DNA of 64,000 nt, taken from Chrysophaeum taylorii (taxonomy: Eukaryota; Sar; Pelagophyceae; Pelagomonadales; Pelagomonadaceae). A model generated the notes under the pieces. It was not told the DNA's origin. It saw nothing but the letters and a program-made list of their open reading frames with translations, and did no database searches. The stretch lies in assembly GCA_029834535.1 (NCBI GenBank), contig JAQMWT010000003.1, positions 62,001 through 126,000 on the forward strand. The letters run 5' to 3'. Positions 1-64,000 of this stretch are shown here, in pieces; the first letter of the stretch is position 1; each line of letters starts with the position of its first letter. The position numbers were made by a program, and so were the translations under genes.

Positions 1-149
1 GTCCCCGTCGCATCTGGAGTAGGCGGAAGTAAAGAAACCTCAGGAGGTTTCCACTTGGTGCGATCCTGGTGATCGGTAGGGGATACCCATTTGACACACA
101 TGGGTGCGCGTGTTGAGCAGCGGAACCTGCACGTGACAGAGAGTAGTGT

Positions 150-1090
150 CTGTAATATGCAAGTAATGCTCGAAGGGTCGGTCGGCGGGGCTGAAAGCGG
201 CTGGCAATACTTCACCAATTTGCTGGAACCCTTCGGTTACCGAGTTGTGCAGATCTACAGCCAAAATGGCGATTGTGTCAGGAGGAGCAACCGACGCCAA
301 ATGTTTGAACAAAGCTGTTTTGGATAGGCCTGCCCAGTCACAATCCGTGGGCATAGTGAGCAATTCTGCGGTCATCTTCTGAGTCAGCGGTTTGGTGTCG
401 GTCCGATGGGTTCCAATCGAAGAGGGACACGCGTCACCCTGTAAGCAGTATCCGCAGCGTCTCCGGATGAACCCAACTTATTCATTTGCAGCAAGTACCG
501 TCCCTTTTCGTAACCAAGCGGTGGTGCGAAACTTTCGCGCATATTCAAGCGGGTTTCTGAGCCTCGCGCAGGTGCAGCGAGTGGCTAGAAATGAGCAACT
601 GCACACGGCAGCTCATCAAGTTGGGTGTAATGTCTTGAAAATTGACGACATACACGTACGGGTGCAGACGAGCCACGTAGGAGATAATCGACGCCTCTTG
701 CTCAATTAACCAGATGAGAAACCCAGCTTTCTTGCACAGCTTCATGGTCCAGTGCATGTCAGTGACGCCCTTGCCGACGTCTCTCGAGGTCAGATTGCAC
801 AATGCAGAATGCACGCATGGCGGCGAGGCAACGCACATCGACGATGACCACTCCTCCTCTGGCAGGTAGTTCCGGATCAAACGCAAGGTTGTATCGTAAC
901 GCCCGCAGAGAGTATGCTGAACCACCGGAACATTCGGAAATTCGCGTGGTGGACTTGGTTGGCTACGTAGGATGAGTCCAGGGCTAAGACAACCCGGAAG
1001 GAAGTCCCGCACATCTCGTTGGCTCGTTGCAAGCCTAGTGTGCATCCTCCAGGTCCGCCGAACAGCATCACCACCTTGCGGTAAGTGATC
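150..1090 (-). pseudogene. C5-cytosine DNA methyltransferase domain of element A
   Basis: Ordered signatures of the C5 DNA methyltransferase family are visible on the minus strand. Motif I is VMLFGGPGGCTLGLQRA (about 1074-1021), followed by the VVLALDSS strand (about 990-960). Motif IV, ASPPCVHS, is near 826-805, and motif VI-like WLIEQEA near 712-692. Motif VIII-like PNLMSCRVQLLI is near 622-590, motif IX-like LTQKMTAELLTMPTD near 384-343, and motif X-like FQQIGEVLPAAF near 228-193. The family transfers a methyl group from S-adenosylmethionine to carbon 5 of cytosine, and the PC of motif IV carries the nucleophile. The gap between motifs VIII and IX is only about 70 codons, an ordinary small target-recognition region. 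The domain is broken. Confidence 0.68.
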
Positions 1091-1098
1091 GGTAACCA

Positions 1099-1713
1099 TT
1101 AGGCCTTTTCGTGCCGCTTGCGGATCTCACCTTCGGTGGCATACCGACATTTGCGCTCCTCCTCGTCAGATCGATGAGCGAAATCGTAATCCTCGATCTT
1201 CTTCTTACGAGCAGTGGTAGCGGCCTCGGGTGAACGAATAACACTGGCGGCGGCGCCTAACAGCATCGGCGGAGGGGACTCATCGCAATGAGTCGAATGA
1301 CTCGCGACAGAGGCGGTAAAGGATAGACTCCCTTTATCGTAGCTGGTCGCCAATTCTTTCGTTACTTCTTCAATGGCTTCGACGTCTAACTCATCTTGGT
1401 ACCGCACGATATCGCCAAGTGCTAGGACCTCACCTCGCATCACGGTGGTCGGCACTTCTCGCAGAGAAGACACGGCCAAGCGAGCGGATAGTTTGTCCCG
1501 TTCATCGCAGGAAGAACACATGCCGCTGACCAAACCCAGCTGTTCGTAGCCCGGGGACGTCGCGACGAAGACTTGGCCCGATTGCGAGGGCTGCGACAGG
1601 GTGACCGGAATATTGTAGGATCGCCCAGGTCCGACCATCAAGGTGCGCGCGGCATATGCGGTCTCCTTCGGTCTCTTTTGCAATCCGAGGAGGTAAGGTC
1701 GGTGGAACTCCAA
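1099..1713 (-). pseudogene. Protease-to-pol linker region of element A
   Basis: The frame carries a pattern of the kind LMVGPGRSYNIPVTL...GLVSG...LSARLAVSSLREVPTTVMRGEVLALGDI split over about 100 residues. It matches the beta-rich stretch found between protease and reverse transcriptase in many Ty3/gypsy polyproteins (PPRS...IPV...VARSLVxV...PVRVLNxxxxPxxLxxGxxIAxL). The C-terminal third is charged (Asp/Glu then Lys/Arg). It lies between the protease-like part and the methyltransferase, so in this element the methyltransferase follows the protease. Identification is by pattern only. Confidence 0.45.
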
Positions 1714-3523
1714 TGGTCGTCGACACCGACTGACGTTCGGGTGGCGGACGACGAAGATCGTCAGGAATATAATGACGAGCGAACTTTATGGTCTCCACAT
1801 GGATGAGGCTTTGTTTCATCGCGGCGTGCTGATCTCCGTATATGGCAGCATGCACAGGATGGCGCTCAAAAGTCGGCCGAAACGTAAAAATAGGAGAGTC
1901 GACGCGTTTCTCCAAGAACTTGATATATTTCCGACCATGCGCGATTTGAGTTCGATGAAAGGAAATCCGATTATGCGGGTAATCCACTACAGCGCCCATT
2001 ATGCGAATGTCGCGAGCTCCGACCAGGAACAATCGGTTGGTGTCCGCGACAATGGCCACCACAGGGGGTGTGACCTTGTCCGCCAACGCAGCACGTAGCG
2101 CGATCCACTCGTGGATGGTCGTCGTATTCAACCCTGAACCGTATACTGTGCGCTTCACAGGGAGCTCCCCTTGGTCCATAATCATATCATCCTCCGCAAG
2201 TCTTGCGGCGAGACGGCGACAAATGTAGTGGACATCGGCCATTCCATCCTCACCACGAGTCGTAGCGTGCGCTGGTCCGCCTCTTTCCTTGTAGATCGGA
2301 CATCCCATGAACGTTAACGTGCCAGGGTCTAAACCGCTGATGGTCACCAGATCCTGCACGATCGTCCTTCCATCCTTCGGCGCGAGCGCGGTATGATAAC
2401 ATCGGGACGTAGGCTTCGCGTTGCCGGGCTCTGGCATCGTTACGGATGCGATATTCCACTCGAATGATTTTGCCATCGTCCACAAATCTGACTCGGCTGC
2501 ATTAGTCTTATCTGGAGGTTCCTTATCTCGCTCCGGCGTCATCTCGGCGGGGCTCGGCAGATGCGCTTCGCTTTCTTCATCAAAGACACCTGCTACTTCG
2601 GAACTCCCCCAAGCTGCTTCCGTCGTCTCATCCAACGAATCGTCCGATCGCTCGTCTTCATCTCGCCGAGGGTGAAACCAAACTCCGATCATCTCATCAT
2701 CGGCATAGAGCTCTTGGCCTTGACTTCGGATCCGCTTGGGTGGTTTCTTCAGCACGAACTCTTGTGCTCTGGTCCATAGCTCCTGCAAACTCCATTTCGT
2801 CTCGTGGTCGACGTTGTCACAGCTATCTTCCGTCCACCGTCGGCAGCTTCTCTCATCGGCCATAGCCCACTCGGGTTTTCCCGTAGTCACGCGGCTGTCA
2901 TCAAGCGAGAGTGGCGAATCCTGGCAATCCTCTGTCGATGAGACGCGAGATTTTTCTGGCGTTTCCGTGAACGGATCCATCATCATCTCGACCGGCACTT
3001 CTTGCGAGTCGACCTCCAATTCGTTGGCGCTCGTGCTCGAAATCGGAGCAAGCAAAACCGGTTCGGGGAGGCCTGCAGAAGAAGAAGGCGTCGTCTCCGA
3101 CGTCAAGTCTGGCAACAAACGACCATCTGGGGTGACGTAGAACGCGATAAACGACTCAGAGGATGCGCTAGACTCGTCGGAGGACGCGCGGTCGGAGTTG
3201 TCCTCGGTGCACACGGAATCGGAGGCGGCATCCATCTGATCGTCTGAAGGGTAATTGAGACCCAAACCCATAGCATCGATTGGGAACGTGCTGGGTGTGG
3301 GGTCCGGGGTGGTGGGTGAAAGTGTACTCGCAGGGGCAGGTGCAGAAGGGGTTCCGCTGGTAAGAGCGGCGATCTGTTGCTGCAGGTGAGCGATATCCCG
3401 GGCGCGATCGTGCTTCAGTTGATCGAGATCTCGGGTGTGATCTTGCTTCAGTTGATCGAAATCTCGGGTGCGATCCATCAGCTGATCGATATCCCGTCGC
3501 ATATCTTGGTTGCCGCGAGACAT
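1502..3523 (-). pseudogene. Gag/protease-like ORF of element A
   Basis: This 673-codon open frame begins with ATG shortly after the LTR. Residues 1-55 are a coiled coil built from a repeated D-Q-L-K-x-D-x-T-R-D unit. Residues 60-350 are acidic and Ser/Pro/Thr-rich with no recognised fold. Around residues 480-540 there is a stretch ending in GAVVDYPHNRISF, like the closing strand of retropepsins (compare LGMDFL...AVIDxxxxxxxL). I infer a structural plus protease polyprotein of an LTR element. No capsid motif is recognisable, so the gag label rests on position. Fossil; see the element entry. Confidence 0.5.
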
Positions 3524-3667
3524 AATGTTCGACGATGATGACGTGATTGGGGTCTTGGCTTGACTTGACTGGATTTGGGTCGATGGTCGGGATGTCGAGC
3601 TAGTAGTCGATGATCTCCGAGTAACGCGAGATTAAAGGACTCCGCTACTGTGAAAAGGGCCCAAACC

Positions 3668-3879
3668 TAGAGACAGAAAATTTGTTGTCACCTGGGCGGA
3701 GTCCTTGTCGCAGTGGTAGAATTGCTTGTCCTCTGTGCGCCCTGTCTCCTTCGACGCAGGGACCGCACTTGACAGTGTCAGGTGACGGGCTTCGTGAGCG
3801 TGTAATTAATGTGTTAGCGATAAAGAGATAGGGGGTGAGGGGGGGGGGGTCATGGCGAAAATGAAATTTTCCACCTCTA
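3668..3879 (-). repeat. 5' LTR of element A
   Basis: About 212 bp. On the minus strand it starts TAGAGGTGGAAAAT and ends TTCTGTCTCTA, the same TAGAG...CTCTA terminal signature as elements 1, 2 and B. It contains a run of nine or more C. The base sequence just downstream (GGTTTGGGCCC) resembles the GGTATTGGGCACC that follows the LTRs of elements 1 and 2, probably the leader and primer-binding zone. The matching 3' LTR is outside the window. Confidence 0.65.
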
Positions 3880-5640
3880 CACTGACAACGAGGAACAGAG
3901 CTTCTGCTAATTAAGCAAACGACTCTGGACCTGACGGCACGCACCTGGAGGATTTCCCCTTGTCAGCAGAGAAACTATAGACATAGTCTCACATCTAGAA
4001 ACAAACAAAAGCGGAAGGGAGGGGGGGAGGGCAAGCATGAGGGAAAGAAGTGTTAATTCGGAGAGAAAACCCTCATGATGATCGTGTGTGAGAAAAGGTG
4101 CAAAGAGCACCAGAGCGTCGTACATATTATGAGTCCACTTTCTGGACCCCCTCAGCGTGTGGAAGATGCTTTATGCATCCCAGACGTTCGTGAGAGTGGG
4201 AAGATTGTGCACTAGACGAGAAACGTCGAACAATTATGAACAGAACAAAACAAACAAACAAGCAGACAAGGGAGACAAGGATCGCCACCAGCAGCCGAAG
4301 AGTTGTAGATGTGACACATACCATTATGAACGTATGGTCACGTCTACGAGCGATTTGTCAGAGAAGGAAGCGGTTGCAACTTTATTGAAGATAGAACATA
4401 TGCAGCTGTCAAGGATGTTGTTTGTTATAGAGCTTTTGCATCTTATTATCTAGAAATGCGAGAAAGGACATCTTTGACTATATCAGCGACGTAGCACATG
4501 CGATAACTGCAAAGGTTCAATCGACATGATGCGCAGGGCTGGCACTGTAAACAGCTTACTGTGTTAAGATAACATATATAGGCAATAGCTGTTGCGTTTG
4601 CCTTGTAATAGAGCATTATGAGTGATGGTGAAAGCGTAGTGACATAGATTATGTATTCGATGAACTTTAAGTCTCCTGAGTTGAGATGTAGCGCGAGGTT
4701 CTTCAAGATTTGTAGAAAGACGAGTGCCACCAGGATGTCGTACGAAAGCACAATCCATCTCAAGGAAGTGTGATCAACCAGGAGCGGGTCTGATGATGAA
4801 GACAATGATGGCTAGTTAAGCTGTCATGATGAAGTCGTTTCATGGTCGTAATCGAGAAATGCTTAAATAGTCACTTTAGTGCAAAAGTACTTCAAGAGTG
4901 CGTGCAGGGATCAAATAAGATAGGTACGTCATTTATTGACATACGAGGTATCTGGACTGTAAATGAACGAAGCATACATATTAGACTGAACTTCGAATCC
5001 CGCAATAGCAAAATTAAAATCGCGATAATGCCAGTGATACATTGATCCATGATGAGCAAACATGGAATGGTACAGGCGGCACGTCTGAATGCTCAAGGTC
5101 CAAAGATTAAGTGGACTGGAGCACGTGTTGGAGTTTGATTTTAAAGAAGGATGACATCAAATGCGCGAGAAAGGAGGAAGGCAATTATATGCCATCGAAG
5201 CTAAATCGGCCAGACTTAATAGTAATCCAAGCAAGTCAAATAAGATAAAGGTGGTCGAATAGGACCACTAGTTCATCCGAACGTGGTTTTAGAGAAGATG
5301 TCATAAGAACGAACAACTGAGGTGGTTGGATAACAGCAGAAACCATCACTGATCCTGTTCGAATGTTTCCATGCGCAGGTATTATACGTCAATGAACACA
5401 TAGGAGATTTAGTCACAAGAGACCGTAGCCAGTGTGATCAGAAGATTAACGAGCTTGCATAGTTGTCTGTAATTCCTGCTGACCGCCCATGCTAGTGTGG
5501 AATCAACACATCGAAGAGGTGAAGAGTTGCCATGGACGCATTATGAGTGACACTGACTTACAAATAAACTGTTCATTATGAGTGACCTGACTTACAAAGA
5601 AACTGTGGCCATTAAGATGTGAGCAGTCCATACGATCCTC
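3880..5640. other. Unassigned AT-richer spacer between elements A and E
   Basis: No coding region, RNA gene or complete repeat can be supported here. Short open frames are present on both strands but none has recognisable motifs. By position the part nearest 5640 should hold the 3' untranslated region and 3' LTR of element E, but I could not define an LTR with the TAGAG/CTCTA ends. 4000-4040 is purine-rich (GGAAGGGAGGGGGGGAGGG) and 4235-4270 has short A/C-rich repeats. Confidence 0.5.
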
Positions 5641-5779
5641 AAGTGGTCCATAAGACCGAATAAGCCAGACGTAACTCAAGGAGTGAATGAAGACAGATAT
5701 ATATCATATTGAAAGGTGACATCCAAATATGATCATAAGGAAGGAACATAGCTGCGAGGGCTAGTTTAATGTCATTGCG

Positions 5780-7720
5780 GACATAAAGATGAGGGTAAGA
5801 ATTAATCGTCTTGCTGGACGATGGGTTGTTGTAGACCAAGTAACGTACGAAACGGAGAGAAAAGGGGAGCACCGAAGGGCTTAGTGAATCCGTCGGCAAC
5901 GTTTTGGGTACCAGAAACGTGGTGTAGGCGAATCTGTTTTAGCTGGACATAGTCGCGAACACGAAACCAGCGCGTTCTGATGGCTTTAGCTTTGGTCGCA
6001 CTATCAGGGTTATTTGACAGATGGATGGCAGAAGCCGAATCTCCAAGAATAGGACTGTTGCGAATGAATGATATGGCCGATGGTAGAGGATTGTCATAGG
6101 CATCATAAATCTAGTAACAAGTCCTTTCCTGAAGGTTGGCGAAGATATTATCGGGGATTCATAGCGAAAGCCATTTCCGTCAGCAATTTATGTAACCAAA
6201 CCACGTCAGCAGCTCAAGTATTGAGAGCAATTATTTCACTCTCATGAGTGGACGTGGCTGTTGTGGGCTGTAGCTTGGACTTCCGAGTTACAAGGGAACC
6301 AAATAGGAAAATGGCATAACCAGTTGTACTTTCACGGTCATGTTCATAAGAAGGCGCACTGTCAGCATCCACAAATGCAATCAGTGGATCAAATTTTCCG
6401 GAATCCACTTGTTCATCAGTGTAATCTAGCATGGTTGCCATATCTGAGCGATTACCAACAGTAGTACGCAAGTGCTCCATTAGCGCGGAGGACTGTGAGT
6501 AACACCATAGGCGAAGATTGCGATTTGCTGGCTTACGGAGATAGCGAAACACTCCGGCTAGTATCTGGACGTGCAGGTAGGAAGGACCATGCATTCCACG
6601 GGAACAACGACTTACACTTTGAGAAAGATCTGGTTGGCAGGCTAGCTGTACAAAGTTAATTTACCAAGAAGTGTCGAGAAAGTGTGGAGGATGAACTCGT
6701 CCGTCTCAGTGGACGGCTCTCCAGTTTTATGTACAGTTGAGGGAGACATGGGGGTCGAAGATGGCCGTAATTTTAGCAAGATTGAGCGCTCCTCAAAGAT
6801 GGCATCAAGTTTAGCTCGACAATCCAGTGAAACAGAACCATCGGTAGTGCGCGTTGCTCGTATACCCAAGAGCGTGCAACTTCTTCGAACTCTTCGACGG
6901 AATACTCCTTTTTCATAGCTTGTTGCAACTCGAGACGGAGGACTTATGAAGTGCAAATGACAAAAACATCATCCACGGATAGGGTGCATAACAAGAAAGT
7001 AGCATCATATCGGACTTTCGCATAAATACATGTGTCTGTCCGAAAGCGATGATAGGCTTGCGCGTCAAATAATCCATTTATTGTTTGATTCCAGGGCGCC
7101 GGACTCTGTCGTAGTCCACAAAGCGACTTGAGGAGCTAAGAAGGCGACGTCCTTGGTACTTAGCATCTTTAGGGTCCATTAAGTAAATGCCTTGCGGTAA
7201 CTTAACATAGACGTGAGAGTCGATTGGGGCTTGGACGAACGCGTTGGGCACGTCTATATGATAGACGGGAAGCCGGAGATACGCAGCTAGAGCTAGAACA
7301 CAACGGATGCCGGTGAGCTGCGCCATCGGGCTGAACGTCTCGAAGAAGTCGGTACCGAGGGAAGCGAGAAACCCCCTTAGCACCAACCTTGCCTTGTGCT
7401 TGAGATACTCGCCGGCGGCGTTGGTCTTTATACGTAACACCAGCCGGGTATCAATGGGCTTGGAGTTGGCCATCGGCAGCGATAACTTGAAGCAGCCGAA
7501 CTTAACAATGTCGAAGATCACCTTGGAAATCGCGGAGATATAGGCCTTGCGATCAGCGTCTGAGAGACCTTTTAGGCAGGTCAGCTCATACTCATCGATC
7601 TTGATGTCTTTAGCTTGGATCTTGTATTCATCAGGGCCGACCGTGCTGGGATCTTGATCTTGGGTTAAATAGGTGATCTCGTAAGAATCAGCATCTGAGT
7701 GAGCGGGAGCATGTTCAGGA
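5780..7720 (-). pseudogene. Copia reverse transcriptase and RNase H of element E
   Basis: The RT part shows landmarks known from Copia polymerases: GCFKLSLP, then TRLVLRIKTNAAGEYLKHKARLV split by the usual spacing (around 7380-7480), FSPMAQLTGIR, and the active-site region VYHIDVPNAFVQAPIDSHVYVKLPQG (around 7190-7265). RNase H shows LIAFVDADSAPSYEHDRESTTGYAIFLFGSL and THESEIIAL (around 6215-6400). The tail HVSGTQNVADGFTKPFGAPLF (around 5860-5925) is the typical end of a Copia pol. Function in life: cDNA synthesis and RNA template removal. Fossil. Confidence 0.78.
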
Positions 7721-8689
7721 ACTTCGAATAGTTGAACTACAAGTAGAGGATCAGCATGGAGGTGAGCCTCAATATAGTGAGCCTGCACGTTGATGTAGTC
7801 CTCGATGTCGGAGAGGTGGGGCTCTGGAACTCCATAGGGGGCTTCATTGTGTGCCATTGTGGCATGGGGCGTTAGCAGAGCGTACGCGTATTGAGCGGGA
7901 GGAACTTGAAGTGCCTGGGCGTGTTCATTGATTAAATGAACAAGAGCACGAGGTAAGTGGAAATCCGAGAGGCTAGGGTCATTAAGAAGGTGAACTGGTG
8001 TGGCAGCCGACGGATGGATGTGACTGCCTTGACACACACCAGAAGATGAGCATGAAGAAGATTGCGATAGCGCTTGGTGAACGTGATGATGATGGTGTTC
8101 TTTGTGTAAATTCCCCCTCGGGAGGCATAGCCAGCCAGTGGATGCCATTAGCAGCATGCAGGGAGTGGAGGATGGGGTCGAAGAAAGTGATGTGGTGCTT
8201 GGACAAATCATATTTGAAATCGGCGAGCGTACCACCAGCGTGCTTATAAGCAGCGATCGTCGGCGTGGCAATGCGAGCTTGTGCAGGTTGAAGATTAGTA
8301 GTTTTACGGCGAGGTTGAGGTTGATTAGGACCTCGAGTGAGACGAAGGCCATCTTGTGAAAAGAGCTCACGAAATGTTTGCAAAATAGGTAAAGCAGTTG
8401 GTTTTGGTGCTAACTCAGATGTCGTAGGCGTTGCGACTGGAGCAGCTGGAGCGGGCGCAGAAACTGAAGCTGGGGCTGGTGCTGGAGTAGAGGTAGTCCC
8501 CCTCTCGTGTTCAGTGTCGGGTGACACAGCAATCCCCCTCTGCAGCGCATCACTGGGGATGCCTTGAACAGAAAAGGGTATCTCAGGAGAAGGTGCAGGT
8601 GGTGGGGATTGTTCATAATCGGGAGGAGATTTAGGATTGAGGTATGGGAAGGTAAGTTTAGAAGAGACACGGACTTGGCCCTTCTCGGG

Positions 8690-9490
8690 ATTGATAACAA
8701 CATCAGTTAAGTGGTTAACATGGGGTGTGACCAGCGGGTTGATGACATTAGCGCCACATAAGTAGATGCAGGGACGACAGCGAGGTTCGTATTTATGAAA
8801 CTCATTAGATTCCAAGTGCAAATAACATACCGAACCGAATGGTTTGAGGTAATCTTGTTGGGGAACATTACATTGGTCCAACAACATTTGTTGGGACTAA
8901 ACACTTTATTGTATATACGTTCGAGAGAGACATTAGGAAGGAGATTATACGATTGAACAGCGTGGATTACAGCCCACGGAAAATGCGGAGCAGGGTCAAT
9001 TATGGGGTGACCCTTATACGACACATTGAGTAGGTTCCTAAGTCTAGTGGACGCGGCAGTGGCTATGTGACCAACAGCAGCTCCCACTTCATGATTGAAC
9101 ACATGCAAGTACGGCGGGAAAGCAGCCATATTAATGCCATGCTCAACACGATACGGAGTGGTGATGTACTGGGACAGATAGGGTTTAAAAGAGTCGCAAT
9201 ATGTTTGCTTTAATCAACATAAGTATAACAAAAGTTACGAACAACTCCGAGAGCGTATGTTGTGCGACAGAAGTACATTAACAAAATCTTCGAGATGAGA
9301 CACTTGAAGACCAGAATATGACCAAAGAGGCCCCACTCGGAGAGGACGGAAACATAGCCACCATCGCATGCCCAAGCTTCGCCAGCTTGAAAGACTTTTT
9401 CGAAGGAAGGCTGTTTCTTTAAATGGTGGGAGTGAGGGAAGCGCTTCTTGTATAAAGTGCAATCCACACAAAATTTACGGTAGGGCACAT
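8690..9490 (-). pseudogene. Integrase region of element E
   Basis: The rightmost part has FCVDCTLYKK, the CxxC half of the integrase HHCC zinc finger, followed by WACDGGYVS, in the place of the first catalytic aspartate. Further left, TRLRNLL...FPWAVIHAVQSYNLLPN matches the ...W..A...A...N..P segment after the catalytic glutamate. LKPFGSVCYLHL...KYEPRCRPCIYLCGA matches the conserved Copia region that follows integrase (FGSxCYxHxxxxxxKxxPRxxPCIFxG). Identification is by these family landmarks. Broken. Confidence 0.7.
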
Positions 9491-9659
9491 CCGAGGGATG
9501 ATGACCCGGGTTTGATATGACCTGAACAACCTTTATGGCTTGCGAGTTGCTTGAGTGATGAACATCAAGGAAGTTCGTTGGGCTTGTCTGTGCATCGCGA
9601 AAAGCGAGGATACCGCGGGCATGGACCTTTTTGTCGAAGGGAGCATGTTTCTCATGCGG

Positions 9660-10979
9660 CTACCTGGGAGTTATTAAGGGGATGTGCTTGGATTTAGATG
9701 TAGAGGTTGATGTTTCATCTAAATACGAGATGTTAGACATAAATACACGTGCAACAGAGTCGACATCAAACAAAGGAAATTCGGGATTAGATGACAACTT
9801 GTCACGACATTCGAAAATTTCAGAGAAGATGTACTGCATAGTGAGAAGACTCTGGGTTGTTTGTTGTGAATAGTCTGTTTGGAAAATGTTTGTGAAGAAA
9901 GTTGACGTGTATGTTTTGGTTAGTGATGATTGGTCGGGATCGAAGGATGGCGATAAGGTGTATTTACGCGAATCATGGACGATCTGACACAGGCGTGTAT
10001 TCAATACATGATAGGTGCCAGCTGGAATAGCATTAGCAATCATGTCACAACACAAACCAGGAGATAGAGACAAAAGAAAATTAGTTTGGTGCGCGGTAAA
10101 ATTATTTGCGCGTGCCAATTCTCGTGTTGAGTAGTGTCGAATGCGACCAACTCTTGGATCGTACACCAGGATATTTGCATATCCTCGAATCGTGGGAGTT
10201 AGTGTATATATGGAATGGAATTTAGCGCCCATTGTCCTGTCTCTGGATGTAATGAAGCCAAGGTATCTGCTTTGAGACAAATGCATATCACTTAGAGCAA
10301 AGGATCTGTCGACAAACTCGAGATGGTTGGAGTTCGAATAGAAAATGAGAGAATCTTGAAGTACAGGAGAAGTGTGAGACACAAGAGTCTGCATTAGGCG
10401 GCGTGTGTCTCGCAGTTGTACACCATGGTGATAAGCTTGACACAGCCAAAGGAAACCAGTCGCGGATTCAAGTACAGCCGTTTTATCGACTCCACTCTCA
10501 TGCGATTGCAAAATGTAAGTTTCGCCAAAGGGGTTGATATGTGATTGGTATTTGGAGGAAGGATTGGTGACAGTTATGTCACCACCTGTGTGTTTACCGC
10601 CTGTTATGTAGATGATGGGAGAACTTGAAGATTTATTTATAAATAACCTGTGTGAGGGTTGGTTAGTTTCGAATGTTGTTATGCGAAAAGGCACAGGTAA
10701 AGTGGTTGAGTTAGGGAACAGGCGATCCATAACGTTGTATAGGATGACGAACGCTTTTTGTTCAATGGGCGACATCATATAAGGTAGGGGTCGCTTAGAA
10801 TTCGTTAAGAACCCCAAGCGAAAATGGGCGATGTCGTTTGTACCATATTGAACTGGGTGTTCTGTCGTCTTTCGAGAGTGTAGCCGAAGAAAGAGCATGG
10901 TTAGTGTTTCGAGCTCTGCTACAGTCAGACGAACAGATCCTGTGCGACTAAAGGCGCCGAATCTGTTAGGATTGCACAC
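9660..10979 (-). pseudogene. Jelly-roll (2OG-dioxygenase-like) domain followed by methyltransferase motifs IX/X, element E
   Basis: This is one open frame of 439 codons that enters from the right without a real ATG (its first codon is GTG). Residues 97-200 show NKSSSSPIIYITGGK, HTGGDITV and, 45 residues later, GFLWLCQAYHHGV..TRRLMQTL. This spacing (strand, small-residue turn, GG-D/E-hydrophobic strand, then H-x-V...R) resembles the double-stranded beta-helix core of 2-oxoglutarate/Fe(II) dioxygenases. Residues 278-295 (GRIRHYSTRELARAN) and 312-322 (DMIANAIPAGT) resemble motifs IX and X of C5 methyltransferases (xLTxREAARLQ; QIGNAVPP). So a dioxygenase-like domain sits where the target-recognition region would be. 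The downstream neighbour is the integrase. The methyltransferase call is fairly firm, the dioxygenase call tentative. Confidence 0.55.
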
Positions 10980-10987
10980 CTAAGGAG

Positions 10988-11183
10988 TAGAGATATAAAA
11001 TCTGAATTAGGGTTAGTACCCCCTATTCTAGGGTTAGTTCTCTTAACTTTGCCACCTTTTGATTTAAGAAAACGCTGTGTTATTCACACCGGCTGTCCTC
11101 GATTAGGAGACAGATTCGAGGACAGACTACCACTGTTCTCACGCTCTGCTGAAGGGTAACACAGTTGTGATTACTGTTCTCTA
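10988..11183 (+). repeat. 5' LTR of Copia element 1
   Basis: It begins TAGAGATA and ends TTCTCTA, a 6-bp inverted repeat TAGAGA/TCTCTA in place of TG/CA. It is followed by GGTATTGGGCACCAG and CCGGTATCAGCAGAGCC. The latter resembles the TGGTATCAGAGC primer-binding site complementary to initiator tRNA-Met that many Copia elements use, but it lies about 20 bp downstream of the LTR end. Confidence 0.88.
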
Positions 11184-11269
11184 GGTATTGGGCACCAGTC
11201 CCGGTATCAGCAGAGCCTCAGGATTTCCAGACAAGTCCCGCTCACTGACGTTCCTGAACCCAAGCAAAA

Positions 11270-12528
11270 TGCCAACCAATCAAGAACTCCAAAAGGAGAT
11301 GCGAGAACAAGAAGCTCGCTTAGAACCCAAGTACCAAACAGACATGTAACAACAAGCTCGAGCGTCCGAAGCTCGGCATAAACAAGAGATGCAAGACCAA
11401 GAAGCTCGCTGGATGGCTCAATTCACTGCTCAATTAAGCGCGCTGGCCACCCAAGTGCAAGCAACACAATCACCACCGCCTGCCGTCGCTGCTGCGGCTC
11501 CGCCTCCCACTCCGGCTCAACAAGATCCCAAGAGTAAAGTTAACACCTTTAGTGACCCACCAAGTGCCGTTCTCAAATCCATGGACTCGGCGCGAGTCAC
11601 ACCCCAAATGCTTTCGTTTCGCGTCATGCAATTGCTCGTCGAACATCTGATGCCTGAAACAGGTATAACTCAGTACTTCCTACAGGGCTTCTACGCGTGG
11701 GAATCCGTCCTGCGCGGATCTAATGATCTCGCTGACGCTCTCCTAAGCCACTGTATCGACGAATACGACAAGGACCCCGACCACCACTCTACCGCCGGGA
11801 ACACGCCAGATTTCCAAGGCCGTTACGTCTTCCACAAGGGTGTATACCGCAAGTTCGGCAAGCACTTCCTGGACAACGTCTACGAGCCAAAGCTCCAAGA
11901 ACTCAAAGACAAAGACAAGGACCCGACCGATATGACAAAAGGCAAGTTATATCCGATCACCCAACCTCACCTCCAAGGAAAAGAAGCCGACTTCATCGTA
12001 TATCTCCGCGAGACCGCACACCGCCTCTTTCGCCGTTTCCTACATGCCGGTAGCGACTCCGTCAAGCACCCAGCATACGACGAAATCGATGCACTCGGAT
12101 CCTCCTACCCGATAGAACTCGAATTTGTGCTTCAAGTTCGCCTAGCACTCGACAAGCACACGGGCCAGAGCCACATCAACTATGCGCATTACGTCTACAA
12201 TGCCTTTCTGGACACGCCGTTCAACCCATAAATACAGGAGCCTGGTCACTACATCGACTACATGCGCCATGTCCAGCAGCAACTGCGCCAGATAGCAACC
12301 GACGCTGCTCTCCAACTTCCCGACGACAAGATCCTCGAAGAAATCCACCAAATTCTCCGCTTCAAGTACCCCCAAAGCTTGCTTGACTCCCGCGCCCCAA
12401 CACACATCAAGGGCTTCGCACGTCTTGCTAACTGTCTGCGCACTCCCAACGACTCGCTGTTACTCGACGAAGACAAGGAAGCCACCCACCACCTTCCTAA
12501 GCTCATCGCTCGCATCACCGTCATTTAA
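11270..12528 (+). pseudogene. Gag region of Copia element 1
   Basis: The region starts near the ATG of MPTNQELQKEMREQE and has a Gln/Glu/Ala-rich coiled coil with a Pro/Ala hinge. A mostly helical domain follows (RVMQLLVEHLMPETGITQ, then YAWESVLRGSNDLADALLSH, then RETAHRLFRRFLHAG). No CCHC zinc knuckle is visible. Element 2 holds a close homologue at 32393-33520, which shows that the region is conserved between copies. It presumably formed the particle shell. The gag call rests on position and on the helical, coiled-coil composition. Confidence 0.65.
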
Positions 12529-12588
12529 ACGTTTGAGCGCAACTTTTGGGCTCACCTCGAGCCTCACCCAACTCTCAACTTCAAGCCT

Positions 12589-13830
12589 TTGCGCTTCGTC
12601 ACTGACTTTGGTCGTCTGCCAACAAAGGACAAAGACAACCCCCGTTTTCGCTCCCGCCGTCATGGTCTCCACCTCACCGAAGACGATGATGGCACCTCTC
12701 CCTCTGAAGACGACACCCCACCGGACCCCGTTGAAGACACCGACCCCGTCGCTGTTTTTCTCACGGTGGCCAATCTTGATCAAGATGAAGACAATGACCT
12801 CATTCACCAACTCCACGCCTACCGCAAGAAGCACATTTCGCGGCACCTCAAGAAGCCCCCTCCAAACAAAAAGCCTCCAAATCCTCGCTCCCGTCTTACT
12901 ACGACATCAACGACAGTCCTAAGCCCAAGGCCACCCCTGTCACCCCACCGAAGAACAAGCAACGTCCCCGCGCTCCTCCTTTCACCCCTAACAAACGCGA
13001 GCACCCGCATCTTCGCAAGGTCACCTTCCCCACACAACCTCATCCACCCAAACCATCTACTCCTGACCAACGCTTCAAGGTCCCCCTTCGTGAAGTCCGT
13101 CGCAAGCTCCAAACCATACGGAATCTTAGCCAAGCCGGTCGCCAACATACGTCCAGCTCCGAGCGCATGAACAAGCTAATCAACCTCATCACCACCATCT
13201 CCGACGAGATACTTCTCTCCGAAGCCGAAAACGACGCCGCCGAATTCCTCCAGATGTTAACGTCCGATCCCCAGGACGATCCACCTGATGAGGGCGAAGC
13301 CGAAACCGATGAACAAGACGACGAAGGACACCTCGGTTTCTATGACGACATTCCGCTCGACCTCTATGACGACACCATTCCCGAAATCAATGATGAAGAT
13401 GACTCCGCCGAAGACTACGCACAACGTCACAGCGACTATATGCGCGGTCTCCACCAGAGTCGGCTTTTTCGCTGATGGTTGCCGACGACGCCTGTGCCGC
13501 CAACCACATCTTACTCCATCAGGCACCAAACCTCAAGATGACGAATTTCCCGACCTCATCAACCATCTCACCCAGAGTCGCAGATTTTCTTTGTGCAACT
13601 TACACTCCAGGATAGACCTCAAAGAAGACTAACTCGCTGCACGGATGCAATGGACCCGGCACTGAAACCTCATTGATTGACGGTGGCGCATCCTTTTGCT
13701 TTACGCGCACAATTCAAAACTTTGTTCCTGAGACCATACGCCGAATTCCCGAACACACCATTCATATGGGACGAGGCACCCTCACCAGCCACTTCATCGG
13801 TGTTAAACCGTTGTATTTGCAGGCTGCAGG
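12589..13830 (+). pseudogene. Acidic/Pro-rich region and protease-like motif, Copia element 1
   Basis: 12640-13470 encodes alternating acidic clusters and Pro/Lys/Arg-rich stretches without a known fold. At about 13673 the reading MIDGGASFCFTRTI resembles the retropepsin active site (hydrophobic-D-S/T/G-G-A-S). TIHMGRGTLTSHFIGVKPLYL follows, like the flap and downstream strands of Copia proteases. The motif sits just before the methyltransferase module, which is where element A also has its protease-like part. Confidence 0.5.
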
Positions 13831-14359
13831 TCTCTCTTCAAAGAATACAAAAGACACAACCGGTTACGCTTTATATCTCGTATTTATGGTCGTCCCGCAA
13901 TTCAGGCAAGGTCTTCAAGTTATCGCAGCATCTCACAGCTCAAAGCTCTGCATGTACAAGCAACAGATCCGCCACTGCCCCACGAGCCATACCTTCACGA
14001 ACTTCTAAAGTCCTCAACCTCCGGAAAACCGCACGATTATACAACACTTATAGGAAAGACCGCCGTCGTACTCGCCACTCGCAAACCAAACGGCCTGTTG
14101 TCCCTGCCGTCCCATCCAAAGCAAACATTCGCAACTGTGCTCAGTTTCCACACAAGAAAACGAATGTCACTCAAGGATGAGATTGCACACATCACACAGC
14201 ATGTCGCCAAGACACGCTCAAAATCGCACATGCTTGATTTCGCCAAGTTACAGAATCATTCCCTGTATCTAAACGAACTGCTCAACCTCCAACATACTGT
14301 CGTCCACTACGCCTTCAATGGCACCGCAGACCTCTCTGTGCAAACACAACCCCCTCTGC

Positions 14360-14880
14360 TCAAAACAGCCATTATTGCAGGTGGACTTCACCAGGAAGGT
14401 TTCGACACTTTTCGCAAACGATTCGACAAACGCCTTACTGTCGTGGTCACCTGCGAAATTAACGATATCCTGCGCACCCGTGCGCAACAACTCTTCCCGC
14501 ACGCCCAGCACTATGCGGACCTAAGGAAACTCAATGCCGCACTCCAAACCGGCAAAATACGACTACCTACATTCGACCTGGCAGTTTTTACATTGCCCTG
14601 TCTACATCTGAGTGTAATGAAAGAACACGACGGCTATGCCACTCCGGTCACCGCCGACCTTTTCGTCAAAGCACAAATCCGCTTCTTTCGTTGCACGCTC
14701 CCGACCTACGCCATTGTCGAGAACGTACCTCCCAACCCCCGAACTCACCACGAGTATGCTCAACTCGCCAAAGGCTATCAGCGCTTAGGCTACTTCCGCC
14801 ACTCCGGCGTCTACAATGCCTCTGCTTTTGGTGATGTCATCAGCAAGACACGCTATCTCGCTGTGTATGCCCGACACCCG
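14360..14880 (+). pseudogene. C5 DNA methyltransferase motifs I-VIII, Copia element 1
   Basis: Within one open frame the ordered signatures are AIIAGGLHQEGFDTFRKRF (motif I region, about 14367-14420), LTVVVTCEINDILRTRAQQLF (acidic end of the second strand, about 14431-14490), FDLAVFTLPCLHLS (motif IV, 14572-14613), YAIVENVPPN (motif VI with the E-N-V, 14707-14736) and FGDVISKTRYLAVYAR (motif VIII, 14827-14874). Spacing and order match C5-cytosine methyltransferases, which bind S-adenosylmethionine at motif I and attack cytosine with the motif IV cysteine. The preceding 80 codons are a helical linker from the protease. The module belongs to the retrotransposon polyprotein and is not a host gene. 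Confidence 0.7.
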
Positions 14881-15159
14881 CTCACCGGCTACAACCTCGA
14901 GAAAACCGCCTCTACTTGGTTAACCTCGCCTCCGAGCATGGTTCCTCTCCTGGACCCCAGTCACACCATCCCTGACGATCTCTGGATCGCCAAACCCGCC
15001 CTTCGTGGTACAGTGCCCCGCTCCACCTTGGACTACTACCAGCACAAGGCCACCTACTCCTACAAGCCCGCCAACGCCTCGAAACTCTCGATTTCCGAGA
15101 ATGCCCGCATCTGCCAAATGCTCGCACGCCTCACCAAGCCCTTCACGGATCTCGGTCTA

Positions 15160-15540
15160 GATGCCGACGGCACCCCCTACGCCACAATGGCGTCCATTTC
15201 CCACCTCCTGGTTTTCACATTACTGCACAACCATTTGTCGCAACACCCCACTCTCGCCGCTTGGAACACCATCCGCTGTTTTCATGCCTCAGAGTCTCAA
15301 TGTGCTTACCATTTGGATGGAGCCATCACCGGCACCGCCGCTACTGCCGTCGCATGTGGCTACTTCTCGCGCGCCTCCCTCACACTACATTCCAGGCCCC
15401 CTCAGATTTTGGACTGTTCCCATCAACCCGCAGTCTTCTCCCCAACGCACTCCTTTTCCCTGGATGTTCCCAAGGGCACCGCCTTTCTGGTCGTCGCCTA
15501 CACCACCTCCTTGGCCGCCGCTCACAGCTGCTCGCGCCCG
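15160..15540 (+). pseudogene. Jelly-roll, 2OG-dioxygenase-like domain, Copia element 1
   Basis: The sequence between methyltransferase motifs VIII and IX contains WNTIRCFHASESQCAYHLDG, then AITGTAATAVACGYFSRASL, and about 35 residues later DVPKGTAFLVVAYTT. The H-x-D in YHLDG, followed by two beta-like strands and a hydrophobic strand after PKG, resembles the iron-binding core of 2-oxoglutarate dioxygenases. It aligns by eye with the domain at the same place in element E (9660-10979), where strand two reads IIYITGGKHTGGDITV. The fold assignment is an inference from pattern. Confidence 0.42.
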
Positions 15541-15769
15541 TCCACTTGGGTCCACTATATGAATCGTTCGCATCCTGGCTTTGCCGCGATCGACTCACAA
15601 GGGCGAATTGCTCTCGATGACCCCAAGGGACTCCTAATGTCCAAAGCACGTCCCACTTACGCGGACTATGTCGGCCACATCGGAGACACAATTCAGAAAA
15701 GCACCAAGTGTTACTCGGTCACTGGCTCGTACCCAACCAACACGAGGTACTCGAACGCCTTACTGCTGA

Positions 15770-15925
15770 TCTCTCCAGACCACATCCGCCATGCGACCCT
15801 CAACGAAATCGCAATTTTGGACACCACTCGGACCCGGTACTGCTCCGACTGTTCCAGCAGCACCCGCCGTACTTCGCGTTTAAGGCACTGGCCAACGCCG
15901 TCCCGCACCACATGCGGCAGGCAAA
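15770..15925 (+). pseudogene. Methyltransferase motifs IX/X, Copia element 1
   Basis: DHIRHATLNEIAIL (15778-15819) resembles motif IX (R-x-L-T-x-R-E-x-A). FKALANAVPHHMRQA (about 15878-15922) resembles motif X (GNAVPPxLAxA), the C-terminal helix that packs against the S-adenosylmethionine site. The same pair occurs in element E after the jelly-roll-like domain. The two signatures lie 900-1000 bp after motif VIII, so the methyltransferase is split by an inserted domain. Confidence 0.58.
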
Positions 15926-16269
15926 GTACAGCGCTGTCCTCGCATTCCACGAATCGCACCACCACGTGAACCTTCACCTCGAATGGGCCACGATACGCCA
16001 TGGCATCCCCAGCCCCGGAGACATCAACCAGGTTGCCGAATTCTTCTCGGCCATCTCCAGCCGTCTCTTGTCAGATGAAGACCTGAACCTCACCTCCCTC
16101 TTCAGTGCCGTCGCAGATGCTCACCATGATGCGATCCGCAAACCAGGCAAATCGACAAACCTCGAGACGCTTCTCGCCGAGGCAACCGTCGTTAAATTTC
16201 GAGTCGACAAGCGACCCAGCCCCCCCCCCAGCGCTTCGACTGCTGCTCTGCCTCCCTTGCACAAGCCCG

Positions 16270-17000
16270 GAACCATTCAGCACGCCAAAAGAGTGCTTTT
16301 GGTCACTCGCTGGCACCGCATACATCACCAGCAACTAGAGATTCTTCGCCGCACGATTCCCGCTAATGTAACGAATCTCCGCCCAGGTGATGATCGGTAT
16401 CTGCAAGACTGCAGTGAATGCAAGCGCTGCCAATCGCATGTAAGCTTCAGTCACAAAAACAATTCCTGGTCACAGGATGAACTGGCCCATGCTCCTGGCC
16501 AACACCTCCACATGGATGTATCATACCCGAGCATCAGCAAGTGCTACGGCGGATTTCGCTACATCATGCACTTCGTGTGTATCATCTCAGCACACAAGTG
16601 GGTCTATTTCCTGCGGAAATTAGACGCAGAGGATGTTCAGGCCGGCATCCTCTATGTGGTCAATGTGACTAAAGTCGAATTCGATGTCCATGTGAAGATC
16701 ATATCCTCTGACGCATTCTCAACTTTTCGCTCTGAAGCCTTCCGCCCTCTCAAGGTGCAGCTTGGTCTCCAATTCCAAATCCTTGGTCGCCACCTCCACC
16801 AGCGGAACTTTGCTGAAAACATTATCAAGGAAAACACCCGAGGCACCGTAGTTCGTCTCCTCGACCTTCGCAGTGTACGCATCGAAGGAAAGTCTATTGC
16901 CGCTGAGTATTATCACCCATTTGCTCTCCTGCATAAGATCCAAGCCGACAACCAGCGCTCTCATGGACTGCCCTCGCGCACAAACATGACATGCACCGTT
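16270..17000 (+). pseudogene. Integrase of Copia element 1
   Basis: HRIHHQQLEILRR...CSECKRCQSH (about 16309-16440) is the HHCC zinc-binding domain. PGQHLHMDVSYPS (about 16495-16533) holds the first acidic residue of the DDE core. IISSDAFSTFRSEAF (about 16699-16743) carries the second and RNFAENIIKENTRG (about 16804-16845) the region of the third. Role: insertion of the cDNA, with the observed 5-bp duplication. The domain sits upstream of RT as expected for Copia. Confidence 0.7.
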
Positions 17001-17559
17001 CCCCTGCGTATCATGTCACCCATGGCACCGCTCTTGAAGCTTCTCCCCTTCGGCAAACCTGTCACTTTTGTCTACCCTCAAAGTCACAAACTGGAACCCT
17101 CCAGCGTCTCCGCCTCTTACTTTCATAGTAACAACTATCACCCGAACCTCCCCGGAACGGACCGATTTATCCGAGATGTTCACAGCTCTATCTTGCTTGT
17201 ACATCAAGGGCGATATGGAAAAATCGTCACCTCTAACGACTTTCATGTTGACGCAGACATGCCAGTCAACCGTAACAAGGAGATCGAACGGATCAAAGCA
17301 CTCGCACAGATCCCAACAGAGGCACGACAAGAGGACCCGCTACCAGCTATAAGCGAACAGCAAATGCCGGAAGTTAGACAGGAATCAAAAAATGAGGGCG
17401 AGACTCACGAAGACGAGCACGATGATAAACCTAGCGATGACGACGAACACAAAGAACTGGATCCAACTCCCGCTGCTGATTCAAGTCCCGTCAGCGACGC
17501 GACACCTGAACAGGATTTTTGTTCCTCAACCGGCCACCTCCGCCGGATGGTAGCATTCC

Positions 17560-19440
17560 GATGCCCAAACGAAAAGATCGCCTAGAGGTTGTTCTCGACG
17601 ATTCAGGTTTTACTCCAGTTCTCGTGCATCGCAACCAGAGCGATAAGCTCAAAGCAGATCTCAATGACGAACGTGGATTCCGCATCCCTAAGGATCAACT
17701 CTACATCGTGAAACGTGTTGACGATGGGAAACTCTTCACCAGACGCATTATCGCCTCAGAGTATGGTCGCAACTGGAAATACCAGCAGGAGCAATCCACG
17801 GCTCACGCCACAGCCAACATGTCCAGCACATTGATGTTCCTCATCAGTGTCAGCGCTCTGCACCAGGGCCACGCCGCCAGCATCGCCTCTGCTCTCAACA
17901 TTCGAAGAGATGCTAAGCCGCCTAATGATGTCCCGAAAGGATGTCTCCTAGCAAGTACCACACAAGACGATGGTATCATGGGCGGCACCGCACTGGATTT
18001 GCAGAGAGAAACCGACGCAGAACTCTTGTATGTTGACTTCCCAAGGAAGCCATACCACTCATCTGTATTGGTTGACCACCTTGATAACGACAATTCTGTT
18101 CTCGAGAACTATGTGTGCCACGACGAACTGTCACCGGCAGAGTACTATGCGCGTCAATGGAACCAAGAATTCTGTTGTATGGGTTCCTCTCTTTTGTGGG
18201 ACATCTCCGCGCATCAACACTACCACCTAGCTTCTCGTCACAGGCATGCCTTCATGCATGATTCTGGCGAACTCGGACACCTCTTCCTAAGTCAAAGTGA
18301 TCCGAATCAAGATATTCTACAAGAAGTCATGGACTATGACTTGCAGCACATCGATCATGTCGTGTTGCAGAATGTGACGGCTGAAGATATTGTCTATGAG
18401 CCTGAAAAGATTGTCGAACTCAAAGGACTCAGCGAAGAAGATAAGTTAAAGCACATCGCTTCGATTCGCAAAGAAATTGAAGGATTGTGCCCCAGTGGTG
18501 TCTTCAAGCTTGAACCTTTACCGCCAGACCGTTCGTCTATCTCGACGAAACTCGTGCTGAAGATCACGTATTTTGCTGACGGCACTCCAGACCGCTATAA
18601 AGCTCGTCTAGTCGCCCGAGGTTCTTGGCACGTGTAGGAATTGACTTTTATGCCACGTCCTCCCCAACCGCAATGCTTGCCACCAACCGGCTACTGCTCG
18701 CCATCGCTGTGAAGCACAAGCTCCCGGTCGCGCACGCGGACATTCCTCAGGCATTCATCCAATCGGCACTCGATCGCCCCGTATGGATCGACTTTCCTCG
18801 TGGAATACGTGTCTCGCCAAATCTTATCCAGCAGATACGGAAGAACCACCCAGAGTCAAAGCTCGCTCTCCGACTCGTCAAGGCTCTCTATGGCCTCAAA
18901 CAGTCAGCTTTGTTGTGGAACATCAAACTCGACTCGTTTCTTCGACAACATGAGTTCGAACGCTCACAAGTCGACACTTGCCTCTATATCAATTGGGATC
19001 GATCTATCAACAGACGGGTTCTACTATCCGTTTCAGTCGATGACCTATTGACCACTGGTACCAACACTGCCAAAATTACATCTCTTCGAACTGCTCTGGA
19101 GAAGGAATATGGCAAAGGTACGTGGCATGACAACATCAGTTCCTTTCTTGGCATCGATGTTCACTACAATGTCTCCGCTGGTCATCTCAATATGAATGTA
19201 GCAGAGAAGATCACCAAGATGCTTGCTGAGCATAAGCCCAACCTACATAGCCTAGACGTCCCCTATCCGGACATCCTCTTCCAAAAACCTTCTACTAAAT
19301 TTCTCTCAGACTTGGCTGCTACCTTAGACGTATTACGCCAAAACTTCCCTTTCTACTGTGGCACCAGCATTTACTTCTCTGTCACATGTCGGCCTGACAT
19401 CACCACCTTGTGCAACAAATGCTGCAAGGGGATGCACAAC
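17560..19440 (+). pseudogene. Reverse transcriptase of Copia element 1
   Basis: The Copia landmarks are GVFKLEPLPPD, STKLVLKITYFADGTPDRYK, ARLVARGSW (about 18500-18630) and VAHADIPQAFIQSALDRPVWIDFPRG (about 18727-18805). Next come KALYGLKQSALLWNIKLDSFL (about 18880-18943), DTCLYINWD, VDDLLTTG (YVDD-box position, about 19036-19060) and the conserved FLGIDVHYN. The element 2 copy at 33860-35720 is closely similar. The 900 bp upstream is a family-specific connection region (RRIIASEYGRNWKYQQEQS and following) that is also shared with element 2. Confidence 0.85.
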
Positions 19441-20190
19441 CCCGACCAAAAACACCTTCTGCACTTATATGTTCTACTTCGCTACTTAAAGGGCACTCCG
19501 AATGATTCACTCGACTATTCATCCGACAGCCCCTCTATTCCCCCTTCATTCAGCATCTGATCACCCGCTATCCTGAACTGCATCACCTTCGTTCACCTAT
19601 TATTTGTTTTACTGATGCAGGTTTTGCTGATCGTTCTGACCCTCGCTTACGATCCAAGTCTGGTGCATGTATATTCGTCTTTGGCAATCTCGTATTTTGG
19701 TCTAGCAAACGAAAAACTCTTACTGCGAAAAGCACAATGGAAGCTGAACTCATCGCCGCCAGCGCAGCCGCTGATTAATGTCATTGGTTCTACACGCTTT
19801 TCTCCTCTCATCCTTATCTGTTTTCGTGTGATCAAGCTCACGCTATCCCATTGCTTATTGATAACGCTAGCGCATTACATGTCGCCAATCATCCTAAAGT
19901 CAGTGCTCCTTCTCGTCATATCAATTTACGAGAACTTCGCATTCGTGACTACCAACCTAATTCGATCATTAGACCTCTCTGGTGTCCTACTCTCTACCAG
20001 GTCGCTGATCACTTTTCGAAGCTCCTTCCACGCAACTTATTCCACAAGTTCAAAAACGCCAACGGTGTTCACTCCACCTCATCCTCACCACCATCACATC
20101 AAGTTGCTATTTCGGCTATTCTTCCACCGTACGACGCTGTCCAGAACACTCTATACATTCTTGCCGATGGTAAGACGCTTCCTGCTTAGT
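19440..20190 (+). pseudogene. RNase H of Copia element 1
   Basis: LRYLKGTPNDSLDYSSDSPS marks the start. A cytosine-rich-to-Thr stretch encoding the CFTDA...LRS.SGACIFVFGNLVFWSSKRQTL type motif follows, then STMEAELIAASA, LIDNASALHVANHPKVSAPSRHINLRELRIRD and the tail VADHFSKLLPRNLFHKF. These are the standard Copia RNase H and tail landmarks. It ends about 40 bp before the 3' LTR. Confidence 0.8.
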
Positions 20191-20231
20191 TTGATCCAGA
20201 TTTAGTTCACCGGGTTCAATCTGTGAGGGCG

Positions 20232-20427
20232 TAGAGATAGAAAATCCGAATTAGGGTTAGTACCCCCTATTCTAGGGTTTGTTCTCTTAACTTTGCCACC
20301 TTTTGATTTAAGAAAACGCTGTGTTATTCACCCCGGCTGTCCTCGATTAGGAGACAGATTCGAGGACAGACTACCACTGTTCTCACGCTCTGCTGAAGTG
20401 TAACACAGCTGTGATTACTGTTCTCTA
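20232..20427 (+). repeat. 3' LTR of Copia element 1
   Basis: 196 bp, about 97% identical to the 5' LTR, with the same TAGAGATA...TTCTCTA ends. It is preceded by the sequence TTCAATCTGTGAGGGCG, also found before the 3' LTRs of elements 2 and B (CTGCGAGGGCG), the likely polypurine-tract zone. It is followed by the target duplication AGGAG at 20428-20432. Confidence 0.9.
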
Positions 20428-20432
20428 AGGAG

Positions 20433-20471
20433 CATCTGGAAGACTTGCGTCCTAGGTTCATCGACATATAG
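20433..20471 (-). mobile_element. Small sliver of element E
   Basis: 39 bp lie between the target duplication of Copia element 1 and the TCCTTACTACTAATCG start of remnant H1. Its identity is inferred only from position: E sequence resumes left at 10982 and right at 22496. The length of E between methyltransferase motif VIII and the jelly-roll domain (about 150 codons) then matches element 1. Confidence 0.45.
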
Positions 20472-21414
20472 TCCTTACTACTAATCGACCGATGTTTGTC
20501 TGTCTGTTTGTCTGTTTGTCCCCCGATTTAGGGTAAGGATCATGTAGGCCCGCGAACCAGGCATTGATCCTCCAAGCCGTCTACGGCGACCTCGCAGACT
20601 ATTTCCACGACCCGCGGCGGCTCTTTCAGCGCGCCATTCTCACGCCCCGTCGAAACGATGTTGTCGATGCTGACAACGCGCGCATGACCGCGGCCTTTTT
20701 TTCCCGGAGACGAGGCGTCGGAGTTCTTTTCGGCCGACTAGGTTGGGTCGGAAGACGACGCCTCGCTCTCAAGAGTCGAGTTTTGAACTCCCTGACAACC
20801 AACGGCATGCTGACTTTGATCGCGAGCTTAAAGTCTTCGCAACCTCGACCCGTCGCACGGCCACTGCCACGGTACCATATACATGATCGATCGTGTCGTT
20901 GTCACCGAGGCTCCTCCAACCTGTATCCCTTAAGGCCCGCCGACGCCAAACGACCACCAAGAGCCAGGGCCAGACGCCCCGCGAGGTCGGCGTCCTCTTG
21001 TCCAAGCCCGTCTTCCGCCACGTCCAACTCTTCGTGGCTCCCTGTCGATCGGCAACCCCGAGGATGTCCTCTTCTGGGTCGACGACTCCACCCTACCCCA
21101 CACGTGCTACGCAATACCGATAAGCCCCCTCCCGGCGTCCACACGCGCACTGTAGATGGGCTTACTGGGACCAGGTAAACTTACAGGAACCAGGTGAACT
21201 TACTGGAGCCAGGTGAGCTTACTGGAACCAGGTGAACTTACTGGGGTTAGAGATTGGGACTAGGTGAACTTGGTGACCAGGTGAACTTACTGAGACGAAG
21301 TGTGAGCTTACTGGGGCTTTTAGAGTAAACTCGAAGCTTAGCGGCGTGTGCGGATCAAAGCACCTTAGATTGCCGGGGGTGAGAGCGACGATCTCAAAGG
21401 AGAGTGGGTGTGGG
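20472..21414 (+). mobile_element. Helicase-bearing Helitron-like remnant H1
   Basis: It starts TCCTTACTACTAATCG with a (TGTC/TGTT)n stretch. From about 20564 it encodes LQAVYGDLADYF..PRRLFQRAILTPRRNDVVDADNARM, like the region before motif V of Helitron/Pif1 helicases (ERAILTPxNxxVDxIN). A KSQGQTPREVGVLLSKPVF...LFVA stretch follows (about 20950-21040), the QGQT-type motif V/VI of the same helicases. The ring-shaped SF1 helicase would unwind DNA in rolling-circle transposition. No Rep/HUH domain is seen and the frame shifts at least twice, so this is a dead tail fragment. Confidence 0.68.
21155..21345 (+). repeat. Minisatellite tail of H1
   Basis: An irregular tandem array of the unit GAACTTACTGGGACCAGGT (variants GAGCTTACTGG, GGTTAGAGATTGGGACTAG). 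The same array follows the helicase part in H2, H3 and H4, so it is part of the element. Confidence 0.8.
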
Positions 21415-22495
21415 TCCTAACTACTAATCGACAGATGTTTGTCTGTTTGTCCTTACTACTAATCGACAGATGTTTGTCTGTTTGTCTGTCTGTTTGTTTG
21501 TTTGTTTGTTTGTCCCCCGATTCAGGGTAAGGATCATGTAGGCCCGCGAGCCAGACAGTGATCCTCCAAGCCGTATACGGCGACCTCGCAGACTGTTTCC
21601 ACGACCCGCGGCGGCTCTTTCAGCGCGCCATTCTCACGCCCCGTCGAAACGATGTTGTCGATGCTGACAACGCGCGCATGACCGCGGCCTTTTTTTCCCG
21701 GGGACGAGGCGTCGGAGTTCTTTTCGGCCGACTAGGTTGGGTCGGAAGCCGACGCCTCGCTCTTTACAGTCGAGTTTTCGACTCCCTGACAACCAACGGC
21801 ATGCTGACTTTGATCGCGAGCTTAAAGTCTTCGCAACCTCGACCCGTCGCACGGCCACTGCAACGGTACCAGATACATGATCGATCGTGTCGTGTCACCG
21901 AGGCTCCTCCAACCTGTATCCCTTAAGGCCGCCGACGCCAAACGATCAACAAGAGCCAGGGCGAGACGGCCCGCGAGGTCGGCGTCCTCTTGCCCAAACC
22001 CGTCTTCTGCCACGTCCAGCTCTACGTGGCTCCCTGTCGATCGGCAACCCCGAGGATATAATCATCTGGGTCGACGACTCCACCCTACCCCACACGTGCT
22101 GCGCAATACCGATAAGCCCCCTCCCGGCGTCTACACGCGCACTATAGGTGAACTTACTGAGACCAGGTGAATTTACTGGGGTTAGAGATTGGGATTAGGT
22201 GAATATAGTGGCCAGGTGAACTTACTGGGACCAGATGAACTTACTGGGGGTTTTAGAGTAAACTCAAAGGTTAGCGGCGTGCGCGGATCAAGGCAGCTTA
22301 GATTGGCGGAGGCGAAAGCGACGAGCTCGAAGGAGTGGGGTGTGAGCACGAGTGGGTTTACGCCGAACTTACTGGGGTTAGAGATTTGGACTAGGTGAAC
22401 TTGCTTATTCAAAAAAATTCAAGAAACTTACTGGGACCAGGTGAACTTACTGGGGTTAGAGATTGGGACTAGGCGAACTTACTGGCCTGCACTTG
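21415..22495 (+). mobile_element. Helicase-bearing Helitron-like remnant H2
   Basis: Two copies of TCC(T/A)ACTACTAATCGACAGATG open the element (21415 and 21450). From 21558 it carries the same helicase C-terminal region as H1 (ILTPRRNDVVDADNARM, then a motif V/VI region around 21940-22040 with FWVDDST-like coding near 22060). A minisatellite at 22150-22480 and the end ACTGGCCTGCACTTG follow. The next base is T. It is probably an independent insertion next to H1, or a tandem duplication of it. The frame is disrupted. Confidence 0.68.
22150..22488 (+). repeat. Minisatellite tail of H2
   Basis: Repeats of the GAACTTACTGGGACCAGGT family, interrupted by a conserved 150-bp block (TTAGAGTAAACTCAAAGGTTAGC and onward) that also occurs in H1, H3 and H4. 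Confidence 0.8.
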
Positions 22496-23189
22496 TTTTC
22501 GACTTGTAGCATTGCTGTTATCTGCAATGTAAAGAAAGGAGGTGACCCTTTTATTAGGCCAGGAAGACAGATCTAATGGACCAGAGTTATATATACGAGC
22601 AACAAGGATCCATCTTTCCCGAGATTGAAAATCGCCACATAGGTAGCAAGGAAAGCGATTACATATGACCACCGTGCAATGCATCGTAGAGAAGAGTAGA
22701 TTAGCAACACTGATGTGGTCTTCGTAGGATGCCGCATGCGGTGGTGTCATTTCCATAATGAGGACAAGGGGTTTTATAGCTCAAGCACACTTAACGCGCT
22801 TGGAAATAAAGAAACGTCCATATCTCGCTCGAAAGTCGAGATGGCTTTCCCGTTGATTAGGTTTCGGTTGGTGCACGGGGACGTCAATTCTACAATGTCC
22901 GAGTAGTATTTGGCACGTGCATTATCGGATGCACGGTGCATATACGTCAGGAACTTGGGTAGAGAAGGAAGCACTTCGATAGAGTTGCCAAACCTTCTTC
23001 GAAGCATGTGCGTGAGACTTTCATCGCTCTCAACAATAACTTTGACATTAATGTTAAGACGCAAGTCATCGGTAGCATAGGCCAATAATGCTGGAGTGGA
23101 CAAGCCGGAACAAAGCAGAGTCACCGAAGGTGCACGGGAATTAAGAGTGGATGCTACCGTATGAAGCAGATTTTGATTAAGTCTGCGAG
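22496..23189 (-). pseudogene. C5 DNA methyltransferase motifs I-VIII of element E
   Basis: Minus-strand signatures in order are VTLLCSGLSTPALLAY (motif I, about 23121-23074), INVKVIVESDE (second strand, about 23052-23020), MLRRRFGN, YYSDIVELTSPC (motif IV, about 22908-22873) and LCGDFQSRERWILVA (motif VIII, about 22642-22598). The Q-S-R-E-R of motif VIII is close to the family consensus. This is a third methyltransferase lineage in the window, different in sequence from those of A and 1. The motif IX/X part and jelly-roll-like domain of the same element lie at 9660-10979, past two nested insertions. Broken. Confidence 0.66.
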
Positions 23190-23244
23190 TGTGAGACCAA
23201 GGAGGGGGGGGGGTCCTAACCCTAAATGGAATTTTCCATCTCTA
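23190..23244 (-). repeat. 3' LTR remnant of element B
   Basis: On the minus strand it reads TAGAGATGGAAAAT with a C-tract and GGTCTCACAC, matching the start of the 5' LTR at 31624. It is preceded by CTGCGAGGGCG, the same purine-rich site that precedes the 3' LTRs of elements 1 and 2. Only its first 55 bp or so are recognisable. Confidence 0.7.
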
Positions 23245-23764
23245 CGCCCTCGCAGATTGAACTCGGTGATGAGCGAAATCTGGGACAAACAAAACAAATG
23301 TCTTGCCAGAGACAAATAGACGTTGAGTTGTGAGGAGGCGTGGAAGGAGAAGTGTGCGAAGTGCATGAGAGAGATAGAGTAGATCGGAGTAGCAGGGGAG
23401 TGTGAGTGAGAAAGGAGAAAGAGCGCGATGTCGAATATGGAATAGGCTGAGAGGGGAAGCAAAATGAAAAGGATACTGCAAGAAGAGGTGAATGATCAAT
23501 GAAAGGAAATGGCCTCGATCGTAAGGAAGAAGAAAAGTGGAGGAAGATGCGTGGAGGAAAATGCTAGGTAGGCTAATGGCGAAGTATGGCGAATTCTGCA
23601 CGAGAGACCAGATCATCATCTTGTTCAGCGACTGATGAAAGAAGGATGGAATGACAATATCGCGAAGAGTAAGAGAGTATAACAGTGTCATAGTTGAAGT
23701 CGAAAGTTGTACGCATTAAGTGGTGGGTGTTCCGTGATGTAAGACGACGGTGCGCGCGGGTGGA

Positions 23765-24752
23765 TCAATCATAAGTGACTGGGGGATCATCGTAGTAGAA
23801 CGGGTGGGCTAATTGATAACAACAGTAGGGATCATGGGTCAGGCAGTCGGGGATTGTGCAGCAGACCAATGATTGATCAAAAGGCGAATAGTGAGTGTGG
23901 CCGTAGGAATGAGATTCTATTGTGACTAAAGTTGGGCTAGTAAAGGTGTGACGATGTGACTGAGCGACAGCGCTATCCCATGAAGATATATGACCATTTA
24001 ACCAAATCGGTTTCGACATGGTAAGGTAATCGTCGTAATGATAGCGAGTAAGGCGGAGCTGTTCCTGGAAGATGAGAGAACCAGAATTGCCTGTCACATA
24101 CGTGTCGAAGCTGTCGTCCGGAGTATAGCGTGGGACAGCTGAAGCTAGGCTATGAGCGTCTAAAATAATATGCGGCTAATCGTAGCGCGATGAGGATATT
24201 GGGATAAAGTTGTCTGGGGGTGGCCATAAGTCTGGTGGAAGTCGCAAGTGGCTATCATCGAAAGATGATGGGGCTGGGACTGAGGTTTGCGAGTGCATCG
24301 CGTATGATGGTGGATACAGGCGTGTGTCCTGTGCTGAAGAGTCAGTGCCCTGTGCAGAAGATGCCGAAGAGTTGGGCAACAGAAGAAAATGCCTGAAGGT
24401 GATGGACTGTTCGAAGATATTGTCCGTGCCAGGGAGAGTTGACTTCGAAGGTATGGTCAAAGTCGCATCTTTCGTGTTCTGTTCGGCAAAGTAATCCTGA
24501 ACTGTGACAATCGACTGATCCGGTATTCATTTCATGTTCGGAGTCGTTTTCACCAGAATCAAATTGTAAGTAGCTGTTGAGCAGCTGTGGAGAGCTGAGT
24601 GCGTTGTTGTCTGGCGGTTTCAGTGGCTTTGGAGTTCCAGAGACATGATTGCGCCGCTTCAGACGTCTTGGCATTGGGGATTGCCATACAGTGACTCGCA
24701 AGTTCAAAGTCGGACGTCGGAAAATGCATCGATAGACCTGTGAGGTCACCAA
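23765..24752 (-). pseudogene. 3' coding remnants of element B
   Basis: Short minus-strand frames (about 24342-24752 and 23765-24097) with Tyr/His-rich peptides and no recognised domain. The next 500 bp end in FVPDFAHHRVQSARA next to the purine-rich site. This resembles the FDPDLVHRVQSVRA reading at the same place in element 1, so the 3' end of B is homologous to that of the Copia elements. Confidence 0.35.
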
Positions 24753-26064
24753 TTGAAATGCGCCTTCGTAAGGCGTGCGCGACGTGGTGCGGGCGCGAGC
24801 GACTTATGTTGGTGATCTGAAGGTCGTGAGATATGTGGCGGCGCAGAGCGTCGGTGGGAATGACGAGTGTCGCGGTGTTAAAGGCGGTGACGCGGAGAGC
24901 ATCGAAAAGCGTGTCATGCTCCAAGAGCAAAAGCGCGTGATGCGGGTGGTCCGAAGTCTGTGCCAAAAAGGGTGTGGCTCGGGGCTGACCTGTCTGCAAG
25001 GTAGGGCAGATGGGCGCGTGAGCTGAGATCCCGTGGTGGGGAGTATCCGGCCTGGAATGCTTGGGGTCCAGTGCGGGAAATCGAAAGGGGGGATCGCCGA
25101 AGGAGAGTGCAGTAGTACCAAGGGCGATGAAAGGGTCAGTCCTGCTGGGTGCATCCTCAATAGCGGAGATGCGGGGGCCAGAGCAGTGAGTGCCGTTGTG
25201 ACCAGGGTTGCCCATAGGCGTGTAGGGCATTCGGAGGTGCGGGCATGTGACATGCGTCCTCGAAAGAGGAGTTACGTGCCGAGCGATAAGACGCTCTTGA
25301 GGGAGGCAACGTGCGTGACTTTGGTGCATGTTTGCGGTGGAGCCGGCAGCTGGCGTGGAACGTTTGTCGTACATTCCAGTGATCCGAAAGTGCTGACAGA
25401 AGCGGTTCAGGTGGAGCGAGTATGTGCATTGTGCACGGAGAATGTCGCCTGAGAGCGCAACATCGATTTTCCGGAAGCAGCGCACGCGTGTGGCGTCCAT
25501 AAGGGAGCTATGCAAGGGGACATAAAGGACCGAAGTGGTCGCAATAGAATCGTGCATAGTTTGCGGCTGATCGGGCCGTTCAGAACTCTCGAAATCTGTG
25601 TCTATTACTGCGGCCATGGTGAAGGCTTTCCAGAAGCTTGGTCGCGGTGAGACATAAGGATCGGCAGCCGAAAGGATTGCGTCCTCTGACTGAAAGTTGG
25701 GGAGCGGGTGATCATGTGCTGCGACTGTTGCTCGCGCGATGATATCCATCGAATCGTGACATGGTGATCGCAGATGGGTCCATGCAACCTGCTGAGCAGT
25801 GTCATCCAGTGCATCCGGCCGAGAAGATGGATGGTGGGTGCAGCAGGAAGCGCCGGTGAGCGTCAGTGCGCGCCAGTCTTCGGGGAGAGAAGGCGGCGAG
25901 GCGGAACCAGCGTCGAAGTGATCGGAAGGTGCTGATCGAGAGATATCGAACAAGGCGGGAGTGCTTGGTGAATCTGAGCTGATATCTGCGGGTGCGGTGA
26001 GTGCCTGCGAGTATGTTGACCGTGGGACCGTTGACAGCGTGTCTTGTCCTTGTGGATACGGCAT
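24559..26064 (-). pseudogene. Unidentified 501-codon ORF of element B
   Basis: A long uninterrupted minus-strand frame, rich in His, Pro, Ser and Arg, with a cluster of possible metal ligands (HVTCPHLRMPYTPMGNPGHNGTHC near residues 265-297). I do not recognise a domain. It lies between the gag-like part and the 3' end, where an autonomous element would carry integrase and RT. Either it is a cargo or novel ORF, or the frame is open by composition (GC-rich, few stops). The first explanation is favoured slightly because the frame spans 1.5 kb. Confidence 0.3.
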
Positions 26065-26312
26065 TGCGCATTGATGGTGCTTGGATCAGGCGGCTGATCT
26101 GGAATGGTCGAGGAGACCATCTTCGAGGCTAGTGAAGTGGGTCTTGCTTCTTCGCTGTATGCATCATTCCAGGGGGCTGAATCCGAGGGGATGTTGTCAG
26201 TGGCCTGCGGCTCTTGTGCCTGGGGCATAGAAAACGGCGGAGCTTTGGGTCCTTGAGTGTGGTTGCCATAGTCGGCATAATACTCGGGAACATCTCGAGG
26301 TGTCTTGTTCTT

Positions 26313-27640
26313 TTACTTGTCGAAAGTGGGATCGAGGTGGCTTGGTGTTCCTTCGACAATACTGCTTCCTGGGCCGTTGTGCCCGAAGAGAGAAGAAGCC
26401 GTTGTGCATGTCTTGGCAGCATGATGGTGAGCATGACCATCAGGCAAAGAGCTGTCTTTTGATAATTCGGAATTTGTCGACTCTTGATGTTGGTGGTCTT
26501 GTTTCTTGGTGGGACTTTGCACGTGGTGATCGTCGCTGGTGGTAGGGGTACGGTCGCCGGTGTTGGATGTACGCCCTCGCAACTCGGGCGCGGGGATGTG
26601 GTCGAGTTGGGATGAACCAGGTGGCTGAGAAGGCGAGCGGGTGCAAAGGGGTTCAGGGGGTGCCAGAGAGGCGAAGAGTGAGTGGGTAGAGGAGGAGTGG
26701 CCAGATATGGCGGGGGGTTGAGAACAGATAGGCGGAGTGGGTGTTGAACCAGGAGAACTGGGTCCAGGGCATCCGTGGAGGTGGTGATGATACTCGGGGA
26801 GAATCGGGAGAGAGGTATTGGAGGTTGGTTCGGAAGGGGATGAAGGTAGGTTGTGGATGAGGAAAGGTGGTGAAAGATGCGATGCAGCATCTTGGGTGGG
26901 GTGGGTGGCATCCAAGGAGGTAAGAATGGTGTTGAGGACGGCGTTGGTTTCAAAGTGGGAGTTGCGGATGTCAGCGTGGGCAGTTTCGAGTGCCTTGAAC
27001 TGGGTGTGGGTGAGATGGAGTTCCGCGTGGGTGGAGACCATTTCGTCAGCTTGGATGGCGAGCTGGACAGTGGCGAAAGCTAGGGCGGCGTCGGTTATGG
27101 TGAGTTTGGCGGCTGTGGAGGACAAAGCGTCGTCCTTGCGAATGAGCATGGCCTTGGTTGCGGCCAAGTCAGCGGTTTGGGAGTGGAATGCAGCCTGTGT
27201 GGTGGCCAACTCGCGTTGGAGCGTAGACGGAGGTGCATCGGAACTTCGAGAAAGGAGGTGGAGTGTTGCTTGGGTGGAGGCGGGGGAATGGTCGTAGCCG
27301 TGGAGTGCGTAGTCACGCGGGTGAAGATGAAAATCGGGGGAACAGCGACTTTCGAAAGGTGATGAAGGTCTGTCAGGAGGGTCCGATGGTTGGGCGGCTG
27401 TAGCTTGAGCCGCGGAAAGAGCTGGGGTAGGAATGGAAGTGCCGGGGCCGTCGTGGCCGTAGGTGGCATGGTCTTGTGGGTGAAGATGAAAGTCTCGAGG
27501 AGAATGGCTTGCGGAAGATGATGGATATCGGACAGGAGAGTCCGACGGTGGGGCGGCAGGAGCTTGAGCCGCGGTGGGGGCTTGGTCAGGGATGACAGTG
27601 CCGGGGCCGTCATGGCCGTAGGTGGCATGATCATCAGAAA
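26313..27640 (-). pseudogene. Gag-like coiled-coil / His-Pro-rich ORF region of element B
   Basis: The right part encodes two to three imperfect repeats of about 60 residues, each starting DHATYGHDGPGT, with Pro/Ser/Ala-rich spacers and the phrase DFHLHP. An alanine-rich coiled coil follows (LAATKAMLIRKDDALSSTAA and THAELHLTHTQFKALETAHA, about 27000-27200). The left part is Pro/Ser/His-rich low-complexity. The coiled coil right after the leader fits a gag N-terminus, but no known domain is visible. The related alanine-rich coiled coil near 31000-31120 belongs to the same element's 5' end. Confidence 0.45.
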
Positions 27641-27744
27641 GGAGCTGAGTGGTGCGGCGAGGGGGTTGACGAGGATGTTGGGGAACTTGAATAGATCCTT
27701 ACTACTAATCGGCAGATGTTTGTTTGTTTGTCTCTTTGTCTTTA

Positions 27745-27930
27745 AAGGTCGACTGCTAAGAAGGGGGTGTGTGTGGGGGGCATGAATGATGTGGGTGGTT
27801 TTGTGCGTTTGTCTGTTTGTCTTTAAATGTCGACTGCTAAGAGGGGGGTGTGTGTGGGGAGCATGAAGGATGTGGGTGGGTTTGTGGGGTAGGAGGGATG
27901 TGCCTGACGGGCGGAGATAAGTACGCGGGA
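27745..27930 (+). repeat. Tandem array, left of the nuclease-like ORF
   Basis: Two copies of a unit starting TGTCTTTAAATGTCGACTG followed by CTAAGAGGGGGGTGTGTGTG and GGCATGAAGGATGTGGGTGG. The same unit recurs at 28853-29130. Confidence 0.75.
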
Positions 27931-27931
27931 C

Positions 27932-28819
27932 CTAGTCGGGGTCATCGCCGAGTCGTGGGGCAGGCGAAGAGAGGACGGGGCCCGCCCGGAGGTCGTACGC
28001 ATGCTGCCGCCGGACGTATGTGCGACGAAGGGTGACGTCCTGCTGGGATCGGGCGGCCTGGGTGGGGTTCCCCGAGGCGGCGACATGGGTGAGGGCGGTG
28101 AGGGCACAGCGAGCCCGGCCTAATGCGTTGGCGATCCCCCACTCACGGTAGATGCGGCGAGTTTGGGCCGCCTTTGCCTCTGTGAAGTTGGCGCAGCCGC
28201 TTGCCACCCAGGTTCGCGCAGCGATGCGCTCTACGCATGTTTGGGCGAGAGCGTGGCACGCCGCGCTGGCCTCACCGAAGGCACCAAAGACGAGGCCGGC
28301 GACGGTGCCGTAGCCACGTAGCCGCTGTTCGACAGGGCCCAAGAAGCCAGGCGGCGGTGCTGTACCCGGCTGGGGGATGATGGCGTCGATGCCGCGGGCG
28401 TGAGCGAGGTATTCGGAGTGGACTTGCGCTGCGCGCCGATCGACAGGCGACGGGTAGGAGGGATGGAGGGCGTGGGCGGTGTATAACGAACCCCAAGCGA
28501 GGGTTTTGATGTCGTAGAGTTGCTCCTTGTTATCGAGCGTGGTGAGGATGTCGGGGACGACGTGGCGACGGGCGAGATTGCCTCGGTACCGGCCGTAGAG
28601 GCGCGTGCGAATGGTAGGGGCGACGACGTCAGCAAAGATGCCGAAAACCTCGGACAGGGCTGGGATGCCGGCCTCTTTGACGCTGCAGAGGACGCGCTCG
28701 AGCTGGCCGTCATGCCAGGTGGTCCGCGCTCCTCCGCGGTTGACAAGGTTGGCCTGCGTGAGAAGCACCTTGCCGTGAGCGTCGAGAACGACGTCAGTGC
28801 CCAGAATGCGAGTGCCCAC
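27932..28819 (-). CDS. PD-(D/E)xK nuclease-like ORF carried by H3, N-terminally incomplete
   Basis: An uninterrupted 295-codon frame with clean protein-like composition, much better preserved than its surroundings. Residues near 90-108 read VVPDILTTLDNKEQLYDIKT. The P-D followed after about 12 residues by D-I-K is the spacing of PD-(D/E)xK nuclease cores. Later segments (AAQVHSEYLAHARGIDAIIP, GPVEQRLRGYGTVAGLVFGAFGEAS) look like helices and a strand of a compact domain. The first codon is GTG and the frame is open further upstream without an ATG, so the start is missing or lies in another exon. Tandem repeats flank both sides. It may be a captured host or transposon gene fragment. Function is inferred from one motif. 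Confidence 0.5.
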   Translation of the reverse strand: MGTRILGTDVVLDAHGKVLLTQANLVNRGGARTTWHDGQLERVLCSVKEAGIPALSEVFGIFADVVAPTIRTRLYGRYRGNLARRHVVPDILTTLDNKEQLYDIKTLAWGSLYTAHALHPSYPSPVDRRAAQVHSEYLAHARGIDAIIPQPGTAPPPGFLGPVEQRLRGYGTVAGLVFGAFGEASAACHALAQTCVERIAARTWVASGCANFTEAKAAQTRRIYREWGIANALGRARCALTALTHVAASGNPTQAARSQQDVTLRRTYVRRQHAYDLRAGPVLSSPAPRLGDDPD

Positions 28820-28849
28820 GAGGCCCGAACAAGCTGGAGTGGGGATGTC

Positions 28850-29270
28850 TGTTTGTCTTTAAATGTCGACTGCTAAGTTTGTCTTTAAATGTCGATTGCT
28901 AAGAGGGGGGTGTGTGTGGGGGGCATGAAGGATGTGGGTGGGTTTGTGGGGTAGGAGGGATGTGCCTGACGGGCGGAGTTTGTCTTTAAATGTCGACTGC
29001 TAAGAGGGGGGTGTGTGGGGGGCATGAAGGATGTGGGTGGGTTGGCGGAGTTTGTCTTTAAATGTCGACTGCTAAGAGGGGGGTGTGTGTGGGGGGCATG
29101 AAGGATGTGGGTGGGTGTGTGGGGTAGGAGGGTTGTGCCTGACGGGCGGAGATAAGTACGCGGGACCTAGTCGGGGTCATCGCCGAGTCGTGGGGCAGGC
29201 GAAGAGATGACGGGCCCCGCCCGTAGGTCGTACGCATGCTGTCGCCGGACGTATGTGCGACGAAGGGGGT
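28850..29270 (+). repeat. Tandem array and partial ORF copy, right of the nuclease-like ORF
   Basis: Four more copies of the TTTAAATGTCGACTGCTAAG unit (about 28857, 28884, 28984 and 29054) with a period near 100 bp where complete. From about 29145 the sequence repeats the 3' end of the nuclease-like ORF (encoding the HAYDLRAGP...APRLGDDPD end) almost exactly. The element therefore grew by duplication of its own tail. Confidence 0.75.
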
Positions 29271-29321
29271 TTGTCCCTCGATTCAGGGCAAGGATCAGGT
29301 AGGCCCGCGAACCAGGCATTG

Positions 29322-30240
29322 ATCCTCCAAGCCGTCTACGGCGACCTCGCAGACTTTTTCCACGACCCGCGGCGGCTCTTTCAGCGCGCCATTCTCACGC
29401 CCCGTCGAAACTATGTTGTCGATGCTGACAACGCGCGCATGACCGCGGCCTTTTTTTCCCGGAAACGAGGCGTCGGAGTTCTTTTCGGCTGACTAGGCTG
29501 GGTCGGAAGACGACGCCTCGCTCTTTACAGTAGAGTTTTCAACTCCCTGACAACCAACGGCATGCTGACTTTGAGCGCGAGCTTAAGGTCTTCGCAACCT
29601 CGACCCCGTCGCACGGCCACTGCAACGGTACCAGATACATGATCGATCGTGTCGTTGTCACCGAGGCTCCTCCAACCTGTATCCCTTAAGGCCCGCCTAC
29701 GCCAAACGATCAACAAGAGCCAGGGCCAGACGCCCCGCGAGGTCGGCGTCCTCTTGTCCAAGCCCGTCTTCCGCCACGTCCAACTCTTCGTGGCTCCCTG
29801 TCGATCGGCAACCCCGAGGATATCCTCTTCTGGGTCGACGACTCCACCCTACCCCACACGTGCTACGCAATACCGATAAGCCCCCTCCCGGCGTCTACAC
29901 GCGCACTGTAGATGGGCTTACTGGGACCAGGTGAATTTACTGGGGTTGGAGATTGGGATTAGGTGAATATAGTGACCAGGCGAACTTACTGGGACCAGGT
30001 GAACTTACTGGGGGTTTTAGAGTAAACTCAAAGGTTAGCGGCGTGTGCGGATCAAAGCAGCTTAGATTGGCGGAGGCGAGAGCGATGAGCTCGAAGGAGT
30101 AGGTGTGAGCACGAGTGGGTTTACGCCGAACTTACTGGGGTTAGGGATTTGGACTAGGTGAACTTACTGACCAGGTGAACTTACTGGGACCAGGTGAACT
30201 TACTGGGGTTAGTGATTGGGACTAGGTGAACTTACTGGCC
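29322..30240 (+). pseudogene. Helitron-type helicase C-terminus and minisatellite tail of H3
   Basis: LQAVYGDLADFFHDPRRLFQRAILTPRRNYVVDADNARM precedes a broken middle, then RQTINKSQGQTPREVGVLL (about 29699-29755), KPVFRHVQLFVA and FWVDDSTLPHTCYA in shifting frames. NKSQGQT and the following hydrophobic/HxQLxVA pattern are diagnostic of Pif1/Helitron helicases (motif V-VI). The tail 29910-30240 holds the GAACTTACTGGGACCAGGT array. The same segment is present in H1, H2 and H4 at high identity, which suggests recent spread. Confidence 0.68.
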
Positions 30241-30304
30241 TGCACTTGTAGATGTTAAAGTGGGAGTAGCTGATAGTGGGGAGTTAGGCTCCAGTGAAGG
30301 AGGT

Positions 30305-30588
30305 AGCACCCGGAAAGTCCGCGCTGGGATGGGGTTCGCTCGGTTGGGCAGAACGCGACGGACAGGTCGATTGTTCGTGGACCAACACGTCCGCGGCCTG
30401 CGACGCTTTTGCAAGACCTCGCACAAGACCGCGCGCGGTGGCGGTCCACCATCAACAAGTCCGTCCTCGTCCCTCGCCTCTGGCCGCAACTGCGTGATTT
30501 TCCTCTGTGATTCCGTACCGGCTCCTGCCGGTCCGGCCTGGCTCCCATGCTCGGGAGAGGTCTGAAGTTAGTTTAGTTAGTTTGGTTA
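30305..30588 (+). mobile_element. SINE-like retroposon, copy a (5'-truncated)
   Basis: 284 bp, from GCACCCGGAAAGTCC to the tail GAAGTTAGTTTAGTTAGTTT. It is flanked by 9-bp duplications GAAGGAGGT (30296-30304 and 30589-30597). The last 60 bp (CTCCCATGCTCGGGAGAGGT and the TTAG tail) are shared by all five copies in the window. It is inserted in the proline-rich coding part of element B. Truncation at the 5' end and a simple-repeat 3' tail fit target-primed reverse transcription. Confidence 0.7.
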
Positions 30589-31220
30589 GAAGGAGGTGGA
30601 GGCTTCGGTGGGGTTGGTGGAGTGAACGGAGTAATGTTTAGTGGTGGTGGTGGTGGAGTGTTCAACATTGCTGGTGCGATATTCGAACAAGGTGGAGTGT
30701 CCTCGTGAATGTGGGGTGTGCCAGGTTGTGGAGTAACCTTGGCGATGCCTGGGTCCGGAGGGAAGGCTGTGGGGTCTGAGACTTTGCCATGGGGTGTTTG
30801 ACATTCGGTGGGGTTGTCGGCAGGAGGTGGGTTCTGTTCGTGTTCGAGAACATTTTGAACAGCAGGAGGGGGTGTGACCATCGAGATGATCGGGTCTTGG
30901 GTTGCGACTTCGTGAGAAGTTTGCTTTTCCTTGAGGGGGGTTGCCGTAAGAACAGCTGGTTGAGGAGCTTGTTCAAGTTGCTCGTCTTGATCGAGCTGCA
31001 CGTCTTGATCGAGTTGCTCTTCTTGAGCTGCGATGCTTGCGGTGGCAGCGATTTTTGCGGCGAACGCAGCATGGTAGGCAGCGCTTTTGGCTCTGAGATG
31101 AGCGTCAGCAGCTGTGAGCTGTTGCAAATCAGCGTTGAGGATTTGCTAGAGAGCTTGTTGTGTAGCGAATTGCGTTGCTACTTCCAGACTCGGGGCTTGT
31201 GGGTCGTGAGTCGCCATGTT
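30589..31220 (-). pseudogene. 5' coding part of element B
   Basis: It encodes an alanine-rich coiled coil (LTAADAHLRAKSAAYHAAFA) and a Gln/Asp/Glu-rich repeat (QLDQDVQLDQDEQLEQ). A proline-rich tail (PPPPPLNITPFTPPTPPKPP) follows, into which the SINE-like copy was inserted. It starts about 220 bp after the LTR. Gag-like by position only. Confidence 0.45.
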
Positions 31221-31437
31221 GTCGGGGTTGCGTTTTCGCGCTTGTGTTGGTTGTTTTCACACTTTTCACACTTGTTCACCAGTAGCAAGTGATGAGACTT
31301 GACTACGGTCTTAAAACTTTCAGGAACTTCAGGAGATTGCTCTTGCCTGGAAATCCCGAGTCTTTGTCCGAGACGTCGATCGAGATCGAAGTCTTTCGGA
31401 GGACGTTTCACTACCAGTACCGGACTGGGTCCAAACC

Positions 31438-31624
31438 AAGAGAACAGTAAAAATCACTGTGCCTCTGGTAGAGAATGGTGGCAGTGGTAGTGCTGCCTTT
31501 CGTTCTGTCCTCTTACGACACAAAGAGCAGCACGGTGTTCGACACAGCGACTTGTGGGTGTTAAGGTGTGGGTGTGAGACTAAGGGGGGGGGGTCCTAAC
31601 CCTAAATGGGATTTTCCATCTCTA
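31438..31624 (-). repeat. 5' LTR of element B
   Basis: About 187 bp, minus strand, starting TAGAGATGGAAAAT and ending near ACTGTTCTCT. GGTTTGGACCCAGTCCGG follows, parallel to GGTATTGGGCACCAGTCCCGG after the LTRs of elements 1 and 2. It contains a C-tract of nine or more. Confidence 0.7.
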
Positions 31625-32112
31625 ACATGGACTCCAAGATGGATTTCAGCCAAGGAACGTAAATTACACGTTCGAGCAGTTTTGTATAGAGCCCTGGCAT
31701 TTCACGTTGCTCATGGGAGCCACATAGCTTAAATTGCAAAGAGAGAAGCTCCATCTTTCGCGCCTTGGCTTGTTGAAGCGAATATATGGGAAGCGTAGGA
31801 AGGCGATTTGCCAATCTAAACAGCGGGATCTTAACATTATCGTCGATCGTACTGGTGATGCTAGTTTCCCCTTTAAACTCAGTACCGAAGAGATGGATGC
31901 CCAGTTTATCTTTACCCCATTGCGTCATGCTTATGATATGCAAATCAGGGTCATTGTGTTTGGTTTTGTTTAGGAAGAAGCAGGGCGACATCGAGTTTAA
32001 CATAGCCGACGTCAGGATACTTCGGTAGAGCTGGGATGACTGTCCTTATAATCATGGCATGAGTAATACTTTGAATGTCAGTAGCTGTCTGGATTGCGGG
32101 AGACAGAAATTC
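31625..32112 (-). mobile_element. Element E, fragment between gag and methyltransferase
   Basis: The minus-strand reading holds LFGTEFKGETSITSTIDDNV, KIPLFRLANRLPTLPIY and ERVIYVPWLKSILESM, a protein-like stretch with no clear family. It is cut on the left by the LTR of B (the frame runs into the LTR) and on the right by Copia element 2. On the far side of element 2 the sequence 36736-36900 continues in the same style (NEYNLPIMTAPGYAG, YADPLHIVKFPK). It corresponds in position to the protease/linker region of element 1. Confidence 0.55.
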
Positions 32113-32307
32113 TAGAGATAGAAAATCGGAATTAGGGTTAGTACCCCCTTTTCTAGGGTTAGTTCACTTAACTTTGCCACCTTTGATTTAAGAAAACGCT
32201 GTGTTATTCACACCGGCTGTCCTCGATTAAGAGACAGATTCGAGGACAGACTACCACTGTTCTCACGCTCTGTTTAAGGGTAACACAGTTCTGATTACTG
32301 TTCTCTA
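32113..32307 (+). repeat. 5' LTR of Copia element 2
   Basis: 195 bp, TAGAGATAG...TTCTCTA, about 93-95% identical to the element 1 LTRs. GGTATTGGGCACCAGTCCCG follows. Confidence 0.88.
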
Positions 32308-32392
32308 GGTATTGGGCACCAGTCCCGGTATCAGCAGAGCCACAGGATTTCCAGACAAGTCAAGCTCACTGATGTTCCTGAACCCAAACAAA

Positions 32393-33520
32393 ATGCCGCC
32401 GAACCAAGAACTCCAAAAGGAGATGCGAGAACAAGAAGCTCGCATAGAAGCTCGCTTAGAAGCTCGGCATAAACAAGAGATGCAAGACCAACAAGCTCGC
32501 TTGATGGCTCAAATAAGCGCCTTGTCCACCCAAGTGCAAGCAACGCAAGCACCACCACCGGCGGTCGCTGCTGCGGCTCCGCCTCCCACTCCGGCTCAAC
32601 GAGATCCCAAGTCTAAGATCAACACCTTTAGTGACCCACCAAGTGCCGTTCTCAAGTCCATGGACTCGGCGCAAGTCACACCCCAAGTGCTTTCGTTTCG
32701 TGTCATGCAATTGTTCGTCGAACATCTGATGCCTGATACAGGTATAACTCAGTACTTCCGACAGGGCTTCTACACGTGGGAATCCGTCCTGCGCGGATCT
32801 AACGATCTCGCTGACGCTCTCCTAAGCCACTGTATCGACGAATACGACAAGGACCCCGACAACCACTCTACCGCCGGGAACACGCCAGATTCCCAAGGCC
32901 GTTACGTCTACTACAAGGGTGTCTACCGCAAGTTCGGCAAACACTTCCTGGACAACGTCTACGAGCCAAAACTACAAGAACTCAAAGACCAATACAGAAA
33001 CCCAAACAATATAACAAAAGGCAAGTTATATCCAATCACTCAACCCCATCTCCAAGGAAAAGAAGCCGACTTCATCGTATATCTCCGCGAGACCGCACAC
33101 CGCCTCTTTCGCCGTTTCCTACATGCCGGTAGCGACTCCGTCAAGCACCCAGCATACGACGAAATCGATGCACTCGGATCCTCCTACCCGATTGAACTCG
33201 AATTTGTGCTTCAAGTTCGCCTAGCACTCGACAAGCATACGGGCCAGAACCACATCCATCATGCGCATTATGTTTACAATGCCTTTCTGGACACGCCGTT
33301 CAACCCATAAATACAGGAGCCTGCTCACTACATCGACTACATGCGCCATGTCCAGCAGCAACTGCGCCAGATAGCAACCGGCGCTTCTCTCCAACTTCCC
33401 GACGACAAGATCCTCGAAGAAATTCACCAAATTCTCCGATTCAAGTACCCCCCAAGCTTGCTTGACTCCCGCGCCCCAACACACATAAAGGGCTTTGCAC
33501 GTCTTGCTAACTGTCTAATA
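32393..33520 (+). pseudogene. Gag region of Copia element 2
   Basis: Homologous along its whole length to the gag region of element 1. It has a coiled coil with Glu/Ala/Arg repeats (IEARLEARHKQEMQDQQARL over two short runs), a Pro/Ala hinge and the helical domain with RVMQLFVEHLMPDTGITQYF and RETAHRLFRRFLHAG. No zinc knuckle is visible. Confidence 0.68.
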
Positions 33521-33529
33521 TGGAAAAAT

Positions 33530-35720
33530 TGTCACCTCAAACGACTTTCACGTCGACGCAGACATGCCAGTCAACCGCAACAAGGAGATCGAGCGGATCA
33601 AAACACTTGCACAGATCCCACCAAAGGCACGACTAGAGCACCCGCTACCAGCTATAAGCGAACAGCAAACACCGGAAGCTAGACAGGAACAAAAAAATGA
33701 GGGCGAGACTCACGAAGACGAGCACGATGATAAACCTAGCGATGACGACGAACACAAGGAACTGGATCCAACTCCCGCTGCTGATTCAAGTCCCGTCAGC
33801 GACGCGACACCTGAACAGGATTTTTTTGTTCCTCAACCGGCCACCTCCGCCGGATGGTAGCATTCCGATGCCCAAACGAAAATATCGCCTAGAGGTTGTT
33901 CTCGATGATTCAGGTTTTACTCCAGTTCTCGTGCATCGCAACCAGAGCGATAGGCTCAAAGCAGATCTCAACGACGAACGTGGATTCCGCATCCCTAAGG
34001 ATCAACTCTACATCGTGAAACGTGTTGACGATGGGAAATTCTTCACCAGACGCATTATCGCCTCAGAGTATGGTCGCAACTGGAAATACCAGCAGGAGCA
34101 ATCCACGGCTCACGCCACAGCCAACATATCCACCACATTGATGTTCCTCATCAGCGTCAGCGCTCTGCACCAGGGCCACGCCGCCAGCATCGCCTCTGCT
34201 CTCAACATTCGAAGAGATGCTAAACCGCCTAATTATGTCCCGAAAGGATGTCTCCTAGCAAGTACCACACAAGACGATGGTATCATGGGCGGCACCGCAC
34301 TGGATTTGCAGAGAGAAACCGACGCGGAGCTCTTGTACGTTGACTTCCTCTGGAAGCCATACCACTCGTCTGTATTGGTTGACCACCTTGATAACGACAA
34401 TTCTGTTCTCGAGACCTACGTGTGCCACGACGAAATGTCACCGGCAGAGTACTATGCGCGTCAATGGAATCAAGAATTCTGTTGTATGGGTTCCTCTCTT
34501 TTGTGGGACATCCCCGCGCATCAACACTACCATCTAGCTTCTCGTCACAGGCATGCCTTCATGCATGATTCTGGCGAACTCGGACACCTCTTCCTATGTC
34601 AAAGTGATCCGAATCAAGATATTCTACAAGAAGTCATGGACTATGACTTGCAGCACATCGATCATGTCGTGTTACAAAATGTGACGGCTGAAGATATTGT
34701 CTATGAGCCTGAAAAGATTGTCGAACTCAAAGGACTCAGCGAAGAAGATAAGTTAAAGCATATCGCTTCGATTCGCAAAGAAATTGAAGGATTGTGCTCC
34801 AATGGTGTCTTCAAGCTCGAGCCTTTACCGCCAGACCGTTCGTCTATCTCGACGAAACTCGTGCTCAAGATCAAGTATTTTGCTGACGGCACTCCAGACC
34901 GCTACAAAGCTCGTCTAGTCGCCCGAGGTTCCTAGGCACGTGTGGGCATTGACTTTTATGCCACATCCTCCCCAACCGCAATGCTCGCTACCAACCGGCT
35001 ACCGCTCGCCATCGCTGTGAAGCACAAGCTCCCGGTCGCGCACGCGGACATTCCTCAGGCATTCATCCAATCGGTACTCGATCGCCCCGTATGGATCGAC
35101 TTTCCTCGTGGAATACGTGTCTTGCCAAATCTTATCCAGCAGACACAGAAGAACCATCCAGAGTCGAAGCTCGCTCTCCGACTCGTCAAGGCTCTCTATG
35201 GCCTCAAACAGCCAGCTTTGTTGTGGAACATCAAACTCGACTCGTTTCTTCGACAACATGAGTTCGAACGCTCACAAGTCGACACTTGCCTCTATATCAA
35301 TTGGGATCGATCTATCAACAGATGGGTTCTACTATCCGTTTCAGTCGATGACCTATTGACCACTGGTACCAACACTGCCAAAATTACATCTCTTCGAACT
35401 GCTCTGGAGAAGGAATATGGCAAAGGTACGTGGCATGACAACATCAGTTCCTTTCTTGGCATCGATGTTCATTACAATGTCTCCGCTGGTCATCTCACTA
35501 TGAATGTAGCAGCGAAGATCAACAAGATGCTTGCTGAGCATAAGCTCAACCTACATAGTCTAGACGTCCCCTATTCGGACATCCTCTTCCAAAAACCTTC
35601 TACTAAATTTCGCTCAGACTTGGCTGCTACCTTCGACGTACTACGCCAAAACTTCCCTTTCTATTGTGGCACCAGCATTCATTTGTCTGTCACATGTCGG
35701 CCGGACATCACCACCTAGTG
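33530..35720 (+). pseudogene. Connection region and reverse transcriptase of Copia element 2
   Basis: An acidic stretch (EGETHEDEHDDKPSDDDEHK) and the RRIIASEYGRNWKYQQ region lead into RT, with GVFKLEPLPPD, LVLKIKYFADGTPDRYKARL, VAHADIPQAFIQSVLDRPVW, KALYGLKQPALLWNIKLDSF, VDDLLTTG and FLGIDVHYN. These are the same landmarks, in the same order, as in element 1. Confidence 0.85.
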
Positions 35721-35739
35721 CAACAAATGCTGCAAAGGG

Positions 35740-36500
35740 ATGCACAACCCCGACCAAACACACCTTCTGCACTTGTATGTTTTACTTCGTTATTTAAAGG
35801 GCACTCCGAATGACTCCCTTGACTATTCATCCGAGAGCCCGTCTATTACCCCCTTTATTCAGCGTCTGATCGCTCACTATCCTGAACTGCATCACCTTCG
35901 TTCACCTATTATTTGTTTTACTGATGCAAGCTTTGCTGATCGTTCTGACCCTCGCTTACGATCCAATTCTGGTGCATGTATATTCGTCTTTGGCAATCTC
36001 GTATTTTGGTCTAGCAAACGCCAGACTCTCACTGCCAAGAGCACCATGGAAGCTGAACTCATCGCCGCCAGCGCATCCGCTGATGAATGTCACTGGTTCT
36101 ACAAGCTCTTCTCCTCCCAACCCTAACTGTTTTCGTGTGATCAAGCTCACGCTACCCCATTGCTTATTGACAACGCTAGCGCCCTACATGTCGCCAATCA
36201 TCCTAAAGTCAGTGCTCCTTCTCGTCATATCAACTTACGGGAATTTCGCATTCGTGACTACCAAGGTAGTTCGATCCTTAGACCTCTCTGGTGTCCTACT
36301 CTCTACCAGGTCGCTGATCATTATTCGAAGCTCCTTCCACGCAACTTGTTCCACAAGTTCAAAAACGCCTACGGTGTTCACTCCACTTCATCCTTTCCAC
36401 CATCACATCAAGTTACTCTTTCGGCTACTCTTCCACCGTACGACTCTGTCCAGAACACTCTCTACATTCTTTTCGACGGTAAGACGCTTCCTGCTTAGTT
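35740..36500 (+). pseudogene. RNase H of Copia element 2
   Basis: ICFTDASFADRSDPRLRSNS, GACIFVFGNLVFWSSKRQTL and STMEAELIAASASADECHWF are clear Copia RNase H landmarks (catalytic D, E positions included). The LIDNASALHVANHPKVSAPS...HINLREFRIRD tail and VADHYSKLLPRNLFHKF follow. Confidence 0.85.
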
Positions 36501-36540
36501 TGATCCAGATTTCGCTCCCCGCGTTCAATCTGTGAGGGCG

Positions 36541-36735
36541 TAGAGATAGAAAATCTGAACTAGGGTTAGTACCCCCTATTATAGGGTTAGTTCACTTAAC
36601 TTTGCCACCTTTGATTTAAGAAAACGCTGTGTTATTCACACCGGCTGTCCTCGATTAAGAGACAGATTCGAGGACAGACTACCGCTGTTCTCACGCTCTG
36701 CTGAAAGGTAACACAGTTGTGATTACTGTTCTCTA
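36541..36735 (+). repeat. 3' LTR of Copia element 2
   Basis: 195 bp, same ends. Preceded by TTCAATCTGTGAGGGCG, the likely polypurine-tract zone shared with element 1. Confidence 0.88.
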
Positions 36736-39013
36736 GATTTTGGGAATTTAACGATATGCAAGGGATCAGCGTAACGTCCGAAATTGATGACGTGTTAAGA
36801 AACGCAAGTACCAGCGTATCCAGGTGCTGTCATAATAGGCAGGTTATACTCATTAGACAACTTGTGAATAGTGGAGTAGCATGCATGAGTAGAGCTTTAA
36901 CCGAAAGCATATCGCGCAAGAAAAGTCGGCATTTGCTCGGAGGGTGTAACAACCAAGGTAAATCCGGTATTTACTAGCCTTGGAAGTAACATAGGAGGTT
37001 CAGTGCCATCATCTTGCTCTTCACCATGTTGAGTATTATTCTGTGGCTCATCAGCTTTAGGAGGAGCTTCCAGAGTTTGAGGGCGGACAATAGTACTCTG
37101 AGCTTTAGCATTTGTGTGTTGCATAATGGTTGCGGGATGTTGTCGATTTCCTCGTCTTTAATAAAAAGAAGGGTATGGGCATCTTTTCCGTTTCAGCGGT
37201 TCCCCTCTGCTCCGCATCACTGGGGGGCGCTGTAGGAGCAGGTGTAATTACTTCATCCTTGTCTTCTGAGAAATGGGTTGATGTATCGGAATCGAGAAAA
37301 TCGGAAATGACATTAGACATGGACTCGACACGTGACAAATAGAGTTGAACTTGTGTTACTTCATCAGGCTCAAGGGATTGAGTAGAAGCCTGGGAAGCAG
37401 TAGTCCATAGAGTACTGAGAAGAGCTTTCATCTCTTCCTGTACATTCTTAACATCGGTGGAAGGATTGGGATTCGCGTCCTGTAATTTAGCGAATAGATG
37501 GCGAAAGCGCTCGACCTGATAATTAGCTCTGTCCATCAGAGACATATTGGCGCGTGCTCCACGGTTTGTAGTCTGTGAGTAGACGGGCCGGTCGAAGCTG
37601 GTGCCGTTTTAAACATTGTAATTCGAGGGAGGACGATAGTAAGACGTATATATAGGCGAGATTATCGAAGCTTTATCTTTAGCGTTGCGCAACTTACGAG
37701 CATTGAAGCCAGATTTGCCTGCAACTGTAGCTAGCAATGAATATGTGGTATTCAGATTGTCGTGCGACTCCTGAGTGGTATCCATTAGTAACACCTTCGG
37801 GGGTCTCTATGAAGTAGTTCCAGGGACGTAGGGAATCCAAGAAGCTGGTTTGTCCAAACGACGATTAGTCGTGAATTTCGTTTCATTATAAATCTTCAAC
37901 AGGAACTCAAGCAAAGGGCGCACGTCAGTTGGATCCACCAATTTTTGCAGAGCAGGATCCCGAGTGGAGTCGCCGCTTGAGCGCATTTCGTATAGTTTAC
38001 ACAACCCCATACGAGATTGAGAATATCGCTCGTGGTCGGAGGGGTTGGCATAGAGCTTATACATCTCCTCATGCGCCGTAAGTGCGATGATAAAATCACT
38101 AAATTGAATCTTTGCTTCCTCCTTGTTCAATTGATTAGCCTGAGTTTGAAAGGCAAGCAATTTTCAACAAACACGTGAACATACCAGTTAACGTTAAGCG
38201 ACATACGATTAAATTGAGACTGAAGTTCAGACACGTCCGTACAGGACACGGTTTCTAATAGTGATAAGATAAAAGCACAATCGCTATGGTTTTGTTGGGA
38301 TACGCGCTTAGCGCATAGATCTGTTTGAGTTGTGCCCAAATGGCAATGGCTGGCTTACCAGCCGATTCTAGATCAAAGAACGTGTAGAGGGAACTTGCGT
38401 ATGTCTCCGAATACTTTTGCCAGTCGGCTTTAGAAAGACCTGTGAAAGTTATATTGGTTTGAGACGAATCATACGCAATTGATTTGGGGAGTTGGGTATC
38501 TAAACGGTTTAGGGCACGTTCCACGTCCGCATTTAATTCGGGACGAACACTATTGAAGGATGCTCGGAAGTAAAGGCGCTCAAGCTCGTTGCGTTCATCG
38601 ACAGTTAGGTGATGACTGCTATTACAATGCCAAGTCTTAATATGCTCGGGCAGTGCACCTTCATCTGGAAGATGGTGTGCTTGAACTTGTTGAGCTTCCC
38701 AGCGAGCGAAAATAGCTTCGACCTCTTCATCAAAGATGATATTATAATCGGGAGCATTTCTTGTGAACGCCTCGTACGAGTCGTACAGGAAGAGCGCGTC
38801 CGCGAAGGAAAAGGTCACGTGCCTACGAAGCATTTCAAGCTGCAAACTTACTTTGATTGAATTATCTTGGAAACGTAGACCATCATTTAATTTATCGACT
38901 AGAACTTGCTCTTGTTTAAGAATGTCCGTCGTAGAGACGGGCTTGGACTTAGACATAATTGTGAACTTGTGCAGGAATTAGACTGGGGAATGTGTGTGTG
39001 GGACCTATGAAGA
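36736..39013 (-). mobile_element. Element E, gag end
   Basis: Reading leftward from an ATG at 38956 (MSKSKPVSTTDILKQEQ), a mostly helical protein-like region extends to about 37800. It holds FSFADALFLYDSYEAFTRNA, RLYFRASFNSVRPELNADVE and HEEMYKLYANPSDHERYSQ. A Ser/Pro/acidic stretch follows (ISDFLDSDTSTHFSEDKDEV, about 37200-37330). Helical content and the position at the 5' end of an element whose pol lies downstream suggest gag. The 5' LTR boundary may be near 39013, where the minus strand reads CAATCCTCTA, but its start was not found. Broken in several places. Confidence 0.5.
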
Positions 39014-40262
39014 TAGGCTAGAGGATTGATAAACAAAAGTCGACTCATAGGTGCGGAGTATTCCGCTAGGCAGTGGTTAGGTCACTGAGAGACCATCCCG
39101 TCTCACCGCGTGAGTCTGGCAAGGTAGGTTTCGGGGAACCCAGGCAGTGGTCCCCCTAGCCTCGGCACGCGACAGACGATACATAGCAACACATCCGTGT
39201 AACATGTAATTACTACGTACCTGCGGGGCGCGCTAGACCATGATGATGAGCGGGAGCACAGATCAGAGGACTAATTGACTGTGCATAGAGGAAGAAGGAG
39301 GGTAAGGAAGAGATCGCGTTCTCGACGCACGGAATAAGGGTAGGAGTGAGCAGGTTTTTCTGCACCCCCTCGAGATGTCTTGTAGTGGAGGCACATGACA
39401 TCTCTTGAGAAATGTGGTGGAGGACGAGATCAGGATATACAAGAGGTGCACCTTCAGAGGTCACATAATGTGGCACAACAGGTTCATTCGCAGACAGATG
39501 TTAAGGCTTGGACTTGGTGATAACACTCTGAATGCTTTTAGCAAGGGGGACTTTGAAGGAGGAAGTGAGCGTGAATGTAAGGCAGATGTCAATGATAAAG
39601 GCGAGGAGATTGCTTGGTCCTCTTGGACATCACATATAGCGGGAACGTCATCATCTTCAGGTTCAGAAGGATGATTGATTCTCTTTGCAGAGCAATGGTT
39701 GAAGGATGATTGATGCTCTTTGCAGAGCAATGTTGAGGTATGATCCTGTGGGTAAGAGCGTGCAATTGATGCAAGATTTGTGGGATAAGGCTGCTCAATT
39801 GCAATTCATCGAGGTTATTCTCGAGGGACTGTGGGATGGTGAAAGTATATTGGAGGGACTCAGTTTGTTGTAAGGCAGGATGATGAGCCGTGCGGATTAA
39901 TTCGTTTCGGAGTTGACTGAGAGTATCAGCAGGCATGCCAAACACTACGTCGTGCTGGTCATTCAGAGCGAGAGTGTGTCTGTTGAGTAACTCGCGCACC
40001 TTGAATAGGGTTACCAGCAGAATATTGGTATTGGTAGTGGCTGGAAATAGCCGATTCCCCATGTCACGGGGGTTTGTGACAGCAGTGGTTAAATCAGACC
40101 GCAAAGCGGCATTCTCGGTAGTTAAGAGTGGAGGCGTTGGTCCATTTGCCCATATGAAGTTTGTCCAGAGAGCCACAGCTACACTATAATGTGTACGACA
40201 CTGGAGTTCTTCGCACATCTTTTCACACTCCTACTTGAAGGTTTTCTCTCCGTAATACGGCA
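39014..40262 (-). other. Leader/LTR zone of element E and an unidentified coding-like fragment
   Basis: 39014-39240 is probably LTR or leader of E (no repeat partner found). 39589-40218 is a 209-codon minus-strand frame (TTENAALRSDLTTAV, NRHTLALNDQHDVVFGMPAD, LSSLIPQILHQLHALTH) of helical, gag-like character. An acidic stretch (EPEDDDVPAICDVQEDQ) follows it leftward. A 37-bp direct repeat (GATTGAT.CTCTTTGCAGAGCAATG) lies at 39672-39732. I cannot assign a family. It may be the gag of another LTR element resembling B. Confidence 0.35.
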
Positions 40263-41211
40263 TTCCAGACAGTGATCCTCCAAGCCGTCTACGGCGACCT
40301 CGCAGACTGTTTCCACGACCCGCGGCGGCTCTTTCAGCGCGCCATTCTCACGCCCCGTCGAAACGATGCTGTTGATGCTGACAACGCGCGCATGACCGCG
40401 GCCTTTTTTTCCCGGAGACGAGGCGTCGGAGTTCTTTTCGGCCGACTAGGTTGGGTCGGAAGACGACGCCTCGCTCTTTACAGTCGAGTTTTCAACTCCC
40501 TGACAACCAACGGCATGCTGACTTTGATCTCGAGCTTAAAGTCTTCGCAACCTCGACCCGTCGTACGGCCACTGCAACGGCACCCGATACATCATCGATA
40601 GTGTCGTGTCACCGAGGCTCCTCCAACCTGTATCCCTCAAGCCCCACCGACGCCAAACGATCAACAAGAGCCAGAGGCAGACGATCCACAAGGTCGGCGT
40701 CCTCTTGCCCAAGACCGTCTTCTGCCACGTCCAGCTCTACGTGGCTCACTGTCGATCGGCAACCCCGAGGATATGCTCTTCTGAGTCGACGACTCCACCC
40801 TACCCCACACGTGCTGCGCAATACCGACAAGCCCCCTCCCGGCGTCTACACGCGTACTGTAGGTGAGCTTACTGGGCCAGGTGAACTTACTGGAACCAGG
40901 TGAACTTACTAGGGTTAGAGATTGGGACAATGCGAACTTAGTGACCAGGTGAACTTACTGGGACCAAGTGAGCTTACTGGGGTTTTTAGAGTAAACTCGA
41001 AGGTTAGCAGCGTGTGCGGATCAAAGCAGCTTATATTGGCGGGGGTGAGAGCGACGAGTTCAAAGGAGAGTGGGGTGAGTGGACGTGAGCACGAGTGGGT
41101 TTACGCCGAATTTACTGGGGTTAGAGATTGGGACTAGGTGAACTTAACGGGATTAGGTGAACTTACTGGGGTTAAAGATTGGGACTAGGTGAACTTACTG
41201 GCCTGCACTTG
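40263..41211 (+). mobile_element. Helicase-bearing Helitron-like remnant H4
   Basis: It lacks the TCCTTACTACTAATCG start seen in H1-H3 and begins inside the helicase part at LQAVYGDLADCFHDPRR. ILTPRRNDAVDADNARM lies at about 40340-40395. The motif V region at 40650-40730 reads RQTINKSQRQTIHKVGVLL, with R in place of the G of the QGQT motif. The conserved 150-bp block, the GAACTTACTGG array (40860-41200) and the end CCTGCACTTG before a T at 41212 follow. 5'-truncated and dead. Confidence 0.66.
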
Positions 41212-41353
41212 TCTTCATCTATTTTCTTCTTTCTCTTCTTTTCTCTTCTTATCTCTTCTTTTTTTTTATTCTATTTTTCTTCTTTTCTTTCGGTGGAGAA
41301 CGCGAATATACTAAAAAAGGGCGCGGTTGCTGTGTGTGGCTAGGAAACCAACG
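41212..41353 (+). other. Pyrimidine-rich tract next to D1
   Basis: 41212-41300 is nearly all T and C (TCTTC/TTTTC blocks). It is followed by 50 bp of unremarkable sequence ending CAACG, the probable target duplication of D1. Confidence 0.6.
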
Positions 41354-41449
41354 TGTGAGGAAGCTATGGCACTTACCCCTGCACCACGTATCCAGTATCC
41401 CTACGTCATCCCCTTATCGCTAGTGTAACGCCCCATTCCAGTTGTTACA
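41354..41449 (+). repeat. 5' LTR of D1
   Basis: 96 bp, TGTGAGGAAGCTATGG...CAGTTGTTACA. TGGTAAGCAGGTG follows, the primer-binding zone shared with D2 (TGGTAGCAGGTG). Confidence 0.85.
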
Positions 41450-41549
41450 TGGTAAGCAGGTGCTCGTCGACGACGGCCTGAGCTTGCTTCGTGGCGACTT
41501 CTTCTCGGCTTCAGTTCATTGCTACGTGTTCGGTTCGTTGTCGTCTAAC

Positions 41550-42350
41550 ATGTCCTCGATCAAAATTCAAGCTAGCAATAATTCGCAAACACTTGATATT
41601 CGCAAACACTTGATGCCTTCAGCGGTGAGCGACATTTTTTTTTTCCACCAATGGACACGTCGTCTTGAGAACATGATCATCTCCACCGGCGATCACATTA
41701 TCTTGACCAACGATACTTGGACTAGCATCTCAGCATCTCGATGCTCTGAAGAAGAATTTCCCAGCATCTTGCTGCTCTGAAGAAGAATTTCGCGTCAAGC
41801 AACAGCGTTGATATCCGTGAAAACCGCGACATGAACTTCACGCGGCTTTACAAGCGCATTACCGATGTCTACATGGGCCACGGGGACCGCGTAGCTCCAT
41901 CCGTTATTGCTTCACTGCATTCACTGGTGTGCAACAATATTGAGGATCTTGCGAGCTTCCTCAACAAGTTCATCACCGGAGTTCAAGTTGCCCGGCATTG
42001 TACCTGATCCGACGCACCCTCGAGTGTGTCCTCGCATTTTACTACGTGCATCGTGCTTCACGACTTACTGGCTTTGTTTTATCGTCTCGCGTTTCGTACC
42101 GACGACTGTGGTTGTACCCTTGAGAAGTTCAACCACAAACAATTTAGATGGCATGCACAACCACTACCGTCGCGCTATCCGCCGCGTCGTCAGCCACAAC
42201 CCCGACTTCAGACTCTTCCAACTGACCTACCCTAGACGCTCCGCTTTCCCAACAACCTGGCTCTACTCGATTCCGACGCACTACCCAATGTCATTTTGGC
42301 GGCTGCAAGGATCGCTTTAAGAGGGACTGTCGCAAGTTTCAAAGTTCCTA
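41550..42350 (+). pseudogene. Gag remains of D1
   Basis: MSSIKIQASNNSQTLD, FFHQWTRRLENMIISTGDHI, DTWTSISAS and NFTRLYKRITDVYMGHGD correspond piece by piece to the D2 gag (SSIEIKDSKLSQKLD, FHQWTRRLENMIISTGDRI). Typical Copia gag (UBN2/DUF4219-like) features, heavily eroded. Confidence 0.7.
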
Positions 42351-42759
42351 GCTATTCCACGACAACGCCCGACCCACCATCGCCGTTCTTCTCAACAGCG
42401 CAACACTTCCAATGACTCCAAAAACACCCAACAACACCAACCCACCAAAACCACCACCACTAACACTACCTATTCTGCTCCTCTGCCTACTCCAACCTTG
42501 ACTGATTATAGTCCCACTCCGCCGCTTTTCTTAATACCACCATCTATTACACCCCCTTCGCCGCCTTAAACGGCCACACCCAACGTTTCACATCCCCCTC
42601 CCGATACTCTGCCTTATATATTTGCGCCTTTCTGCCAATCAAGATAATTCCAAGTCAGCGTGTGTACCGCCGATTGTCTGACGCAAGCACATCAACAACC
42701 CCATCCCACGGAAGCCCCTCGTTGTGGATTTTTTTTGTTTAGCTCCCATTGCACAGGCG

Positions 42760-42990
42760 CCCTTCGTTCTGTATTTTCCGCTATTCGTTGCTCAACCCCT
42801 CGTTCTGTATTTTCACCTCGTCGTTGCTCCTCTCCTCGTTCTGTATTTTCATCTAGTCGTTGCTCCCCTCCTCGTTCTGTATTTTGCCTATTCGTTGATC
42901 CATTCCTCGTTCTATATTTTCAGCTATTCGTCGATCCACTCCCCGTTGTGCATTTTCACCTATTCGCTGATCCACTCCTCGTTGTGCTTG
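42760..42990 (+). repeat. Minisatellite inside D1
   Basis: About five imperfect units of 44 bp containing CTCGTTCTGTATTTTC and (T/A)TTCGTTG.TCC. It has no counterpart in D2, so it expanded in this copy or entered with foreign sequence. Confidence 0.75.
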
Positions 42991-42999
42991 TCGGTTTTG

Positions 43000-44430
43000 G
43001 TAGAACCAGCGAATCACGTTCCATCACGCATTTCACCCGCCACAACTAAGCTGTGCCTGTCAATTTTTCGCGTGCGCAACTTTCGTGCTTCCTATGTGGT
43101 TGGATCGCTCATCTTGGGGATCCTGGACCGACGCTTCTTTGCTGTGTGATTCGGCTTCTTCATCTCCGGTATCAACACAATGTTGTGGTTCTCCTTCGCG
43201 CATTATCGCCTTTTCGCCGCTTTTCTGACCTTTAAAATTCGGTTTTGCTATCGAAGTGAATTCCGTTCTCCGCCCCCGCGACGCTATCTGCACTGTTCTT
43301 CCGTGTCACTGCGACGCTATCTGCAACGTTCTTACGTGCCACCACTGTTTTGCCACTATCGCCCACTTCTGCCGCAGTCTATTCGAGTATGACGAGCAAA
43401 GATCGCCGCTTGCTCCTCAAACGTTGGCCCACATGGCAACTTCGTTCTTGCGCATGCGAAAAAGGGCCACTTTATTATCTGCCACAGCAGGCTGGCATCC
43501 AGCAGCCTGGTTTACCCGTGTTCGTTCCTTACAACTCTGGCGCGTCAGAAGTCTTCCATCTTCGCGTACAGGACGCGGTCGTGCCCCTGGCAACTTGCTC
43601 GCGCCACAACAACCAAACACCCACGTTCGCATCAAACCTGTATACGCCTGTTTTTGATTCTGTCGACTCCGACCATCGTCATAACCTGGTCACCATGCAC
43701 CATTTCTGCCCAAAGGCCACGTTCTCATCAGACGTCTGGTACACCACCATCATATATACCAGCCTGTGTTCCCGCTATCTTTGCCCCGCTGCGATTCTCA
43801 GTGGCAACAATCGCCTAACGCAAGTCTCCCCAGGCACTTTTGTCGCTACTGTTCTTCAGACCTCGATTTTGCTGGCAGTTTTGCTTATCAGATTTCCTGC
43901 AATGTCAACCACCGAAGGAACTTCAACGTTGTTCCGACTTTCTCGAATCACGCTTCCAAGCTATCGTCTCCTGTTGCCCCATTGTCACCTGTTCCTGCTG
44001 TTGCCCGATTGTCACCTGTTCTTCCGCTGTTGCCCACTTGTCCCCTGAGTTTGATGAGAATGCGCCGGTTTCACTGGGATTGATCACCCCATCACGTGAA
44101 CCGGCCCATTCTACGAGCTCGTGAACTCCGAAGAACCAACAACCCCCAGAGAAAAGTGCACAGCAAAGTCGAGCCAACCAGAGCCGACAAAACAAATAGC
44201 ATGCAAAACAAAGTCGAGCCAGACAGAGCCGACCGCGCCAAGTCGAAAAAAACGCACATTATTCAGAAACAAATGGAGAAACAACTCAAACCCACAATAC
44301 TGGCGTTTTACCACGCACTGTTGATTCTGTGTCATCTCATGTCGATTCTGTGTCATCTTGTCATTCCCTGTACGTTAATTATGCTCGCTTTCGTTTGTTC
44401 GTTCATTATGTCTTCTTCCCCTCTCTAAAT
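43000..44430 (+). pseudogene. Degenerate middle of D1
   Basis: No integrase landmark survives clearly. Short blocks match D2 (the sequence before RT around 44300-44430 encodes the SVSSCHSLYVNYARFRLFVH type linker, like D2 near 55110-55200). The rest is Ser/Phe/Leu-rich in all frames without a domain. Confidence 0.4.
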
Positions 44431-45475
44431 CCTGCACGTCGGTTACAAGCCATTGCCAAAGAATATCATTCCCTCGGTCAGCTCGGTTGCTGGGATGTTG
44501 TTCGCGTTCCTTCTACTTTTTCTGGCAACATCTGCACTTTGAAGTGGGTCCTCCGCAAGAAGTATGAATCTGGCCGCTTCAAATCGTACAAAGCTCGTCT
44601 CGTTGTCCGCGGTTACACCCAGGTTCACGGCATTGCTTACCACGACACGTACAGTCCTGTAGCCAACCTATACGCTTCTTTCTCACCTTCGTTGCCGTTC
44701 TAACTAACTAACTAACTTCAGACCTCTCCCGAGCATGGGAGCCAGGCCGGACCGACAGGAGCCAGTTCGGAATCACGGGCCTGTAGACGAGGGGCGCCGA
44801 AAGGTGGGTCGGCGGAGAGTGATCATCAAGCTTGTCGCCATGCGACGAGGAGACCGCGATGTGACTGACAACCAACTCGTCGATAACCTTCCGTCTGCGC
44901 CCCCCGGCCATACCCCGTCCCACTGCGAACGTTCCGGCTGCCAACCGGCCCGCCCGAGAGGCGAATAGGTGCCAACCTACGCCGGGAGGGCGGATGCCCT
45001 CGCAAGGCTCAGGGTTCATGAGGCACCGTCCTCCATCGCAACCATGCGGTCGGCGATCAGGGTAAGGGTAAGCTTCGTTGCCGTTCATGACTGGGATTTG
45101 CATGAGTTGGATGTCATCTCTGCTTTCATACAAGCCCCTGTCTGGCCACCCGAAGGCTATGCTCCCAGCCAACCCAAAGATACCTCCAAACTCATTTCCA
45201 AACTCTGTCGCTCTTGGTACGGTTGCAAGCAAGCATGTCCCCACTGGTGGCTTTACTTAGAACGCTTCCTTGTCAGTGATTGTAGCTTTGTCCGCGGATC
45301 TGGCGACACTTGCAGCTACAAACTCATGCGTAAGTCTACTGTCGTTCTGCGCCTTGTTCTCGTCGTTGATGATCTTCTTGTGGCGCACCCCCGTTCTTGC
45401 ATTGGCCATTACCGAGCTTTCCTTTTGAGTTTGTCAAAGCCTTCACTCTTCCGTTGGTCTTCGCCTTGCGCGTGA
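44430..45475 (+). pseudogene. Reverse transcriptase of D1
   Basis: LQAIAKEYHSLGQLGCWDVV, NICTLKWVLRKKYESGRFKS, YKARLVVRGYTQVHGI (44440-44700) precede the SINE insertion. VHDWDLHELDVISAFIQAP, WPPEGYAPSQP, KLCRSWYGCKQACPHWWLYL and VLVVDDLLVAHP (45076-45390) follow it. These are the standard Copia RT landmarks, close to D2. Confidence 0.78.
44701..45072 (-). mobile_element. SINE-like retroposon, copy b, with 14-bp target duplications
   Basis: 372 bp in minus orientation: the (TTAG/GTTA)n tail lies at the left end (44701-44715) and the 5' end CTTACCCTTACCCTGATCGC at the right. It is flanked by perfect 14-bp direct repeats CTTCGTTGCCGTTC (44687-44700 and 45073-45086). It split the RT of D1. Copy c is about 98% identical. 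Internal pol III boxes were not convincingly found, so SINE or short 5'-truncated LINE 3' end are both open. Confidence 0.82.
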
Positions 45476-45574
45476 TCGAGCACGTAAACCCGAATTGACT
45501 CCCGCTCCAATCGGTCTTCGTCGTTCTGCGGCTGATCGTCCTGCACCTGGCTCCCCCGATCACGTCTTCATGGC

Positions 45575-46100
45575 ATGCATCCTTTTTCGTCGTATTGTCG
45601 GTTGTGTCTTGTTTCTTTCTGTTATGCCGCGACGCTCCGCTACCTCCATGGTACTCAAGATCTTGCCCTTGTTCTTGGTCGCGATTCTACCCTTCGTCTC
45701 TGTGGTTATTCCGACTCCAGCTGGGCCGACGACCCTGATGACCGCCACTCCACCACTGGCTATTGTTTTCTGCTTGGTGGCTCTATGCTTTCCTACTCCT
45801 CCCGCTCGCAGTACCTCCTCGCCCGCTCATCTTTTGAAGCCGAGTTGCTCGCTCTTTACGCCGCTACTGCTGAGCTCACCTGGCTTCTCAGACTTTTTGA
45901 CGACTGTGATCTCCCTCGTCACACGGTACCTATGTATGTCGATAGCCGCACCACCGTCACCCAACACCGCCGAATATCATCGCAATCACATCATTGATCT
46001 CCAACACATTCCCCGCCTTGACAATCTCAGCGATATCTTCACCCGTAGTACGGAAGCTCCTCCCTTCCTTCGGCTTCGTGCTCGTTACCTCACCTCGTGA
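45575..46100 (+). pseudogene. RNase H of D1
   Basis: LRYLHGTQDLALVLGRDSTL, LCGYSDSSWADDPDDRHSTT, SRSQYLLARSSFEAELLALY, ATAELTWLLRLFDDCDLPRH and the YHRNHIIDLQHIPRLDNLSD tail, all matching D2. Confidence 0.78.
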
Positions 46101-46149
46101 CTTCGCATGGCATCTCCTGTCTTATTATGCCACAATGCCTCTCATGACG

Positions 46150-46261
46150 TCTTTTCCACTGTGAGGACCTCACTTACCCCTTTTTCTTTTTCTTTCTTTT
46201 CCAGCACCTGTGTGAGGACCTCACTTACCCCTTTTTCCCTTTATTTCTTTTCCAGCATCTG
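46150..46261 (+). repeat. Duplicated pyrimidine-rich unit before the D1 3' LTR
   Basis: Two units of TGTGAGGACCTCACTTACCC plus CTTTTT..TTTCTTTTCCAGCACC. The same arrangement precedes the 3' LTR of D2 (56945-57057), so it belongs to the family's 3' untranslated region. GAGGACCTC is a small palindrome in each unit. Confidence 0.75.
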
Positions 46262-46357
46262 TGTGAGGAGGCTATGACACTTACCCCTGCGCCACGTATC
46301 CAGTATCCCTACGTCATTCCCTTATCGCTAGTGTAACGCCCCATTCCAGTTGTCACA
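46262..46357 (+). repeat. 3' LTR of D1
   Basis: 96 bp, 91 of 96 positions equal to the 5' LTR, ending GTTGTCACA. Confidence 0.85.
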
Positions 46358-46483
46358 CAGCGTTTCCAAAAAATCCCGTTTTGAGAAAATCGCGTGAACA
46401 AAGTGTATCTTTAAGCAAGGGGATCCTGTTGATGGAATCAACACCTACAATCGAATAATCTGGGCGTCCGACCGACCACTATA

Positions 46484-46843
46484 ACTAACTTACTAACTTC
46501 AGACCTCTCCCGAGCATGGGAGCCAGGCCGGACCGACAGGAGCCAGTCCGGAATCACGGGCCTGTAGACGAGGAGCGCCGAAAGGTGGGTCGGCGGAGAG
46601 TGATCATCAAGCTTGTCGCCATGCGACGAGGAGACCGCGATGTGACTGACAACCAACTCGTCGATAACCTTCCGTCTGCGCCCCCCGGCCATACCCCGTC
46701 CCACTGCGGACGCTCCGGCTGCCAACCGGCGCGCCCGGGAGGCGAATAGGTGCCAACCTACGCTGGGAGGGCGGATGCCCTCGCAAGGCTCAGGATTCAT
46801 GAGGCACCGTCCTCCATCGCAATCATGCGGTCGGCGATCAGGG
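46484..46843 (-). mobile_element. SINE-like retroposon, copy c
   Basis: 360 bp, minus orientation, tail AACTAACTTACTAACTTC at the left end, 5' end CCCTGATCGCCGACCGC at the right. It lies between sequence matching repeat F (GTCCGACCGACCACTATA) and (TATAGAAAAAT), with at most a 4-bp TATA duplication visible. Confidence 0.75.
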
Positions 46844-46857
46844 TATAGAAAAATGAA

Positions 46858-47100
46858 GGGTAAATGTCACATCGCTGGTTCTTGAGGTCACATCACTGTT
46901 ACCCAAAAAAGTGAGGTCACATCGCACCCTACGCAACTCACTGGTACCCCATTTACGCTTAGGTCACATCACCCGTACCCTAGGGACACATCACTCGTTT
47001 CCCGTCTCGCGGGCTCACAGGTACCAGTGATGTGTCCCGAACTGGTGTATAGTAACTAGTGATATGACCCATATTAGAAAAACGGTACAAGTGATGTGAG
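46858..47100 (+). repeat. MULE left terminal and subterminal repeats
   Basis: The 40-bp TIR (46858-46897), then at least six further copies of the motif GGTCACATCACTGGTACC or its complement ACCAGTGATGTGACC, in both directions up to about 47095. Clustered subterminal motifs are usual transposase binding sites. Confidence 0.75.
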
Positions 47101-47249
47101 CAAGAAGGAACAGTTGATGGAACGTAGTTCAAATCAGACTTACGCCGGCATCAGTGCACCGTTGCCAGCGGTCCTGCAGACGGGGGTGAGTGAGAGACGC
47201 GCGCTTTCTGCAGGTGCCGGTCCCGCCGGATCTTGGACGGTCGGTAGAC

Positions 47250-48272
47250 TCTCGTGCAGATGTCGGCGTCTCGGGAGAGCGTCGATAGCCTAATGAACAT
47301 CTCGGACACATTCGGAGAATACGCAGAAGTTTTCGCGACCAAAAAAGCCCAGCTTCCGACGACGACGAGGAGGATGGAGGGCCCGAGGATGCGCTGCGGG
47401 GAGGGGGCGCTGAAGGAGTCTCGACGACGGAGCGCAAGGCGGTGCGTCGAAAGGCCAGGACCGAGGCCGTCAAAGCCGAGAACGCCCGCTACGAGGGCTT
47501 GAACCAGCCGATACCGCGAAAACTGGCGCAAATCCCGCACGACGAGAAACTCGAAGTCGGCAAAGTGTACCCGAGTCGGGCCCACGCAGAACTTCAGGCG
47601 ACTGAGTTGGCTGCGAGGGACAGCAAGGTCCTGCTCGCGAATGGCCCGCCGGTTCAAAGGCTCGCCTCGGGCATTAACATGAAGCCGACGAAGAACGGAA
47701 ATAGGCTTGCGCTGCGCTGTGGTGGGTGCGATAGTTTTTTCGTTATCATGACGCGCACGGACTGCGAGAGTTGGGTTCTCCAGTATGCCCAGGATCATGA
47801 TATCAATTGCTCAAATCAACGGTCGATGACAGTCTCGTCACGCCAGCCGCGGAATGGCGGGCCTTCGAACGACCACCGAAAGCAGCGCGCCTACACCGCG
47901 CAGCAGCTGCTTCTAGTTATTATATCCGCTATGCTTCAAGACCTCAAAAAGAAGAAGAAGCAAGAACGCAAAGCAACGCCGAGCGGATTGGTTTCCATTT
48001 TACAAGAGTTTGTTCCTCGGAAAGTAGACATCGAGTTCGCGCACCGGCTGCTGAAACACACGCGGGCTGTGATATACGGGAAGCCAGAGGATGATGTTAA
48101 GGCCATAACTCATATCGAGCAAGCATGTGCTGCTGCTGGCATCCATCTCAAATTGATCTGCGTCAAGAGCGAAGGCGACGTCCATGCATCTCGAGGCCGA
48201 GAAGCTCAAATTCGGGCGGGAACAGGAGCGCCTGATGAAAGGGAAGCTGATCGAGGAGAAGGTCAAGTTTGA
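47250..48272 (+). pseudogene. MULE transposase, N-terminal part
   Basis: The frame from about 47442 encodes KVYPSRAHAELQATELAARD (residues 41-60), then LALRCGGCDSFFVI...WVLQYAQDHDINC (residues 89-123). That is a C-x2-C...H-x-x-C arrangement like the FAR1/WRKY-GCM1-type zinc finger at the N-terminus of many MULE transposases. FAHRLLKHTRAVIYGKPEDD (about residues 194-213) resembles the helical segment before the catalytic core. The coding continues in another frame after about 48200, so there is a frameshift there. DNA-binding half of a cut-and-paste transposase, dead. Confidence 0.65.
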
Positions 48273-48741
48273 TCCTACGACTGTTCCTCTCCAAATGTAT
48301 GACGACCTGGGCGAGGACATACGATTCGTCATCGGCTACTCGGTATGCTTCCAATTCGCATACGAGCTCCTTCCGGATTGCTCGAACGTGAGCTTCGGTG
48401 ATTTCACCCACACCAAGGCGGGTTGCTTGGGCGGGATTGTCAAGCTGGCATCCTGCAAAAAGAGCACTACAATCTCTTTTTCTGGCCGTTGGCTGACGAG
48501 CACGACGGCGACGAAGATGACGACGGCGACGAATATGACAACGTCGACGCGTTCACTGACGACGAAGAAGGCGATCGCGACGCTCCTTGAGATGGCCCGC
48601 CTTCTGACACCCCGGCCACTGCTGGAGACGAACCGTGGCTGGCTGCCCCATCCGCTGCTGGAGACCAACTATGGCCACCTGTCGAGGACGAGGTGCTCGT
48701 GGCCGAGGAGAAGGCTGCGAAAGCACAAGCCGCCATTTTGA
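48184..48741 (+). pseudogene. MULE transposase, start of catalytic core
   Basis: MYDDLGEDIRFVIGYSVCFQ and LPDCSNVSFGDFTHTKAGCL (about 48297-48420) fit the MULE core segment in which the first catalytic aspartate is followed by a small-residue G-G motif (here FGDFTHTKAGCLGGIV). The rest of the DDE core, with the second aspartate and the glutamate, is missing. After about 48470 the coding turns into an acidic Asp/Asn-rich linker in another frame. The core is therefore deleted by several hundred base pairs and the copy cannot be active. Confidence 0.6.
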
Positions 48742-49067
48742 AGGAACGCAAGCGAAGCTTCCGAGACGAAGAGATGTCTGATGAGGAAGCAGCGCCGAAT
48801 TTGCAGCGACCCCGCGCGCCACAGCAACCCGTCGCGGGTGTCTGTGAGCCGATCTCGAAAGGCACTCGAGGTGCGACTGCCATGGCGATTGCTCGGGACT
48901 TTCAGGCTCTTCCATTCGCTCATGTGCAGGAAACCACCCAGTCGCCCTTAGAACCAGGCCAAAAGTGCGCAGTTGCTGGGTGCTTCGAGGGACTGCCATC
49001 GCAGCACACGTGTTCACGCTGCCAGCGGTTTATTCACCTACAGTGCGCTGCACGCTCAGGGAGTTGA
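48693..49067 (+). pseudogene. MULE transposase, C-terminal zinc finger
   Basis: A Lys/Glu-rich helix (EEKAAKAQAAILKERKRSFR), then a Pro/Ala linker, then CAVAGCFEGLPSQHTCSRCQ and RFIHLQCA (residues about 91-120). The pattern C-x4-C-x8-C-x2-C-x4-H-x2-C is a C-terminal zinc finger of the kind seen in MULE transposases of protists and algae. The frame stops shortly after the last cysteine. Confidence 0.58.
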
Positions 49068-49169
49068 TGAAGGCGACCAGCAAAACAACTGCTGGGAACC
49101 CAAGTGCAAGCCAATTCGCAAGCCACAGCGCGAGGTGAAAACGCCGCCGTGGCAAATGGCTCTTTAGAA

Positions 49170-50224
49170 CCATGCTGCACCCGCCCGTGTCCCGCCGAGG
49201 GAAAGGCGCTGTTCATGGTAGTTTCCACTCAGACAAGCTGTGACGTGGTATTCTTGCGCATGCAGCCCTCTTTCTTGCTCATGCGACATGTGACGATCTT
49301 TCTTATTCTTGCGCATGCGACTTTCTTGCGCATGTCCACCCATCGCTGTCCGTTGAGAAGAAATCTCTCCCCTACAACCCTTCTCCTTTCCTTGTCAATA
49401 ACCCCTGGATTGACCTTCAAGTACCCACAAGCACCCCCCGCCTCTTTGCAGTCGACCTTCAAAAACCCCTCGAGTGCACCTCTTGCACCTCTTAGCAGTC
49501 GACCTATGGATCGTGCTTACGCTCATCTTCATAGATTAGCGCGCCCCGTAGGCACGTAGTTTTACATGTTAAAGCCAGCAGTTCTACGTATCGTCTGTCG
49601 TGTGCCTAGGCTAGGGGAACTAACCAGTTCCCTGAATTCCAACCTACCAGATTCACACGTTGAGGCGGGATAGTTCTTCAGTTCTCTTTCCACTGCACTT
49701 CAGAATCATCTGGAGCTTGTGGCAATCCTAAAACCTCGCATGTCTGCCATCACCTGCCTCCGTGCACTTGTATGCTCCCATTCACTCGCACGCAGGATCC
49801 CCTTTGCTTGCCCCCGGGGAGGCCCCAATTAGCCATTCAGCCGAAGAAGGGCCTTCACCCGGAAGTTCACCGACGAAAAGCGCCGGGTGACCAGCACTGC
49901 CCCGCAGCACTGCCCAAGCCCTAACTTGGAGTATATGGAAGATGGGGTAGGAACCTACTTTTCTGGTTCTGGCGAATGGACCGAGCAGAGTCCCGGCGAG
50001 GGCCGCGGGGCGCCGGGGCAGGCCGAGGCTCCGCGTCTATTGTCACGGCGCGGCGCAATTGCCCCGAAGAGCAGTCGAGCCTCGCCACGTGCCACAAAAT
50101 GAAGTGCACATCTGCTGGCACGAGCAACTCACCAGGCCCGGCGGCCGTTCGCAACATCCATTGCGTTGGTAACACAGGCGCGTACCGCCGTGGCCCGTCG
50201 GCGGGCATCAAGATACAAGAAGTA
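49170..50224. other. Non-coding part of the MULE
   Basis: No gene recognised. It contains TTCTTGCGCATGCGAC repeats (49250-49340), a GC-rich block at 49830-50060 with short frames only, and a stretch near 50100-50220 that reads as protein-like (SAGTSNSPGPAAVRNIHCVG) but without family. It may hold the eroded 3' part of the transposon. Confidence 0.4.
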
Positions 50225-50430
50225 TTTGAAATAACCGTGACGTGACCATTACCCATGAAAAAGCCTTGTCAACCTTCGGGTCACGTCACTGGTTCCGCCT
50301 TCGGCAAGCAGGGCCACATTACTGGTTTCTAAGAACCAGTGATGTGACCCGTTTTTCGTGTCGCTCCGGAGCTCCGTCCTTGAACGAGTGATGTGACCCG
50401 AGAGGACGAGTGATGTGTCCTATTTATTAT
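50225..50430. repeat. Internal cluster of the MULE subterminal motif
   Basis: GTGACGTGACCATTACCC (50237-50254) resembles the end of the right TIR (GTGACATTTACCC). It is followed by GGTCACGTCACTGGTTCC, CAGTGATGTGACCC and GAGTGATGTGACCCG, in both orientations. It may mark the original right end of the transposase-bearing copy, with 50431 onward being a different unit. Confidence 0.65.
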
Positions 50431-50464
50431 CCTGTTGATGGAATCAACAGCTACGCATCGAATA

Positions 50465-50522
50465 ATCCGTCCGTCCGTCCATCCGTCCGTCCATCCGTCC
50501 GTCCGTCCGTCCGTCCGACCGG
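50465..50522 (+). repeat. CCGT/CCAT microsatellite
   Basis: About fourteen tetranucleotide units, mostly CCGT with three CCAT. It lies at the start of repeat F. Confidence 0.9.
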
Positions 50523-51223
50523 TATAGAAAAATTCAATACTCATGTTGGGTTGAAGCTTAAATAAATTAAATAGTCATGTTGGGTTGAAGCTGAAGGTGT
50601 CGCGCCTCGGTGTCGCGTCGAGGGGTGGGGTGTCGCGCCGCGACACCGAGGGGTGGGGTGTCGCGCCGCGACACCGAGGGGCGCGCGCGGCTTGCGCGGC
50701 ACCGCCCGAGCGAAGCTCAGAAGCAGCAGAAGCACCGCGACCTCGACGCGGACCAAGAGCGACATCGCGTGGGAGCGTGCGGCAAGACTAGGAAAAGGAG
50801 CGCGACCGAGCTCGAGAGCCTCGTGATACCGCGCGGCCGCAACACGAGGAAGAGCAACGCGACCGACATCGAGAGCGTCGTGCTACCGGGCAGGGGCAGC
50901 CGCAACGGTAGGAAAAGGACCGCGAGCGCGCGCGACAGCCTCGTGCTACCGCGCTGCCGCAACACTATTGAAAGCTACCGCGCAGCCGCAACACTCTCGA
51001 AATGGAGCGTTTCACCGTCCATCTACTATTGTCGGAGTATGAAATGGAACGTTCCACGTTTGAGCAAAGGCTGAAAAATTAAATGTTCAATGAGCTCGAA
51101 ACCGTTCAACGGTCCAAAAATTGCATCATTGTCGCGAAAGAACTCGTCGTGACGCCTCACAAAGTACAACCGATGGAAAGCGCCGAAGAAATGATGCCGA
51201 CCCCCCACACACACACACAGGCG

Positions 51224-51330
51224 ACCGTCCGTCCGTCCGTCCGTCCGTCCGTCCGTCCGTCCCTCCGTCCCTCCCTCCGTCCCTCCCTCCCTCCCTCCCC
51301 CCCCCCTCCCTCCCTCCCTCCCTGCGAAGC
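51224..51330 (+). repeat. CCGT-to-CCCT microsatellite
   Basis: (CCGT)n grading into (CCCT)n and a C-tract, about 105 bp, inside repeat F copy 1. Copy 2 has only a C-tract (57830-57847) at this point. Confidence 0.9.
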
Positions 51331-51763
51331 GTCGTGCTACCGCGCGGCCGCAACACTAGTGACAGCCACCGCGCGGCCGCAACACTCTTGAAATGGAACG
51401 TTCCACCGTCCGTCTACTATTGTCGGAGTATGAAATGGAACCCCCCCCAGGCATATCACATGTTGGTGTACGGCTACAATCCCGACAAGACGTACTGGGC
51501 CCTCAAAGCCGAAAAAGAGCCCACCATTCGCGCCCTTCTCGAACACGCCGGAATCTTCCTCGAAAAAAGCAACATCCAGCCCATCTCCCAACCACCATCA
51601 TCCCCCATCAATGCCCCTCTCGAACACAAACCTTCTTCCAACACCTTCGCAAAACCCTCATCGCATTCTTTACATCCCCCCGCCTTTGCCCTGCGTCACG
51701 TCATTCGCAACGCACTTACTAAACGGATAGCCCCCATCAACAGCCCCAGCGTTAGCCCTTCTT

Positions 51764-51895
51764 TGTGAGGAAGCTATGACACTTACCCCTGCACCACGTA
51801 TCCAGTATCCTTACGTCTTTCTCTTATCGCTAGTCTAACGCCTCATTCCATTCGTAATCTTATCGCTAGTCTAACGCCTCATTCCATTCGTAACA
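51764..51895 (+). repeat. 5' LTR of D2
   Basis: 132 bp; longer than the 3' LTR because a 36-bp unit (CTTATCGCTAGTCTAACG and onward) is present twice. TGGTAGCAGGTG follows. Confidence 0.9.
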
Positions 51896-52009
51896 TGGTA
51901 GCAGGTGTGTTCGTCCGTCGTGGTCGAACGACTGCTTGACTTCACGGATAACGGCGACTCCTCCTCGGCTTTAGTTCATTGCTACGTGTTCGGTTCGTTA
52001 TCGTTTATC

Positions 52010-53290
52010 ATGTCCTCGATCGAAATTAAGGATAGCAAGCTTTCGCAAAAACTCGATGCCTTTAGTGGTGAGCGACATCTTTTTCACCAATGGACCCGGC
52101 GCCTGGAAAACATGATCATTTCCACCGGTGATCGCATTATCTTGACCACTGACACTTGGACTAGCATTTCCGCCTCTGGCTGCTCTGAAGAAGAATTTGG
52201 TCTCAAGCAGCAACGCTGGTACAGTGCACTCTTCATGGCGCTACCAATGCATGATACTGATCGTGCGGATATCCGTGAAAACCGCGATATGAACTTCACG
52301 CGGCTTTACAAGCGCATTACTGATGTTTACATGGGTCATGGAGATCGTGTCGCTCAGTCTGCAATTGCTTCACTGCATTCCTTGGTGTGCAACAATATCG
52401 ATGAACTTGAGTCTTTTCTTAACAAGCTCATCACTGGTGTTCAAGTTGCTTGGCATCATCAAGATTTCCCTGACACACATGCATTGCAATTGCTTCAGAC
52501 GAAAATCCCCGACTCGCTCTTGTCTAAGGATCTCATTGCACTTGATCCTAAACTGCGCACATATGATGGTTTCGTTGATCGCCTCCACAGTAAAGTTTTT
52601 GATTATCTTCAGACCAAGTCTGCGCATGTCCATGCTACGTTCCGTGAAAGTCCCCGTCATCGTGAACGTTCCAACTTTTACGGTCGTCATCCTTCTGATA
52701 AGTACTATCATCGCTTCAATGCTTTGCGCTCTCAACAACGTTCTAGCCCATGCCCCCCTTTTCGATCATCATTCCGTAACCGACCATCGTCTTCACGTGG
52801 TTTCCATCGCAAGCGCCCACGCCATACTGATCTTTGTCACTTTTGTGGTATTCCTGGCCATCACCAGAAAGATTGTCATAAGCGCCAGCGCTATTTGCTC
52901 TCACAAGCCACCGACCGCCCTCGGCATCAACACCAATACCCACGTCGGTCAAATTCCCAATACCCACCTCGGTCCAATCCCCAATACCCACCTAGGCCCC
53001 ATCCACCTTTCTACCAAAACTACCTTTCCGCCCCCATTCCACTCTTGCCTCCATCTCAATCCTCTCCGCCGCTCCTTGCGTTGCCACCCTCCACCACACC
53101 CTCTGTCCCGCCTTCCACCGCTGTCACCCTTCCTGACCCATCCCTTTCTGCACCTACCTACCCGTCTTTCCATTTCCATCTTCTTTCCATATCCCCCTCC
53201 ATTCACCAAGTCCTTTCCTCCACCAATGCCCTTACCGCTTTGCTCACCGCTCGTGAGCGCGACTACCTTCACAGCACCAACCTTCGTCTC
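52010..53290 (+). pseudogene. Gag of D2
   Basis: It starts at the ATG of MSSIEIKDSKLSQKLDAFSG. HLFHQWTRRLENMIISTGDR, RLYKRITDVYMGHGD, SIASLHSLVCNNIDELESFL and the zinc knuckle CHFCGIPGHHQKDC (52835-52876; C-x2-C-x4-H-x4-C) follow. This is the usual Copia gag layout (helical capsid-like domain, basic linker, CCHC). A Pro/Ser/Tyr-rich stretch with three RxNxQYPPR-like units follows. Confidence 0.88.
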
Positions 53291-53800
53291 GTTGTCTATG
53301 ATACCGGCGCCAACGTCAACCTTTTTAACTCTGCCACTGGTTTCACTGACCTTGACAACAGTCAACAGCATTCCATCACTTCTGCTATCGGCACTGGCTC
53401 TGTTTCTGGTTCTGGCACTGCCCACTTAACGTTCCCTTCAATTGGTCTTGACAATCGTGGTCTTCCTTCTCCTGCACCCACTCTTTCCGCCCCTCATGGT
53501 ATACATGTCGCGTTCCCGCATACCCTCATCTCGCCTGGCCTTGGTGACAAACGGATTCTTTCGGATCATGCCCTTGAACAAGTTGGTTGCGATTGCCACA
53601 CCATTCAGGCCGTTGGCCCTGCTTATCCGCAACGTATTTTACGTCACCGCCAAACGCATCACGTTATTCCCCTGCTTCGTCGCTGTGGTCTTCTTTTGAT
53701 CGTCTGTTGGATCGGCAATACGACCGCTGCGCCCTACGCGGACTACGTTTCGCCTTTTGTGGCATTTTCTTCTTGCCCCCGTGTCCATGACCCTTGTGCG
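53285..53800 (+). pseudogene. Protease of D2
   Basis: LRLVVYDTGANVNLFNSATG (53284-53343) is the retropepsin active site D-T-G-A, followed by TSAIGTGSVSGSGTAHLTFP (flap region). It joins the integrase without a stop in the same frame. Confidence 0.82.
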
Positions 53801-54800
53801 TTTCCCGCTGTGTCTCAGCGCACTCAACTTACCTTCGACCTTTGGCATGCTCGTCTTGGTCATTATAGTCCTCCCTATCTTCGGCGTTTGTCTTCTCTTG
53901 CTGTTGGCGCACGTTTTCCCGAGCTCCGCGTCGCTTTCTTTTTGTCCTGCTTGTGCTCTCGGTAAAATGCATGCTGCGCATGTTGGCCAACGTAAAGCTC
54001 ATGCTTCCGCTTCCACTTCGCCTCCTTCCTCCGAGCCTTTGTCTCGTCCACGTGCCGTTGCGCCCTACCTTATTATCCACGCCGATCTCATGTTTGCCGG
54101 CGTCCCATCCTTCATATATCAAGATCGCGCGATCCTCACGTTTGTCGATGATGATACGCGCCGCCGCACGCGTTACTTTGCTCCACGACACGATGCCCTT
54201 ACGAACGCTCGTCAACTCGAACTTTTTCTGTCTACCGTGGTTCGCCCATTCGGATATCGCATTGCCCTCATCTACACCGATCGTGACCGCTCTCTTATGG
54301 GCCAATTCGAAACCTTCTGTCTGGGCAACAATATTGCGCTTAAGCGCGCTCCGGCAGCACAGTCCAAAACTTCACAGGCGCACGCTTCTTCCGGTGTTGT
54401 GGAACGCTCTCATCGCGCAACCGCTGATATTACTCGCACTCTTTTGGTACATGCGCACCGTCCACCTGATTTTTGGCGTTGGGCCATGGAAACGGCTGAC
54501 TTCATCTCTGAGCGTATGCCAAATGCCTCTAATCCTGGATATATGACGCCATATGAAATGCTACATGAAACTCTACCACGTGTCGATTTTCTTCGTGTTT
54601 GGGGCTGTCCTGCTGCAATTCTTACTGGCGACAAATGGCCTACCAAAGCTATAACCGGTATCTTCATTGGGTATCCCTCTGCAGGCCCTGGATATCGCAT
54701 ATTGCTTCAACGCCCAACAGGTCCTGTCATCCACACCTCGATTGATGTTGTTTTTGACGAAAATTTCGCTCTGCGTAAGTCACTGTCCTCTCAACCCCTT
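53800..54800 (+). pseudogene. Integrase of D2
   Basis: LTFDLWHARLGHYSPPYLRR gives the two histidines and CPACALGKMHAA the two cysteines of the zinc domain. IHADLMFAGVPSFIYQDRAI (first aspartate), FGYRIALIYTDRDRSLMGQF (second) and SSGVVERSHRATADITRTLL (the glutamate) form the DDE core. DFWRWAMETADFISERMPN, LRVWGCPAAIL and GIFIGYPSAGPGYRIL follow as in other Copia elements. Confidence 0.88.
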
Positions 54801-55309
54801 CCTCCGTCTCTAGTGGATTCTCGTTTTCCTGACTTATTTTATTACGACCCTCGTTTATCTTCCGCAATCGCGCCCATGTCTTCTGTTTTTGATGCTCCGG
54901 AGCCGGCCTTATCGGGACTGATCACCCCTGAAACAACTCAACCGTCACTGAATACACTGTTACCGGACAATACGAAACGTGCACCATTACGTCGTGCCAG
55001 ACGGGGCCGACCGCGCAAAGTCGACCAACGCGCGTTACAACAACCAACAAACTTTTTTACGGGCGATTCTGTTTCCTCCTGTCACGATGTTGATTCTGTT
55101 TCCTCTGTCGCTTCTGTTTCCTCCTGTAACTCTTTGTATGTCTCTTCTGTTAGCTTTCGTTTGTTAGTTCATTATGTCTTCCTTCCCCTTTGTTTAGCTA
55201 ACACCCTTGTTGATCCCCATGCACACGTTTATTACTCTGCTTCCGAAGAAATGTCTCAGTATTCAGACCTTGACGAAACTACTATTACTTCCACCCATTT
55301 ACGTGAAGC

Positions 55310-56300
55310 TTTAGCTCCGACCACTCCGGAGCGTCCTGGCTGGTTGCAAGCCATCGCTAAAGAATACAGCTCTCTTGGTCAGCTTGGTTGTTGGGATGTG
55401 ATTCGCCTTCCTGAGACTTTTTCTGGCAACATTTGTACCCTCAAGTGGATCCTCCGCAAGAAGTATGACTCTGGCCGCTTCAAATCGTACAAGGCCCGCC
55501 TCGTCGTCCGCGGTTACACCCAGGTTCACGGCATTGATTATCATGACACCTACTCACCGGTTGCCAACATCGTCACGATCCGTTTCTTTCTAACCTTTGT
55601 CGCTGTTCATGACTGGGATTTGCACAAGTGGGATGTCAGCTCCGCTTTTATTCAAGCTCCCATTGACGACGACATCTATGTCTGGCCACCCGAAGGCTAT
55701 GCTCCTCGCCAACCGATGGTTCCAAAATTGTTTACAAGCTCCGTCGCTCTTGGTATGGTTGCAAACAAGCTTGTCGCAATTGGTGGCTTTATTTGGAACG
55801 CTTCCTTCTCAATGATTGTGGCTTCGTCCGCGGATCTGGTGGCACTTGCTATTACAAGCTCGTGCTTAATTCTACCGTCGTTCTCCGTCTCGTTTTGGTC
55901 GTTGATGATCTTCTTGTGGCGCACCCTCGTCATTGCATTGGCCATTACCAAGCCTTTTTCCTCCGTTTCCGCGCTTTCACTGACGTCAATGAACTTGATC
56001 TCACCTCTTACGTTGGTCTTCGCATTGCGCGTGATCGCCCTAGGAGAACCGTCACTCTTGACCAATCCCATGCTATCCGTGAAATCCTTACCGAACATCG
56101 CTTCATCAACAGTAAACCCGAACTCACTCCCGCTCCCAAAGGTCTTCATCTTTCTGCGGCTGATTGTCCTACTCCTGGTTCTCCAGATCACATTTTCATG
56201 GCACGCATCCCTTTTCGCCGTATTGTTGGCTGTGTCCTCTTCATCTCCATCATGACTCGCCCTGATATCACTTGGTCCGTCAATCAGTGTGCGCGTTTTC
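55310..56300 (+). pseudogene. Reverse transcriptase of D2
   Basis: PERPGWLQAIAKEYSSLGQL, NICTLKWILRKKYDSGRFKS, YKARLVVRGYTQVHGIDYHD, VHDWDLHKWDVSSAFIQAP and IDDDIYVWPPEGYAPRQP. Then GTCYYKLVLNSTVVLRLVLV with VDDLLVAHP (catalytic Y/VDD box), YVGLRIARDRPRRTVTLDQS and CVLFISIMTRPDITWSVNQC. Complete set of Copia RT landmarks. Confidence 0.9.
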
Positions 56301-56875
56301 CCCACAATCCTGGTAAACCCCACTGGCACGCTTTATCCCACACTCTACGTTATCTCGGCGGTTCTCAGGATCTTGCCCTTATTCTTGGTCGCGATTCTAC
56401 CCTGCGTCTCTCTGGTTATTCCGACTCCAGGTGGGCCGACGACCCTGATGACCGCCACTCTACAACTGGTTTTTGTTTTCTCCTTGCTGGCTCTATGATA
56501 GCCTACTGCTCCCGCTCGCAGTACTTACTTGCCCGCTCTTCTTTTGAAGCTGAATTGCTCGCTCTTTACGCTGCTACTGCTGAGCTCTCTTGGCTTCTCA
56601 AACTTTTTGATGACTTTGATCTCCCTCGTCACACGGTCCCAATGTATGTTGATAATAGCACCACCGTCACCCAAGTCCGTCTCCAATGTCTCACACGGCG
56701 CACCCGCCATATAGACATTCGCTTTTACAGTACCGCCGAATATCATCGCAACCACATCATTGATCTCAAACACATACCCCGCCTTCACAATCTTAGCGAC
56801 ATTTTCACCCGCAGTACGGGAGCTCCTTCCTTCCTCCGGCTTCGTGCTCTTTACCTCACTTCGTGCTCTTCGCCC
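56300..56875 (+). pseudogene. RNase H of D2
   Basis: HTLRYLGGSQDLALILGRDS, LSGYSDSRWADDPDDRHSTT, SRSQYLLARSSFEAELLALY, ATAELSWLLKLFDDFDLPRH, VDNSTTVTQ and RHIDIRFYSTAEYHRNHIID, ending HNLSDIFTRSTGAPSFLRLR. Standard Copia RNase H and C-terminal tail. Confidence 0.9.
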
Positions 56876-56944
56876 TGATCTCTGTTGTTTTTTTTTCCTT
56901 TCTTGCCGCAATGCCTCTATGACGTCTGCCTCAAAGCTTCTCCT

Positions 56945-57057
56945 CTGTGAGCGTCTCACTTACCCCTTTTTCCTTTTTTTTTTTTTCTTTCTTTTTCCAG
57001 CACCTGTGTGAGGACCTCACTTACCCCTTTTTCCTTTTCTTTCTTTTCCAGCACCTG
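56945..57057 (+). repeat. Duplicated pyrimidine-rich unit before the D2 3' LTR
   Basis: Two units of TGTGAG..CTCACTTACCCC plus a T/C tract and CCAGCACC, as in D1 at 46150-46261. Conserved in both copies, so probably part of the element's 3' untranslated region (polypurine tract on the other strand or RNA-processing signal). Confidence 0.7.
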
Positions 57058-57153
57058 TGTGAGGAAGCTATGACACTTACCCCTGTACCACGTATCCAGT
57101 ATCCTTACGTCTTTCTCTTATCGCTAGTCTAACGCCTCATTCCATTCGTAACA
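57058..57153 (+). repeat. 3' LTR of D2
   Basis: 96 bp, TGTGAGGAAGC...TTCGTAACA, followed by the duplication TTCTT. Confidence 0.9.
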
Positions 57154-57158
57154 TTCTT

Positions 57159-58571
57159 AATTGTCGAATAATTGGTCCGACCGACCACCCAACATATAGA
57201 AAAATTAAGTAGTCATCTGACCGTCCGACCGGCATATAAAAATTAAATACTCATGTTGGGTTGAAGCTTAAACTATCTTGCCGATCTTAGCATAACTTGC
57301 GTGCTTGCTCCGAAGAAATGATGGCGACGCCTCCTGGGACGAGCCGCGGCGTCTCGTGCCTAAAGAGTGCCGCGACACCGAGGGACGCGCGCGGCTTGCG
57401 CGGCACCGCCCGAACGAAGCTCAGAAGCAGCAGAAGCAGCAGAAGCACCGCGACCTCGACGCGGACCAAGACCGACACGGCGTGGGAGCGTGCGGCAAGA
57501 CTAGGAAAAGGAGCGCGACCGAGCGCGAGAGCGTCCTGATACCGCGCGGCGGCAAAACGAGGAAGAGCAACGCGACCGAGCGCGAGAGCGTCGTGCTACC
57601 GGGCAGCCGCAACGGTAGGAAAAGGACCGCGAGCGCGCGCGACAGCGTCGTGCTGCGCGGTCGCAACACTATTGAAATGGAACGTTCCACGTTTGAGCAA
57701 AGGTTGAAAAATTAAATGTTCAATGAAGCTTGAAACCGTTCAACGGTCCAAAAATTGCAAGAATGCGAAGAACTCGTCGTGACGCCTCACAAAGCACAAT
57801 CGATGGAAAGCGCCGAAGAAATGATGCCGACCCCCCCCCCCCCCCCAGGCATGTCGCACACGTTGGTGTACGGCTTCAATCCCGACAAGACGTAAAGGGC
57901 CCTCAAAGCCGGAAAAGAGCCCACCATCCGCACCCTTCTCGAACACGCCGGAATCTTCCTCGAAAAAACCAACATCCAGCCCATCTCCCAACCACCATCA
58001 CCCCCCATCAATGCCCCTCTCGAACACAAACCTTCTTCCAACACCTTCGCAAAACCCTCATCGCATTCTTTACAACCCCCAGCATTGGCCCTACGTCACG
58101 TCATTCGCAACGCACTTATTACCCTGCGATCGCCAACCGTTGGTTGCGATGGAGGACGGCGCCTAACACGCTTGCTCCCTGCGGCGGCCCCGGCCGTCCC
58201 GGAGTGAGACGGTGCCTGCTCGCCTCCCGGGCTGGCCGGTTAGCACCCGGAAAAAAAGTCCGCGCTGGGATGGGGTTCGCTCGGTTGGGCAGAACGCGAC
58301 GGACAGGTCGATTGTTCGTGGACCAACACGTCCGCGGCCTGCGACGCTTTTGCACGACCTCGCATAAGAACGCGGTCCGCAGTGGCGGTCCACCATCCAC
58401 AAGTCCGTCCTCGTCCCTCGCCTCTGCCCCAACTGCGTGATTTTCCTCTGTGATTCCGTACCGGCTCCTGCCGGTCCGGCCTGGCTCCCATGCTCGGGAG
58501 AGGTCTGAAGTTAGTTAGTTAGTTATTACACGGATAGCCCCCATCAACAGCCCCAGCGTTAGCCCTTCTTA
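57159..58571 (+). repeat. Repeat F, copy 2
   Basis: It continues where F copy 1 was interrupted by D2 only in the first few bases. From about 57240 (ATACTCATGTTGGGTTGAAG) it repeats the whole F unit: arginine-rich segment 57305-57715 (KQQKHRDLDADQDRHGVGAC, RKRSATERES, NGRKRTASARDS), MERSTFEQRLKN, then the ALKAGKEPTIRTLLEHAG-type piece and CAACGCACTTATTA. SINE copy d is inserted at 58122. It ends GCGTTAGCCCTTCTTAATTA, the unoccupied version of the D2 target. Confidence 0.6.
58122..58522 (+). mobile_element. SINE-like retroposon, copy d (longest)
   Basis: 401 bp, 5' end CCCTGCGATCGCCAACCG, 3' tail AAGTTAGTTAGTTAG, flanked by TTATTA (58116-58121 and 58523-58528). F copy 1 at 51715-51730 gives the empty site (CGCACTTACTAAACGGATAG). 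It is the best reference for the family in this window. Confidence 0.8.
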
Positions 58572-58690
58572 ATTAGGGCAAGTGATGTGTGTAAGGAGTC
58601 AGTGATGTGACCCGAGAAATAAAGAGAACCAGTGATGTACCCTTGGTGCGAGTGATGTGACCTCAAGAACCAGTAATGTGACATTTACCC
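58572..58690 (-). repeat. MULE right terminal and subterminal repeats
   Basis: Four AGTGATGTGACC-type motifs followed by the 40-bp TIR (58651-58690), inverted relative to 46858-46897. Confidence 0.75.
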
Positions 58691-59031
58691 AATTTTAAAA
58701 ATAAAATACTCATGTTGGGTTGAAGCTTCAATATCTAGCCGACCTTAGCATATCTTGCGTTGCCCCGGAGAAATGATGGCGACGCCTCGTGGGACGACCC
58801 ACGGCACCTCGTGCGCAAAGAGCGCCGCGACACGGAGAGATCGGCTTGCGCGGCACCGCCTGACCGAAGCTGAGAAGCAAGAGAAGCACCGCGACCTCGA
58901 CGCGGACCAAAAAACGACAGCGCGCGCGAGCGTGTGGCAAGACTAGGAAAATGAGCTTGACCGACCGCGAGAGCGTCGTGCTACCGCGCGCGGGCGCAAC
59001 ACGAGGAAAAGCAACGCGACCAAGCGCGAGA
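58691..59031 (+). repeat. Repeat F, copy 3 (partial)
   Basis: AATACTCATGTTGGGTTGAA near 58700, then a shorter arginine-rich segment (58800-59030) with the same CGCGACCTCGACGCGGACCA wording. It is interrupted at 59040 by the TIR element and resumes at 60438. Confidence 0.7.
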
Positions 59032-59039
59032 GCCTCGTG

Positions 59040-60429
59040 TATGACTCGCGTATTTCCGGGAAAGTGAACAGCCAACCTGGAAGCTTCCGGAAATGTTCAG
59101 TTTTTTCCATTTCCGTGGAATCCGGAAACTGGAGAGGATTTTTTCGGCCACCTGACGGACTGAGCCCAAAGTGGCTAAAACGCTCAATAGAGACACGTGG
59201 GTGTCCACTGAGGTGTCTGCGACCACCACCAGTGCGGGGAGTGCGGTGGTGTGAGCACGCAAGGCGTTCAGTGGCTTTAGGAAAGTCTTTAAAGGTCAAC
59301 TGCTAAGAGGGGGGGGGGGGCGAACGTGAGTATGCGGTTGCCTCCGTGGTTTGTTTGAGTGTTGCGTTTAACTTCGATTGCAATGCTAGCAGCGTTTCAG
59401 TCGTAACGCTTGAGGCTTTGAGAGCTTCGAGAGCTTCGAACCTCAGTCGTCGATGCGGCGGCGCTGGCGAGGAGTCTCGTCGACGTCGGCACCATCTAGG
59501 ATAAGCGGCCGGCGGGAAGAGGTAACAGAGGCAGATGGGAGTGTCTTCTTCAGATAGCACCAGCAACCTTTCTTAACAGTCGGAGTTCGACTGTCGTCCA
59601 CATAGTTTTCGAGTTTAAGCCTCTGCTGACAAGGCGCGTTGTTGTCCCACTGAGCGTCGTAGTTGTAGACCCGGGCCCGCGGCTTGAACTTGACCACCCT
59701 CCAACCACCACAGATGGCTCTTAAAGTTTGTCGTCGAGGTGTCCAAGCAGCAAAGTAGAACGTAGAGCGGGATCTTTTCGTCCTCGCGGAGAAAGGAAGC
59801 CGGCTTGTCGACGAACGAGAAGCCAGGAGGAACTTCAAACTCATCGAAGTAGACCGCACCACCTTGCTCTTCTTCTCTCCCGTCATCGTCGTCTTCAAAA
59901 TCAAGATCTTCGTCGTCCTTGCCGCCATTGTCGGCATCGTGGCTCTCACCCGGCAGATAGTCCCCGATGTTCGCGCGTTGAAACTCTAGGCCACGATGGG
60001 TCTGCCTTGAGCGTCAGCTTTGTCTTGACGTTGGCCGCGACCGTCAACTTCGACGGGGTCGTCCGTGTAAAGGTTCCAGGGGCGTCCAGCACTGCCTCTT
60101 CACTAAAGAACGCCATCACGCTCAAACCTTTGTCACTGAAAGTATGACCCCTGTAAGGTTCACTCAGCACCTTGTGAACCGCGGGGGGGGACCTCCCGCC
60201 CATCCCACTCAAGCGTGTTGTCCATGACACCAACACGAACGTGCACGCCGGCGCTCACACTAAGCGGTCTGACAGTGGGCGAACGTGGAGGCCTTCCGCG
60301 CGCGCTACATGCTGAATATTCATGATTTGACGCACTTTTCCAGCCTCTGAGAGGCATTCGGAAATTTCTGGATATGTATGGATAATTCGATTTCCATAAT
60401 TTTCCATTTTCTTTTCCGTGCGAGTCATA
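59040..60429. mobile_element. hAT-like TIR element with captured coding fragment
   Basis: 1390 bp with a perfect 10-bp inverted repeat TATGACTCGC / GCGAGTCATA (59040-59049, 60420-60429) and a perfect 8-bp target duplication GCCTCGTG (59032-59039, 60430-60437). An 8-bp duplication with short TIRs is typical of hAT transposons; other 8-bp superfamilies (P, Merlin) are possible. Subterminal TTTCCGGAAA-like motifs occur at both ends. No transposase is recognisable, so it is non-autonomous. It lies inside repeat F. Confidence 0.72.
59449..60357 (-). pseudogene. Coding-like fragment inside the hAT-like element
   Basis: Minus-strand protein-like stretches in more than one frame: VHVRVGVMDNTLEWDGREVP, SEPYRGHTFSDKGLSVMAFF, then an acidic run near 59900, then GGWRVVKFKPRARVYNYDAQ and RTPTVKKGCWCYLKK, ending RQRRRIDD with a stop at about 59449. 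Frame changes occur around 59700-59760 and 59950. I do not recognise a family. TCTTTAAAGGTCAACTGCTAAGAGGG at 59286-59311 resembles the array unit of H3. Probably a captured gene fragment rather than the transposase. Confidence 0.4.
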
Positions 60430-60437
60430 GCCTCGTG

Positions 60438-60645
60438 CTACCGGGCAGCCAGAACACGAGCAAAAGGACCGCGAGCGTATGCGATGGCGTCGTGCTACCC
60501 CGTGGTCGCAACACTATGAAATGGAACGGCCGTCCATGTTCCACCGTCCATCTACTATTCCTCCGTCCGTCTATATATCTCCGTCCGTCTACTAAAGAAT
60601 GATCGTCCATCCATTTACTACAATTAGGGCCGGCGCGGCAGGGCT
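60438..60645 (+). repeat. Repeat F, copy 3 continued, with microsatellite
   Basis: CTACCGGGCAGCCAGAACAC resumes F after the hAT-like element. A CCGT/CCAT-rich stretch (60530-60612) follows, then the end ATTAGGGCCGGCGCGG. Confidence 0.65.
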
Positions 60646-60939
60646 TTGGTTGGGAAAAAAAATAGGGATCAGTCAAGTTTGGTCAACAAGTTTGGTCAAC
60701 TTCTTTCAAGTTTGCTCGATTTGATGTATGTTTAAGGGAAAATTCACAAGTTTGGTCACTTTCAATAGAAGTTTTATCCGTTAACTTTGGTCACTCCGAA
60801 GTTGCATTAAGTTTGATAAATTAACCCTTCAAGTTTGATTAACAACCTCGTAAGTTTGGTTAACAAGTTTGATCACTACTCCTCAAACTTCCACGGTATT
60901 GACCAAACTTTGGCTTTGCGAAAAAGCTTTTAAAACGAG

Positions 60940-61680
60940 AGCTAGGTGGTGCAGTTACGCAGAATCTACCGTGGCGTTACACGCGCGGCATGGGCACCCC
61001 CCCATGACCGTCTTAGAAGGAGATCCTAAGACAGCGCGGCGATACGCAAGGAGAGCGGGCAGCGCGGCCTCGAGATCAGATTCCCACGGCTTGGCGTACT
61101 TAAGCTGGGCCCATTCTCGTACCTTCCATCGTTCGTAGAAGCCACCCAAACCGCGACTCACCACGGTGGTGTTACCGTGGTCGTACGTCATTCTTCAGCA
61201 ACAAGCGGACATCGGACACCAGACTTACGTGGTCTGCGTGAGACGGATCGCCCCATTCTGCATCCCAAAATCCGAGAGGGAGCGCGTCTATGATAATCGA
61301 CTCGGGGTCGAGAACGCGAAACTCGACGACCTCGAGAAACTGCGCGAGCAACGCCCCTGGCGCACCCAAAGATTGTAGTCCCACACTTTTGCGGGACAGT
61401 ACAGGACCACGTTCAGGAGTTCCTCACCGTCGCGTACCCGATCCGGAGTTAGCTGTCCAGCTTGGACATGGGACGGCAACGCGAACACGTGCCGTTACGC
61501 CTGCATAAACAACTCGCACGACCGTAAGTGAACACCTCCTTATCCTCCTCCTCCTCGAGCATCTCGACAACCCCGCCCCGCCGCAAGATCTCCCGCTGCT
61601 GCTGCACCGTCGAGCACTGTACGAGAAAGTCGGCAAATACAAGCTGCGGCGCGAAGGGATGTCAAGACGTCGACAGCCTC
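60940..61680 (-). pseudogene. Further coding pieces in the AAGTTTGGTCA element
   Basis: Reading leftward: FADFLVQCSTVQQQREILRR with GVVEMLEEEEDKEVFTYGRA and CLCRRNGTCSRC (about 61645-61480). Then EFRVLDPESIIIDALPLGFW, DAEWGDPSHADHVSLVSDVR (about 61330-61200), then GLGGFYERWKVREWAQLKYA and AALPALLAYRRAVLGSPSKT (about 61160-61010). Frames change between pieces, so it is broken or has introns. Protein-like and probably the transposon's main gene, but unassigned. Confidence 0.35.
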
Positions 61681-62106
61681 GCTCCGGAAGATCTCTGACA
61701 CCACCCCTGTAATTCTAACCCAGTCATCACAACGAGTCTCAAATATGACAAGTTTGATGTGGTTGTTCGAAATTTGATCACACCAAATTGAATTCGGTTT
61801 GATCACAAAAAGATACAAGTTGTGTCAATACTATGCAAGTTTGATTAGTAGAATTGAAGTTTTTTTTCATCACAAGGTCGCAAGTTTGGTCAAAAACTTT
61901 GATCAACGATATTACAAGTTTGGTCACACAGCCTCCAAGTTTGACCATACACACGCATCAACATGCGAATACTCGCAGAACAATATCCACAAACAAGGCC
62001 TGCGTAAGACAGCGCGGATACCGCGCTGTTTCGTCGCCCAAGATTATTCGGATGCGCCTTATTAGTTCGATGTTTATGACAGACTACAGCGAACGATCCC
62101 GGTTCG

Positions 62107-62364
62107 TCATCTCGTGCCTTTAGCGGATGACATTGTTGCATATGCTATCAAACGCATATGCGGAGAAGAGCCGCCTGACTTGCCCTCCATAAAGCCCCTG
62201 ATGAGGACCGACACGGCCTCGCAGAAGTGCTTCGCGCGATAGCTGGGTCTTTGTCGGCACGAAGGTTCGGAGCAGGTGTGCCTTTCAGCACACGTGACGA
62301 TATTGTCTACTTGCACATCACAACGAGCAGCACGCACATAAAAGCTGCATCTTGCATATATCAC
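62107..62364 (-). pseudogene. Cysteine-rich coding piece in the AAGTTTGGTCA element
   Basis: FYVRAARCDVQVDNIVTCAE, then RHTCSEPSCRQRPSYRAKHF and CEAVSVLIRGFMEGKSGGSS. The C-x5-C-x4-C spacing may bind zinc. It lies downstream of the putative splice donor and could be a second exon. No family recognised. Confidence 0.32.
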
Positions 62365-62413
62365 TTGAACGACAGCGCTGTCGCGCTGTAAACCATGTTG
62401 TACACGACGTCAA

Positions 62414-62728
62414 CTTACGTGTCGAGCATCATCTGCTGCAAGTCGGCCTCGAGAACACACACGCTGAACTTGGCATCTTGGTTAGGTCGAGTAAAGTGGA
62501 GCCTCGTATTTGCGCGCTCTGAGCTGCGACAGCGTACTCGGCCATCTCACATAGTCGTTTACCTTCGTCAGGGCACGCGACTTCCTGTTTTCTTTCTCGG
62601 CGTCGGTCAACGGACGTCGGGGTGTTACCACCACGCTCCCGCTCGACCTGAGCGAAGCCCGCATCGATACCGTCCTCCTCGTCGTTCGTTTCGAAGTCGA
62701 AGGACGCTCCGGAGTCACAGCGCGACAT
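62414..62728 (-). CDS. First exon-like part of an unidentified gene in the AAGTTTGGTCA element
   Basis: ATG at 62728 opens MSRCDSGASFDFETNDEEDG, IDAGFAQVERERGG, a Arg/Lys-rich run and EVACPDEGKRLCEMAEYAVA. Toward 62470 the reading STLLDLTKMPS or, in a neighbouring frame, KFSVCVLEADLQQMMLDT is followed by GTAAGT (62413-62408), a strong splice-donor sequence. The acidic-basic N-terminal layout is seen in many transposases and nuclear proteins, but no family is recognised. Confidence 0.4.
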
Positions 62729-62922
62729 GCAGAGCCGCTTAAAGCTTGATCACGGCGGGCCTTGTTTTGTCGGCAAACCCTATGTTTGGTCTCTAATCGT
62801 ATAAGTTTGGCCAGTCCAGATCTGGATTGACCAAACTTAGGTGACCAAACTTGTTGAGGGTTTACGGTGATCAAACTTATATGGTGGTTGCAAACTCGAC
62901 TTTCCCCCAAAAAAAATGAAAG

Positions 62923-63612
62923 TTAGAAAGGGGGGGGGGGGCGAGGAGCGCTGCTGGTGATTACGACGATTGCTCTTTCGTTCCCTTCGAATTCCCGCTG
63001 ACATTGCAAGATCGTAGCCTCGTCTCCAGCTCGTTTAGCTTCCCTGGTACTCTCGCGGCATACGGCGTGGCGCAGACGACCACTCTCGCGTTCGTCCTCG
63101 AGCGCGCGCATCGCGTCCTCGTCGCCGGCGTGCGCTTCTTCTAAACGTATGTCGCGCCTTGCGACGTGGCGCAGACGATCAGCCTCGCGTTCGTCGTCGA
63201 GCGCGCGCATCGCGCCCTCGACGCCGGCGTGCGCTTCTTCTAGACGATCATCACGCCGCTCTGCAATTGCAATACGCTTGGCCTCGCGTTGACGCTCAAG
63301 CAGCATCGCCCCATCCTCGTCGCCAGCGGCAAGAGCTTCACGACGAGCGGCCCGCCAATAAAATCGCCCCGTCTTGTCGCGACGGACCGCACGTTCGCCT
63401 TCGAGAAGCCGATCGTCTCGAACACGCCACAAGTGCTTCCACGCATCAACAGCGCGCTTGTACACTTTCTCGTCGCCATTCCGCTCCTGGGCGAGGACAC
63501 TCGAGTACCAGTTCCTTTTCAAAGGAACTTGCGCCTCTTTCGTTTTCCCGCGTAAATCCGGCGGCGGGAATCTCTCCGCGGAGTGCACGAAATCCGGCCT
63601 TCCCCGCACCAT
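62923..63612 (-). CDS. Charged repetitive protein, function unknown
   Basis: An uninterrupted frame of about 230 codons. The first ATG is at 63612 (MVRGRPDFVHSAERFPPPDL); upstream only a TTG start is available. Residues 1-70 hold KRNWYSSVLAQERNGDEKVY and AVDAWKHLWRVRDDRLLEGE. Residues 80-215 are three to four imperfect repeats of about 34 residues, best seen as RDDRLEEAHAGVEGAMRALD and RDIRLEEAHAGDEDAMRALE. It is Arg/Glu/Ala-rich and probably one long helix. A G-tract (plus strand 62928-62941) lies just at its 3' end. No family recognised; it could be an N-terminal part of a transposon protein or a host gene. Confidence 0.42.
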   Translation of the reverse strand: MVRGRPDFVHSAERFPPPDLRGKTKEAQVPLKRNWYSSVLAQERNGDEKVYKRAVDAWKHLWRVRDDRLLEGERAVRRDKTGRFYWRAARREALAAGDEDGAMLLERQREAKRIAIAERRDDRLEEAHAGVEGAMRALDDEREADRLRHVARRDIRLEEAHAGDEDAMRALEDERESGRLRHAVCRESTREAKRAGDEATILQCQREFEGNERAIVVITSSAPRPPPPF

Positions 63613-63636
63613 GATCAAGGAGATGATGACGCGGTT

Positions 63637-64000
63637 TAACTAACTAACTAACTTCAGACCTCTCCCGAGCATGGGAGCCAGGCCGGACAGGCAGGAGCCG
63701 ATCCGGAATCACAGAGGAAAATCACGCAGTTGGGGCAGAGGCGAGGGACGAGGGCTCGTTGATGACGGACCGCCACTGCGCGCGGTCTTGTGCGAAGTCG
63801 TGCAAAAGCGTCGCAGGCCGCAAACGTGTTGGTCCACGAACAATCGACCTGTCCGTCGCGTTCTGCCCAACCGAGCGAACCCCATCCCAGCGCGGACTTT
63901 CCGGGTGCTAACCGGCCAGCCCGGGAGGCGAGCAGGCACCGTCTCACTCCGGGACGGCCGGGGCCGCCGCAGGGAGCAAGCGTGTTAGGCGCCGTCCTCC
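63637..64000 (-). mobile_element. SINE-like retroposon, copy e, running off the window
   Basis: Minus orientation: tail AACTAACTAACTAACTTCAG at the left, then the shared CCTCTCCCGAGCATGGGAGC block. The 5' part to GGAGGACGGCGCCTAACACG reaches the window end. It belongs to the same subfamily as copies a and d (contains TCCGCGCTGGGATGGGGTTC on the minus strand). Confidence 0.8.

Follow-up and report, generated by a model that had tools for sequence, protein, structure and literature searches.

Elements 1 and E and their predicted methyltransferases

The window (the whole 64,000-nucleotide stretch of Chrysophaeum taylorii DNA that was analysed) contains one copy of element 1 and one of element E, both broken. 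The features discussed below are as follows:

10988–20427, forward strand: element 1, a Copia-type LTR retrotransposon (LTRs, target duplication, RVT_2)
10988–11183 and 20232–20427, forward strand: LTRs of element 1, termini TAGAGA...TCTCTA
14098–15969, forward strand: methyltransferase frame of element 1, motifs I to IX-like (Pfam DNA_methylase, E 1.9e-6)
14866–15660, forward strand: extra region of element 1, from motif VIII to the TRD-core-like stretch (TYADYVGHIG from 15655), collinear with that of E
15307–15501, forward strand: segment of element 1 aligning with the TET/JBP-like core (E 0.019 and a probability of 2.5% in hhalign against a profile of host TET/JBP-like proteins)
22472–23241, reverse strand: N-terminal part of the E methyltransferase, motifs I–VIII (frames 22777–23241 and 22472–22780; E profile A1, E 2.4e-73 and 7.6e-56)
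20493–22430, no strand assigned: repeat block (families D1–D3, D7, D9, D16) lying, jointly with element 1, between the two halves of the E methyltransferase
9663–10979, reverse strand: C-terminal part of the E methyltransferase with the extra region, a TRD-core-like stretch and IX-like and X-like motifs (aligned to positions 248–684 of the E profile A1 with E 1.7e-223)
10272–10979, reverse strand: extra region of E, the portion on this side of the insertion, compared by hhalign with the TET/JBP-like profile

The LTRs of element 1 are ~96.5–97% identical over 200 bp, and the element is flanked by an AGGAG target duplication (10983–10987 and 20428–20432). Its reverse transcriptase was recognized by Pfam at 18625–19560 (RVT_2, 1.3e-30), with an integrase upstream of it (rve, 22.7 bits, below the cut-off of 32.6). 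The reverse transcriptase of element E is located at 7078–8370 (RVT_2, 9.5e-20). Judging by their sequences, both elements are Copia-type retrotransposons with a predicted C5-cytosine methyltransferase encoded in pol, the Copia assignment being based on RVT_2, LTRs and target duplication in element 1 and on RVT_2 in element E. Families 1 and E each occupy about 70 or more places in the 70.8 Mb genome, which harbors three methyltransferase-bearing retrotransposon families of such abundance.

Motif names and numbers in both elements were assigned by eye according to C5-methyltransferase patterns. In element 1, motifs I, IV (LPC), VI (ENV) and VIII are found at 14368, 14590, 14716 and 14839, respectively, followed by the IX-like IRHATLNEI (15784–15810). 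The frame changes between motifs IX and X, and the X-like LANAVPHHM (15888–15914) belongs to the frame 15708–17585. Element 1 matches the PF00145 profile with 28 bits against a cut-off of 22, and the Pfam DNA_methylase match is seen in 6 of the 10 family-1 rows. Motifs I, IV, VI and VIII of E are located at 23118–22610 on the reverse strand. They lie outside the coordinates given in the earlier note (9660–15925), because element 1 and the repeat block split element E. The IX-like (10116–10145) and X-like (10023–10040) motifs of E are in the frame of 439 amino acids at 9663–10979.

The catalytic PC, the ENV-type motif VI, the Arg of motif VIII and the NxVP-type motif X are retained in most rows. 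Family 1 carries TLPCQ and VENV in 8/10 rows each and RYLAV (with the motif VIII Arg) and A(N/S)AVP in all 10; the E/E' rows carry PC (8/9), EMTP instead of ENV (9/9) and NAIP (8/9). Pfam DNA_methylase barely matches E (1 of 9 rows, E 0.26), and a relative of E, P0001, stays just below the cut-off of 22 (4.4e-4, 20.2 bits). The PF00145 support for E as a C5 methyltransferase is indirect and consists of this single row, P0001 and the alignment to family 1. The C-terminal methyltransferase pieces gave no relevant match, so the TRD-core and IX/X labels were assigned by eye.

The extra region between motifs VIII and IX

In both families an extra region of ~270–290 residues is found between motif VIII and the stretch preceding motif IX. 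The long spacing described in the earlier note is thus present in both elements, and it exceeds the 250–300 codons given there: the distance from motif VIII to motif IX, start to start, is 314 residues in family 1 (copy L027) and 339 in E (copy L017). The peptides quoted from this region were also recovered, namely GGKHTGG (10581–10601) and TGFLWL (10443–10460) in E and YHLDG (15307–15321) in element 1. Downstream, as judged by eye, the extra region is adjoined by the TRD-core-like stretch in both families.

Profile alignment showed the E and family-1 methyltransferases to be collinear over 490 columns (P 6.4e-5, probability 64%). When the extra regions alone were compared between E and 1, the score was reached by 0 of 150 shuffles. 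The region is conserved in other copies in the genome. For family 1 the ratio of means of dN/dS is 0.162 in the extra region versus 0.158 in the catalytic part (medians 0.224 and 0.171), as calculated from 6 of 10 rows, with L031, L033, L034 and L036 excluded because of stretches apparently out of frame. For E the median pair dN/dS is 0.090 versus 0.063 in 8 of 9 rows (E' excluded); both sets are small, some dS values are saturated, and dS means are undefined for two E and one family-1 cases. The extra region is under purifying selection, and its constraint is close to that of the catalytic part. Because it is collinear between the families and under such selection, it is a real domain shared by E and 1 and homologous in the two families, which supports the additional domain that the earlier note saw within these enzymes.

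Comparison of the extra domain with TET/JBP dioxygenases

The earlier note had likened this domain to 2-oxoglutarate/Fe(II) dioxygenases and suggested a comparison with the TET/JBP folds. Database searches did not bear this out: the element profiles matched neither TET/JBP nor any other oxygenase in PDB, and Pfam gave no oxygenase either. A match of A1 to leptin in PDB (E 0.065 and 0.42) was taken as chance. Among the best 60 matches of hmmsearch against 1678 ORFs, TET-like proteins did not rise above decoys with the element profiles, nor did element sequences with the TET-like profile, where the fragments L053 (rank 31, 2.1 bits) and L052 (rank 60, 1.1 bits) stood among decoys. The Tet_JBP profile had one weak match in the same genome, in a gene outside elements 1 and E. 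Structure models were of too low confidence (pLDDT 33.1 and 38.4) to speak for or against a double-stranded beta-helix.

A profile of host TET/JBP-like proteins, with the Naegleria Tet-like dioxygenase (PDB 5cg8, E 0.0083) as its best match, aligned with the E extra region at E 0.024 (probability 2.0%). Across the hhalign runs, E-values were ~0.01–0.024 and probabilities 0.7–4%, with 16% in a single run of element E. The aligned segment of element 1 includes YHLDG, SPTHSF (15439–15456) and GTAFLVVAY (15475–15501). With Pfam, PDB and hmmsearch negative and hhalign probabilities of 2–4%, a significant TET/JBP profile match was not obtained. These results, together with the long spacing between motifs VIII and IX in a host methyltransferase (L038, a single open frame, ~185 residues by eye), speak for another explanation: the extra region would be a target-recognition domain of large size or an unrelated fold that was inserted, and the TET/JBP likeness would be due to chance. 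We consider this a rather doubtful explanation, though a serious one. The hhalign score was matched by just 1 of 150 shuffles for E and for 1 each, and the TET/JBP-like register agrees between the families in 33 of 33 shared template columns, whereas among 100 shuffles one had any consistent columns (6). The score also lies above all 26 decoy windows, a soft control as the decoys are mostly less diverse than the template. In addition, as judged by eye, a TRD-core-like stretch comes after the extra region in both families.

Probable role of the extra domain

The shared constrained domain is most probably a non-catalytic accessory module, to which we assign a probability of about 58%. The methyltransferase encoded in the Copia pol is predicted to methylate element DNA or target DNA, and the extra domain would aid it in binding or selecting DNA, for example element cDNA. 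Its origin may be a decayed TET/JBP-type beta-helix. The fuller version of this origin, namely that a TET/JBP-type double-stranded beta-helix was captured into the methyltransferase of an ancestral Copia element and selected as a pseudo-oxygenase reading or positioning DNA, is tentative. If it is true, a retrotransposon encodes a protein in which a DNA methyltransferase is fused to the fold known from 5-methylcytosine oxidases.

It seems improbable that the domain serves structure or assembly, by binding Gag, reverse transcriptase or RNA, and is unrelated to target choice. The location in pol beside integrase and reverse transcriptase and the constraint on the domain fit it equally well, but the domain lies within the methyltransferase and adjoins the TRD-core-like stretch in both families.

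The earlier note further envisaged a "write-and-modify" device, i.e. an active Fe(II)/2-oxoglutarate oxygenase in a single polypeptide that writes and then oxidises 5-methylcytosine. Ligands were counted in the TET-like alignment, the register of which is weak. Most of the 13 family-1 rows have the iron ligands (10 keep the His, 12 the Asp and 12 the distal His), and this, as well as the resemblance of the host profile to the Naegleria dioxygenase, agrees with such an activity. In 3 of the 13 rows the His is replaced by Gln, and distant family-1 copies have Gln and Asn in place of His. In E the Asp of HxD is absent (0/14 rows, Leu in 13/14). The 2-oxoglutarate-binding Arg is found in none of the rows having a residue there (0/13 in family 1 and 0/13 in E, 0/26 together), so that on this weak register the full set of HxD...H ligands and Arg was not found. 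With the iron ligands incompletely kept and the Arg missing in every row, a working oxygenase is very unlikely and was set aside. The preferred accessory module may descend from a DNA-oxidising enzyme; its sequence gives no sign of a working one.

Relation to known mobile elements

To our knowledge, retrotransposons carrying DNA methyltransferases have been described from few lineages. Here three methyltransferase-bearing families reside in one small algal genome, two of them with a common constrained domain inside the enzyme.

Known DNMT-encoding retrotransposons include SymbioLINE-Dnmt, SymbioDIRS-Dnmt3 and KnitGypsy-Dnmt3 (PMC5890265), and DNMT3 is carried by LTR Copia and DIRS elements (PMC12344493). 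The present elements resemble them, at the level of a C5 methyltransferase and irrespective of DNMT3 or another class, in having the enzyme in the coding region, many copies, key motifs kept and purifying selection. They differ in belonging to Copia families of another host and in the ~270–290-residue domain inside the methyltransferase; the available portions of both articles do not mention a comparable inserted domain. According to the available part of PMC12730594, fungal DNA transposons carry a TET/JBP dioxygenase as a separate gene. Those are likewise mobile elements with, possibly here, a TET/JBP fold, but in the present case it would be at most a degenerate domain within a methyltransferase of a retrotransposon. 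The profiles of the host TET/JBP-like proteins (L041 and relatives) and the Naegleria enzyme weakly resemble those of the element domains, and the register of the resemblance is consistent; unlike them, the element domains lack the Arg, E lacks the Asp, and there is no direct PDB match.

Other methyltransferase-like sequences and relatives

The earlier note had also mentioned an "element A" methyltransferase with a gap of about 70 codons, and no third methyltransferase was located in the window. Element 1 was the sole match inside the window in a genome-wide search with PF00145, in which 123 of 474 candidates were scored, and neither the E and 1 profiles against window ORFs of at least 40 amino acids nor Pfam on 25 window ORFs gave a further one. 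Region 230–900 of the L027 polyprotein and profile A2 had no match in the protein database, viral contigs contained no relatives of A1 or A2, and the PHROGs search with A6 gave none. Profile A1 matched one MMETSP protein in the protein database. Two other places in the window are matched by the E/1 profiles: 24562–26085 (E 1.9e-4), with an alignment devoid of methyltransferase motifs, and 31605–32045 (E 2.7e-8), which corresponds to the region upstream of the pol of E.

Organization of elements 1 and E

The assembly that holds the window comprises 70.8 Mb in 697 contigs. Two Copia-type retrotransposon families of the window, element 1 and E, carry a C5-cytosine methyltransferase (MTase) in pol:

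10988–20427, element 1, Copia, LTRs of 196 bp and target duplication AGGAG
22472–23241, minus strand, E MTase, motifs I–VIII
9663–10979, minus strand, E MTase, remainder after motif VIII

The LTR pair of element 1 is 96.5% alike (200-bp match). Its MTase frame matches PF00145 (E 1.9e-6) and its reverse transcriptase RVT_2 (E 1.3e-30); the integrase is rve-like, at 22.7 bits, below the Pfam cut-off of 32.6. The two halves of the E MTase are separated by element 1 and a repeat block at about 20493–22430. Both ends of this MTase had been recognized in the earlier note, with its first half (22472–23241) omitted from the location. Element 2 (32108–36735) has LTRs and reverse transcriptase as in element 1 and is without the MTase-bearing stretch; it is an internally deleted derivative of element 1. 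Repeat blocks of ~1 kb lie at 20493–22430, 29211–30264 and 40201–41227, their ends formed by short units such as AGGTGAACTTACTGGG.

The extra region of the MTases

In the reference copies, the distance from the start of motif VIII to the start of motif IX is 314 residues for family 1 and 339 for E. A stretch that resembles the TRD core, labelled like the motifs of both MTases by eye from C5-MTase patterns, lies 40–41 residues ahead of motif IX in both families (RYLGFI...TPTIRG, 485–513, in E; DYVGHI...YPTNT, 537–563, in family 1). As this stretch separates the extra region from motif IX, the extra region itself amounts to ~290 residues in E and ~270 in family 1. The C-terminal pieces of the element MTases gave no MTase match in Pfam.

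A collinear alignment of the E and family 1 MTases extends from the catalytic part across the extra region to the C-terminus, covering 490 columns at a probability of 64% (P 6.4e-5, score 46.5). When just the extra regions are compared, their score of 22.4 exceeds 150 of 150 shuffles. Judged by these alignments, the two extra regions probably share a common ancestry.

Searches of the own genome gave at least 83 match rows for family 1 (71 scored candidates), at least 98 for E (96) and at least 73 for E' (70). E' is a third MTase family that shares 41–45% identity with the E MTase and has a comparable extra region (for example L021:1279–3174). In this locus the E' frame stands immediately upstream of an E pol frame with one TGA between; as its last 110 residues correspond to what precedes pol in other E copies, the arrangement may be recombinant. 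For the E MTase only one database relative turned up, the MMETSP protein P0001; together with a chlorophyll a/b-binding protein frame at one MTase gene locus (L037), it points to a host that is probably a marine alga. The catalytic motifs are retained in most rows, and dN/dS of the extra region is close to that of the catalytic part: 0.162 vs 0.158 as ratio of means and 0.224 vs 0.171 as medians in family 1 (6 of 10 aligned copies), and medians of 0.090 vs 0.063 in E (8 of 9 rows, one mean being undefined through saturation).

Possible relation to TET/JBP-type oxygenases

The host genome carries TET/JBP-like genes of its own, with 10 match rows for query L041 and 9 for L049 in overlapping sets:

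L041–L051, contigs C548, C5, C66, C200, C398 and C479, diverse host TET/JBP-like genes

Against Pfam Tet_JBP both L041 (E 0.0015) and the excised domain (E 1.9e-4, one of seven members matching) stay below the cut-off; the best PDB match of the family profile is the Naegleria Tet-like dioxygenase (E 0.0083). Near-cut-off matches in this set are to a methyl-CpG binding domain in one gene and to a Tudor domain in another; two genes carry an ILEI domain.

The earlier note had placed a jelly-roll, dioxygenase-like domain inside both MTases, and comparison with the host profile gave results for and against it. The hhalign score was reached by 1 of 150 column shuffles, for E and family 1 alike, and by none of 26 decoy windows taken from elsewhere in the elements and in the TET-like proteins. 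At all 33 template columns common to both TET-like alignments, the pairing differs from the E-to-1 alignment by no more than 4 residues; 1 of 100 shuffles shows any agreement (6 columns). The probabilities are nevertheless 2.0% for E (E 0.024), 2.5% for family 1 (E 0.019) and 3.9% for the joint profile (E 0.011); an earlier comparison with fewer rows gave 16% (E 0.0016) and 0.9% (E 0.058) for E and family 1. Element profiles matched no oxygenase in PDB or Pfam, and in hmmsearch, run in both directions, neither TET-like nor element sequences rose above decoys among the best 60 of each list. AlphaFold2 pLDDT was 33.1 with one sequence and 38.4 with two. We put the chance of a TET/JBP-type oxygenase fold at about one in three.

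That the extra region is an active dioxygenase, as had also been proposed, is unlikely from the predicted ligands, although the counts hang on a weak alignment. On this TET-like register the iron-ligand places of family 1 hold His in 10, Asp in 12 and His in 12 of the 13 rows that have a residue there, with Gln or Asn at ligand places in distant copies, and the Arg place is Ala in 13 of 13. In E the Asp place holds Leu (13 of 14) and the Arg place Phe, Tyr or Ser (13 of 13).

Proposed function and other MTase genes

Retrotransposons bearing a DNMT are already known (PMC5890265; Copia is mentioned in PMC12344493), as are fungal DNA transposons with TET/JBP genes (PMC12730594); the latter paper states that none was found in a retrotransposon. 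A retrotransposon MTase with an inserted TET/JBP-like domain was not found reported in the open-licence literature, nor an MTase-TET/JBP-like fusion in the portions consulted of PMC9998398 and PMC12477816. Most likely, the MTase would methylate cytosines of the element or of its target DNA; retrotransposon DNMTs of other hosts are reported to methylate CG de novo (PMC5890265). The extra domain would most likely be an added recognition module of the MTase.

Two further MTase genes of the genome (L037, L038) comprise a 360-aa C5 MTase, matching PF00145 almost full length, and one whose open frame is long (2086 aa). The MTase gene locus at L037 overlaps with a frame that encodes a chlorophyll a/b-binding protein (PF00504, E 1.2e-13).
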